A stretch of DNA of 64,000 nucleotides, from contig NC_049996.1 in NCBI RefSeq assembly GCF_000003815.2, positions 12,345,525 to 12,409,524 of the forward strand, given 5' to 3'. The position numbers and the translations under genes are program-made. This stretch comes from Branchiostoma floridae (Eukaryota > Chordata > Leptocardii > Amphioxiformes > Branchiostomatidae). Within the stretch, counting starts at the first letter, position 1. The number at the start of each line of letters is the position of its first letter. Shown here piece by piece: positions 1 through 64,000 of the stretch. The notes under the pieces were generated by a model. It searched no databases, was not told where the DNA came from, and saw only the letters and a program-made list of their open reading frames with translations.

Positions 1-15
1 GGTGCAAAATCTACG

Positions 16-498
16 TCACGATGATGCAAACGTGTGCAGTGAGAAGCCAACAGAGACACTGTACAAACGATGGATACGGTCAAGCCATCCGTCCCATCCA
101 CGTTGGCGTAACAACCAGTTTCCCGCATAGTCGCAAATCAACGGTGCTAACTCGGTCGAGATGGCGTCGGTATTTTTGTCATACCGTTCGTGCAAGTTGA
201 CACATACGTCCGCGGCGAAAGACATTGCGATAACGAGTCGACCCCAGTTTAATCGTTCCTCTTGCAGTACTTTTTCGAGCACCGTTTTCAGCCCATCCCT
301 CGCGTTGGGTACGTTATCCACGAAATTGTCTATAATCTTTTCATATTCCTCGTCCGCCGAGATCGTATCCACCCATTGTATTACTTTTACGTACTCCACC
401 GAACTGGGAAGTCGCCGATGTTGGGGAAACAAGCCTGGGGCTTTGTGATATAGTAACTGGCGAAAGACGTCTGTTGTTTGTGCTTTCAGCGCATCCAT
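16..498 (-). CDS. Bcl-2 family apoptosis regulator
   Basis: A 160-aa reading frame on the minus strand starts with ATG at 498 and ends in TGA at 16-18. It carries a BH1-type motif (NWGRLVIAMSF, about residue 84) and a BH2-type motif (WLLRQRGWDGW, about residue 129), with a helical N-terminal segment (VFRQLLYHKAPG) in the BH4 position. These are hallmarks of multidomain Bcl-2 proteins, which control mitochondrial outer-membrane permeability. A BH3 motif is not clear: the stretch around VDTISADEEYEKIID lacks the usual L-x3-GD core. No C-terminal membrane anchor follows BH2, only about 20 residues. Either the protein is soluble, or a further exon lies left of the window (a weak donor GTGACG overlaps the stop). 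Whether it is pro- or anti-apoptotic cannot be told. It is divergent to the P450 gene. Confidence 0.8.
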   Translation of the reverse strand: MDALKAQTTDVFRQLLYHKAPGLFPQHRRLPSSVEYVKVIQWVDTISADEEYEKIIDNFVDNVPNARDGLKTVLEKVLQEERLNWGRLVIAMSFAADVCVNLHERYDKNTDAISTELAPLICDYAGNWLLRQRGWDGWLDRIHRLYSVSVGFSLHTFASS

Positions 499-635
499 TA
501 GAGACTGATCTCAGCAGATTCAACCGATTGATTGACTTAGAGACTTAGAACCAGACCAAATAAGGGCATGTCTTTCACGATTAGAGAGGGGAGGTTCATT
601 TGGGGTGGGGTGGGGTTGTCATAGTTACCTTACTC

Positions 636-815
636 CGCCTGAATATATGATATCTAACCCCTGACCTGCCCCGCCTGAATACATAATATCTGACCTCTGA
701 CCTGCGCCTGAATAAATCATATCTGACCTCTGACCTGCTGCGCCTGAATAAATCATATCTGACCTCTGACCTGCTCCGCCGAATACATCATATTTGACCT
801 CTGACCTGCTCCTTC
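636..815. repeat. Minisatellite, ~35-bp unit, about five copies
   Basis: Tandem copies of a unit reading approximately 'cctgaatacataatatctga' then 'cctctgacctgctccg' run from 636 to about 815 with small length and base differences. Read on the minus strand they give a repeating YSGGAGQRSDMI-like peptide in an open frame (625-969). Because the unit is near a multiple of three, this frame is probably a by-product of the repeat and not a gene. It lies about 130 bp upstream of the Bcl-2-like start codon. Confidence 0.85.
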
Positions 816-969
816 TTGCTCCTGAATAATCATCGCAGCGTGTCCCTACTATACTACTCCGGTCCCTGTGGAAGACACAGTTCCAAGAGGAGACGGTGCC
901 TGTCCATTGGATGAAGACACTGTTGAAGACGCTGTTTGAACAAATGGGCCATTTTGGGGATGTGGTCAC

Positions 970-2120
970 ACAATTTAATATAGATTAATCACAATGCCAC
1001 CGTATGGTCATATTAGTTGATAACAATCTGTATATATAAACATTCTTAATGTTAAGTATATCATTTTCCTATAGTATGACATATCCTAGTATCTATTGTA
1101 TCTAGGGTACTACTGTAATAGTATAGTTGTTATGTTTAATTCAAGAGATCATTTTCGCTCTTGTTTCGATTTGACTCCTTGAGGTGCCGTGCCACACAAG
1201 ATATCAGGTTATGATCGATTTTTGTACATTGGCGATGTTATCTATCTTTGTTCAATCCAACATAGAATAGCACAATATGTTTGTTTCAATTTGATGTTTC
1301 TTGATGATTTTAAGCAACGTGTATCTAAACTGTTAAATCTGTTTTATGTTTATCAGTTCAATAGATGCATATACATATACATGCATAAATGGAATATTTC
1401 CTTTGTCATTTAATCAAGTGCTTACTTTGGTCATACAATGTCCATTTATATATGTGTTTGAAGTGGTAGGAATTTGTACTAATATTACAATGGTGTATTG
1501 CCCGGGCTGTATATTGTATCTCGCAATTACACCATATGGCCGTATGTTTGTGACATATGTTATCCAGCGTTTCTCTGAATCTCATTATTCTGTATTTGTA
1601 CATTATAAACAGACTGGCAATCTCTTTTGCGCTCGAAGGTGCTCGGAAAGGTCCACGACGTACCCAAAAGAGGCGGTAATGTATAGAAGATCTTAAGGGA
1701 TGAAAATAAGGCATGGATGCACTATGAGAACTAGAGTTATAACAAGACAGACACATATACATGTAAAGGACGAAAATAAATTCATCCAAGAAAGCACAAA
1801 ATACATGACTAATACACACGCACATGTACAACTGTACACCCTAAAAGAGTCCGTTTTTTTAAATAATTGGGCTCCAATTCTTAAAGTTTACGTCAAATAT
1901 AGACTCCCTTGAATATCGCCGAAAATACTACAATGGCGTTTCAATGGGGGCTTTCGTACGTTGAAAGGTCAGTCACGTGATCACGGTTACATTCAAAGTG
2001 CACAGAGTTACATTCGTCACAAAGTACCCAAGGTCGCTGTGGTGTACGTGCTATAGCTGCATGGACACTGCTTGAAAATTTAGAATCACATGAAGTAGCA
2101 GACCTAGAGTATACCAAAGG
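970..2120. other. Intergenic DNA between the divergent Bcl-2-like and P450 genes
   Basis: AT-rich sequence with several short open frames on both strands (for example 1346-1696 plus, 1406-1831 minus) that show no recognisable domain or codon bias and overlap antisense. The last 150 bp before the P450 ATG contains CACGTGATCACG at about 1974, an E-box-like palindrome; its role is unknown. Confidence 0.5.
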
Positions 2121-5100
2121 ATGTCCCGTATTCTGCAGATCGTAGGCAGAAGGGCAGCCTTCACACAGGCAGGGCTCCAAAATGTGCCAGTCTGGAGGCC
2201 GTTAGGGGGACGAAATGGCCGGGGGGCCGCCAGCTCAGCGGCTGCCACTGAACAAACCACCGTCCAGGACGGGGCTGCCCGACCGTTTGACGAGATTCCC
2301 GGACCGAGAGGGCTTCCCTTCATCGGCACCGCGTTGGACTACAGTCCGTTTGGTAAGGCTACGTTTTCTTAACGTGCACTTTGAATGACAGGTCACCTAC
2401 AGAATTCTGGTCAACGTTCGTTCGGTCGGTCGAGTACTCTCTGACCCCACTATGATATACTGTGTGTTTACTTACTTACTGTGCAAATACAGTGCAGTGG
2501 GTAGATACGTGCCCGAGTATAAGTTACTACAGAAATAGCTTGATTGTAAGCGAAGTTTTTTTTCACGAAGAGTACCTTATTCTATTCTACTCTACTTAAC
2601 TTTAACTTGCATTTTACTTGCAGAAATGTAAAACGTTTTATGTTTTCAAATTTGATAACCCTCTCTCTATTTTGAGACATTTTGTGACCTTCGCTTTACC
2701 TCTATATTTGCTTTGTGTGTATGTGATGTGGTTTATGGCCCTTAAACCTGAACAGATGCAATAAAGTCAACGTGTCGTAATTTCTACAGGGCGTTTTCCT
2801 ATACACACAAAAATGGCCAACTCAACAATTGAAAGGTACCAGACGTACGGAAAGATCTACCGGGAAAAGATCGGCCTAAGAGACATGGTGTTCGTGTGTG
2901 ACCCGAAGGACATCGAGACGGTTTTCAGGAGTGACGGTCGGCTTCCAGAGAGACCTATCCCAGAGTCCATCGCAACATACCGCCGACTCAAAAATAAACC
3001 GCTAGGCGTCGCGCTGCTGTAAGTTTTTGTTAAGAATAATTATGCACATGTACATTTGTAAAGCCATGAAAAGTATTCAATGCTCTTTGTTAGTAGAAGT
3101 CATTTCGGATCAGACTTGAACTTTAATTTCTAACACACAAATTGGACTTACCCCAATTTTCCACTCCATATTTGTCAGAAAGGCGTAAAATCCATTGCTT
3201 CTGTGCGGTCGTTAAGCAGAAGTTGCAGAGACGGGGGACGCCATAGGCTTCCTGCAAATCATGGTCCACTGCTCAGCTAGTCACGTATCTGCATACTAGT
3301 AACATAACGTCACATAGGCGGTGAAATTGCACATTGTTTGAGTTGGTCAGTAGGAAATTTGTGTTTGTTAAATTTTTGTGTGTTGGAAATTTCAGTCCTG
3401 ATTTAGCATTTGCTTACTTGTTTATGCAGAAATGGAGAAGAGTGGTTCCGCCTCCGAAGGTCTGTTAATAAGGACATGATGCGCCCAAAGGCGGTAGGTG
3501 CGTACGCCACAATGCAGGATGAGGTGTCCCGGGAGCTGGTCGGGCTGATACAAGGGGTGGTACGGAAGGGCAAGACCGCTGGACAGGTCCCCGACTTTAC
3601 CAAGCTCCTGTATAAATGGGGCCTAGAATGTGAGTCTTTGAAACATTATCATCATTGCGTTTACTTTAAAGTTTGTGAAGTGCAGACTGTGGGTTGTGTG
3701 TGGCGTAACTGGTAGAGAGAACCTAGAAGTCCCGAGTTCGATACCCGCCGTGCCCCGACGTTGTGCCCTTGGGAAAATCACTTAACACGACCTTCCTCAC
3801 TGCCCCCAGGTGTAAAAATGTGTACCTGACTTCAGTCGGGGATGTAATATACCTTTACCTTCTGTCTGTACTTTGTCTATGGCGTTCGTAAAATAAGCTA
3901 CTAAATCTTGAGTTCAGTGCCACATTGTCCTCGTCTGTCCGAAAGCAAATATATTTCTAAAATGTGCAAACTGTAGGATTAGCCTGTTTTGTTTTCACCG
4001 GTGTCTATGGGCACAGCCATGTTGGATATGTAGGCGTCACTCAGGCGCCATGTCATTGTTTATGAACACAAACACTCTGCTTGTAAGTCAAGCTGGCGGA
4101 TTTTTATTTTTCAGCCTTGAGTCTCGTTGTTCTGGGAAAACGCCTTGGCTGTTTGACCCTGGATCAACTCCCTGAAGATTCTGACGCGCAGCGTATGATC
4201 GGGGCGGTCAACGACTTCTTTTACAGTTTCGCCAAGCTTCAAATGTCGTTTCCCTTGTTCAGATACATCAGAACTCCTGGATGGACGACTTTTGAGAGAG
4301 CCATGGACACAGTCAGTAGGTGCGTATCTCTAGAGCGAATGACGTTTTACTTTTACAATTTACAAATTTTATCAGCCTTCTGGCATTTTGAAATCTTTAG
4401 CTTTAATCACGTGGTCACGAATTCTGCGCAATGAGACATTTTGGTGTCACCTTAGCATTACGGAGAAGATGATCGGCGAAAGGCTAGAGAAACTCCGCCA
4501 AATGGAAGAGCCTCCAGATGAGGCGGATTTTCTGACGAGCCTGCTGTCTCGGGAGGACATGAACTTGGACGAGGCCATCCAAATGTCGGTGGATTTATTG
4601 CAAGGTGCAATTGACACGGTGAGTCTAACTCAATATCAAAGCCGCAAAAATAAGTCATTGATAACGTGGAATTATTTTGTGTTATCAAATTCAATGGATG
4701 AATAAACTTTTTCACATGCATTCAAATCTGAAACAAATATGACAAACAGATTGGCAACGACAAATCCCATTCCGTCTCATTTTCATATTTCAAACCGAGA
4801 TGAAAGAGTAGCATAAAAATTCACTTGAGTTGGTAAATTGCATCAGGGATAAATCAAACTATCAAGTAAGGAAACTGGTCTCAATAGCCCTGGATCAAAT
4901 TGCTCTGGACACAGTACGTACTTCATGCAGTTGTGACGTCAGTTATAGGTCAAAGAAGGCAATAAACACCAGTGCACACCAACCGGGACGGGGGACGATG
5001 CCGACTTCCATCAACTTTTGACCCATTGCTGGCGTCACACGTGGTCAAGTCTCGTGTCCATAGCAACTGGGTCAGATAGTTGACGGCGACTGAGACATTC

Positions 5101-6036
5101 GTTTTCGATGAGTCCATTTTTTGAGCTGGCGAGGAGTTTAATTTCTCCACAAAGATTGTAGCCCTACCTTCATTTTTTTAATGCTTCAGACGGCACACAC
5201 TCTGGTCTTCAATCTGTACTGCCTGGCGAAAAATCCCGATGCTCAGCAAAAACTGTACGAGGAGATCTTGGAGGTTGTTCCACCAGAGCAGCCCATAGAC
5301 GACAGGGTGTTGAACAAGATGCACTATCTTCGTGCTGTGGTGAAGGAGACATTCAGGTACGTGATTCTGCATCTTCGTCAAATTAACTTAATTTTGTTAC
5401 ATAATACATTGTATAGATTGTGATCTGGAGGAATAGCCGATTCTACCGGTAGAGATCTAAATCGGGGTCTGTCAATTTGTAAATGCTTAAAGTATTCCCT
5501 ATAAAGACAGACTCTAAAGCCTTTCAACTCATGTCTCTTAAGATCAATTGAGTTACTTGAAATTCATTTTTTTCATAACCAGGAGACCACTCTAACACAT
5601 TCCCGAGTTCGACATCGTATTGTAGCAGTGTCAGTTGTCTGAAAACTTTTGTATCTTGACTAGTGATAAATGAGAGTGGTGGTGTTTGGGAATTTTCCGC
5701 TTAGGAGTTAACTTTACATCGTCTGTGCACAATTTACACCATGAATCTCCATATTGTTCCATTCTAAACAGGGTACCGTAACTTCGGCATACAAACACCC
5801 CTGTCTCTCTTTGACTCATTGGAACGATTTTAAGAAAACAGAAAGAAGAATTTTGTGTCAACTACACTGTATGTGATTGTTGTTGTTTTTTAATTTGGCT
5901 GATACGTTTCTTTAAATCCCTTCAGGATGTATCCGACCCTCTTGAGCACCGCACGGACCCTAACCCGTGACGTAGTGCTGTCGGGATATCACGTGCCTGC
6001 TAAGGTACTGTAACATCTTTGTAAATATACATAGTA

Positions 6037-6067
<31 letters not shown>

Positions 6068-9000
6068 GTTATAGTAACTGCCTTTTGCCTTTAGTGTTAG
6101 AGCACTTAACCGTATAGAGTACTGAGCAAAATTCTCAGTGAGTTTGTTCAAGGTTTGAACTGGGCATAATCAAGTTCAAAGGTGGTAAATAGCCCTTTTC
6201 TAGACTATGGTTGATACCATGTTTATGTCTCAGACGCATACTACCGGTGACAATGCATGCGCAGTTGAAATCGTGAACCCGCTTATAGCTGCCATGTAAT
6301 CTATCTTGAGTATGTATAAATTGCATGAAAGAAGTTTCATTTCCAATCGGGGTTAACTAGAAAGATAAGCAAACAAGTAAATAAGAAATATAAATTCAAC
6401 GGTGCACACCCCAGTTCTTCCGCGACCGGGGTCCGTGGTAGTCCGCGACCAAAAAGTGACGAAAGGCTTCCGAGGGCCCATGTTTGAGTTGACATTTCTC
6501 ATTATTTCCTGCGAAATAACATTAAACGGTTACATGGCTGAAAAGCGTAGGAAATGGTGTGTTTTTGGTGCAAATTGTGTTTTGGTCCGCGCGTTGCTTC
6601 CGCGATATCCCTACGCCTGAATGTAAAGAGGCCGGTGACCTAGATTTACCTCTGAAGCGCTGTGTCAAGCAAAGTTGCAATGCCGCGCGCCGTGGATGAT
6701 TAAAAAAACTGTAGTACTAGAATTTTCTTTATAATTGGCTGGATTAGTCTTTAGATTTTCCTCTTTCTGGCAGTATCAGTCGTGCTTGCCGGAAAAATCT
6801 TCTTCATCTGTTTTATCCAATGCGAAAATGCCCGATTTTGTGCATCATTTTTGACATGAAAATAATGTTTTTTCCCTGTAATTTTTCAAAATTAGAGAAG
6901 TTGAAGGATCGAAACTCAGTTGGTCTTGAAGCTGAAGGTATATCCTCTCACCCCATATACAGTTATTTTCCTTCAGGATAATTCCCTGGAAGAGATGGTC
7001 GCTAGACTTGAGGGTGTGCCGCCTCCATTTGAACCCCCAAATAAACTGGTGTGTGCCCCCTTAAAAGCACCCATCCTGAAAAAAGTATTAGTGATAATAG
7101 CCAACAAATTGCATTTTTCCCATGAAAGTGTATAGCCCCGATCGTATCTGACTGAAAAAAAGCCGGATTTCGCAGGTTTTGATATGATTCTACACTGTCA
7201 TGTAATGGGTGGATTTGCCCCCCTCCCACGCCCCCCCCCCCCCCAACACGGTCGCATAGCCTTCGAAGTGTGTGTGCTAAGCATAGATTGCATAAAACCT
7301 ACCGAAACATTGTTGTTTAAACTACAGTACCTCTTGGGCACTTTGAAATCGCATTTGAGCGTTTCACAATTGCTCCTACATTGAGAAGCAGGCATTTTCC
7401 AATGAAAAAAGGCCCCGATGACGTCACTTTCGCACTTTCCTTCCGAATCAAGTGTCAAGTTCGGTGTGGCGCTAGTTCTCGGCCTTAACACAAATAAGTT
7501 GCACTAATCCGAAGACACATCCCAAGGCTTCTTTATCTCACCGAGACCGACACCAAACTGTACAGCCTTATCTTAGCAGATGCCCGTTTATACCTTCATA
7601 GCCGCAAGAAGTGCAGCACAGACCTCCATCTTTACCAAAGGTACAACATTTAACTTCATTTTTCTACGAAATAAAAGGAGTCTTGCCAACGGAAACGCTT
7701 GGACGGGAAAGCTAGGTCTGTTCTCTACCCGATATGACCAAAAATTAACATTTCAAGTGCTTTCCGTTATAGCGCGGAACTTAAAACTGCATCGTTGTCA
7801 CTTCAGAACATAGGCCAGCGGCAGGTATTGTGACGTCATGAACTCAAATATGTTCTAAGAGGTTTACACCGTTTGTTCCAGTCAGAAATAGGAGGAAAGT
7901 GTGCTCCATCACACCAGCACCCCTCTGTCATTCCTTTTCATGGCCATAACTCTTTATTTAGCACGTATTGATAGCCTAAAACCTCTTCCATAGGACAAGC
8001 TCATTGTGACGTAATTGCTATTATGCGCATTGAATGGTATACCATCCTGGAGGCGCAAAAACAGCCTTCCGACACCGCAACTTTCAACCACCTGTTACTC
8101 GAGAAAGAAAAGTCGCAGACAACTCAAACTTGACATGACTATAGAGTATAATTTTTTAAAGTCATTGACGATATTAATCATAATTTGCATATATTAACGG
8201 TGCACACCCCAGTTCTTCCGCGACCGGGGTCCGTGGTAGTCCGCGACCAAAAAGTGACGAAAGGCTTTCGAGGGCCCAAGTTTGAGTTGACATTTCTCAT
8301 TATTTCCTGCGAAATGACATTAAACGGTTACATGGCTGAAAAGCGTAGGAAATGGTGTGTTTTTGGTGCAAATTGTGTTTTGGTCCGCGCGTTGCTTCCG
8401 CGATATCCCTACGCCTGAATGTAAAGAGGCCCGTGACCTAGATTTACCTCTGAAGCGCTGTGTCAAGCAAAGTTGCAATGCCGCGCGCCGTGGATGATTA
8501 AAAAAACTGTAGTACTAGAATTTTCTTTATAATTGGCTGGATTAGTCGTTAGATTTTCCTCTTTCTGGCAGTATCAGTCGTGCTTGCCGGAAAAATCTTC
8601 TTCATCTGTTTTATCCAATGCGAAAATGCCCGATTTTGTGCATCATTTTTGACATGAAAATAATGTTTTTTCCCTGTAATTTTTCAAAATTAGAGAAGTT
8701 GAAGGATCGAAACTCAGTTGGTCTTGTAGCTGAAGGTATATCCTCTCACCCCATATACAGTTATTTTTCTTCAGGATAATTCCCTGGAAGAGATGGTCGC
8801 TAGACTTGAGGGTGTGCCGCCTCCATTTGAACCCCCAAATAAACTGGTGTGTGCCCCCTTAAAAGCACCCATCCTGAAAAAAGTATTAGTGATAATAGCC
8901 AACAAATTGCATTTTTCCCATGAAAGTGTATAGCCCCGATCGTATCTGACTGAAAAAAAGCCGGATTTCGCAGGTTTTGATATGATTCTACACTGTCATG

Positions 9001-12000
9001 TAATGGGTGGATTTGCCCCCCTCCCACGCCCCCCCCCCCCAACACGGTCGCATAGCCTTCGAAGTGTGTGTGCTAAGCATAGATTGCATAAAACCTACCG
9101 AAACATTGTTGTTTAAACTACAGTACCTCTTGGGCACTTTGAAATCGCATTTGAGCGTTTCACAATTGCTCCTACATTGAGAAGCAGGCATTTTCCAATG
9201 AAAAAAGGCCCCGATGACGTCACTTTCGCACTTTCCTTCCGAATCAAGTGTCAAGTTCGGTGTGGCGCTAGTTCTCGGCCTTAACACAAATAAGTTGCAC
9301 TAATCCGAAGACACATCCCAAGGCTTCTTTATCTCACCGAGACCGACACCAAACTGTACAGCCTTATCTTAGCAGATGCCCGTTTATACCTTCATAGCCG
9401 CAAGAAGTGCAGCACAGACCTCCATCTTTACCAAAGGTACAACATTTAACTTCATTTTTCTACGAAATAAAAGGCGTCTTGCCAACGGAAACGCTTGGAC
9501 GGGAAAGCTAGGTCTGTTCTCTACCCGATATGACCAAAAATTAACATTTCAAGTGCTTTCCGTTATAGCGCGGAACTTAAAACTGCATCGTTGTCACTTC
9601 AGAACATAGGCCAGCGGCAGGTATTGTGACGTCATGAACTCAAATATGTTCTAAGAGGTTTACACCGTTTGTTCCAGTCAGAAATAGGAGGAAAGTGTGC
9701 TCCATCACACCAGCACCCCTCTGTCATTCCTTTTCATGGCCATAACTCTTTATTTAGCACGTATTGATAGCCTAAAACCTCTTCCATAGGACAAGCTCAT
9801 TGTGACGTAATTGCTATTATGCGCATTGAATGGTATACCATCCTGGAGGCGCAAAAACAGCCTTCCGACACCGCAACTTTCAACCACCTGTTACTCGAGA
9901 AAGAAAAGTCGCAGACAAGTCAAACTTGGCATGATTATAGAGTATAATTTTTTAAAGTCATTGACGATATTAATCATAATTTGCATATATTAAAAGCACC
10001 CATCCTGAAAAAAGTATTAGTGATAATAGCCAACAAATTGCATTTTTCCCATGAAAGTGTATAGCCCCGATCGTATCTGACTGAAAAAAAGCCGGATTTC
10101 GCAGGTTTTGATATGATTCTACACTGTCATGTAATGGGTGGATTTGCCCCCCTCCCACGCCCCCCCCCCCTCAAACACGGTCGCATAGCCTTCAAAGTGT
10201 GTGTGCTAAGCATAGATTGCATAAAACCTACCGAAACATTGTTGTTTAAACTACAGTACCTCTTGGGCACTTTGAAATCGCATTTGAGCGTTTCACAATT
10301 GCTCCTACATTGAGAAGCAGGCATTTTCCAATGAAAAAAGGCCCCGATGACGTCACTTTCGCACTTTCCTTCCGAATCAAGTGTCAAGTTCGGTGTGGCG
10401 CTAGTTCTCGGCCTTAACACAAATAAGTTGCACTAATCCGAAGACACATCCCAAGGCTTCTTTATCTCACCGAGACCGACACCAAACTGTACAGCCTTAT
10501 CTTAGCAGATGCCCGTTTATACCTTCATAGCCGCAAGAAGTGCAGCACAGACCTCCATCTTTACCAAAGGTACAACATTTAACTTCATTTTTCTACGAAA
10601 TAAAAGGAGTCTTGCCAACGGAAACGCTTGGACGGGAAAGCTAGGTCTATTCTCTACCCGATATGACCAAAAATTAACATTTCAAGTGCTTTCCGTTATA
10701 GCGCGGAACTTAAAACTGCATCGTTGTCACTTCAGAACATAGGCCAGCGGCAGGTATTGTGACGTCACGAACTCAAATATGTTCTAAGAGGTTTACACCG
10801 TTTGTTCCAGTCAGAAATAGGAGGAAAGTGTGCTCCATCACAAGAGCACCCCTCTGTCATTCCTTTTCATGGCCATAACTCTTTATTTAGCACGTATTGA
10901 TAGCCTAAAACCTCTTCCATAGGACAAGCTCATTGTGACGTAATTGCTATTATGCGCATTGAATGGTATACCATCCTGGAGGCGCAAAAACAGCCTTCCG
11001 ACACCGCAACTTTCAACCACCTGTTACTCGAGAAAGAAAAGTCGCAGACAACTCAAACTTGACATGACTATAGAGTATAACTTTTTAAAGTCATGGACAA
11101 TATTAATCATAATTTGCATATATTAAAAGCACCCATCCCGAAAAAAGTATTAGTGATAATAGCCAACAAATTGCATTTTTCCCATGAAAGTGTATAGCCC
11201 CGATCGTATTTGACTGAAAAAAAGCCGGATTTCGCAGGTTTTGATATGATTCTACACTGTCATATAATGGGTGGATTTGCCCCCCTCCCACGCCCCCCCC
11301 CCCCCAACACGGTCGCATAGCCTTCGAAGTGTGTGTGCTAAGCATAGATTGCATAAAACCTACCGAAACATTTTTGTTTAAGTTACAGTACCTCTTGGGC
11401 ACTTTGAAATCGCATTTGAACGTTTCACAATTGCTCCTACATTGAGAAGCAGGCATTTTCCAATGAAAAAAGGCCCCGATGACGTCACTTTCGCACTTTC
11501 CTTCCGAATCAAGTGTCAAGTTCGGTGTGGCGCTAGTTCTCGGCCTTAACACAAATAAGTTGCACTAATCCGAAGACACATCCCAAGGCTTCTTTATCTC
11601 ACCGAGACCGACACCAAACTGTACAGCCTTATCTTAGCAGATGCCCGTTTATACCTTCATAGCCGCAAGAAGTGCAGCACAGACCTCCATCTTTACCAAA
11701 GGTACAACATTTAACTTCATTTTTCTACGAAATAAAAGGAGTCTTGCCAACGGAAACGCTTGGACGGAAAAGCTAGGTCTATTATCTACCCGATATGACC
11801 AAAAATTAACATTTCAAGTGCTTTCCGTTAAAGCGCGGAACTTAAAACTGCATCGTTGTCACTTCAGAACATAGGCCAGCGGCAGGTATTGTGACGTCAC
11901 GAACTCAAATATGTTCTAAGAGGTTTACACCGTTTGTTCCAGTCAGAAATAGGAGGAAAGTGTGCTCCATCACAAGAGCACCCCTCTGTCATTCCTTTTC

Positions 12001-15000
12001 ATGGCCATAACTCTTTATTTAGCACGTATTGATAGCCTAAAACCTCTTCCATAGGACAAGCTCATTGTGACGTAATTGCTATTATGCGCATTGAATGGTA
12101 TACCATCCTGGAGGCGCAAAAACAGCCTTCCGACACCGCAACTTTCAACCACCTGTTACTCGAGAAAGAAAAGTCGCAGACAACTCAAACTTGACATGAC
12201 TATAGAGTATAACTTTTTAAAGTCATGGACAATATTAATCATAATTTGCATATATTAACGGTGCACACCCCAGTTCTTCCGCGACCGGGGTCCGTGGTAG
12301 TCCGCGACCAAAAAGTGACGAAAGGCTTTCGAGGGCCCAAGTTTGAGTTGACATTTCTCATTATTTCCTGCGAAATGACATTAAACGGTTACATGGCTGA
12401 AAAGCGTAGGAAATGGTGTGTTTTTGGTGCAAATTGTGTTTTGGTCCGCGCGTTGCTTCCGCGATATCCCTACGCCTGAATGTAAAGAGGCCCGTGACCT
12501 AGATTTACCTCTGAAGCGCTGTGTCAAGCAAAGTTGCAATGCCGCGCGCCGTGGATGATTAAAAAAACTGTAGTACTAGAATTTTCTTTATAATTGGCTG
12601 GATTAGTCGTTAGATTTTCCTCTTTCTGGCAGTATCAGTCGTGCTTGCCGGAAAAATCTTCTTCATCTGTTTTATCCAATGCGAAAATGCCCGATTTTGT
12701 GCATCATTTTTGACATGAAAATAATGTTTTTTCCCTATAACTTTTGAAAATTAGAGAAGTTGAAGGATCGAAACTCAGTTGGTCTTGTAGCTGAAGGTAT
12801 ATCCTCTCACCCCATATACAGTTATTTTTCTTCAGGATAATTCCCTGGAAGAGATGGTCGCTAGACTTGAGGGTGTGCCGCCTCCATTTGAACCCCCAAA
12901 TAAACTGGTGTGTGCCCCCTTAAAAGCACCCATCCCGAAAAAAGTATTAGTGATAATAGCCAACAAATTGCATTTTTCCCATGAAAGTGTATAGCCACGA
13001 TCGTATCTGACTGAAAAAAAGCCGGATTTCGCAGGTTTTGATATGATTCTACACTGTCATATAATGGGTGGATTTGCCCCCCTCCCACGCCCCCCCCCCC
13101 CTCAAACACGGTCGCATAGCCTTCGAAGTGTGTGTGCTAAGCATAGATTGCATAAAACCTACCGAAACATTGTCGTTTAAACTACAGTACCTCTTGGGCA
13201 CTTTGAAATCGCATTTGAACGTTTCACAATTGCTCCTACATTGAGAAGCAGGCATTTTCCAATGAAAAAAGGCCCCGATGACGTCACTTTCGCACTTTCC
13301 TTCCCAATCAAGTGTCAAGTTCGGTGTGGCGCTAGTTCTCGGCCTTAACACAAATAAGTTGCACTAATCCGAAGACACATCCCAAGGCTTCTTTATCTCA
13401 CCGAGACCGACACCAAACTGTACAGCCTTATCTTAGCAGATGCCCGTTTATACCTTCATAGCCGCAAGAAGTGCAGCACAGACCTCCATCTTTACCAAAG
13501 GTACAACATTTAACTTCATTTTTCTACGAAATAAAAGGAGTCTTGCCAACGGAAACGCTTGGACGGGAAAGCTAGGTCTATTCTCTACCCGATATGACCA
13601 AAAATTAACATTTCAAGTGCTTTCCTTTAAAGCGCGGAACTTAAAACTGCATCGTTGTCACTTCAGAACATAGGCCAGCGGCAGGTATTGTGACGTCACG
13701 AACTCAAATATGTTCTAAGAGGTTTACACCGTTTGTTCCAGTCAGAAATAGGAGGAAAGTGTGCTCCATCACAAGAGCACCCCTCTGTCATTCCTTTTCA
13801 TGGCCATAACTCTTTATTTAGCACGTATTAATAGCCTAAAACCTCTTCCATAGGACAAGCTCATTGTGACGTAATTGCTATTATGCGCATTGAATGGTAT
13901 ACCATCCTGGAGGCGCAAAAACAGCCTTCCGACACCGCAACTTTCAACCACCTGTTACTCGAGAAAGAAAAGTCGCAGACAAGTCAAACTTGGCATGATT
14001 ATAGAGTATAACTTTTTAAAGTCATGGACAATATTAATCATAATTTGCATATATTAAAAGCACCCATCCTGAAAAAAGTATTAGTGATAATAGCCAACAA
14101 ATTGCATTTTTCCCATGAAAGTGTATAGCCCCGATCGTATCTGACTGAAAAAAAGCCGGATTTCGCAGGTTTTGATATGATTCTACACTGTCATATAATG
14201 GGTGGATTTGCCCCCCTCCCACGCCCCCCCCCCCTCAAACACGGTCGCATAGCCTTCAAAGTGTGTGTGCTAAGCATAGATTGCATAAAACCTACCGAAA
14301 CATTGTTGTTTAAACTACAGTACCTCTTGGGCACTTTGAAATCGCATTTGAACGTTTCACAATTGCTCCTACATTGAGAAGCAGGCCAATGTCTAAGATT
14401 TAAGGCCCCGATGACNNNNNNNNNNNNNNNNNNNNNNNNNNNNNNNNNNNNNNNNNNNNNNNNNNNNNNNNNNNNNNNNNNNNNNNNNNNNNNNNNNNNN
14501 NNNNNNNNNNNNNNNTCCGAATCAAGTGTCAAGTTCGGTGAGGCGCTAGTTCTCGGCCTCAACACAAATAAGTTGCACTAATCCGAAGACACATCCCAAG
14601 GCTTCTTTATCTCACCGAGACCGACACCAAACTGTACAGCCTTATCTTAGCAGATGCCCGTTTATACCTTCATAGCCGCAAGAATTGCAGCACAGACCTC
14701 CATCTTTACCAAAGGTACAACATTTAACTTCATTTTTCTACGAAATAAAAGGAGTCTTGCCAACGGAAACGCTTGGACGGGAAAGCTAGGTCTATTCTCT
14801 ACCCGATATGACCAAAAACTAACATTTCAAGTGCTTTCCGTTAAAGCGCGGAACTTAAAACTGCATCGTTGTCACTTCAGAACATAGGCCAGCGGCAGGT
14901 ATTGTGACGTCACGAACTCAAATATGTTCTAAGAGGTTTACACCGTTTGTTCCAGTCAGAAATAGGAGGAAAGTGTGCTCCATCACAAGAGCACCCCTCT

Positions 15001-17957
15001 GTCATTCCTTTTCATGGCCATAACTCTTTATTTAGCACGTATTGATAGCCTAAAACCTCTTCCATAGGACAAGCTCATTGTGACGTAATTGCTATTATGC
15101 GCATTGAATGGTATACCATCCTGGAGGCGCAAAAACAGCCTTCCGACACCGCAACTTTCAACCACCTGTTACTCGAGAAAGAAAAGTCGCAGACAAGTCA
15201 AACTTGGCATGATTATAGAGTATAACTTTTTAAAGTCATGGACAATATTAATCATAATTTGCATATATTAAAAGCACCCATCCTGAAAAAAGTATTAGTG
15301 ATAATAGCCAACAAATTGCATTTTTCCCATGAAAGTGTATAGCCCCGATCGTATCTGACTGAAAAAAAGCCGGATTTCGCAGGTTTTGATATGATTCTAC
15401 ACTGTCATGTAATGGGTGGATTTGCCCCCCTCCCACGCCCCCCCCCCCCCCCCAACACGGTCGCATAGCCTTCGAAGTGTGTGTGCTAAGCATAGATTGC
15501 ATAAAACCTACCGAAACATTGTTGTTTAAACTACAGTACCTCTTGGGCACTTTGAAATCGCATTTGAGCGTTTCACAATTGCTCCTACATTGAGAAGCAG
15601 GCATTTTCCAATGAAAAAAGGCCCCGATGACGTCACTTTCGCACTTTCCTTCCGAATCAAGTGTCAAGTTCGGTGTGGCGCTAGTTCTCGGCCTTAACAC
15701 AAATAAGTTGCACTAATCCGAAGACACATCCCAAGGCTTCTTTATCTCACCGAGACCGACACCAAACTGTACAGCCTTATCTTAGCAGATGCCCGTTTAT
15801 ACCTTCATAGCCGCAAGAAGTGCAGCACAGACCTCCATCTTTACCAAAGGTACAACATTTAACTTCATTTTTCTACGAAATAAAAGGCGTCTTGCCAACG
15901 GAAACGCTTGGACGGGAAAGCTAGGTCTGTTCTCTACCCGATATGACCAAAAATTAACATTTCAAGTGCTTTCCGTTATAGCGCGGAACTTAAAACTGCA
16001 TCGTTGTCACTTCAGAACATAGGCCAGCGGCAGGTATTGTGACGTCATGAACTCAAATATGTTCTAAGAGGTTTACACCGTTTGTTCCAGTCAGAAATAG
16101 GAGGAAAGTGTGCTCCATCACACCAGCACCCCTCTGTCATTCCTTTTCATGGCCATAACTCTTTATTTAGCACGTATTGATAGCCTAAAACCTCTTCCAT
16201 AGGACAAGCTCATTGTGACGTAATTGCTATTATGCGCATTGAATGGTATACCATCCTGGAGGCGCAAAAACAGCCTTCCGACACCGCAACTTTCAACCAC
16301 CTGTTACTCGAGAAAGAAAAGTCGCAGACAACTCAAACTTGACATGACTATAGAGTATAACTTTTTAAAGTCATGGACAATATTAATCATAATTTGCATA
16401 TATTAACGGTGCACACCCCAGTTCTTCCGCGACCGGGGTCCGTGGTAGTCCGCGACCAAAAAGTGACGAAAGGCTTTCGAGGGCCCAAGTTTGAGTTGAC
16501 ATTTCTCATTATTTCCTGCGAAATGACATTAAACGGTTACATGGCTGAAAAGCGTAGGAAATGGTGTGTTTTTGGTGCAAATTGTGTTTTGGTCCGCGCG
16601 TTGCTTCCGCGATATCCCTACGCCTGAATGTAAAGAGGCCCGTGACCTAGATTTACCTCTGAAGCGCTGTGTCAAGCAAAGTTGCAATGCCGCGCGCCGT
16701 GGATGATTAAAAAAACTGTAGTACTAGAATTTTCTTTATAATTGGCTGGATTAGTCGTTAGATTTTCCTCTTTCTGGCAGTATCAGTCGTGCTTGCCGGA
16801 AAAATCTTCTTCATCTGTTTTATCCAATGCGAAAATGCCCGATTTTGTGCATCATTTTTGACATGAAAATAATGTTTTTTCCCTGTAATTTTTCAAAATT
16901 AGAGAAGTTGAAGGATCGAAACTCAGTTGGTCTTGAAGCTGAAGGTATATCCTCTCACCCCATATACAGTTATTTTCCTTCAGGATAATTCCCTGGAAGA
17001 GATGGTCGCTAGACTTGAGGGTGTGCCGCCTCCATTTGAACCCCCAAATAAACTGGTGTGTGCCCCCTTCAAGACACAAACAACGTTTAATCTAGAACTT
17101 CCATGATCAACTTCCAGACCAATGTTATGCTGGCTCAGAATGTCATCAGCACACTGCCGGAGTATTATCCGGAACCGGAATCATACATACCGGAGAGATG
17201 GCTCCGGACTGAGTCATCAAACGTCCAGTCATTCTCCCTTCTGCCTTTTGGATATGGACCAAGGATGTGCATTGGTAAGTGGAGGTTGTTTGTGTGTCTA
17301 GCATGAATAGAAATGAAATACAAGTACATGATAAATACATGATAGTATTACTCAACAATCATGCTTATCAATACTTAATGATCATCCAAGGTACCATATA
17401 TATCTACATGTAGTCTGCTCTTTAATACGTACTTTCTTCTTTCACCTTTTCATCAACAGGTCGCCGTTTTGCGGAACAGGAGTTGTACCTTGGTTTGGTC
17501 AGGGTGAGTTTGTTTTAATGCATGTCACAATCATTTCAAAGAATCAACTTGGGAAAGCAAAACTTGAAATAGTCGCACGTGTAGTTGTAGCATGTCTGAT
17601 ATGGCGGACAGACCTAATATGTTTTGAATTTTTACAGCACACAGCACATGGCTGTAGTAGAACAAGTAACTGCATCGTAGAGCACATATGATTAACATTG
17701 CAATACAACATTACAAGTGACTGGTCCTGTTATTAAGGTAAACACTTGGCCTTTTATGCATAGGTTTTGTCCAGTATACAAGTGACTGTTCCTGTCAAGG
17801 TACATACACTTATTCTTTTATGCATCTTCTTGAATGTTTCGCACAGATCATCCAAAACTTCCATGTTGGTTGGGACGGAGAAGACATGAAGCAAGTGTGG
17901 AGGATTTTCAATGCACCGGACAGGGACACGTTCGTCTTCAGCGAGAGGAAAAGTTAG
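2121..17957 (+). CDS. Mitochondrial-clan cytochrome P450, complete, 10 exons
   Basis: Exons: 2121-2352, 2790-3018, 3430-3629, 4115-4319, 4456-4618, 5190-5356, 5926-6004, 17118-17274, 17460-17503 and 17847-17957. All junctions are GT-AG and the frame is continuous, giving 528 aa, a normal P450 length. The N-terminus (MSRILQIVGRRAAF...) is Arg-rich, Ala-rich and free of acidic residues until about residue 43, as in a mitochondrial import peptide. A proline-rich hinge (IPGPRGLPFIG) follows. The I-helix reads GAIDTT (about 339-344), the K-helix is ETFR (396-399), the PERW motif is in exon 8, and the heme loop is FGYGPRMCIG (469-478) with Cys476 as heme ligand. The sequence resembles the CYP24/CYP27 mitochondrial clan: sterol or vitamin-D-type hydroxylases that receive electrons from adrenodoxin. 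The substrate cannot be assigned. Intron 7 (6005-17117) is enlarged by a repeat array. Confidence 0.93.
3691..3860 (+). mobile_element. tRNA-derived SINE in P450 intron 3
   Basis: The head resembles a tRNA gene, with box A-like TGGCGTAACTGGTAGAG and box B-like GAGTTCGATACCC. A shared tail containing 'cccttgggaaaatcacttaa' and 'ccttcctcactgcccccagg' follows. Related copies are at 41240-41370 and, reversed, at the right end near 63.6 kb. No tRNA cloverleaf is preserved, so this is a retroposon and not a tRNA gene. Confidence 0.75.
6036..6068. repeat. (GAT)n microsatellite
   Basis: About ten GAT/ATG triplets just inside P450 intron 7, about 30 bp after the exon 7 donor. On the minus strand it reads as a run of His codons in a small spurious frame. 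Confidence 0.9.
6400..7060 (+). mobile_element. Module H, copy 1 (TIR element, 661 bp)
   Basis: The 5' end (cggtgcacaccccagtt) and the reverse complement of the 3' end (gggggcacacaccagtt) match at about 14 of 17 positions, an imperfect terminal inverted repeat. The left flank is TTCAA and the right flank TTAA. An internal plus-strand frame of about 72 aa (6402-6620) resembles no transposase I can name, so the element looks non-autonomous. This copy has a few private changes from H2-H4 (for example T for A near 6481). Confidence 0.7.
7061..8197 (+). repeat. Module B, copy 1
   Basis: It begins TTAAAAGCACCCATCC and ends GCATATATTAA, so it has TTAA at each end but no terminal inverted repeat. 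It contains a C-homopolymer near 7228, a short open frame at 7580-7813 (77 aa, plus), a second at 8015-8197 (60 aa, plus) and one on the minus strand at 7198-7491 (97 aa). All recur in the other copies. None has a recognisable domain. Confidence 0.8.
8198..8858 (+). mobile_element. Module H, copy 2
   Basis: 661 bp, flanked on both sides by TTAA (8194-8197 and 8859-8862). At B-B joins such as 9990-9993 the same position holds one TTAA, giving clean filled-site and empty-site comparisons within one array. Confidence 0.75.
8859..12258 (+). repeat. Module B, copies 2, 3 and 4 in direct tandem
   Basis: Three B units abut without H at TTAA 9990-9993 and TTAA 11123-11126 (periods 1131, 1133 and 1132 bp). 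The 77-aa plus frame recurs at 9376, 10509 and 11641. In B4 the minus frame is extended (11103-11552) because its C-run length keeps two segments in phase. Confidence 0.8.
12259..12919 (+). mobile_element. Module H, copy 3
   Basis: 661 bp, flanked by TTAA on both sides (12255-12258, 12920-12923). It carries private substitutions around 12736-12750 relative to the other three copies. Confidence 0.75.
12920..16406 (+). repeat. Module B, copies 5, 6 and 7 in direct tandem
   Basis: Joins without H are at TTAA 14054-14057 and 15268-15271. Copy 6 contains the only assembly gap (14416-14515, 100 N). The 25 bases before the gap do not match the other copies at the same place, which suggests a contig-end error. 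B7 is closest to B2 in its variant bases (for example 'aaaaggcgtcttgcc' and 'gacgtcatgaactc'), so unit order is not simple head-to-tail copying of neighbours. Confidence 0.8.
14416..14515. other. Assembly gap (100 N)
   Basis: Exactly 100 N characters inside B6, a conventional placeholder of unknown true length. The number of array units should therefore be taken as a minimum. Confidence 0.99.
16407..17067 (+). mobile_element. Module H, copy 4 (right end of array)
   Basis: 661 bp. The left flank is TTAA (16403-16406) and the right flank TTCAA (17068-17072), the mirror image of copy 1. It ends 50 bp before P450 exon 8. Confidence 0.75.
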
Positions 17958-17989
17958 GGATCGTTAGAGGGGCAAAGGATGACGTGTAA

Positions 17990-18165
17990 TGGTTCAGGGA
18001 TAATGTCATTAACACATATCTCACGATTGGTCAAAATGTGACTTGTGACGTTTCAGGAATGACGCCATTAACACATGTGATACGCCAAAATGTGACGTGT
18101 AAAGGTTCAGAAATGATGTCACTAACACATATATCGATATGGTCAAAATGTGACGTGTGAAGGTG
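17990..18165. repeat. Short tandem repeat after the P450 stop, ~58-bp unit, three copies
   Basis: Three degenerate copies of a unit reading approximately 'aggttcaggaatgatgtcat' then 'taacacatat...ggtcaaaatgtgacgtg'. It starts about 30 bp after the stop codon, so it probably lies in the 3' UTR. TGACGT-type (CRE-like) hexamers recur in each unit. Confidence 0.75.
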
Positions 18166-20365
18166 ACATGTAACTCTTAATGACGTACCCGGTACTCTAT
18201 CGCACACAATAGCATATACTGTGATGTGTAACGTATGTGTAATTTATCATCTTCGCAGAGGACTATTCTGAAATTTCTTATTTGAAATGTAAAGGATACA
18301 ACTGGTTAAAAATGCACCTTGTAATATATATCCGTATTAATCTAATTATAAGGGAGTGTTGGAATCTTTAAAGCTTGTGGGCCAAAGACCCATAATGTAG
18401 TGTTTTGAATCGATCCATAATTACAACTAAAATCGAATAAGACACAGCGAAACTCAGATGCCCTTAAATGGGTATGTGTATTTTCGAAGCACCGGTATGG
18501 GTACTTTGAAACCATAATCTTCTAGTGCCATATCATAGATGACAAGTTGTTTGCTATGTCGACCATTCTTAAAAGGTGCCTTTTTATACCATATACTGCT
18601 ATAATTCATGCTTTATTCCCGATATTACCTATGTACATCTGTTACAATTATTATTTGGTTCAATGAAATTATTACTACATGTATTTCTAACATCTTGATT
18701 TTTCATAACACCCCTTTAAATATTCTTATCCAGTTGACACGGTATACGAACAAAAACAATTACAGGCCAACAGACATCTCTCTCGACCTGTGGACGTTGT
18801 GAGTAACAGTGGTAAGCCCGCTAACAAACTTGGTGGCGGTCTTACCTGCCGATAATGCGCCATCCTTGGTGGAAAGCTTGATGAATAGTGTGCGAAAAAG
18901 GCGGGAATCTGTTGCGCCACCATGGGGAGGGGGTCGGTTTGCTGCGTCGCCCCAGGTGTGGCTCTTGTTCTAGGAAGATGGGAAGGCTCGAACTCCTTAA
19001 AAGATGTCCTGGCACCTCACCTCTAGTTTGTCTTGAAGCGGTACATGTTGTATGGACATCTGGCCGGCTCGGCCACTCTGTGACAAAGGACGACGTGCCC
19101 AGCTGGTAGTTCATACTCATAGCAATTTCTGACAGGAATGCTAGCTTTCCTCTTTGGCCCAGCCATTTGGAGTAATGGAATCACCGCACTCGGCGTCAAT
19201 GAATCGCCAGAAAGACCTCGTGACAAAAAAAGGACAAGTGAAAGAGAAAACTGACGCACAAATCGTCTGCTGTAATCCTCGTACTGCATGTCAGTCGAGA
19301 TTGTCGTTCTGTGCAGGGTCAAAGGTCGCGGCAGTCCCATTATTCTCTACGATAGGTCTATTCGTTATTTCTGCCATAATTATTTCACGGATGTCAGTTA
19401 GTCGCTTTGAAAATAGGCATAGTCTGACATTATGAACACCCAGGCTTTAAGGCAGTTTTCCCATCAAATATAGCAATGCAAGCTGTTCTTCTACCTGAGT
19501 GTATAAAAATGGAATCGTCCAAAAGAGGCGGGAAATCTCGAATCAGACTAAACAACAGCGGACGTCACGTCACACATTCCTTTCTTCAGGTAAAATACGG
19601 CCCATTTTCCCATAAAACTACTTATGTTGTCTTGTGTTATGCACCAAGCATACGTTTGAGGGTATCTAGATCGCATTTTACATAGAATACGTCTGTCAAT
19701 ATAGCACAGTTTCACTCAATTTTCATCAATGTCGTCTGCAGATTTCCAACGTTTCTTCCCCCCTCCCCCTTCTCATACGATATGATGAGATTTTCGTGGA
19801 CATGGTAGTGCAATGTTGCATTTATTTCTTATGCCTATATGTATGAAATGCCAGCACTGAAACCCTTTGAGTTGGTTTGGGAATTTCATGGTCAGAATGG
19901 TATGAAATCTAGATGGTAAGTCCATTTCTGTGCAGAGTATTACAGAATTTTGCACAATAATCATACCAGACCACATTCTTTATGTCAAGTTGGCCAGCAA
20001 TTGATGACATATTTTATATACTCCGATTACCCCCCCCCCCACACACACACACACAAACACATTGTACAAAGTTCTAGTACTGATATTGATTTTCTATTTT
20101 AATATCTTAACAGTTCCCACTCCGAGTGCCCATGGTATGTGTTCTCTGGTGTTTTTATGTCATTCAATTAATCAATCTATCAATCAACCAAATACTTTAT
20201 TCATAATAAAACAACCAGCTGCTGAGTTACGACGTTGTTGTACAGCGCCAGTGCGTTAAAATAGAATAAAACCATAATACAACGTTACATACAATCCGAT
20301 TGTTAACGTCATTTTGCATTCTTATTGTTCAGCAGGAATGTCATGTATGGTCTCACTTCCTAAAG

Positions 20366-20572
20366 CTGCGCTCTAACTGCACCTGCGTGAAGCTTGCGTC
20401 ACTGAGGGGTTCGTTCACTACGTCCCTGTTTTTTTTCATTTTCTACGATTTAAAAAGAATATAAATATTGCGTAATACGTAAAAGTATGACTTAGAAGAC
20501 GACAAAATACACAAAAAGGAAGGTCTTTATCTCAACACAAGCTTGACGCAAGTGCAGTGAGAGTGCACCTTT
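20366..20572. mobile_element. MITE family 1, copy A
   Basis: The left end 'ctctaactgcacctgcgtga' and right end 'tgacgcaagtgcagtgagag' form an inverted repeat. The interior ('aaaagtatgacttagaagac' followed by gacaaaatac) is nearly identical to the copy at 44987-45238. A third, more diverged relative lies near 51222-51437. Confidence 0.75.
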
Positions 20573-23264
20573 ACCCTGTAAAATAGATTAGTACTTGCAA
20601 CAAGCATCACTGCCTGGCTTCCCACAAGTGTGTACAGTCCTATATGGCTTATGATAATCCCGTAGTATGTACAGCCTGCAGTTTTCCGCGATTAGTTTCA
20701 CTCAAGTGCTTAGCCTTGATACTTAGGCACTGAGGTTTATACAAGGTTACCCCACGACGCTTACACTAACACTAACATCAGTCATCGTTTATCTTGTTGT
20801 GACCCGAATGAGCAAACCCTGGTTAACTTGATAGTCTTCAGTCTGCAACGGTAGCAGTTGGCATCAAATATATTAGACAGTAGAGTTGCAAATCTGATTT
20901 AGTTCTCTATTGAAACCAAAGACTTTGTCGCCAAACCAAGCACTTTCCATCAGGAGAAATACCTCTTACATACCAACATTGCTGAAAATCATTCACCTTA
21001 GCGCTACTACGGAAACTGATCTTATGGGAATCTATGAGGAAGTAATTTTGCCTCACTATAAGTGCCGTGTGTTTCATGTTTACATCTAAATGAGCCAAAA
21101 TCACAGTTTGTTTATCGTGGTTGTCATGGCCTCTTGGCCTTGTTTTGGTCGGTAGCAAAAAGAAGAAGACGTCTGATTGGTCACTGATTGTGTACTGCTG
21201 CCTGCGTCATCGAACAATTCGGGTCGCGCTATCCAGTATTTAAGGACAGTGACGTACGAATCGGGCTACAGACGAGGTTTTGAAGGTGTAAGACAACCAT
21301 TCCGCCAGTCATCATCCTTGACTGCGACGCTTTACGCTGATATTGAGGTAGGCATATGTTTTAGAGTTTCTGTTAAACGTTGAAACTGAGAATGTTTTCA
21401 CTTACGGCGTAGTCACATTTATCATAGGTTGTCATACGATTCTGAATTCGTACAATTTCAAGCAGGCTGTGAAAGAACCAACTGCCGACAAGCTATGGAT
21501 CTTTAGATATCCTTTTCGGTGACAATTGAGTTTAGTACGACTCATTCACGATTATACCAAAGTTTTGGATCCTACGAAGATTGCACAATGCACATGTATG
21601 TGACAGGGCTTTTAGCTTCAACCATTGCGTAGTCAACTACACGACTAGACTAGGGAGCCTTGGTTACATCAATAATCCATTTCTGATAGCATATTTTTTG
21701 CAAGCATTTCTTCCAGTGTCTCAGAAAAAAATCGGTGTTGTAATTTTGTATATCAGTTATATCTGTACAAGCACTAGAATAGATGGTTCTCGTGGCACGG
21801 TTTTAGTTTACCTTAATGTATGTTGCCGCGGCTACTTTTTCTTCAGTTTTTTCATACCCCTGGTGCAGCAATAGCCTCACGCCTTCGTCACGGGTTATGG
21901 ATAATTTTTGGCAAAAAGTGGGAAATAAATGGCCAAGAGAGTGAGTCAGCGGTGAGAGTAGCACTTTGCACTGTGCCAGCCAATAAAATCATATGATGAA
22001 CAAACTCATCTGACAGAATTATTACCCTATACCAGTGTGATTTGGTAGATAGGGACTAGTGCACTGGTGTTTTTCTTTTCATTATATGTACATCGATAGA
22101 AAGGTTATCACAGTGATTCCTCCGGGTCCATCCGTTAGAATATCGAAATACCAAGGAAAGTGCGGAGCTTGTAGTCCCTGAATTTTCGCGAAAGGTATAT
22201 GACTGATTCAAACGTAGTTTGCTCCAACTAAGCCAATTGATATGTGATCAGTCTGAGTAAGAAAGTCTGCAGTCAAGAAAAATCAGCCATACAGAAAATA
22301 ACCTGCGAGGTAGACAAGTCGTTTTTTGTTCGTATATGTGATCACCCAGCTATAGTTTTGTGATGCTTGTGTTTACTACAGATTCCAGAGAAATCGTTCC
22401 TGTACATTGTACATTATACATCTTCTATTCTTGGTACGTGTTTGAAAAGACAGGTTTTAAAGCTTCGCAATTCTAAGTTTTAAACCTTCGCCACTACGAG
22501 CATTAGTCTCACCGTAAAGTGCGCGCTGTGGAATGTGTTTTTTTGGCCCGACCTCGCAGGTTATCTAGTGTTGTGTCGATACACGCTGTCGATAGTCATT
22601 AAAGATGCCGAAAATAACAGCAGGTCGATCCCGAAAACACATACACAGCCGCTAATGGCTGACTGTGTTTGCTGCAAAATCCAAACAATCCATTTGTTGT
22701 TCCCGTTGCGAGGATAACATCCAGTATGCAGATAGATATCTGTATCTATATAAGGCTAGGAAATACAGTAAAAATAGACTTTTATCGATGACGTCAGTGG
22801 AAGAAGCGTGACTGGCACTGCCTGTATGGTAGATTTTAAAGACATTGGAACAATGTTTATGTTTTCCGACGAGAGTTCAGATCTATGAAACGTGTTCGGC
22901 GATCGATATGAAAGGTATAAAAGTTAAAACACAAATCAAGTTATCACATCTTTCTATCAGTTTCCGAGGCTCGTGTGTCGTATTTAAAACTATCGAGATT
23001 AGTCAATACAAACGTAGGCTTCTACCGTGTTTGCATATTGCAGCGCTAGGATTAGCAGGGAAACCCTGTCAACATCTGCCACTAAGTGCCATTAAGTGGT
23101 TCACCATGGTAGAGAGATCACATGCCATTAGCTACATGTATATGTACCTCAACAAACATGCGGGTTACACAAAGGCCAAGTCCAAACATTGCTGATAGGC
23201 AGGCACGATGGGCGATGTTTTCGTGCCATTGTACATTTAGTTTTATGAATCTGATACAGTTTTG

Positions 23265-23400
23265 AGGTGCCTATGTGCAGCGTGATACATTGTGGGTAAC
23301 ATGTCAAAGTTGAAGCCCTCTGACCATTCTTAATGTATTGACAGGGACTTTCAACTTTAACAAGTTCAAAGTTCACTTGTTCAAACCAAGTACTGTTATT
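23265..23400. mobile_element. Fold-back/MITE family 2 copy
   Basis: Contains 'gcgtgatacattgtgggtaa' followed by catgtcaaagttgaag, then an inverted partner 'ctttcaactttaacaagttc'. Related copies occur at 41600-41765, 56478-56635 and 57980-58180, and partial ones near 6125-6300 and in both oxidase first introns. Confidence 0.65.
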
Positions 23401-23570
23401 GTTATCATGTCATTCTCATGCAGAGCAAGGTAGTTATCTCAATGGTCCGTGGTGACATAAAGCCTTCCACGTCTCATAGGTTTGTGATAGTAAAATGTTT
23501 TGTAACGTTACATCAGTTTTGTTGACATATTTTTTTCTTATTTCTTTCTAGGTGTGCCATAAACTCAATC

Positions 23571-26076
23571 ATGGCCCGACATCGTACCCTTCATCATGGT
23601 CACAGAAGGAAACTCTCTTTCATAATCCCTGTGCTTCTCGTGTACGTTTTGGTTTCCGCATTTCTCGATTTGACTTATTCGGGGTACATGGCGAAACATG
23701 TGTCAGATGGCGACAGCCATCAAACAATAACAACAACAGAGGGGACAAATATGACGAAACTCCTATGGGAGGGGTTGTCTCGTCTTGAACAAATGGACCA
23801 ACAGCGAGCCAATCTCACAGAAAAGTTGAAAAACATCGCAAAGATGGCCAATGTGTCGGAGGAGGCGATTGGTCCCTGGCTATCACAGCTTCGTCCAATG
23901 ACAATTGTCGACGCTCCCGCCGGTAATCGAACCGCGCTTCTTACCTGCCAGGATATCGCGGAAATTAGAATTAGTAATCCAATGGGAAAAGGCGTTACAA
24001 AAGTTGTGGAATTGGGGAATTACCAAGGCCATGGGGTGGCGGTAAAGCGAGTACTTCCGACTGTTAAAGATGTGCGAGAGTGTAAAAGGACGATCGAACG
24101 CAGCGGATGGAACAAATGTTTCGTTTTTCCCAACTACAAACTGTTGAAGGAGATCTTGTTGCTCCAGCAGCTTAAACACCCTAACATCGTACAGGTAAGA
24201 GAATTACAACAACACAAGTTTAGCACTATAGATTTTTGGTAACGCCTCAGAGGCGAAGCTTTCCTGCATGTGACCTTTAGCGTGTGCACATGTGGTGTTC
24301 GGACAGCACGAACATCATGTAGCAAATACTGATCTAGTGCGTGATTCAGTGTGACGACTGTTGTAATTATGTATTTCTTTGCAGATTATTGTATGCAATG
24401 TCTTTCTTTATGGTGCATTTTCAAATCTTGTGTGTATATTGTAAATATTGTGTTTTCTCGCTCCCAGCTTCTTGGGTACTGTGTGCAAAATGAAGAAACT
24501 GACGAAAATCTGGCAGAACATGGCGTCGTCTCCGTGACGGAAATGGGCACTAAATTCCACGTAGGAAGGGCGCGCAAGATGGACTGGAAAATGCGACTAA
24601 AGGTATGAATTCATTTATGACTTATTTGGGAGCCACTGTCTTATTATTCATGTTGTTTGTTGTGATGTAAAGGAAACCAAATGCCATATAAGGTAAAATA
24701 GCGTCAAGCAACTAGTTTTCGGTACATGTAAAAATGTTATGTTAAATGCCGTTGATGCATTTATTCTTTACTAAATTGCTTTAGTTTTCTTATATATCAT
24801 GTTTTCCATACTATAAACATAACGATTCTAGTATCCTTTGCCTCGCCACTTTCCTTTTGTTTACTTATAGAGAAAGTACTCTTAAGACTTTTACACAGAA
24901 GAACCCACACATTAGAGATGAATTTATACTTGATCCTGCACTGTTTAGAATAGAGAAATCAACCTTCAATGTTAGGATTTAGAGTTAGCATTTAACTCAG
25001 TATAGCCATGCAGTATATCATCCTCATAGTTCTTCCCAGCCTGTTACTTGCAATTATCAATCGGGCAAGACTTTGCAACTTATATATAAATGTTTAATGT
25101 TTTCCCAGATGGCGATTGACCTTGCGAGTCTGTTGGACTATCTGGAGCACTCTCCGATGGGTTCTCTTCTAATGGCGGACTTCAAGGTCGAACAGTTCGT
25201 GTGGGTGGGGGGCAAGGTGAAGTTGACTGACTTGGATGACGTCAGCAACGTGGAACGGAAGTGCGCAGTGGATTCGGACTGCTGGGTGGATAAAAAGGAT
25301 GTCGGTATGTCATCAGAACAATTGTTTTCCGCAATTCCATAATACCATCTACTTTGAATCTACTAACGCTACTAACATTTAAGTCAAGACTTACAACTAA
25401 GATTTGAAATCTAGATTACCCCCCTCCCTCTTCATATGAAGGAATTTCTTTATAAAGTATAGCATCTGATGCACCGACTATGCCACTTACTACCATTCTC
25501 ATTTGCCCCTCTAGGCGTTCCCTGTACCAACGGTTCGTGTCGGGGACTGAACGCCAAACACAACATGAACGGCGCCTATAAGACGATATTGAGACACATA
25601 ATGGTTCACACTGGAACTGAGGTGAGACAACTTTCTGCAAAATCTATCTTGTCGATTGATTACCTCCATGAAATTCATGGAGGTTATATTTTCACTAGCG
25701 TTTGTGTGTGCCTGTTTGTGAACAAAGTAACACAAGAACGGCTGGATGGATTGGTTTCATACTTTGTATGTCGATAGGGTTTGATGAAAGCTAAAAATTA
25801 GTAGATTTCGGGCCCCCTAGGGGCTCCCCTTGATACTACAATGCAACTCCGGCTTTGCTATCTCGTTTATCTTACATTACAAACAGGGTATATAGGACGA
25901 ATAGACTTCGTATAATACAGATACGTGGATAAAACAAACATCTTTTTCATCATTTTAAGGAGACTGCCTTGAGAGAAGATCTGAGAAGCGTGAGCATCAG
26001 CGCCGCCTCTCTCCACTCAAGGTTACTGCAGCTGCTGGACAAGGAACTAGCTATAGATAGCCCTACTCATAGATAG
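23571..26076 (+). CDS. PKDCC/VLK-type secretory-pathway protein kinase
   Basis: Exons: 23571-24194, 24468-24602, 25109-25304, 25515-25621 and 25960-26076, giving 392 aa with all GT-AG junctions in frame. Residues 15-37 form a hydrophobic signal anchor. The kinase core is divergent: a Gly-rich segment MGKGVTK (138-144), Lys159 in VAVKRV, LKEILLLQQLKHPNIVQ, a catalytic-loop equivalent MADFKVEQF (Asp277) in place of HRD, and DLDD (294-297) in place of DFG. A Cys-rich C-lobe follows (CAVDSDC, GVPCTNGSC, LNAKHNMNGAYK). This is the signature of PKDCC (vertebrate lonesome kinase, VLK), a secreted kinase that phosphorylates tyrosines of extracellular and ER-resident proteins. The protein is somewhat shorter than vertebrate PKDCC. 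A 3' splice site (ttctttctag) ends at 23551, so the 5' UTR is probably spliced. Confidence 0.9.
25655..25860. mobile_element. Dispersed repeat in PKDCC-like intron 4
   Basis: Starts with the palindrome 'acctccatgaaattcatgga' then ggt, followed by T/G-rich sequence, 'acaagaacggctggatggat' and 'ggccccctaggggc'. Similar starts (acctctgtgtacggagaggt near 54888; cctccgtgtacgg near 50338) suggest a dispersed family. I cannot assign it to a transposon class. Confidence 0.5.
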
Positions 26077-26677
26077 TACAGCAATCCGCGAAGGTTTTGT
26101 GGCCTTTCACGTATCCATTATATATGAGCTGTATTTTGTGAATCATGATATCAGACTGAGTTGAAAGATAACCGACAGAATGAGTGTGAATATATGTGAA
26201 GCTACATACTGTAGTTCAGGTTGTAGAGCTGATTTGACTGTCGTAATTTGCAAAAGGAAAATTAATCAAATTACGATCAAGACATACGTTAACACCTTAT
26301 CTATTGCAATAAATGATATAACTAGTCGCGTGGTTACCATGGGAAATTCTGTATATATCAAATACATACAATAAAAGATAAAAACATGTACATTCCATTG
26401 AGTATCTTCCTATTTCTGTGGCATTTGCTGTCTTCTTGGAAATAATAAAACTTTCAACAGTAATACACGTCACATAGAACATCATCCGATATAATAACAA
26501 AGGAATGGGTATCTGTGCAATATTACTGCGATTTAATTCACACATATTTACTTTTAAAAGGGCAATTATAATCGTTGAAGCCATGCTTCATTTCCTCCCT
26601 TGGTGTTTTCTAGTTCTTCCGACAAGTGTACCAAGAAGAATGCCAATGGTATATGACAAGCACTCACATAATCATGG
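26077..26677. other. 3' region shared by the convergent PKDCC-like and RTK1 genes
   Basis: AATAAA at 26370-26375 is a good poly(A) signal candidate for the PKDCC-like transcript, about 300 bp after its stop. No equally clear signal was seen on the minus strand for RTK1. No other gene was seen. Confidence 0.5.
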
Positions 26678-29398
26678 TCAGACAGTACTTTCCCAGACCG
26701 TCACACAGTCATCAGCACAGTCACCAACTTCCCTAACTAGCTCAGCAAGTCTTTCTTCAAGTTGAGCAGCAGTCGGTCTGTGGTCAGAAGCATCATACCA
26801 ACACTGACACATCAGTCTGTACAGGTCAATGGAACACTGTTCAGGCTTCTCCATGCGATTTCCTTGCCGAAGCATGTTGACCATCTGACAACAGTTTGGT
26901 CGGAAAGGCCCAGGATAGCGCGGCTCTTCTCCTAGACTGGCAATCTCCCACAACATGACACCAAACGACCACACGTCACTCTGACAGGAGTAAATTCCAT
27001 CTCGGATAGACTCCAGTGCCATCCACTTCAGCGGGAGTAACTCGTCTCGCCCGTGGTGATTGGTGTGCTCGTACACAGTGTTGGTGTAGACGTCTCGGGC
27101 CAAACCGAAGTCTGCCAGCTTAGCGACCATTCCGTCTGTGATGACCACGTTCCGAGCGGCCACGTCACGATGGACAATTGTGACTCTTTCTAGCTCCTGT
27201 AGAGCCTTAGATACACCGATGGCGAGACCAAATAGAGTGGCCCAGTTCACCGCGTTGATGTCGTCTCGGAGTCTTTTCAGGTACATCTGAAGGTCTCCGT
27301 GAGGGGCAAATTCTAATATTATCCTCTTCGGGTCAGACAGGGTAACAACGCCGTACAGCTGAATGATATTTGGGTGCATAACTTTTTCACCTTCCTTTGT
27401 GTGTAAGGATCTGTCGTAAAGGTAGATCAGCATGTCCATCTCACGATTGAAATCCGCTTGGACATACTCTGCGTTGGTGTCCACTATTTTGACTGCTACT
27501 CTTACCGGTAGTTCTCCAGGAAGATGTAGGGTTCCTTCTACAACATGGCCGAATGTGCCAACCCCGACCAGGTTACCCAGGGTCAGGTACTGCGGGTCTC
27601 GTTCCCATGGCACTAACGTGTCTGCCATGTTCTGTTGATGATTGACATCAACAAGCTGCAGTTCCTCGTGAACTGGTTGTTGATGTTGTTCCTTGAGAAA
27701 TTTTCTTTTTCTTCTCATAACTATACAAGCAACTACTACAACAGGAAGGATGAAAACAAGTATAGTAAAATACTGTAAGGTGTCCTGTGTCCTATGAAAT
27801 GGACTACGTTGCTTCCCTTTGCAGTATTCTCCTGTCAGGTCATGCGGACAGATGCAAGTGCCATTGAAAGGGTTGCACTCCGCACCGTTTTCACATCGAC
27901 ATTGTTGTTTGCAGTTTGTCCCAAATGTTCCTGCAGGGCAGGACATGTTACAGGTAGGGCCTGTCCAACCGGCCTCACATACACACCCCGCCCAACGGTC
28001 ACAACCAACGTTATGTAGACAGTCGCACGGCCTGTCACAACGCTCCCCGTGAAGACCGGGAGGACATTCCATCACATCTAAGACGTAGTTTCTCTCCAGT
28101 GTGTGTCCATCAGATGTGGTGACTTCACACGTATACACACCGTTGGTCTCTGGTAGAATCGGACTGATTGAAAAGTTACGGGACGTTTGGATGAAAATTT
28201 TGGAACTGTTGTTGCGAGATGCCCGAAACCACCATGTCATGGACGAGGCATTGATATGAACAGGGCGACATTGTAGGGAAACATTCCCAGTTATATACAT
28301 GTTTCCTTCAGGCCGGACGTCAATAGCGACAGCTGGGGTTGGTATGTCGCATGCCACACCCTTCCAACCAGGAGCACACAGACACGCCCCGTTGAAGCCG
28401 TGACACCGGGCGTCGTTCTTACAAATACAGTTTTTGTCACAGTATGCGCCGTATTTACCTTGTGGACAACCAGCAAGTTTTACAGTGGTTTGACCTGTAA
28501 AATTTAATTCTCCGTAGGGAGCTGAAGCCATCACTTTCGTTAATACCAACTTAATTGTCACGGGGGTAGCTGTTTTGAGTATGCCAAGCTTGACAAGAAC
28601 AAAATAACTATACCTTTCATTGTCAACCCACATAGCATTCAAACCTTTAGAGGCAACGAGTTCGGAAAATGCCATAGGCAGCAAGAATGGTATATCAGGC
28701 TCTCTAACCCAGTCTCTGTCAATCAGAATCGCTGACACCTTGTTGTCTCCTGCCACACAGCACAGCGTCAGATTATGGACGCCAGCTTTTGACATCACAT
28801 GAGCTACTGCAACATCTTGGACATGTTTGATTCCAAACGTCACATTCACTTCGCATATGTCGTTCGTCACACTAAAGTACGCTGTGCTTTTTTTCACATT
28901 CACAATATCAGTCTTGTTACTGATCTTTAATCCATTTCTTGATGAGCCGTTCAGTAACAAATCAGTGAACTCTATCAATCTAGGAAGACCAGAGGATCTT
29001 TCGGGGGTTTCACATGTTTTGTTGTAGTATGGAGGGTATCCAGACACGTCCAGTACATGAACAGTCAGGGTCCAGAGTGAGGCATTTTTAGCGAGGTTGC
29101 GTTCGTTGTCTATTCGGATTTGCAGCTGATAAGTCGACTGTATTTGAAAATCCAATGGATTAGCAACTTCGACAACACCTTGCCTTTCTGCTATCGAAAA
29201 CCTTTCATAGTCGTTACCATTAAGTAGTCTGTAAATCACTGGCTGTAGGGAAGTGTTGTGACGGGCAACGACTGTTCCTACTAAGGCGTTTTCGGGAACA
29301 AACACGGCTGTATTGATAGACGCCATGCCTCCAACCATGGATGATAAAGTAAGGATGTATTGAAAACACAACATCCCGGAGATCCAAGGATAGATCAT
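26678..29398 (-). CDS. Receptor tyrosine kinase 1 (cadherin-like/EGF/Ig/EGF/TM/kinase), intronless coding region
   Basis: One uninterrupted frame of 906 aa. Order: signal peptide (about 1-24); cadherin-like domain (31-118: VFVPENALVGTVV ... LTVHVLDVSGYPP); a variable region without a recognised fold (about 125-305); EGF/laminin-type EGF (310-351); Ig-like domain (353-442, Cys377 and Cys424); two EGF-like modules (444-527); membrane segment (about 543-561) with a basic stop-transfer RRKRK; tyrosine kinase (604-890). The kinase has GVGTFG (612-617), Lys637, HRDVAARN (743-750), DFG (763-765) and activation-loop Tyr771 and Tyr776, so it should be active. HRDxAARN marks it as a tyrosine kinase. 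The domain order matches no vertebrate RTK class I know. Two paralogues follow on the opposite strand. A 3' splice site just before the ATG (ctgtag, ending 29423) indicates a spliced 5' UTR. Confidence 0.92.
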   Translation of the reverse strand: MIYPWISGMLCFQYILTLSSMVGGMASINTAVFVPENALVGTVVARHNTSLQPVIYRLLNGNDYERFSIAERQGVVEVANPLDFQIQSTYQLQIRIDNERNLAKNASLWTLTVHVLDVSGYPPYYNKTCETPERSSGLPRLIEFTDLLLNGSSRNGLKISNKTDIVNVKKSTAYFSVTNDICEVNVTFGIKHVQDVAVAHVMSKAGVHNLTLCCVAGDNKVSAILIDRDWVREPDIPFLLPMAFSELVASKGLNAMWVDNERYSYFVLVKLGILKTATPVTIKLVLTKVMASAPYGELNFTGQTTVKLAGCPQGKYGAYCDKNCICKNDARCHGFNGACLCAPGWKGVACDIPTPAVAIDVRPEGNMYITGNVSLQCRPVHINASSMTWWFRASRNNSSKIFIQTSRNFSISPILPETNGVYTCEVTTSDGHTLERNYVLDVMECPPGLHGERCDRPCDCLHNVGCDRWAGCVCEAGWTGPTCNMSCPAGTFGTNCKQQCRCENGAECNPFNGTCICPHDLTGEYCKGKQRSPFHRTQDTLQYFTILVFILPVVVVACIVMRRKRKFLKEQHQQPVHEELQLVDVNHQQNMADTLVPWERDPQYLTLGNLVGVGTFGHVVEGTLHLPGELPVRVAVKIVDTNAEYVQADFNREMDMLIYLYDRSLHTKEGEKVMHPNIIQLYGVVTLSDPKRIILEFAPHGDLQMYLKRLRDDINAVNWATLFGLAIGVSKALQELERVTIVHRDVAARNVVITDGMVAKLADFGLARDVYTNTVYEHTNHHGRDELLPLKWMALESIRDGIYSCQSDVWSFGVMLWEIASLGEEPRYPGPFRPNCCQMVNMLRQGNRMEKPEQCSIDLYRLMCQCWYDASDHRPTAAQLEERLAELVREVGDCADDCVTVWESTV

Positions 29399-30842
29399 TT
29401 TACTATGTGGATTGTTCGGAACCTACAGTGTGAAGGAAGATAATATATCAGTTAACTACATATGAACTTACAACACAGAAAAGACGTCAATTGAATACTG
29501 TCATAGCGAAGAAGGTAGCGAAACAGAACTTAAGATTGGCAGTTCCGTCTTGGTTATTCTAGTGCCCTAAACCATAAAGTCTCCTGTTTTACTTCCATCA
29601 ACACTTTATCCAATGAACAAATATTTTTTTTTCATGCAACATGAACCACATGCCTGTTCTGTCATTACCAATCCTGGCGAGACATAGGGAATCTGAAATA
29701 TCTCTTCGAGACACTTTTGATAACATCCTTGTATAAACTGGGCTTAACATTTTTGCATGGCAAGTTGACTTCAGGTCACAGGTATGCGGAACTAGCAGGT
29801 GTTATTGGTCCATGGCGTGACAACCACACAAGGAAATTATGCTTTTCACCGACTCAGGTGTTCAAGTCAATTCCGTATCTGACGCTTATTTACGATTTAA
29901 ATTTCTGTTTATATCATTTTCATCTTTCAGAGATATTGTTAAATCCCAGCCATATGTCAGGAGAGATGATAGTAAAATTCGAATAAAGACGCAAAGGTAA
30001 TATAGTACAACACAAGGCCAAGGGTCTGTAAAATGTAAAACATACATGCAACACAAAAATATAAAGCATAACCTCGGTCATGCTGAGCATTGTATTTTTT
30101 CTGATATAAATCAACAAATCTATACCATTGACCATCGTACGCGAGGTAATGAATCTAATTCCATCCTGTAAATAGTCAATCAAAGATTAACTTAACTAAT
30201 AACTTACCTGTGCGCCAACTTACCCACACGCATTTGCCAAATTGTCCAACTGTCGTCGGTGTTCCTTTTCCGCGTTGATACTAACGGTTCCACTTCCGCA
30301 AACTCGCCCGGCGCACGGTCTGCAGCGTATCCCTCCGCACATAAAATAGTACCAGGAATATCCTTACTACTACTACTCGTCATCACTAGATTTCTACAAG
30401 GAAAAATGCTTACTACGAACACTCATCATCTAGATTTCTACACATTCCACATTTGAACTTAGTGTCTTTTTAATAATTACTTTTTGTTGATTTTTCCAGG
30501 CACATTTACTTCCACAGAGAAAAAGAGCTCGAGTTTCACCCCCTTTGCTATCAGTACAATATGGAGTAATGTTGCTACTGTGTAGAGCGATTTAGGGATA
30601 TATACCGTTTAAAAAATTGTGATATTTGTATTTCCATTTTACAGGATACCAATTCTGCTGAATGAAAAAGAAAGACTTGGTCTGCTTACATAAAAGCGGA
30701 ACTTCCATGTCACACAAAACTGAACAAACAATGGATCACGATTTTTTTAGGATTATTGTCAACTCATATTATCAGGAAGTACTAATCAATTATTATTTTA
30801 CCACCTCAGATATCCTAGTCTCGAAGCAGACGTGATATAGTG
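29399..30842. promoter_or_regulatory. Divergent intergenic region between RTK1 and RTK2
   Basis: On the minus strand CAG|gtaagtt (exon end 30208) could be the donor of a noncoding RTK1 first exon joining the acceptor at 29423. On the plus strand an acceptor (ccacctcag, ending 30809) precedes the RTK2 start by 33 bp. The block 30200-30842 is homologous to 34190-35193: both share 'ccacttccgcaaactc' in the minus-strand exon and 'gcggaacttcc' nearer the plus gene. A shared two-way promoter is the simplest reading. Confidence 0.5.
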
Positions 30843-33542
30843 ATGGGCCTGCGATCCTCGGACATGATGAGCCTTACACTCAGTCTTGCTTTAGTCTCTG
30901 TAGTTGGAGCCAAAGAATCTTTCAATACAACTGTGTTTGTTCCCGAAAACGCCCGAGTAGGAACAGTCGTTGCCCATCATAACACTTCCCTGCAGTTGCC
31001 AAGGACATACAGACTACTTGATGGTAATGCCTATGGTCGGTTTGGCATAGCAGAAAGTCAAGGTGTTGTGGAAGTTGCCAATCCATTAGATTATCAAATA
31101 CAGTCGACTTATCAACTGCAAATCCTGATTGACAACGGACGCAACTTCACTGAAAACACCATAGTCTGGAACCTGACTGTTCATTTACTGGACGTGTCTC
31201 GATACCCCCCTTACTACAACAAAACCTGTGAAACCCCGGAAACATCCTCTGGTATCGGTCTCACGCGTCTAGTAGAGTTCACTGACTTTTTCGTACATTT
31301 GTCAGCAACCATTGGATATACATTTAAAGACTCATCTGATATTGTCAATTATAAGAAGCGTAAAGTGTACTTTAGCTTTGAAGATGACAGCTGTGAAGTG
31401 AACTTTACAATCGGAGTCAGCCATGATAAAGATGTGGCGTATATGAATTATCTTATGAAAGCTGACTACAGAAGGTTAACGCAGTACTCAGAGGATGGAA
31501 AAAACAAGTTGTCGTTGTTTGTTGTCTTACAGGATTACTATGCACTTCTTGATGCCGGACGCATCGATCCGACGTGGATCACTGGTTTTAACACGTACAG
31601 GTACTTTATTCTCGTTAGCCTCGGCACACTTAAAACAGGCACACCTGTGGCATTCAAAAGATCAGTGGCAAACTTTATGGCTCCAAGTCCGTACGGAGAA
31701 TCAAATCTTACAGCTCAAATTACTTTCAAACTTGCTGGTTGTCCACATGGAAAGTACGGCGCATACTGTGACAAAAACTGCACATGTAAGAACGACGCCC
31801 GGTGTCACGGCTTCAACGGGGCGTGTCTGTGTGCTCCTGGCTGGAAGGGCGTGTCATGCGACATACCAACCCCAGCTGTTGCTATTGACGTCCGGCCCGA
31901 AGGAAACATGTATATAACTGGGAATGTTTCCCTACAATGTCGTCCTGTCCATATCAATGCCTCGTCGATGACGTGGTGGTTTCGGGCATCTCGTAACAAC
32001 AGTTCCAAGGTTTTTATCCAAACTTCCCGTAACTTTTCAATCAGTCCAATTCTACCAGAGACAAATGGCGTGTACACGTGTGAAGCCACCACATCTGATG
32101 GACAGACACTGGAGAGAAACTACGTCTTAGATGTGATGGAATGTCCTTCCGGTCTTCACGGGGAGCGCTGTGACAGGCCGTGCGACTGTCTACATAACGT
32201 TGGTTGTGACCGTTGGGCGGGGTGTATATGTGAGGCCGGTTGGACAGGCCCTACCTGTAACATGTCCTGCCCTTCAGGAACATTTGGGACAAACTGCAAA
32301 AAACTATGTCGATGTGAAAACGGCGCGGAGTGCAACCCTTTCAACGGTACTTGCATCTGTCCGCCGGACCTGACAGGAGAATACTGCGAAGGGAAGCAAA
32401 GTAGTCCATTTCACACGACACATGACACCTTACAGTATTTTACTTTACTTCTTTTCATCCTTCCTGTTGTAATAGTTGCCGTTGTAGTTAGGAGAAGAAG
32501 GAAATTTCTCAAGGAACAACGGCAGCAACCAGTTCACGAGGAACTGCAGCTTGTTGAGGTCAATCAAGAACTGAACATGGCAGACACGTTAGTGCCATGG
32601 GAACGAGACCCGCAGTACCTGACCCTGGGTAACCTGGTCGGGGTTGGCACATTCGGCCATGTTGTAGAGGGAACCTTGGAATTGCCTGGAGAACTACCGG
32701 TAAGAGTAGCTGTCAAAACTGTGAACGCCAAAGACAATTCTGGATATGTCCAAGCGGATTTCAATCGTGAGATGGACATTCTGATCTACCTTTACGACAG
32801 GTCCTTACACATGAAGGAAGATGAAAAAGTTATGCACCCAAATATCATTCAGCTATACGGTGTTGTTACCCTGTCTGACCCGAAGAGGATAATACTAGAA
32901 TTCGCCCCTCACGGAGACCTTCAGATGTACCTGAAAAGACTACGAGACGACATCAATGCAGTGAACTGGGCCACTTTACTTGGTTTTGCCGTCGGTGTAT
33001 CTAAGGCTCTACAGGAGTTAGAAAGAGTCACTATTGTCCATCGTGATGTGGCCGCTCGGAATGTGGTCATCACAGACGGAATGGTCGCTAAGCTGGCAGA
33101 CTTCGGTTTGGCCCGAGACGTCTACACCAACACTGCGTACGAGCACACCGATCACCACGGGCGAGACGAGTTACTCCCGCTGAAGTGGATGGCACTGGAG
33201 TCTATCCGAGATGGAATTTACTCCTGTCAGAGTGACGTGTGGTCGTTTGGTGTCATGTTGTGGGAGATTGCCAGTCTAGGAGAGGAGCCGCGCTATCCTG
33301 GACCTTTCCGACCCAACTGTTGTCAGATGGTCAACATGCTTCGGCAAGGAAAGCGCATGGAGAAGCCTGAACAATGTTCCATTGACCTGTACAGACTGAT
33401 GTGTCAGTGTTGGTATGATGCTCCTGACCATAGACCGACTGCTGCTCAACTTGAAGTAAGGCTTGGGGATCTTGTGGAAGACGCAAACAATAGGGTCCCA
33501 GCAAATGACGTTGTTGTTTTCGAGTGGGAAACTACCTTGTGA
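30843..33542 (+). CDS. Receptor tyrosine kinase 2, paralogue of RTK1, intronless coding region
   Basis: 899 aa from the ATG at 30843 (the codon before it is GTG). Same module order as RTK1: signal peptide, cadherin-like domain (VFVPENARVGTVV ... LLDVSRYPPYY), variable region, EGF, Ig, two EGF, membrane segment (LLLFILPVVIVAVVV), kinase with GVGTFG, VAVKTV, HRDVAARN and DFG. The kinase and EGF/Ig parts differ from RTK1 and RTK3 at only scattered residues, while the region between the cadherin-like domain and the first EGF is strongly diverged. Many N-x-S/T sites in the ectodomain fit a cell-surface receptor. It ends ...VFEWETTL, close to the VWETTV tail of RTK3. No intron interrupts the frame. 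Confidence 0.92.
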   Translation: MGLRSSDMMSLTLSLALVSVVGAKESFNTTVFVPENARVGTVVAHHNTSLQLPRTYRLLDGNAYGRFGIAESQGVVEVANPLDYQIQSTYQLQILIDNGRNFTENTIVWNLTVHLLDVSRYPPYYNKTCETPETSSGIGLTRLVEFTDFFVHLSATIGYTFKDSSDIVNYKKRKVYFSFEDDSCEVNFTIGVSHDKDVAYMNYLMKADYRRLTQYSEDGKNKLSLFVVLQDYYALLDAGRIDPTWITGFNTYRYFILVSLGTLKTGTPVAFKRSVANFMAPSPYGESNLTAQITFKLAGCPHGKYGAYCDKNCTCKNDARCHGFNGACLCAPGWKGVSCDIPTPAVAIDVRPEGNMYITGNVSLQCRPVHINASSMTWWFRASRNNSSKVFIQTSRNFSISPILPETNGVYTCEATTSDGQTLERNYVLDVMECPSGLHGERCDRPCDCLHNVGCDRWAGCICEAGWTGPTCNMSCPSGTFGTNCKKLCRCENGAECNPFNGTCICPPDLTGEYCEGKQSSPFHTTHDTLQYFTLLLFILPVVIVAVVVRRRRKFLKEQRQQPVHEELQLVEVNQELNMADTLVPWERDPQYLTLGNLVGVGTFGHVVEGTLELPGELPVRVAVKTVNAKDNSGYVQADFNREMDILIYLYDRSLHMKEDEKVMHPNIIQLYGVVTLSDPKRIILEFAPHGDLQMYLKRLRDDINAVNWATLLGFAVGVSKALQELERVTIVHRDVAARNVVITDGMVAKLADFGLARDVYTNTAYEHTDHHGRDELLPLKWMALESIRDGIYSCQSDVWSFGVMLWEIASLGEEPRYPGPFRPNCCQMVNMLRQGKRMEKPEQCSIDLYRLMCQCWYDAPDHRPTAAQLEVRLGDLVEDANNRVPANDVVVFEWETTL

Positions 33543-35193
33543 CCATGCTCGTTTAAGAACTAAACGACACTACACTGTAAATTTCCTGGATGAAGTGGAC
33601 AAAATTTACGAAGTTCATCCAAGATATCTTAGGCCCTGGAAACAGCAAAGACATTGACATAGTAGTTGATTGAAATCATCAAGATTGAAAGACTTGGTAA
33701 TTAAATCAACTTCTGTCGGTTCAGATCTTTGGAAGATGTGCCGATACATTTACATACACATAAAAGGTGTGTCGTAGTTGTTCCTTTGAGAGGTCTTTTT
33801 TCTTTACATTATATACATGTACTTGCAGTATTATCTTTCATGACAATACATGTACATGTAAACCTGATAGAAGCTAACTGCTAAATCTTAAGGCCTGTGG
33901 AAACTCCTGCTAAATTTTATCACCTGTAAAAGCAAAAGCAAACTTTATACAAAAATAGAAAACATACCATATACTTTGGCATCAACAGTGTAAGACATAG
34001 CCAAGAGAGGTTACCCAATCTTATGTCGCAATTACGTTATTCGGATATTTTGCGTCATTACTAGCAGACACCTGTCACGAAGTGCGGGCGAAAATAGCCA
34101 AGCATTCCTTTACGAGGGTCACTAACTTCTGCATTGACGTAAATATGGGAAGACCCATATCAGGTACATTCCACGTACAAACAAATTAGCAAACTCACCT
34201 GATCACAAAAATACTTAGGGGAAACACCCGTCTGTTGTGTTCCTCTTCTGTGTTGAGATTTCCACTTCCGCAAACTCTCGCGGTACACTGTCTGCAAGAG
34301 CATTGTATATCTCTGCGGTTGAAGTGGTGGCAAGAAAACCATTCCGAAGAAACGGTTCGGCAACTGAAATAGGAGGTCCTCTTCGACTTATTGTGGGTTA
34401 GTCATTCTATTAGGCATCTTAGTTTCTACAAATTCCGCGTATGGCTTCCGTGTTGTGACAACCTGTGTGCGTGTTTTGTTTTTTAATCATAAAAGCATGG
34501 TACTAAATCAAGTGAATTGAATGTTTCCGGAAGTTAACTACACACACGGAAGTTTGCCGCGTTCCAACATATATAGTCTACATTTCATCTTTATGGTAGC
34601 ATGCAGGTGTGTCGCTGGTTTTGGGTGTGATCCCCAAACTGGCAACGGTGAAATGTGTGGTTTTCATAATTACTGTTTCTTGATTTGTAAACGGCTATTT
34701 ATGTAGAGGGAGAGAGAGCTAGGATTTACACATTAAACAATTAGAATGATAATAGAATATGCTTGAAGTCTTTAATTGACAAGTTCTATCAGTACAAGAC
34801 ATCTGTACCTACTGTGTGGAACAAATTAGGGCTCGTATACCATTTGAAAGTTTGTGGGTTGCCCGTACTTCCATATTTTAGAGGACACAAAATATATATC
34901 AAGTAATGAACAGTGGGGATTTTCCGTCTTAGTTTCTCCTGTGTACAACATCAATCTGTTTCAACGAAAGCGGAACTTCCGTGTCTCACGCAAAAAGCAC
35001 ATATCTATTGTTCGTTGGGTAAGGGTTTTGTCTTGGTTATTGTCAACAAATACGTTACCTCAGAGTAGTGTGCTGTTTTTTTAACCCGTCCCAGACTTTT
35101 GTGGTCTTCAATATATGTTATCTCAGAGTTTACTGATTTTGATTTTCTTTTTTTACCTGTCTCAGATTCCTTAGTCTCAAAGCATTAGTAGTG
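33543..35193. promoter_or_regulatory. RTK2-RTK3 intergenic region with an orphan minus-strand first-exon copy
   Basis: 34199 to about 34440 resembles the proposed RTK1 noncoding exon and promoter at 30208-30420 in the same (minus) orientation: it keeps a donor CAG|gtgagttt and the shared blocks 'ttccacttccgcaaactc' and tctgca. No minus-strand receptor gene follows; downstream lies the 3' end of RTK2. The plus-strand part (about 34960-35193) matches the RTK2 upstream region and ends in an acceptor (cctgtctcag, ending 35165) 28 bp before the RTK3 ATG. Confidence 0.55.
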
Positions 35194-37935
35194 ATGGGCC
35201 TATGGACTTCCAGCATGAAGTGCCTTCCACTCAGTCTTGCTTTATTCTCTTTGGTTGGAGGCGTGGCGTATTACAATACAACTGTGTTTGTTCCCGAAAA
35301 CGCCCAAGTAGGAACAATCGTTTACCGTCACAACACTTCCCTACAGTTGCCAAGGACATACAGACTACTTAATGGTAATGACTACGAGAGGTTTTGGATA
35401 GCAGAAAGGCAAGGTGTTATCGAAGTTGCTAATCCGTTGGATTACGAAATACAGTCGACTTATCAACTGCAAATCCTAATAGGGTACGAACGCAACCTCA
35501 CCGAAAACACCACACTCTGGACCCTGACTGTTCAGATACTGGACGTGTCTGGATACCCTCCATACTACAACCAAACATGTGAAACCCCGGAAAGATCCTC
35601 TGATAACGGTCTTCCACGTTTGATAGAGTTCATTGATTATTATATAGATGTCTCAACAGGCATTGGATATGCATATAAAGACTCAGGCGATTTTGTCTAT
35701 ATCAAGAAACGTAGAATGTTCTTTAGCATTGAAAATGACAGATGCGAAGTCAACTTTACTTTCGGAATGAGCCATGCTAAAGATGTGGGCTTTATGCATC
35801 ATTTGTGGAAGGCTTACTACAGAAATCTGACGCAGTACTCAGAGGAAGGACAAAACAAGATGTCGCTGTTTGTAGTTGACAAAATTTCCACAGTTGCAGG
35901 GGATAAACTAATCTTTATGGAGTACATTGATCTCATTGCTGCTGAACGCATCGATCCGGCGTGGATCGTTGATGAGGCGTACAGGTACTTTATTCTCGTT
36001 AGCATCGGCGTACTTAAAACGGGTACGCCAGTGACGTTTAAAGTGACACGGACTAACGTAATGGCCCCAAGTCCTTACGGAGAATCAAATTTTACAGCTC
36101 AAGGTGCTGTCAAACTTGCTGGCTGCCCACATGGAAAATACGGCGCCTACTGTGACAAAAACTGCACATGTACGAACGACGCCCGGTGTCATGGCTTCAA
36201 CGGGGCCTGTCTGTGTGCTCCTGGTTGGAAGGGTGTGGCATGCGACATACCGACCCCAGCTGTCGCTATTGACGTCCGGTCCGAAAGAAACATGTATATA
36301 ACTGGGAATGTTTCCCTACAATGTCGCCCGGTCCATGTCAATGTCTCGTCCATGTCGTGGTGGTTTCGGTCATCTCGCAACAACAGTTCCAAAGTTTTGA
36401 TCCAAACTTCTCGTAACTTTTCAATCAGTCCGATTCTACCAGAGATCAACGGTGTGTACACGTGTGAAGCCACCACATCTGATGGACAGACACTGGAGAG
36501 AAATTACGTATTAGATGTGATGGAATGTCCTCCCGGTCTTCACGGGGAGCGTTGTGACAGGCCGTGCGACTGTCTACATAACGTTGGTTGTGACCGTTGG
36601 GCGGGGTGTGTATGTGAGGCCGGTTGGACAGGCCCTACCTGTAACATGTCCTGCCCTTCAGGAACATTTGGAACAAACTGCAAACAACAATGTCGATGTG
36701 AAAACGGCGTGGTGTGCAACCCTTTCAATGGTACTTGCATATGTCCGCCGGACCTGACAGGAGAATACTGCGACGGGAAGCAAAGTAGTCCATTTCATAG
36801 GACACATGACACCTTACAGTATTTAACTATACTTGTTTTCATCCTTCCTGTTGCAATAGTTGCCTTTGTAGTTATTAGAAGAAGAAAAGTTATCAAGGAA
36901 CAACGACAACAACCAGTTCACGATGAACTACAGCTAGTTGATGTCAATCAGCAACTGAACATGGCAGACACGTTAGTGCCATGGGAACGAGACCCGCAGT
37001 ACCTGACCCTGGGTAACCTGGTCGGGGTTGGCACATTCGGCCATGTTGTAGAAGGAACCCTACACCTACCTGGAGAACTACCGGTAAGAGTAGCTGTCAA
37101 AACTGTGAACACCAAAGACAATTCAGGATATGTCCAAGCGGATTTCAATCGTGAGATGGACATTCTCATCTACCTTTACGACAGATCCTTACACATTAAG
37201 GAAGATGAAAAAGTTATGCACCCAAATATCATTCAGCTATACGGCGTTGTTACCCTGTCTGACCCGAAGAGGATAATACTAGAATTCGCCCCTCACGGAG
37301 ACCTTCAGATGTACCTGAAAAGACTACGAGACGACATCAATGCAGTGAACTGGGCCACTTTACTTGGTTTTGCCGTCGGTGTATCTAAGGCTCTACAGGA
37401 GTTAGAAAGAGTCACTATTGTCCATCGTGATGTGGCCGCTCGGAATGTGGTCATCACAGACGGAATGGTCGCGAAGCTGGCAGACTTCGGTTTGGCCCGA
37501 GACGTCTACACCAACACTGCGTACGAGCACACCACTCACTGCGGGCGAGACGAGTTACTACCGCTAAAGTGGATGGCACTGGAGTCTATCCGAGATGGAA
37601 TTTACTCCTGTCAGAGTGACGTGTGGTCGTTTGGTGTCATGTTGTGGGAGATTGCCAGTCTAGGAGAAGAGCCGCGCTACCCTGGGCCTTTCCGACCAAA
37701 CTGTTGTCAGATGGTCAACCTGCTTCGACAAGGAAAGCGCATGGAGAAGCCTGAACAGTGTTCCATTGACCTGTACAGACTGATGTGTCAGTGTTGGTAT
37801 GATGCTCCTGACCACAGACCGACTGCTGCTCAGCTTGAAGAAAGGCTTGCTGAGCTAGTTGAGGACATAGAAAAAGAAGCCCAAGCCAATGATGGTGTTA
37901 ATCACCATGATGTCGTTTGGGAAACTACTGTATGA
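35194..37935 (+). CDS. Receptor tyrosine kinase 3, paralogue of RTK1/2, intronless coding region
   Basis: 913 aa from the ATG at 35194 (preceded in frame by GTG). The architecture is as in RTK1 and RTK2, with signal peptide, cadherin-like domain, variable region, EGF, Ig, two EGF, membrane segment and active-looking kinase (GVGTFG, VAVKTV, HRDVAARN, DFG, SDVWSFGVMLWEI). The variable region is about 15 residues longer than in RTK2, mainly an insertion near DKISTVAGDKLIFMEYIDLI. Kinase-domain DNA is almost identical to RTK2 for long stretches, implying recent duplication or gene conversion. The C-terminal tail ends VVWETTV. The gene is convergent with the multicopper oxidase cluster. Confidence 0.92.
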   Translation: MGLWTSSMKCLPLSLALFSLVGGVAYYNTTVFVPENAQVGTIVYRHNTSLQLPRTYRLLNGNDYERFWIAERQGVIEVANPLDYEIQSTYQLQILIGYERNLTENTTLWTLTVQILDVSGYPPYYNQTCETPERSSDNGLPRLIEFIDYYIDVSTGIGYAYKDSGDFVYIKKRRMFFSIENDRCEVNFTFGMSHAKDVGFMHHLWKAYYRNLTQYSEEGQNKMSLFVVDKISTVAGDKLIFMEYIDLIAAERIDPAWIVDEAYRYFILVSIGVLKTGTPVTFKVTRTNVMAPSPYGESNFTAQGAVKLAGCPHGKYGAYCDKNCTCTNDARCHGFNGACLCAPGWKGVACDIPTPAVAIDVRSERNMYITGNVSLQCRPVHVNVSSMSWWFRSSRNNSSKVLIQTSRNFSISPILPEINGVYTCEATTSDGQTLERNYVLDVMECPPGLHGERCDRPCDCLHNVGCDRWAGCVCEAGWTGPTCNMSCPSGTFGTNCKQQCRCENGVVCNPFNGTCICPPDLTGEYCDGKQSSPFHRTHDTLQYLTILVFILPVAIVAFVVIRRRKVIKEQRQQPVHDELQLVDVNQQLNMADTLVPWERDPQYLTLGNLVGVGTFGHVVEGTLHLPGELPVRVAVKTVNTKDNSGYVQADFNREMDILIYLYDRSLHIKEDEKVMHPNIIQLYGVVTLSDPKRIILEFAPHGDLQMYLKRLRDDINAVNWATLLGFAVGVSKALQELERVTIVHRDVAARNVVITDGMVAKLADFGLARDVYTNTAYEHTTHCGRDELLPLKWMALESIRDGIYSCQSDVWSFGVMLWEIASLGEEPRYPGPFRPNCCQMVNLLRQGKRMEKPEQCSIDLYRLMCQCWYDAPDHRPTAAQLEERLAELVEDIEKEAQANDGVNHHDVVWETTV

Positions 37936-38393
37936 CCATGCTCATGTATCATCATACGGTCTTATGTTCCCAACGAAAAGGGCTAAATGTTTTCTACCAC
38001 GGGACCACATCAAATATTTTCTCATTTTTCAAGGGCCTTAAGGCTCCAGGCCCGTTAGAAATAACGAAGTCAACTCTGAGTAGACGACTAAAATAGTTGA
38101 CAGTAATATCAACTTTAGTAACTGTGAAGGTGTGCTGATAGACGATTTGCACATTAAGAACATGACGACGTCCATACTTCTTTTATTTCTTTGAAGTAGG
38201 TAGGAGCACAGTACAGGGGCATATGCCATATGAAATGGACATAGTTGTATCATATTTGTATAGGCTATCAGGATTTGAGACATTTGCCGCGTCTTTTTTA
38301 GTGTCTTTCTGTTTACATAGAAATTCACAAAAAAATAGATATTTCGCGGAGGTATGTGATCTTCGTTCTCCTGTTTGCCTTTTGTCTACCTGG
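37936..38393. other. 3' region between convergent RTK3 and MCO1
   Basis: TTTATT at 38182-38187 gives AATAAA on the minus strand about 210 bp past the MCO1 stop, a likely poly(A) signal for MCO1. Nothing else was recognised. Confidence 0.5.
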
Positions 38394-41300
38394 CTACAAA
38401 GGAGTATCTTCATTCGGGTAACCTTGGTCTTCTGTAGCTTCCCCTTTCTGGCTCCTTGATCTGCAAAGCTTGGTCACAGCGAAGATGACCAAGGTAGTCC
38501 CGATAACTACCGATAACAGTATGATGATAAAAACCGGAATGCTCAGCTGGATCGAGGAACTGGTTGTCTCCTGAAAAAGAACAATCGCCAAATAAACACT
38601 ATCCTCTCGCAGATATGTGGGGGGAAGACAATAACATTTTACAGATGCGAGGAACGTCTATCACGGAAAAGCATTATTCTCACCATTACTTTCTTTATAT
38701 CTATTTGGTGTTGCTTTCTTTAGTTGATGTGGTCGTGGTCTTTTGTCACAGTGTTGACCATGCATTGGCCATTGTGCTGTTAGCAGAGGCTTACAATGTC
38801 ATGCCCACAAGTACTGTGAAAACCAAAAACAGTAGGAAAGTACCAAGTGTACAGGAGAACGTCTTATGGGTATAATTGTGCTTGAAATGGTCTACCGAAC
38901 AGAACAAACAAATACTGAGGAAGAAAGCCATCCATGAGACGATGTTGTGCCTTACATTGGTAGGGAGAGGCTGGGGATCCTGTATCGTGTCTCCACAGGT
39001 GGGAAATCCCAGAGGAAGGGGAGGGTGGTTCTCTGGAGCTTCGCGTATGATCATGGCCATCCCTTCATTCATGTGGGTAGTCTGGTGGCAATGGAAAAAC
39101 CAGTGGCCCGGGTTGTTACTCCTGTAACAAAGTTAACAAGAGGTCGAAGCTTAAGGTTTCATACTCACTTGGCGTATATTTATAGTTTTTCTGAACGTCA
39201 TGTTCATTCAGTGAATTTCTTGCTGATTCTAGAACTGTGAAAGCATTTTCCGACTGACTCTCATAAGGCAGCAGACATGTCTATGGCAGATTACTGAAGG
39301 CAGGAAACGAGATGAACTATTCTGGGGCCGTTCTAGGACCTTTGGCCTAACTTCCTGAACCAGCCACTCTACTTCATTGAAAGAACTACAGATACACAAG
39401 CAAACAGACAGACAAACACACCGAAAACAAAGCCATTACTCGACGGCCTATATCAAGTTTATACAGTATGTTGCTAGATAGATAAATCTTAAGGAAAGTT
39501 CTAAGCATAGTCAAAATTGAAAAAAAATATATATATCTGAATACAATCGGGCCACCTAAAGCAATGACGTAACATGATTGACAGTAACATGCCCCGCCCA
39601 CTTACCTGAACTCAATAACGGTGTACCCGTTAGCCGGCACTACAACTGTGTCCCTGACAGGGGGCCGGTTGAAGTTCATGGCCGGTCGGTTCCTCCATGT
39701 GGCATTGCTGCACTTGTCGTTCCCACAGTCAATGTCAGAGTTTGCAGAAAGCCAATGACCTGTGAAGAGATGTTGTCATGTGTATGCCTTTGTTCACAAG
39801 TACTTTCTATCAGTTTGAACTGTGTTCGAGTGGGCCTTTTTCAAATGCACATTTATTACGTTGATACTTAACAGCATTGCCGGCACTTCGGGGAAGCATT
39901 CAGTACAACAGTACCACACCTAATTTTAACCTGAAGAATAGAGAGGTACATGCCAGACGGTGATACTCAATATAGGTTTTTTTTCAAACGGCCATTGGAA
40001 ACTGGTAAGGCTTTCGAATAGCAGACTAAATACATGCATGCACAATGCATAAATTTAAAGTTACTGACCGGTTGTTTCGTTATTAAACGGGAACCCCATA
40101 GCCAGGACTCTAAAGTCGTGTCCATGAAGGTGAACTACATGGTGTGACTCGTCGGCTTTGCCCATATTGATCATCACAAACCGGACGATCTTATTGGCCG
40201 GGATGTCCATCACGTACGTGCACTGACATCCGTTTGTCTCACATGATTGGTCGCAAGTAACTACGTCATAAGGCTCTCCGAAAACTAGCGGCTTATACGG
40301 CTCCACAAACATTCGGGCGTTGATCGACGAACCGACGATATATCCAAAGGTAAAGAAGTACTCGACGGTGTCTGAATCCTTTGGTGGTGAATATTCTGTT
40401 ATGCTGTTGACGTCGGACATGTAGATGCATTCCGTATGGCTGCCCTTAGGGAATGATGGGAAGGGACAGTTCAGCACTCGACACGGGTTATCTTCGGAAC
40501 ATGTCGGCTTGTTTGTCGTCGGGTCTTCGTCGGAAGAAGCATCTTCGTAAGCTAGTATGGCTCTAACCTCTTGGGTATGATTTTTTGACTCAAAGCTAGG
40601 ACCTCTTCCCGACCACAAAGTTTCCGCACGAATCCAGTAGATGTCGTTCGCCTGATTGCCAAGCACCTCAAAGTCGTAAGACTCTCCTGGAAAGACGAGG
40701 ATGGACTGAACCTGGACCGGCTCGACGTCATGTCCGTCATTTGCCACGACCGTCATGCTGTGCGCGTCGATGGACACGCGGAAGGTGAACTCTGCACCTG
40801 GATGTATCAGACGGAAACGTAATGTCTCTCCGGATGAGATGGTGAACTTGGTTAAGGGCGCGTTGTTTCCGTTATAACGGCCACGTCCGTTGATGAGCGC
40901 TGACGTAAAGTGGACAGCTGTTAGCTCGATGCCATCGAAGCTGAAGCCACGGCTGAACATAGTTCCCTGCCGACGAAAATGACACATAAAAAGATAGACC
41001 GACCGGACAACCCGATAAAATTATTACGTTTAAATCAGCACGTAGTGGGAATGTGGCCTTCTCGACTCACCAAAATCATCGGACATAGCAACTCTATGAT
41101 GCTGAACATAACGGCGAATATGCATCAAAACCTGCTTCTTAAATTGTCTACATCTTGCATCTAACATATATAATTTGTTATAATAAGCTACAAATTGCTA
41201 CTGTGTAAATACCACTTGAACTCACCAGACATCTGTTTGAGGGGTTGTGTGGCGTGCCTACAGGGTCTGGGTTCGAATCATGCCATGCTTGGGAAAGGTA

Positions 41301-43287
41301 CTTGACACGACATCCCTCACTTCACTCAGGTGGAAATGAGTACCTTTTGTATGACAGTCTAGTACTGTTGAACGGTTGAAATAGGTCATATGACAACCAC
41401 ATTGTTCTTGTCTGTCCAAAAGCATAAAAAAAGACATGTGTGCGAACATTGGGTACTCACGAATAATCGTCCTGGGCCCGGATTCCGCATGTACCAGCTG
41501 TCTACGTCAAAACTCAGGAATTCCTCGTGCCACCAATCTTGTACAAACAACGGTAACGCCGGGGTACTCGGTCTGCATTACAGATGACAATAAGCTCGTT
41601 CACACATCACACTGCGCAGTATATATGATGCACTATGGGTTATAATACTTATATGTCAAAGTTAAACGGCATCAGGGAGATGTATAAGCAAGACGTGAAC
41701 CTTCACCTTTGACCTAGTTCATGCGCAGTTCAAATCGTGAACTGACTTGTTCAAAGATGTTAAGAGCTCCTACAATGCATATTTGATGGCATTTGGATGG
41801 TAATATATACGGAAGGAATGCGTCTGTCTGATAGTATTTCCCACTCACCTGTTTCTGTGGACGATAAAAGCCCCGAACATGCCGTCCTCCCGTTGCGATA
41901 TGACGTGACTGTGATACCAATGAGTCCCGGCGGGTTCTGCCTGTAGATGGGATCCGAAGGAGCCTGTTACCCATTCTATCACTGCTTAGCATACCAGATA
42001 CGGAATCTGAACCATTTCAGAACGTAAACTCACGGGAATTACAGGCACGTGAACTTATCAATACGTGATCTTAACTCTCGCGAGTTTAACTATCTGACGT
42101 GGTTGGTCATGATCATTTACACATCCTGAAGAAGGCGACAGTAGTCGTTGAAAATTTGATCCGTGTACACCTTCGTGTTGGAAGAAAGTTTAGCATTGTA
42201 CTATGATTATTGATCATTATTACCAACACAGATGAGCTCCCATGATAATGGATAGTTAGATGTCATGCTTTGTAATTCAACATACGCACCTTAAATCTAT
42301 AAGAAAAGTTCTTCCCGGGTAGGACGGGGCATTCTGTCACGTAAGGCACACCGTCCATATAATTCACACCGCGCATGTACAGGCCATGGACATGGAGTGA
42401 CGTCACTTCCCTGTAGAAGTGGTTGATGACCTTCAGGACCACCTATAATGTCGGATCGGGTTTTTTTTGTTCAGAATGTGAAAGAGAAGGTTGGTATCAA
42501 ATCTCATATATGTGAATTGTCAGTTTCTTTGAGAAATACACTCTGCAGTACAGCTATCTTTGCTAGGGGGTACTGCATGTACGTAGATTTGCAAAAGGTA
42601 ACAGGGAAACTATTATTTCCCTGCAAATGTTTGTCTTGTATAATTCATGATCCTTATGGTCAGCATTTACCTGCGCTCCTTCCATGACCTCCAGTGTGGG
42701 ACCGGGGAACTGGTCGTTGACGAGGATTACGTTTCGCTGCACTCCATCAGCTGTGATGGTCTCTTCCACGGGAACTATGGGCCCGTCCTTGTCTTCAGCC
42801 CACCCAACGTGAACTTTAACTTGCAGACTTCCATTCCTCAAGATCTCTACCTGTAAAGAGATTCGTTTTATTGAAATCGTCTTCAAGCCTACTAGCACTT
42901 GCGTCTGTTTTATCATTGCAACAGTTGGACAAAACCGCATAATTAGTACAAAATGCCGGTTTACTGCGAAAGCGTAAGGTCAAAGGTGAAAGGACGAAAG
43001 TTTTAGATAGTCCAAGCCATACAGAATACATGTCCATGTACGTTTGTTTATATCACAAAAAAGTAAAATTTTGACATATCATCAACAATGCATCGCACTG
43101 CGCATGTGCAGTTTAAATCGTGTAGGCATGGACTCACCCCGTTGACCTTGCCGTCACTTCCGGTGTGCGTCATGGTCCTTGCCCGTCGAACCACCAAGGT
43201 GAACTCGCATAGGTCATCAGTGCAGATTTCCGCCGTAACCATGGAAATGTAGATCCATATAAGGATCAATGCCCTAAACAGAATCAT
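38394..43287 (-). CDS. Laccase-type multicopper oxidase 1, membrane-anchored, 9 exons (MCO1)
   Basis: Exons, 5' to 3' on the minus strand: 43138-43287, 42671-42850, 42290-42442, 41849-41940, 41461-41572, 40069-40966, 39606-39759, 38956-39121, 38394-38570; 693 aa, frame continuous. The second in-frame Met is chosen because it aligns with MCO2 and follows a conserved acceptor (gatcag) by two bases; starting at 43302 would add five residues. A signal peptide is followed by the copper motifs LHVHG (about 126), HWYHSH (168-173), HVVHLHGHDF (about 505) and HCHQTTHMNEGM (about 591), which together supply the trinuclear and type 1 copper ligands. The C-terminus has a membrane segment (IPVFIIILLSVVIGTTLVIF) and a short basic cytoplasmic tail. 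Laccase-type enzymes oxidise phenols, catechols or metal ions and reduce O2 to water. The substrate here is unknown. Confidence 0.92.
40668..40787 (-). other. Gene-conversion tract shared with MCO2
   Basis: These 120 bases inside exon 6 are identical to 48080-48199 in MCO2, while sequence on both sides differs at many positions. It encodes the segment VRVSIDAHSM to FPGESYDFEV (both strings approximate the ends). Confidence 0.8.
41240..41370 (+). mobile_element. tRNA-derived SINE copy in MCO1 intron 5-6
   Basis: Starts gggttgtgtggcgtgcc, has a box B-like GGGTTCGAATC and the tail 'cttgggaaaggtacttgaca', matching the SINE at 3691. Its head is degenerate, and it is opposite to the host gene. Confidence 0.65.
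41600..41765. mobile_element. Fold-back/MITE family 2 copy
   Basis: Carries ctgcgcagtatatatgatgc, tgggttataatacttatatg, tcaaagttaaac and, at the other end, 'catgcgcagttcaaatcgtg'. These are the same motifs as at 23265 and 57980. Confidence 0.55.
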
Positions 43288-45813
43288 CACTGATCGTGTC
43301 ATAAGAAAATGAAAAGGATTAACTGCTATGTCTACACCGCTATCCTGTAAAGTTAAAATGTAGAGGCAATTCTACCATATCTTCGTGCTAGTATATCCAA
43401 ACCTGGTCTTCAACTGAAATTCCAAACTGTAAGATAATATCTCAAGTACTGAAGCAATGGTCAGTTTTATTCTGAAAGTGCGAGGAGGAATCATTCGATA
43501 TTACAGGGTAAGGTAGTGAGTATAAAAAGAAACTTGAATCTACGTGGATAGAGTAGTTAGACACTTGAGTAAGGGATGATGATGTATCATACGTAGCTCT
43601 GACCTTCACCCACAACATTAGCCTTGTATCCTAACCTGTTACAGCTGTGAAGTCTCTTGAAAGGACAAAGACACTCGCGGTAGTTATATATAGGTTTGGG
43701 TATACCAGGTTACCACGAGATTGACATAAAGAAAGTTGTGAACGTTTGCATCATGATTCATTATGGTGCACTTGCTTACTTTGCCAGCGAAGAGGAAAGA
43801 AATGACCCATTTCATTCACTGTAACTACGGTAAAAAGACGTCCTCGTCACGATAGGTGCTAAAAGCATTTACATAGTCTGTGGTCGCAACGGGTTATGTC
43901 TACAATGCATTCAGTGAATCGAAGCCATGCGAATACGCTGTTGACACAAACAAACAACACCCACTTTTTTGCTGTCAGTTGTGATATTAACCAGAAGCGA
44001 CCATGAGGGTGGCGTGATGTGATATCAGTGTGTTTTCGTTATTTCAAAAAGTTTGTGCGAAATCTTTCTAAAATTTCCCCCATTTCATCTACTTTTTCCT
44101 CGCAAAGGCGTTGTTGTTTTCACCTACACCCCTCCCCCGTCTAACCTACGAAGATCCTGAACCTTCCCTTAACCCCAGATCTTTACAACAGAAAAAGAGA
44201 AGATACACGCACCGTGTACTGCATTGACCTATTATGTTTCCAAGTCCAAAATAAAAGTACTAGCCACTCACCTGCGGTGTTTTACTCGAACCGTGACTAG
44301 TTGAAAAACATACCTTACAGTCGAGTCAGAAAGTCAAGTTTAGACAATGTTAAAGCCAGCTGTTCTGAATCTTGACCAAAGATCGCGGACAAGGGTCTGG
44401 TTTGTTATTGACAGTGACGTCATCAGGGCATGCGCAATAAGCATCTCTAGTGATGACATGTTTGGATGCCATGTGAGGTCAGGTGGGAGGGGCGATGGTG
44501 GCACTTTGGAACAGGCTAGTGTGTATGCCTGGCTACAGGATTACAAAGAAGGTTCTCATGCGTACCTACGAAACAGAGGCCCCGGGAACAAAGATTCACA
44601 TGAAATTCGTAATTACTTTTTTTTAATTCAAAACATGAAAATGTGACTCAGATGTGATAGCAGACTTCTAATCCTTTCTAATTACAGAGGGGTTGTTTGA
44701 AGTCGTGTAATATTTATCGTATTGTAAAAACGTAATACTATTTCTCATAATGCATACAAATTACCAATATTTTCCTATCTGGGCAATAACCATATTATTT
44801 ACTATCTTGTCAATCTCTACACACTCAGTTTGCTCTCTCAATCAGCCGTCTATCTATTCAGGTACAATGTGTTTCGGGAACGTCCCAACGCAAAAAAAGT
44901 GTCCATTTATGACGTATGAATTCTGAAATATGGTTATCCGCAGTCTTCTTACTCAATTAAATGATAGACAACTGAAATACAATGCAAAGGCGGCATCTCA
45001 CTGCACTTGCGTCAAGCTTGGGTAACTGCGGGGTTCGTTCAATGCGTCACTGTTTGTTATTCACGTTCTCCGATTTGATATAATTTATATATTTCGTAAT
45101 GGGTAAAAGTATGACTTAGAAGACGACAAAATACGCATAAAAATAAGAAAATTCGTTCTTTAACTCTGAAATTCGTTGAGTATCTTTCAAACCCCGCAGT
45201 GACGCAAGCGTGACGCAAGTGCAGTGAGATACCACCTTAACGTTACTAAATATCTTAACTACATTAAAGCCGCTAGCTGTATCAATGTTTACACTTAAAT
45301 TTAGTTCATAGTAACGTTATGATAAGATACCTTTGAAAATGTAAAACTTGTGAACATTCCAACAAATAATAGCAAAATGATCTCCTTATCAAAAGATGGT
45401 AGACCCTAGGACCTACCTGGCGAAGATGACGTAAGTAAGATCTAATTAATATAAATTTGCTAAGAACTAGTCTTGGATAGATGACATCGCCAATATACAC
45501 TTATATTAAACTTACTTGATATCAGTTGAGTTAAACTATAGATGAACGAATCACATCAACGCGATAGAATAAAACGTTACAACAATACTTTTTTACTTAA
45601 GAGAGACAAAGAGTACAAAAAGCCGTACTATAACTCAGAAAGGTCGTTTTGCAGGAAATACTACAACATTTAGTTTTTGAATGTTATGATACTTATCAAC
45701 TTGAGAAAAAGTACGGAGGCATTTCGATTGTGTCTTCTGTGCCCCCCTCCCCCTTCCTTTGCTCAAACAGCGTCTTCGACAGCATCTTCCTGCAATTGCA
45801 ATGGCAAATCCCA
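43288..45813. other. MCO1 upstream region
   Basis: A likely noncoding first exon ends at 44272 on the minus strand (CAG|gtgagt). The sequence just upstream (44290-44350) resembles the equivalent MCO2 region at 52260-52320. A TATA-like tatatata at about 43684 lies inside the resulting 5' UTR intron and is not favoured as promoter. A MITE lies at 44987-45238. 45240-45813 holds nothing recognisable apart from the MCO2 3' flank. Confidence 0.45.
44987..45238. mobile_element. MITE family 1, copy B
   Basis: About 252 bp with terminal inverted repeats of about 30 bp: the left end 'atctcactgcacttgcgtca' matches the reverse complement of the right end. The interior matches copy A at 20366. No transposase is encoded. 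Confidence 0.8.
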
Positions 45814-48800
45814 CTAGTCTTCCATTATTACTGTATCTTCCAGACTTTTTGGAGCTGCCGGTGGCGTTTCTAGCTTCTCCTTCTTGCTCTTATTTACACG
45901 TCCATTGTAGACGACGACTGCCAAAACGGCTATGGTAGCGGACAGGGCTGCCGACACGACGATGATGATGATCAGCTGGATTTGCTCCAATTCCACCAGA
46001 GTCTGGCAAAGACACAAGAGCATATTTTGCTATAATGCATCTGAAGAAATAGATATGAAGAATAGATATGAAGATCATCAATGCGTTCATCATTTCTGAT
46101 CAATTTAGTGTTGTCCAAATCCACCATAGTCTGGCAAAAGACACGGACAGCAAAGAATGCATTTAAATAGAGACAATCAAGAAACTGGAGTTATAGATCA
46201 GTGAGATTAGAGAGTTTGATGTAAAAGGAAGAAGTTTTTGATGAAGGTGGTGGCAGAACGTTTCTGAAGAAAGACAAGTGGACAAGTCATTAAATGCAAA
46301 ACTGAAAGAATAACCACTGTCTACTTACCACCGACGACTGTCCTTTTGAGGCATCTGTTGTTGCTTCACCGCTGCCTCCCCCCGGCGGTTTCTCGGTCCC
46401 AGTAAAGTCTCCACAGGTCGGGAAGCCGTACGGCAGGGCGGGCAGCTTGTCCAGGGCCTCCGCGATGATCATGGACATCCCCTCGTTCATGTGAGTTGTT
46501 TGGTGACAGTGGAAGAGCCAGAAGCCTGGGTTGTTGCTCCTGTGGCAGTCGATATTATCAATAATTTGTGTCCACTTTCGTGAGATATAAGCCTATCATC
46601 TTAAAGGCAGAGCCTGATAAAACTGAACAACTTTAATATCTACCTAGTACCTGAGCAATTCCCGGGGGTCTCTTTTTACACTACACCGATAGATGTATAG
46701 AGAGTGATGCCCGAGGCGTCTCAGAGACAGTAGTAGATGAAGAGTACCTACGAACCTGAACTCTATCACGGTGTATCCACGAGAGGGAATGACGACTGTG
46801 TCCCTGGTGGGAGGTCTGTTGTAGTTCAAGTTCGGCCTTGCCACGTTCCATGATGAAGGCATGCCGCATTTGTTGTCGTTCCCACAGTTAATGTCAGCGT
46901 TCTCAGAGATCCAACGACCTACACATCAAGATGAATCAATAGACCATTGCTATCTTCATCAGACCAAAACAATTGTGCTGGTTCAAACTTTTTATCCTAC
47001 TGGATAACAAGCCTCTTTACTCACAGTCAAAATATTTACAAAATCAACCGACGTTTCGCTGAGCGCTGCTCACCCTCCTCGGGTCAATACTGACTGCATG
47101 CTTCTATTCCAAACTGTAGCTAGGTGTCGCTGTTAACAATGCGATCACAATCTTAAAATAGTTTATACAGTGTTGTACATACATGTACACAGATGTATGC
47201 AAACATATTGTCATATATGCAAAGCTGAATATTGTTTCTGTCCTGATGAACATATGGCGAACGCTATTCATTAGTCAGATAAGTTTGTCATGGTTTCTGG
47301 TTTTCTTGGTCACTCAACATCATTGGGTGTTGAACTGATTCTTTGTCCGGATGTGTTGGAAGTTTAAAAATGGTGTTCCTGTTCAAAAAAATATGACAAG
47401 CATATGACTGTATGGACCTAAAAGTTATTCTATTGCTGACTACCATCGAATGTTGGTGTAAATTAGTAAAAACTGACCCGTTGTTTCGTTGTACTCTGGA
47501 AATCCCATGGCCAGAACCCTGAAGTCGTAACCATGGAGATGAATGACGTGATGCCCTCCACTTCCGAATCCGAGGTTCATCAACACAAACCTGATGGTCT
47601 TCCCGAGTGGAATCTCTGCCGTGTAGGTACACGTACACCCGTCCGTCTCACAGGTGGCTTCGCAGGGGGTAATGTCATACGGTGCTTTGAAAATCAGTGG
47701 CTGTTTCGGGGTGGCAAATTTTCGACCGTTTACTGAGGAGCCAATCTGGTATCCAAAGTTGAAGAAGTATTCCTCATTTTCTGACTCGTCCGGCATTGAG
47801 TAATCCTCGGTGCTGTTCAGGTCTGAGACGTAGATACATTCCGTATTACTGCCTGCAGGGAACGCCGGGAAAGGGCAGTTCAGAACTCGACACGGGCTGT
47901 TTTCGGTACAGGTTTGCATGGCTGAGTTCGGGTCTTCATCGGTAGGGTCGTTGTCGTATGCCAGGATGGCTCTCACTTCTTGTAGTCGGTCCTCTGGCTC
48001 GACATCGGGCCCTTTTCCCGCCCACAGCGTCTGGGCACGGATCCAGTAGGTACCACTATTAGACGGATCGCCGACTACTTCAAAGTCGTAAGACTCTCCT
48101 GGAAAGACGAGGATGGACTGAACCTGGACCGGCTCGACGTCATGTCCGTCATTTGCCACGACCGTCATGCTGTGCGCGTCGATGGACACGCGGAAGGTGT
48201 ACTCTGCGCCTGCGTTGATGAGGCGGAACCGTAAGGTTTCTCCCGATGATATTTCAAACCTTGTTAGCGGCGCGGAGTTGTTGTTGTACCGACCACGGCC
48301 GTTGATGAGGGCCGATTTGAAGTTGAGAGCCGTCAGTTCGGTACCGTCAAAGCTGAAGCCGCGATTTTGCCAGGGGATCTACGATTGAATCAGATCAAAT
48401 TGCTAATATATCATACTAAGTACAAGCGCTGGTGGGGAGGGGCCTTTATATAACCATAGAGCAAGAATACAGGGCGATTGTCAAAGACTTGCAATCCTTA
48501 CGTCCCTGATTACAAAACTCAGTTTCTCATTTGAAACATATCACGCATACTTAGTATTAGGGCTTTTTAAAATCTACATCATTCTTATCCAGTTAATGTC
48601 TTCTACATTGTTGTACGAAAAACTTACATAGAAGCGCCCGGGACCCCTGTGCTCCATAAACGCGCTGTCCACGTCAATAGTATTGAAGTCATCGTGCCAC
48701 CAATCTTGCAGGAACATCGGTAGGGACGGAGTCGTCGGTATGCTGTAGAACAAGCAAAAGCTTGTAGATTTGTAGTCTCAGGTTAACTCGTTGGGAAACT

Positions 48801-50189
48801 TCAACATCCCCGAATGTCATCACTCTTTTGGTTCATGACACAGATCGTTATGATAGTACTTACCCGTTCTTGTGCACTATGAATGCGCCATACAGACCAT
48901 CCTCTTTCTGTGAGCCAGTATGACTGTGGTACCAGTGGGTCCCAGCAGGCTCCGCCTATTGTAAAACAGAATCACAAAATCGCCCTTAATGTACAATAAA
49001 CGTTAATACTCACTACGACATTCACAAGTCTAATGATAGCCCTACATCTAAAGACACACGCAACTTCTCTTGATGTGATACTGGCGTTTTTTATCGAGAC
49101 CTACCTTAAACCTGTAGGTGAAGCTGTGCATGGGTAGGATGGGACATTGTGTGACGTAAGGCACCCCGTCCATATATGGCACACCGCGCATGTACATGCC
49201 ATGGAAGTGGAGTGAGGTGGCTTCTCTGTACAGCTTGTTGACGACGGTTAAAACTACCTAATCGTGAGTGAATAAAGATGGCTAGAGCACATTAGAATTG
49301 CTCTATACAAGTTTGTGGTGGTCAGAAAATTGGGTCACAGAGTTCGTGAAATTGTCGGGAAAGAGATAGGAATATATTAATCATGTTTTACCTGCGCTCC
49401 TTCCATGACCTCCAGTGTTGGACCGGGGAACTGGTCGTTGACGAGGATTACGTTTCGCTGCACTCCATCAGCTGTGATGGTCTCTTCCACAGGAACTATG
49501 GGTCCGTCCATGTCGCCCTGAGAAAGTGAGTATTTGTCTTGCAGACTTCCGTTTTTCAGAATCTCAATCTGGAGTGGTAATAACAAAAACGAATTAATGG
49601 TTTCTAATGTAAAAGTAACTATGGGTCTGTCCTTGTCTTCTAGCCCACCCATCATGACCTTCAACTTGCAGACTCCCATTCCTCAAAATTTCTACCCGTA
49701 GAGACATTTCTATTTGTCGAAATCTTCTTCAAGCTTCAAGCCCACTAGCTACACTTGTAACTGTTTTATCATGGCAATCGTGGGACAAAAACGCATTACA
49801 AGCAAAAAAGCAGAAATAGACATTTTCACGGTTGGAACTGTGCATGCGTGAGGTGAAAGGTGAATGTCCTTAACTTTTAAATAGTTATTGTCTAGACTAT
49901 GCTTAATACATATTTAGACACGTTTGTTTATCGTTTCAGGAGCATTGAGGGGTATTACCCGCAAGGCATCATACTGGGCATGCGCAGACTAAACCCTGAA
50001 TCGGTTCATACGGAGCCGGTTCTGTAGGTTAGGACTCACCCCGTTGACCTTGCCGTCACTTCCGGTGTATGTCATGGTCCTTGCCTGCCGAACCACTAGA
50101 GTAAACTCGCATACGTCATCAGTGCACATTTCCGCGGTTGCCATGGAAACATAGGCCCATGCAAGGAGGAACATGCGTAGCAAATTCAT
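45814..50189 (-). CDS. Laccase-type multicopper oxidase 2, membrane-anchored, 9 exons (MCO2)
   Basis: Exons, 5' to 3' on the minus strand: 50040-50189, 49392-49568, 49105-49257, 48864-48955, 48628-48742, 47478-48378, 46756-46918, 46329-46539, 45814-46002; 716 aa. Exon number and phases match MCO1, so the two are tandem duplicates. Copper motifs: LHFHG, HWYHSH, HVIHLHGYDF and HCHQTTHMNEGM. Compared with MCO1 there is a longer Gly/Ser/Thr linker (EKPPGGGSGEATTDASKG) before the membrane segment (LIIIIVVSAALSATIAVLAV) and a Lys-rich tail. The exon 7 donor is non-consensus (AG|GTTCGT) but is required by phase. It presumably acts at the cell surface with its catalytic domains outside. Confidence 0.92.
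46105..46147 (-). pseudogene. Fragment duplicate of the MCO2 exon 9 start
   Basis: The plus-strand sequence ccaccatagtctggcaaaag resembles ccaccagagtctggcaaaga at the exon 9 acceptor (46002 region). It keeps the acceptor and the first few codons only, in the intron about 110 bp upstream of the real exon. Confidence 0.5.
49606..49697 (-). pseudogene. Decayed, truncated second copy of MCO2 exon 2
   Basis: Read on the minus strand, this stretch follows an acceptor-like gggtag and aligns with the first ~90 bp of MCO1 exon 2 (ATTTTGAGGAATGGGAGTCT against ATCTTGAGGAATGGAAGTCT, then GAAGACAAGGAC). It has an extra base (GGCTAGAAGAC for GGCTGAAGAC) that breaks the frame and it lacks the second half of the exon. 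The intact exon 2 starts about 40 bp further on. The intron sequence to its left also matches MCO1 intron 1. Confidence 0.75.
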
Positions 50190-51221
50190 CTCTGGTTGTG
50201 ACAAAAGAAAAAATAAAGTATTAACCAGTCTATACCAATGTCTTCGTAACATAGAGGTTTGGTAGTGTGATGGCCAGGTGCCCGAAACTTCAGCTCGATT
50301 CAAAATAGATCACAACAACAAACAGGACATGTCATCCCCTCCGTGTACGGAAGTATTTTTTGTGGAGTGTCTGTGTTTTTGTAGTCACAGTTATATACAT
50401 GTTATATATGGCCTGGCCAGTGGTAGGAAATAAAGAGCAAATTAAAAGGCCAGCGTTGTGGGAATGACAGGAAGCAGAGTTCAGAGTTGGCACAATTAGT
50501 CATTTAACAGGCTACTAATTCACATGCACAGGGATGTATTTTTCTATGTGCCTTTTGTATTTTCCTACTTATTATATGTTTTGATTTGCCGTAGTCAATA
50601 TAACCGAAGATCAGTGTAGTTTTGAACTGTGTCCCACTTGGTACGTCACCGACCAAACAAGGACAACAACAACTTCAAAGTAAAGAGTTTGTACTCTAAC
50701 AAGCGTATACGTATCTAAAATAAACCACCCAGGTTCTAACGGAAATCCTAGGCCTGTTCCATTTGAAAGTTTAAGGAGGAACCGTTAGAGTTGTTTGCAA
50801 AATGTAGTGCGTATTAAGAAAAACGGAAGGCTGTGCGGACATAGCAATGAGATGTTACTCACCTGTGTTTCAGATACGTAAATACAACGTTACGTAAATT
50901 CCATCTAAAAGCATCTGCGTAGTCTGATACCACTACGGCTTACTGGTGTGTCAACATTCAAACAGTTCCCACGAACCCAGTAATAACACAAAACGCAACG
51001 CAACTTATGCAAGGGTCCCATTTCAAATTCCGGGGCCCAGTCGGGCAGTTTTGGGGAACCAAAAGTATTATGATTCAAAAGAGAACAAAAACACAACTCG
51101 TACCAAAAACTTTTGAAAAGCACAATGCATATACATGTGCATTTAGACACATCTTACTTTTTCCTTTCCGCAAACAGCCCGGCCGGGCTCTGGTTGGGAA
51201 ATGCTGACCCCAGCATTTAGC

Positions 51222-51437
51222 GGGTATCTCATTGGGCATGAGCTACAGTAGGATGGTGGGTCGCTTCGTTCTAAATTTGATTTGTGTTTCCCTTGATTTT
51301 GTAGTTGGGATATTATTTAAAACGTACAAGTATGACTAGAAAGAGAAAAAAACACAAAGCGTAAAAAGATTAGATTTCTACCAATGAATTTCGTTGAGCG
51401 CTTGGTCAATAGTCGCAGCTTTAGTGAGATACACCCT
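51222..51437. mobile_element. MITE family 1, diverged relative
   Basis: The ends read gggtatctcatt and, inverted, gggtgtatctcact. The interior keeps acaagtatgactagaaagag and aatttcgttgagcg, which align with copies A and B. Confidence 0.45.
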
Positions 51438-51567
51438 TTCGTCGAGTAAAACGGTAACGATCAGTTTTGCGATACTAGTCGGCCAGAAATGAACATAGTG
51501 TGCGCTTTTGTTAATTTCAATTGTGGATTTAATGTTTCTGTAGCCTGTTATTCTTTCTGTCAGCTTA

Positions 51568-51804
51568 GGGCGCGGTCACATGGGTCGTGCGATTGTCGTA
51601 CCATCGCTATTTTCGGGCATTTTGGAGGACAAAAATGTACGTCTCCTGCAGAGTTCAACTGTCTTGGTAAACGAAATGCTGTTTTGGATCCGTGTCAGCG
51701 GTTGGTTTTGGATCCATGTCGATGGTTGGTTCTGTCAAGGCCTCCTTGAAAATCCTATGGCATCAAAGTCATACGACGATCGCACGACCTATGTGACCGC
51801 GCCC
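51568..51804. mobile_element. Harbinger/Tourist-like MITE, 237 bp
   Basis: The left end 'gggcgcggtcacatgggtcg' then tgcgattgtcgta matches the reverse complement of the right end over about 35 bp with two or three mismatches. It is flanked by direct TTA (51565-51567 and 51805-51807). A TWA target duplication with GGGC-type ends is typical of PIF/Harbinger elements. There is no transposase. Confidence 0.8.
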
Positions 51805-52239
51805 TTAAATACGCGTGCGAATTGTCCTCGTTTTCCCTTAATCCTCACAATGCTCCGTTCACACTTCCCCAATACCTTGATCCATCCCTTACTTCAGCCA
51901 GAATCCAAGATGTTTATCAACTTGAAAAAATAGCCTAATGGTAAATTAACCGCTACCGCTCGCGTGAAACTACCACCGGGTGCCAAAGTTAAGACGGGCG
52001 GCGGAGAGCCCCTTCTGCCCCGAAGAGAGTCCGGCCAATCTACGATGGCTCCCGCTCAATTATATACCAATACACCATACCAATGGGAGCCCTTCGGTAC
52101 CTCTACTGTCTTGTGATGCCCGCCCTCCCAGTTAAGCCGGGGCTATTTTTAATCCAGAATTGTGCGAGTAATTAGAAAGGCCTGCTCTGAGCTAGTTAGT
52201 CTTACTTGTTTTTCCCAGTTCCAAGAAAAATTTACTTAC

Positions 52240-52331
52240 CTCCCTTCTTTTATTGAGCCCAGGAAGCAGTAGCCAGTTGAAGAAACAGGAATATCAGCTA
52301 GTTCAGAAAGTCAGACAAGCGTGTATATACA
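52240..52331 (-). promoter_or_regulatory. Candidate MCO2 core promoter and noncoding first exon
   Basis: On the minus strand a TATA-like TGTATATACAC (about 52321-52331) lies roughly 30 bp before a stretch starting near 52296 that ends in a strong donor (GGGAG|gtaagt, last exon base 52240). The exon would join the acceptor cacaaccag, two bases before the ATG at 50189. The corresponding MCO1 region (44272-44350) aligns and keeps the donor but not the TATA motif. Confidence 0.4.
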
Positions 52332-53260
52332 GTTGTCCTGAAACAAAAATGTGCAAGAAATCTTGGACTGTACACTGTTTTAACAGACAGGCCCGTCATT
52401 GGCGCATGCGCGGTAGGCCTCACTACTAGAGAGCCCTACGTAACTCACCTAGTTCAATATACATTGTAGATTAGTTCAGCAAGACTATATAAAACAGCTT
52501 TCCTCCTTTCAGATTTTGTTGTCTTAGAATAATTGGGGGGGGGGGGGGATTTGTGATTTGATTTGTAGGGAGTGAACATTATATGTTGTTTTAGTGCTAT
52601 TTATGTGAAAAAGTTCTGTTATTGTATTTTTTTCAGTTACTAAGAGCTAGATTTACGTTGAAGTTAAATTGTTTGAGCGATGGGGCAGATTCCAAGACCT
52701 TGGTACAGAAGCAACGACTAGTAATCCACGACGGTACTACAGCGGTCGAACTATCGATTGGCATATAGACCGAACAGTGTGATCCCAGCAATAATCAAAT
52801 TTCTGAATGAACTGTAAAACTTTTAAATTTAACCTCTATTCACCAGACAAGACAATTAGTTTCTTTACCAATGCTTGGATACAATGTAGTTTTAATACAA
52901 TCAAACTTTATTTTAGAAAACGTAGCATATGTAACAATCTTACCAACGACTTGATGGACGTTGAGAGTATGTATATCTGCACTTTTAAGTAAACACGCCT
53001 AATAATTCGCAAATTGGTTGTTAGAGGAAGAGATAAACCAGTCTACTACCACAACCGGAAACAAGATGTCGACCGGAAGCTGTCAGAGCCCCAAAATGGC
53101 GGCTCCCATTGGTGTCAACGGATTGAAAAAAAATACAACAACCAGAAATCTCTACCGTCCTCCACCCCAACATCTACTCGGAGAGTAAATAGATAGACAG
53201 GGTTGGCTAAAAATTAATCCCAATGGAGTTAGGCGAGCAGAGCAGGCGGGGATAACCATC

Positions 53261-56200
53261 ATGGCGCTTCACACATTATTGCTCGTGACTAGTGTTTTGC
53301 TAAATGTCTGCCCCAGTTTTGCGGCAAACAAACTCTTGGTGGTGTTAGTGGATGGTTTGCGTGAGGATTACCCAGCTAGGTAAGGTAATCTCCATTGATA
53401 TGTAAAAAAAAACAGTTTGTTTAACAAGTACCTCCTGACCTCCAATCAGCTGTTTTTTGGATCTGTTTTTACAACATTCAGTATTATTTTTTAGTATTGC
53501 ACTACATAAGTGAAGGTGAACCGTTTAAAAATACAATACTAACAAAGAGTACAAAATGTTGCAGAACAGTCGTAAAAGATTGAAAATGGCTGAGGATGAA
53601 CCGGGCCCTTACATCTGCCTTGAGATTAGCACCGCCTTCTTTTTGATGTTATACAATTTGTATAGTTCGAGTTTTTATCAGACAGTCACATGAAACTGTT
53701 GTAACCATTAAGAAATAAATCGTTTGAGGCAGTGATGATGTGTCGTATTGTGTTTCATTCTGTTCGTTCAGAGATCTCCATCTTCTGCAGTTCCAAGCTA
53801 TCGCGAGAGAGGGCGTGAAAGCACAGTATGTCACACCAGTGTTCCCTGCCAAGTCATATCCCAACTACTATTCAATTATGACAGGTATTTGTAATAAACG
53901 CCTCGTTTATTAAGTTTAATACAGAAGATGGTGGTCAAGTCTCTAGAAACCTGCACAGAGACTGATGTGTTATTTAAGAAGGTTAGTTGATTATTAACAA
54001 CGTATGACACTGTTCTGACAGCTGGTTTGTGTACAGTGTATTGTCCTGGTATTTGAAGCACGTACGAATATTTACTCAGTCCAGGCGCGCTGTCCGAGCA
54101 CTGTCAGAGGAACAGGATAGCAAAGTTCTCTTTACACAGCAAGGGAGTCAATACTTGATTGATCCTGATTATACCTAGACAACGTGGTCGCCTGTCATCA
54201 ACTCCCTAAGGTACCGGTAATACTAAATGCTTTGTGACTCTACCTCGCATTGCAGCTAGGTGTCGCTGATGCATTGTGAATAATGTTGTTCGAAAGGTGA
54301 CTGTGTTTATAGAGAGGGCTGTATGTCCTTTTCGGCTTTTTCGTTAAGGGCGTTAAGCGTAACGAGCTATTTTATTTTACCGACCCACTCTAATTCAGCG
54401 TTAAGCGTTATCGGTATATTGTTCCCGAAGCGTTATTGGACGTTTTGATTCTACGAATCTCTGCTTGGAGGGTAGCAAGTTCAAGTACATTATCCTCTGA
54501 ATAAGTGGCACGTGTGACAATAACAAAGCATTGTCTTGACATATATGAAGCACGGTCCTCTCTATAGATTTTAGGCTTCGTGCAGACGCAATTCATACTG
54601 TGATGCGGCATATTTGTTATTCATCCTTGCACTTGGGTTAGCCATACGTTTCTACCGTTAAATCTTCTGCATTCGTCCCCAGGCCTTTACTCGGAAAGTC
54701 ACGGCATGACAGGGAACTACATGCACGACGCCGAGAGGAACGTGTCTTTCCTGGTCGGGTTCAACCAGGAGTCGTTTGAGCCGTTCTGGTGGGAGAACGC
54801 CGAGCCTCTGTGGATAACGGCTACTAAGGCGGGGAAGGCGGTGAACATGTACTACTGGCCAGGTTAGTCAACTCATTTATCCATTCATTACCTCTGTGTA
54901 CGGAGAGGTATTGTTTTTGGTGTTTGTACGGTTTGGTGTGTAGGTCGGTCGGTCGGTCTGTTCTTGTTTTTTTGATGATCATTTTATTAGCTTTAGCCTG
55001 AGTATCATCCTCGGTAGCTATGTGACCATGCACGGCTAGCAAGCGAAATGATTGAGCCAGCGGTCACTGCGGAGGATGGTACTCACGCTATCGTAACTTA
55101 AGAACCTCAGGATGGATTGTTTTCGGAACTCTCTGGGTTTTTTTTTGGTATCTTTTGTCCTGGAGCTGCTATGATCTTGATTTTCTGGCAGATAATATGC
55201 TGTTGATGTAAGAAAGAATTTGCCTTTTTAACTCCCTCGATCGTTTTACATGTGCCTGTTTGTTTATTTACTTGTTTTATTGCTTATATCAATAATTATA
55301 TTGATACAGTAGACAACAGTAGTGTGACAGGTAAATGTTCTTATCGCAGACTGACAGAAAGCAAAGGTCGAATCGGCCCAAATAGCATAGTCCCCAGCCC
55401 ACAAACACATTTTGACTTGCTAGGTATACCTTAGGGACACTGACAGGAAGTTATATCAAAGGTGCCAGAAACGTTTATCCCATTTCTGGTCTTCAACAAT
55501 TTCCTAACTGTTCCCTAGGTTGCCAGGTGCCCATACGTAACTACGTCCCGAACAAGTGCATCGAACTGACAGACCTGCCCTCTTTCGAGAACATGTTGAA
55601 CAGCATCGACGAGATTGTACAACTCTTTGGTGATGACGTCATCGATATGGCGGGCCTGTACTACCAGAAGGTCGACATTTGGGGGCACAGGTCAGTTATT
55701 AGCTGCCTTTGGTCTTACAAAGAAACATTGTCGAGTTTTCAAACAACTTCAGCATTTTCGTTACCAAACGTAAATTTATTTAAACTTATATTTAAACTTA
55801 TAAACGTAAGAATTACACTTAAAACTTAAATGAACTTTTCAAGGATACCTTTGTATCCACGCACTATGGAATATGTTTAGAGTATATGAATGGTAATACA
55901 GCTGAATACAAACATGTAAGATTCATATATGATTTTAGTAGGGCCTATTTCGATTCAGTATTTCGGCTGTCATGTCAGCGAAAGTCGGTAGATTGCACAT
56001 AAACATGATAGTTCGTTACGTTGTCTCTGTGGCTAAGTTGTGTATTGTTCGATGTGTAGGTACGGACCAGAATCAGAGTTAGTACGGGACAAAGTACTAG
56101 AGGTGGACACCATGCTCGGATACTTGAGGCAGAAACTAACGGTGAGATCTTCCTGTGGATAGCTTTCTCTTTAGAAATAAAAGCCAGAACCAACCTAATC

Positions 56201-58805
56201 AAACCAAAGAAGCAAACAAAAACAAAATATAAGATAGCGTTACTTGGTCAGTTCTAGGAACCCACAGTTGTATAGTTTGTATATGTCTTTCGACACTTAT
56301 CATCACATTTCTGCATTACGTCGTAATGTTTTGAACTCTGTCCTTGGTGCTGAATGTGATGCCCCATCAGAAAAATCTTGCACTATGAATTAGAAAAAGG
56401 GGTATGGAAATAGAAACGCCAAATATAGGAGAAACATGAATTCGTATACGTGCGATATTCGTTTTCATGATAAGGCGGTTCACAGGTTAAAATGCGCCTT
56501 CGCAGCGTGATGCATTGTGGGTATCATTCAAAGTTGAAGGCATGGTCCGGACGAGGACTGTTGACCTATTACCCACAATGCGCCTCGCTGTGCATGCGCA
56601 ATTGAAGCCGCGAAGTTCCTTATTAATTGAACCTTAAGTATGCTATTTTCAGGACACAGGACTTGACCAATCAGTGAACGTGATCATACTGTCGGATCAC
56701 GGCATGGCCTCCTTACCTGACTACAGTGCCACTAGCGGATACATCAGTCTAAAAGACTACGTAGATGTCAACGACCTCAAGAAACCAACGCTGTACTCCG
56801 ACATGCTTGTCCACATCTGGCCAAAGGACGGACTGCTAGAAAAGGCATGATTATTAGTTGATTTATTAGTTGAAGTGTATTTTTGGTAATATGACAAAGA
56901 TAAAGACTTCTTAATACGTTTTGTCTAGCCTATACATGATACATAAAAGACGTCATTTTTACCAATTATGCAATCCACATTACGTGGTTGTGATCGACAA
57001 GTTGCAATTCATGGGTAATCTTCCTGTTAGCGTTTTAACTCTGTGCCCTTTCTTTGTAAAACCGCAGCACTCTCTAATATATGACCGTTCATAGCCCCAT
57101 TTCTCATAATTCACATTCCCATTCTTCAATGCTAAAAGAGTGCCTCATAAACTGAAACTGTTTTGTTGCCCTTGGTGACTTCAGGTTCACTCCGATCTGT
57201 TAAACGTGCCCCACTCCATTGTCCTGAAGAAAGAGGAAATCCCGGAAGACTGGCACTACAAGCGTGGGAAATACGTCCCGCCACTGCTGCTTGTGATGCA
57301 ATACCCTTGGCTTGTGTTCGAGGTTCGTCGATTCAATGATAAAACAGTATTGTGCTAGCCGGTGCTCATGGGTGCTGCCATGTTGGCAGTTGACGTCATC
57401 CAGTCGCCATCTTGTTTCCGACATCTTGTTTCCGATTCTGGTCGTGACGCCATGGCTGCGTTGATGTCGACTTTTGTTATAGTGTGTACATGTCAACTTT
57501 GTCTTTGATTTAAAAAACCAAGTTGAAAAACCGACTGCAAAATTATCTAGCTTGAACTACATACGAACATGTGATATGTCTATTATATACATGATATGAT
57601 GAATACAGCGAAATGAATACCTGAATCTTGATAAAGTACGATAAGGAGATAGATCAAACCACTCTCCGTTCCTTTTCGCAACATCTATGTATGAAATATT
57701 CTGCATATTTTGGGATCATTTTGAAAAGGAAAGTGAGTTATAAGAAGTGAGCATAGACCAAACATTATCAAGTAGCAAACATTTCATTTTTGAATCATGG
57801 TTTATTGACGAACCCTGTTAAACGACTTGCATTACAAATAAACGATTTTCCCATGTAGGACGCTGCCATACCCTGGACCTGGGATAACGCCACTCAATTT
57901 CCACGGGGCAGTCACGGCTTCAGCAACTCCAGAATGGACATGAAGGGCGTCTTTATGGCGTTTGGGCCAGGTATTGTTCAGAATAAGCCAGTTCGCAGTT
58001 TGAACTGGGCATGCGCGGTGAGATACATTGTGGGTAATCTGTCAAATTTGATGACCCCTAACTTGTCTAGGTCCAGATGTGTTTCGTTTGTGTATCAGGG
58101 CCTTCAACTTTGACATATTACCCACAGTTAATGCTGCTGCTGTACTGCGCAGTTCAAACCACAAACCAGCTTATACCAACCTCTATGCAGTATGATTGGG
58201 ACAGGTTGAGTATTAGCAAGGAGGTTTAAAGTCGATTTTAAACCTCTTTGGTACTAGTATTAGATAGGACGGTGCCCTGATGGTAGCTCGGTTACTCGTC
58301 GCTGCCATATATATATATATATATAGATACACTGGAATGAAATGGAACTTTGCTGAATTGACCCGTCCACTTCCGGCACGTGACGTCAGAGACATGTAAC
58401 TGCATCAGCATGCCGTATGGTGCCAGGTAACCTATGTCTACCCCCGTCTGCGCCACATTCGTTTTGCCCAAGGTGTTTGTAAGGTATTTAAATATGCCGT
58501 CTTCGAAATGTCTCCTCTTTAACTGAAAGCTATAAAACGTTTTTAAAAGAAACTGTTCCTCTGTTTCAGATTTCCGAAAAGGCTACGAAGCGGGGGCGAT
58601 AGACATTGTGGACGAATATCAGTTGATGTGCCGTTTACTGGACATCATCCCCCTCCCCAACAACGGGACGTGGTCCCGGGTGGAAGGCATGTTGTTGGAC
58701 GGCGCCATTTCCGGCACTGTGTCCCAACATGCTTGCGTTGTCTCGACTTTCGTTATCGTCCAGTTTATGTCGATCTATTTCAGTGTTTATTGTTTGCTCT
58801 ATTAG
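53261..58805 (+). CDS. ENPP6-like ectonucleotide pyrophosphatase/phosphodiesterase, 9 exons
   Basis: Exons: 53261-53379, 53772-53884, 54683-54862, 55519-55690, 56060-56141, 56653-56844, 57185-57322, 57859-57970, 58570-58805; 447 aa, frame continuous. Signal peptide 1-22. The NPP active-site set is complete: Asp31 (LVDGLR), nucleophile Ser68 (AKSYPNYYSIMTG), Asp190 and His194 (VDIWGHR), Asp237-His238 (LSDHGM) and His351 (GSHGFSN). A Ser nucleophile in SYPNYY, and the MTGNYM and YYWPGC contexts, point to ENPP6, a choline-specific glycerophosphodiesterase. A hydrophobic C-terminus (about 424-447) suggests a GPI anchor. Intron 6 appears to use a GC donor (AAG|GCATGA). Likely an extracellular lipid-choline phosphodiesterase; substrate by analogy only. 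Confidence 0.92.
56478..56635. mobile_element. Fold-back/MITE family 2 copy in ENPP6-like intron 5
   Basis: The left arm has 'gcagcgtgatgcattgtggg' and caaagttgaagg; the right arm has 'cctattacccacaatgcgcc' and catgcgcaattgaag. The arms pair imperfectly around a spacer of about 30 bp. Confidence 0.7.
57980..58180. mobile_element. Fold-back/MITE family 2 copy in ENPP6-like intron 8
   Basis: The left arm 'gtttgaactgggcatgcgcg' plus gtgagatacattgtgggtaa pairs with the right arm 'catattacccacagttaatg' plus actgcgcagttcaaac. It is the most complete copy of the family in this window. Confidence 0.7.
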
Positions 58806-59587
58806 TTACTAAATATATTGCAGTAAACAATTTTATTTAGGCCCTCAAACAAAGAGTTTCACATCAATTTTTAGAAAATCGACATATTTTGGACGAATGT
58901 CAACACTCTCTTGCACGCATAACTATTTCAAACTTCTACTTTTTTTAACCACTCTGCGCTACGAGATTCTTATGTTTTGATACAACTGTGTGTCCTTGTG
59001 ATGAATTGATTCAAACATTTTCGTCTATGTTTTTTTTAGCATTAATAGCACAAATGTCATCAATAAAAATCAAGTTTATGTGTTATGTTGTGCTATATAA
59101 CTCAATATTACACATTTGAATTTTGTCTATACTTAGTATCTGTAAGTTCAATTTTACTGTAATGCGTTTGTATCCACTGTGTGTTTATAGTTGCGGAAGA
59201 CTTTATAAGTCATGTACGTGGATATTAAGTTCTAATGTGATCAAGTATAAGAACTATACATGAAGTAAGACTACGATGTCAAAATGAATTTTCGCTGATG
59301 CTAGTGATTGTACATGTAGCTATTGAAATACATCTCCGAGAGTCAAAAGCAAACCGGTACTGAAGAGAGTGCTGTGACGTCAGTAAATCCAGGCAAGCTC
59401 AAGTTACATAAATCAACAGTGGGTAGTGAATTCCTATCCAAAATCGGGCAAAAATTAATGAGCGTGCTAATGTCATCCATAGAATTTACTTGCTGTGGCC
59501 TAAGGTCATTTACTAGTAAGTAAGGTCAGCTCTTTAAAGCTATAGAAGGCAGGGCTACTAGAGGTCTGCGAAGGAGTACTTATATCC

Positions 59588-59691
59588 TTATAGCCTGGTT
59601 ACCAAACCCCAGCCCGATCTCAAAGTATATATCGTGCAGGATAGATTTTTTTGGGGATCGGGCTGGGGTATGGTATCCAGGCTATAGCTAG
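59588..59691. repeat. Long inverted repeat (MITE-like hairpin)
   Basis: The left arm 'agcctggttaccaaacccca' then gcccgatc and the right arm 'gatcgggctggggtatggta' then tccaggct are nearly perfect reverse complements of about 35 bp around a 35-40-bp loop. Confidence 0.8.
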
Positions 59692-60287
59692 AGTACTTCG
59701 AGTGTTGTCTTCCTTTCCCGAGTGGTTGAGCTGGAAACATATGAGTGCCACAACCTTTCGTCGATCCTCTTGATCTTTAATATCAGACAAGAACTCTGAG
59801 AACTCCCCACCGTTTGATGCATATTTGTCTGTTATCATTGACCAACAGACAAATGCGTTTTGTAGTAGAATGTATGCACGCGCGCTAGTATCCTAATCTG
59901 TACAAGCAGAGGTTAGTGGGGAAAATCGTGACCTATTCCTTTATATATGCTGTCTTTTTTGTCATCTATCCCAGCAATCTCCATTTGCATACTGGGGCAA
60001 AAGGAGATTGCTACTCTACCTTATATATATTGATAGACCCAATAGAGATCCAAAGATCTACTCGGAGATTAGCCTATGTAACAATAACTCATTGAGGTAT
60101 TAATTTATTCGTTCATTTGTCGTTTAGGCTTTGCTTGTTTCGTTTTGTTTTTGAATCTTCGATATGATAACCACTACTGAGAGTCAAACAGAAGCCTGGA
60201 TGACGACTGACAAAAAAAAACGTTTACCATCAACCCAATGTGCATTACCAATAACTGAATAACGCAAAAAGCCTATAACGTTATGCC

Positions 60288-60342
60288 GTAAATACCCTTT
60301 TTATCCGAACCGTCATTGTCGGATGGGATAAAAAGGGTATTT
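60288..60342. repeat. Short perfect-arm hairpin
   Basis: 'taaatacccttttta' followed by tcc pairs with gga followed by 'taaaaagggtattta', with about 20 bp between. It looks like a very short MITE or its footprint. Confidence 0.75.
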
Positions 60343-61073
60343 AGACACTGACTCACTGGGTTAATCCACATTGTAAAGCCTAAAGTCTTTGCCTATTTTT
60401 GTTGTTTCGTTTCTCACTCAGTCCTTAAATACTAGCAACGCTAAGCTTAACAAGTTACATAAATACTGTACTCGCAACTGTGGGGAAAGCCAATGTATAT
60501 TTTGCTCTAACAATAATGTTAGGTGTTTCAAGACACGTCTTTCTTTAAATATTAAAGAATCCCAGCAGTTGTCGACAGTTGTGGGCGTGTCTTATGCAAA
60601 TATGACAATCAAACAAACAAAAGCCTTTCTGTCCATCCCTGATCACCCCTCGCCCTCTCCGGAACACAACACTAACACGTGAAGAGCTGGCTTCTATCCA
60701 TGCACCACTGTGCGTGTACCGCAGTACAACGTAACGATGCAAAAAAATAATAAAGAACACCATATTACATCATATAACTCAATGTACATACAAAAATTGA
60801 CCATATGTATATGTTAAACTTTATTTTTGAATTTTAAATGGCACTGCATTGATGCATATATGGGTTTTTAGCGAATATTCGAGTGAATGCCAGTATTTGG
60901 TTGGATGCGGTATCATGAGACAAGCCCCGTGTAACCCGTATCACGTGATTCGCTTCTTTATCATATAAACCAACTGACGTGCCCAACTTTTCATTATTTT
61001 CGAGAGCTGTGAGGAACAGACTGTGCTCGTCAGGCCGTCAGATCTTCCCACAAAGTCCCACGAACAGCAGGCC

Positions 61074-63000
61074 ATGGCGATCGAGTGCTGTAAGAGCTTC
61101 GTTCTCCGTTTGACCGCTGTTGTTCTCATTTTGACAACAGGGGTCGTAGCAGCGCCTTTCAAAGGTAAGCTTCCGGGTGGACCTTATTTTAGGGGTATCC
61201 GTTATTCTACGTCTCGTTTTGTAACTTTTTGTTAAATAGAAGGTGATAAAACAGCCCTTAAATTTAGTTCACAGAAATGAGAAGAAATCGGAAGTGAATC
61301 GTAGTTTGTTGATGTTTTAGATAAAGAGAGGCAGGCCCGAATTATCGCGATTTGTTTACAAAGCGGTTCGCCCAACATCTAGCTACCGACAGGGGGCCAA
61401 ATTATCGCCCCCAATTAACAGCGGAGTTTCTCACTTTCTATAAGAACGGGCTAAGAGTAAGACTATCCAAACAAGTTTTACTTCCGTTATCAACGTCATG
61501 CCCATGCGTTTGAGAATTTGTTTTCCCGCCTATTTGTCGTGCTTCATGAATTTCTTTGTTTGTTACATAATTGGACTCTCCCCCCTGGGGAGTTGTCTTA
61601 TGATCATCAGCTGATCGACAAATGTCACGTAGACCAATATTTTGGCGACGTCTCATGGACGGAGCCCATAGATTAATATATCTCACCTTCCAACGGGAAC
61701 TTGGAAAGTCATGCACGAAAACACATCCTTGTTAAAGTGTAAATAGTCTATTTCAGAAAATTTCTAGCCTGGTGTCCAGTCATAGTACAGCTCCCAAGTC
61801 TCTTCTGTCCTCACCGCAAATAGGCTGTGAAACTTGTGCAATTTCTTTTAAAAAGTACAATTATAATAGAAGTATTACATTATGGCAATAATAAAATGGT
61901 CTTCCCTCTATTCTTTTTGACAACAATGAGTCAATGGACCATGGCTTAACGTCCCTTTTAAGGACTGAGACCCTTTCCAATAACTTGCATGTCATGTAGA
62001 TGACACAGTCAGAATTGGAACTTACGACCTCTGGTCCAAAGTTAGGGTCACTATATTAAAGCCCTGGACTATGGACGTATGTACATGTAACTGTATTAAG
62101 TTGTTGTTGTTATTTTTACAGCATATGACAAAGACCAGGCGTCCCTACGTTTCATGGTGCTGGGGGACTGGGGAGGGCTCCCAGCCTACCCCTACAGGAC
62201 AGGGGTGGAGAAGGATGTAGCAGCCAGGATGGGGAAGGTAGCGGAGACCATGGACTACAAGTTTGTCCTGGGCCTGGGGGACAACTTCTACTTTGATGGC
62301 GTACAGAACGAGTTCGATAAAAGATTCCAGGTACGTATATCGAAAAATAATAGTTTAAACATTTTATATGCTATTCCTGCATAGAAAGTTAAAGTCTTAC
62401 TAAGAAGTTTTCGATCAGTTCTCTGATCCTGCTCAAGTTGAGATGACCTGAAGCGTGTCATGTGACCTGAACAGGAAGGGTGACATCAGCAATTGGTCAA
62501 ATGTAAGAAGTTTACTTTGTGTGCGGAATCGAAGTAAAATCTTTGTAAGCTCAATCACTGTTTCATTTGAAATCCATTACACATTACAGTGATTTTGTAT
62601 TTCAAAGTCTCTTCAGTTAAAGGTGGCAATTTTGTAGGGCCAGTTAACCGTATAATCAGTTCTGTGTAGTTCATAGCCAAAGTGCTCAAATTTATCATCA
62701 AATGTAATTGGTGCATTCGATGTTAGCACTAGAATTTAGTGTACAGCAAAGTCAGCCTCCCCAAATAACGTAATACATAGACACTGCCTTTCTAAATTTA
62801 TTGTTGACAGTGCAAACTCACCACAATGACAGACTCACAGTGTACTTGAAAACTTTTTCACAGGAAACTTTTGAGGATGTCTTCACAGCGAAGTCATTGG
62901 ACATTCCCTGGTACTTCATCGCTGGCAACCATGACCACAACGGCAACGTCTCGGCTCAGATAGCGTACACGAAGAGGGCAAATAAGAGGTCAAATAAATG
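61074..63000 (+). CDS. Purple (tartrate-resistant) acid phosphatase, 5' part, cut by window end
   Basis: Exons: 61074-61164, 62122-62330, 62864-63000, in frame, giving the first 145 residues plus two bases of the next codon. A signal peptide (about 1-27, ending VVAA) is followed by the metallophosphatase motifs: Asp46 in VLGDWGG, Asp84 and Tyr87 in GLGDNFYF, and Asn122-His123 in AGNHDHNGNVSAQIAY. The D-38-D and D-3-Y spacings match mammalian TRAP (ACP5), with Tyr as the Fe ligand that gives the purple colour. The enzyme hydrolyses phosphate monoesters in lysosomal or extracellular acid compartments. The His-containing C-terminal motifs (GHxH) must lie beyond 64000. The last donor is TG|gtatgt at 63001. 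Confidence 0.93.
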
Positions 63001-63204
63001 GTATGTTGCTATCACTCTTACTGGTGCACATGTTACTATTGTTAGTTCTCATTTTTCTCTTGTGGTACTTATGTAGAATAGCAAGCAAATTTCCAAAGTG
63101 ACAAATCAGGACTGGCACAAAAGTGTTTGTTCGAGCTTGCATAAATTGTCCTTCAAATTTCAAATGTTAGGACAATGTTGCCTGTGCACTGAAATGCTGC
63201 AAAC

Positions 63205-63708
63205 ATTTGGGTTTGTTTTGGCATCCGTCTGTCTCGGAAGACAATGGTAGGCAGACAGGGTGGGTTTTAAGGCGACCTGTCCGCCTGGCCTGCACTTTTT
63301 AAGGTGAAGGAGGGGTGTGCACTTCCTTCTCCACCACCCTCTCGTCCACTGGCGCACCAAGTCCTACAGGGCCCCAGCAGATGCAGGTTTGTTATTTGGA
63401 GTTTCCGTCTCCTAGGAGGACTTCCGACCAAGGATGTAAGGGGTTCCTCCTACCCCTGACTCGTGTGTCATGGCGGGTGCGTCATGCCCGAACATGCCCC
63501 TATGGCCTGTCACCACAACAAAGGCCTGTCACTGCCACTAGCCGAAGCTATGTACTCATTTACACCTGAGTTAGGTGAGGAAAGTCGTGTAAAGTGCCTT
63601 TCCCAAGGGCACAAGATCGGTGACACGGCAAGCGGATTTGAACCCGGGACCTCTCGGGCCTGAGACCAACGCGCTCCCGATCGTGCCACGCGGTCCCACA
63701 ACATTTGG
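63205..63708 (-). mobile_element. tRNA-derived SINE in TRAP-like intron 3
   Basis: On the minus strand the head has a box A-like TGGCACGATCGGGAGCG and box B GGTCCCGGGTTCAAATCC, then the shared 'gtgcccttgggaaaggcact'. The body may extend left to about 63205, where repeat-like sequence starts ('ccgtctgtctcggaagacaa'); that boundary is uncertain. Confidence 0.7.
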
Positions 63709-64000
63709 GTACAAGTGGTTTAAGGGACAAAGTACAAAGGCCAAATCTTGGTTGAGTTGTTGTCTCATGATGCAAAATAGAGATTTCTTCAAAGCATGGG
63801 TGGTCACTATAGACATGAATGTTAATGCTTGTGTCAATGGGAAAAATTACTAGGGACGAGTAAGACTAAAAAGTGGTTGCATTGGGTAGGTGGTTCATAG
63901 TTAAAGGTGGCAACTATTTAAGGTTTGACTGTGTATCATGTGCATCTTCTTTGGGTAGTTTTAAAGAACGCTTGCAGATAGATGTGCAATGGTTAGGTGT
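63709..64000. other. Intron sequence at right edge
   Basis: No fourth TRAP-like exon was found before the window ends. The sequence is ordinary AT-rich intron. Confidence 0.5.

Follow-up and report, generated by a model that had tools for sequence, protein, structure and literature searches.

A putative KolobokP-type transposon multimer in a P450 intron of Branchiostoma floridae

An intron of a P450 gene in Branchiostoma floridae is occupied by an array of two kinds of repeated module, here called H and B, which alternate singly on one side and in blocks on the other. The locus raises the question of what kind of element could be built in this way and by which route it could have reached its present number of units. 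We examined the array, its joints and its sequence variants within the window, that is, the whole 64-kb stretch of DNA analysed, and compared them with published descriptions of mobile elements.

Layout of the array and its intron

Direct reading and script placement at 6395..17072 gave the order H-B-H-BBB-H-BBB-H, with every module on the plus strand (Table 1). The first-pass annotation had described four 661-bp H modules and seven B modules of ~1.13 kb with H at both ends, and the script recovered the same modules in the same order. All four H copies have the same length and orientation, occupy both outermost positions and differ pairwise at 2-10 sites per 661 bp. Six of the seven B units measure 1131-1135 bp; pairwise differences number 4-21 per ~1132 bp among these six copies and 20-30 per ~1114 bp where B6 is included. 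With direct H and B copies at 97-99.8% identity, the repetition cannot be chance. Searching with blastn revealed no further copies of H or B elsewhere within the 64-kb window.

Table 1 Features of the array and of the flanking P450 exons, in window positions. The script-cut limits of every B next to an H omit the preceding TTA and the following A that complete its TTAA ends.
Feature	Positions	Strand	Basis
P450 exon upstream of the intron, coding portion as read	5927..6004	+	Pfam p450 335-359
Left target-site duplication, TTCAA	6395..6399	.	sequence read directly, joint list
H1, LTDR, 661 bp	6400..7060	+	script
B1, INT	7064..8196	+	script
H2, LTDR, 661 bp	8198..8858	+	script
B2, INT	8862..9992	+	script
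B3, INT, single TTAA at B2-B3 joint	9993..11125	+	script, joint list
B4, INT, single TTAA at B3-B4 joint	11126..12257	+	script, joint list
H3, LTDR, 661 bp	12259..12919	+	script
B5, INT	12923..14056	+	script
B6, INT with 100-N assembly gap 14416-14515, single TTAA at B5-B6 joint	14057..15270	+	script, joint list
B7, INT, single TTAA at B6-B7 joint	15271..16405	+	script, joint list
H4, LTDR, 661 bp	16407..17067	+	script
Right target-site duplication, TTCAA	17068..17072	.	sequence read directly, joint list
P450 exon 3' of the intron, end as read	17118..17273	+	Pfam p450 361-412

At 1214 bp, B6 is longer than the other B units because of the 100-N gap inside it, which, judged against B7, replaces 19 bp provided that no other sequence is missing. 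Since whole modules could be absent at this gap, the copy number and order across it are provisional and given as assembled. In the 15-column stretch adjoining the gap, 10 columns deviate from the other six copies. These deviant bases lie just ahead of the gap (14387-14515), where a 19-base string is unique in the window, and they are likely a contig-end error.

The centre of H holds an imperfect 40-bp palindrome (columns 297-336; in H1, 6696-6735), and 3 of 200 shuffles gave one equally good. It is at most a weak candidate for a nuclease or transposase site.

The exon pieces on either side of the array align with adjoining stretches of the Pfam p450 profile, in agreement with the first-pass annotation, which had placed the array in a P450 intron. 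The downstream piece matches with E = 5.4e-14 and is presumably the haem-binding region of the P450; the upstream piece, of 26 aa, has an E of 0.13 and falls below the cut-off. The continuity of the profile backs this weak first match and supports the reading of both pieces as consecutive P450 exons. Two upstream open reading frames taken as further P450 exons (4087-4434 and 4343-4705) gave no Pfam match. The intron (6005-17117) has GT...AG ends and is 11,113 bp long; the array adds 10.7 kb to it, and with the array removed 440 bp would be left. Between the end of H4 and the following P450 exon lie 50 bp, of which 45 bp remain after TTCAA.

Joints, ends and likeness to KolobokP

Twelve joints were compared: three from H to B, three from B to H, four between B units and the two outer ones. 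All 10 inner joints are fixed to the same base within their class (3/3, 3/3 and 4/4, respectively). B begins and finishes with TTAA wherever it adjoins H, and each of the four B-B joints holds one TTAA, so that 4 bp are missing by comparison with two complete INTs placed end to end. On both outer sides the array is flanked by TTCAA, and its inner flanks are TTAA. This distribution, with TTCAA at the outermost flanks only, had been reported in the first-pass annotation and is borne out by the joint list; the accompanying view of H as the end module and of the outer TTCAA as a target duplication is supported as well.

The ends of H form inverted repeats in which 14 of 17 bp match, a value equalled by one of 200,000 random 17-mer pairs from the window. 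With its limits set by TTCAA, H reads CGGTG...CCCCC and has the terminal bases CG...CC. Alternative limits, AACGG...CCCCC, yield termini AA...CC, a duplication of only 3 bp (TTC) and an INT-INT loss of only 2 bp.

These features can be set beside those of KolobokP, DNA transposons with LTDRs of ~450 or ~660 bp around an INT (Kojima and Bao 2022, PMC9587614). According to the sections of that paper drawn on here, the LTDR carries its own inverted repeats of 11-18 bp, perfect or imperfect. The 661-bp H agrees with the longer length class, and its 17-bp ends fall within the range of the inverted repeats. KolobokP also occurs as solo LTDRs, whose duplications are mainly 3-4 or 4-5 bp depending on the family; the outer TTCAA fits the latter class, and in these sections a strong target preference is not seen. 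Multimers of the form (LTDR-INT)n-LTDR share LTDRs and mostly keep their outer target duplications. Where INT meets INT, the joints are almost always 3-4 bp short, just as 4/4 joints here are 4 bp short. The INT of KolobokP-1_MeMe has TATA at both of its ends, and INT-INT joints retain just one of them, a single 4-bp INT end as in our array, with TATA there and TTAA here. Mixed KolobokP multimers likewise contain INT runs without an LTDR between them. The present insertion combines seven INTs, including two runs of three, which is more than in the mixed multimers spelled out in those sections (PMC9587614), yet it is most likely of the same kind.

Size and coding content point in the same direction. 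A monomer H-B-H of this array would by arithmetic measure ~2.46 kb, inside the range of 1,738-3,261 bp given for oyster non-autonomous KolobokP families (PMC9587614). KolobokP-7N2_CorFlu, at 2,453 bp with an LTDR of 664 bp, resembles it by description in having direct end repeats of ~660 bp and a monomer near 2.45 kb, and KolobokP occurs in three Branchiostoma species (PMC9587614). In autonomous members the INT encodes a DDD/E transposase and a His-Me finger nuclease, and a non-autonomous class is also included (PMC9587614). Between stops, the longest frame here reaches 154 aa in B and 77 aa in H. Neither the B frames of 154 and 78 aa nor the H frames of 77, 72, 71 and 64 aa have Pfam matches, and no transposase or nuclease gene was found in the array among its longest frames and in the Pfam scan of those listed. 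B thus fits a non-coding INT, and the array is non-autonomous at best.

In its target duplication the array departs from the Kolobok superfamily at large, whose TTAA-specific 4-bp duplication is not found, the outer duplication being TTCAA and TTAA occurring only at the inner LTDR/INT joints. The termini are a possible misfit with KolobokP itself: Kolobok termini, those of this lineage included, follow 5'-RR...YY-3', whereas those here are CG...CC at the ends set by TTCAA and become AA...CC only with the 3-bp TTC duplication, which would bring the INT-INT loss below the 3-4 bp of KolobokP. Compared with KolobokP by its published description, the array is nevertheless very probably a non-autonomous KolobokP-type multimer, LTDR-INT-LTDR-(INT)3-LTDR-(INT)3-LTDR; this assessment covers its identity as such a multimer and not any one route of growth. 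An early reading of H as a plain TTAA-type MITE inside a B satellite was dropped for the LTDR/INT element of Kojima and Bao (PMC9587614). That account also answers the first-pass annotation, which knew of no described element with such a structure (PMC9587614). Among the matches listed, no other described element of this structure was recognizable by title and abstract. A 27-base pattern from the 5' end of H had 0 matches in viral contigs. This is expected for an animal element.

Routes of growth and rival explanations

We propose that an element bounded by H would have inserted at TTCAA, with transposase provided by another, autonomous copy. Further units would then have accumulated at the site as LTDRs or INTs recombined homologously, either through unequal crossover or through uptake of LTDR-INT circles, which would leave the outer duplication intact. 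An INT-INT joint could have formed when an LTDR was excised together with one 4-bp TTAA, and could then have spread by unequal INT exchange; the four identical joints are more simply explained by one excision and such exchange than by four excisions. The published routes that spare the outer duplication are unequal crossover, recombination in which a solo or full copy takes up an LTDR-INT circle, and repair of a break made by the element's nuclease (PMC9587614). In the same account, outer duplications rule out recombination between copies at different loci, INT-INT joints come from excision of an LTDR or monomer with loss of a few flanking bases, and multiplication is modelled, not observed (PMC9587614).

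The first-pass annotation had likewise proposed that homologous recombination expanded the array, with a circular or tandem H/B satellite as the partner. Growth of this kind fits, and its circular form corresponds to the circle route of PMC9587614 with a larger circle. Its sequence of events, a solo H followed by a circle, is one of several published routes (PMC9587614), but the variants do not single it out. A more specific version, in which a solo LTDR was enlarged step by step as breaks led it to take up LTDR-INT circles, the breaks being made in the LTDR, whose centre holds the palindrome, by the nuclease of an autonomous copy, is in our view improbable. If true, it would make this a locus where the speculative circle and nuclease models of PMC9587614 can be tested by allele comparison.

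Ten columns vary among the four H copies. Five are private to H1 (71, 82, 119, 235 and 351) and three to H3 (479, 483 and 488), and at columns 530 and 571 H1 and H4 share one state and H2 and H3 the other. H1 and H4 are identical over columns 352-661, which could be a conversion tract or ordinary homogenisation. The three private variants of H3 lie within 10 bp (window 12737-12746) beside a small A/T palindrome, a clustering expected ~5% of the time by chance under a uniform model, and may share a single origin, for instance in conversion or template switching. Among the B units, B1, B2 and B7 resemble one another, with 4-6 differences, and a ring arrangement would place them close together. 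We therefore compared B orders using 18 of the 47 variable columns, omitting 27 columns where one copy alone deviates (10 of them B6 columns by the gap) and two C-run length columns. Arranged as a ring the units require 50 changes, a value equalled or undercut by 7.5% of the 5,040 orders; arranged as a line they require 46, equalled or undercut by 14.6%. Many columns are linked, which lowers the information in the test further; it is not informative and favours neither circular nor linear B ancestry.

These variants bear on the strict form of the first-pass model, which treats H as a small transposon in its own right, once solitary in the intron, and B as a satellite with no relation to it; a circle of H and B would then have recombined into the solo H. 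The model accounts for outer flanks that are unlike the inner ones, and the placement of all five H1-private sites in the 5' part (columns 71-351) would be expected if that part belonged to an older solo H. However, all five sites would fall in columns 1-351 out of 661 with a probability of ~0.04, for a boundary picked post hoc, which makes the pattern weak, and the private 3' variants that the model predicts in H4 are not seen. The B variants, as described, lend it no help, and the fixed H/B joints together with the published LTDR/INT architecture (PMC9587614) make H and B one element. The 10 inner joints, all fixed at this locus as they are in LTDR/INT elements, speak against the notion of an independent insert and a satellite. 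The first-pass annotation had itself named H and B units joined genome-wide at one fixed boundary as the observation that would speak against it; the joints of this one locus supply that observation in part. We consider the strict model very unlikely. Even less probable is an assembly artefact in which repeats from different loci were piled together. The single 100-N gap within B6 and the deviant bases alongside could suggest this, but the outer TTCAA pair matches, variants differ between copies and the p450 profile runs on across the intron.

Two further explanations concern how the units came together. The multimer may have been assembled at another site and then transposed into the intron as a single macrotransposon, with the transposase acting on the left terminus of H1 and the right terminus of H4. 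With the four H modules in direct orientation, the outermost ends do make a complete pair. The maize element Ac, a member of the hAT superfamily, offers a parallel. Macrotransposons are known for Ac, in which a large mobile unit can be delimited by the outermost ends of a linked pair of elements, but these have an 8-bp duplication and are not LTDR/INT arrays (PMC9910405). A span of 10.7 kb should be cut more rarely than a single LTDR or monomer, common recombination would suffice for growth in place, and nothing in the H or B variants decides; we regard arrival of a ready-made multimer as unlikely, though worth keeping in mind. A tandem LTR retrotransposon or TRIM, with H as the LTR and B as the internal part, would share with the array its direct repeats, a 5-bp duplication and H units held in common by tandem copies, and TRIM arrays, as portrayed in PMC9587614, are indeed tandem units with terminal direct repeats, but they are retrotransposons. 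H has 17-bp inverted ends and not TG...CA, whereas LTRs have no terminal inverted repeats besides TG..CA (PMC9587614). Pfam matches are absent from the frames scanned, and by eye no primer-binding site was seen after H and no purine tract before it. We rejected this reading for the unfit H ends, CGGTG...CCCCC, and find it scarcely credible.

Neighbours in the window and significance of the locus

Other repeats and gene families occur in the same window. A minisatellite at 633-812 consists of ~5 copies of a 36-bp unit. Three similar receptor tyrosine kinase genes, seemingly single-exon, lie at 26678-29422 (-), 30819-33542 (+) and 35143-37935 (+), the first in inverted orientation with respect to the others. 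In all three, Pfam matches to kinase and cadherin pass the cut-off and those to Ig fall below it; the trio would be a gene-family expansion, perhaps by retrocopies. Reading frames with Pfam Cu-oxidase matches at 40061-41020 (-) and 47440-48378 (-) are probably two multicopper-oxidase genes or a tandem duplication.

The array copies, the gap-damaged B6 aside, are <2% diverged, and the insertion appears to be young. Effects on splicing are possible from its position in the P450 intron. Otherwise it looks like an ordinary example of the KolobokP-type kind. With its seven INTs and its outer duplications preserved inside a gene intron, it is a convenient locus for studying how multimers grow, since a population could carry solo, monomer or multimer alleles of it.
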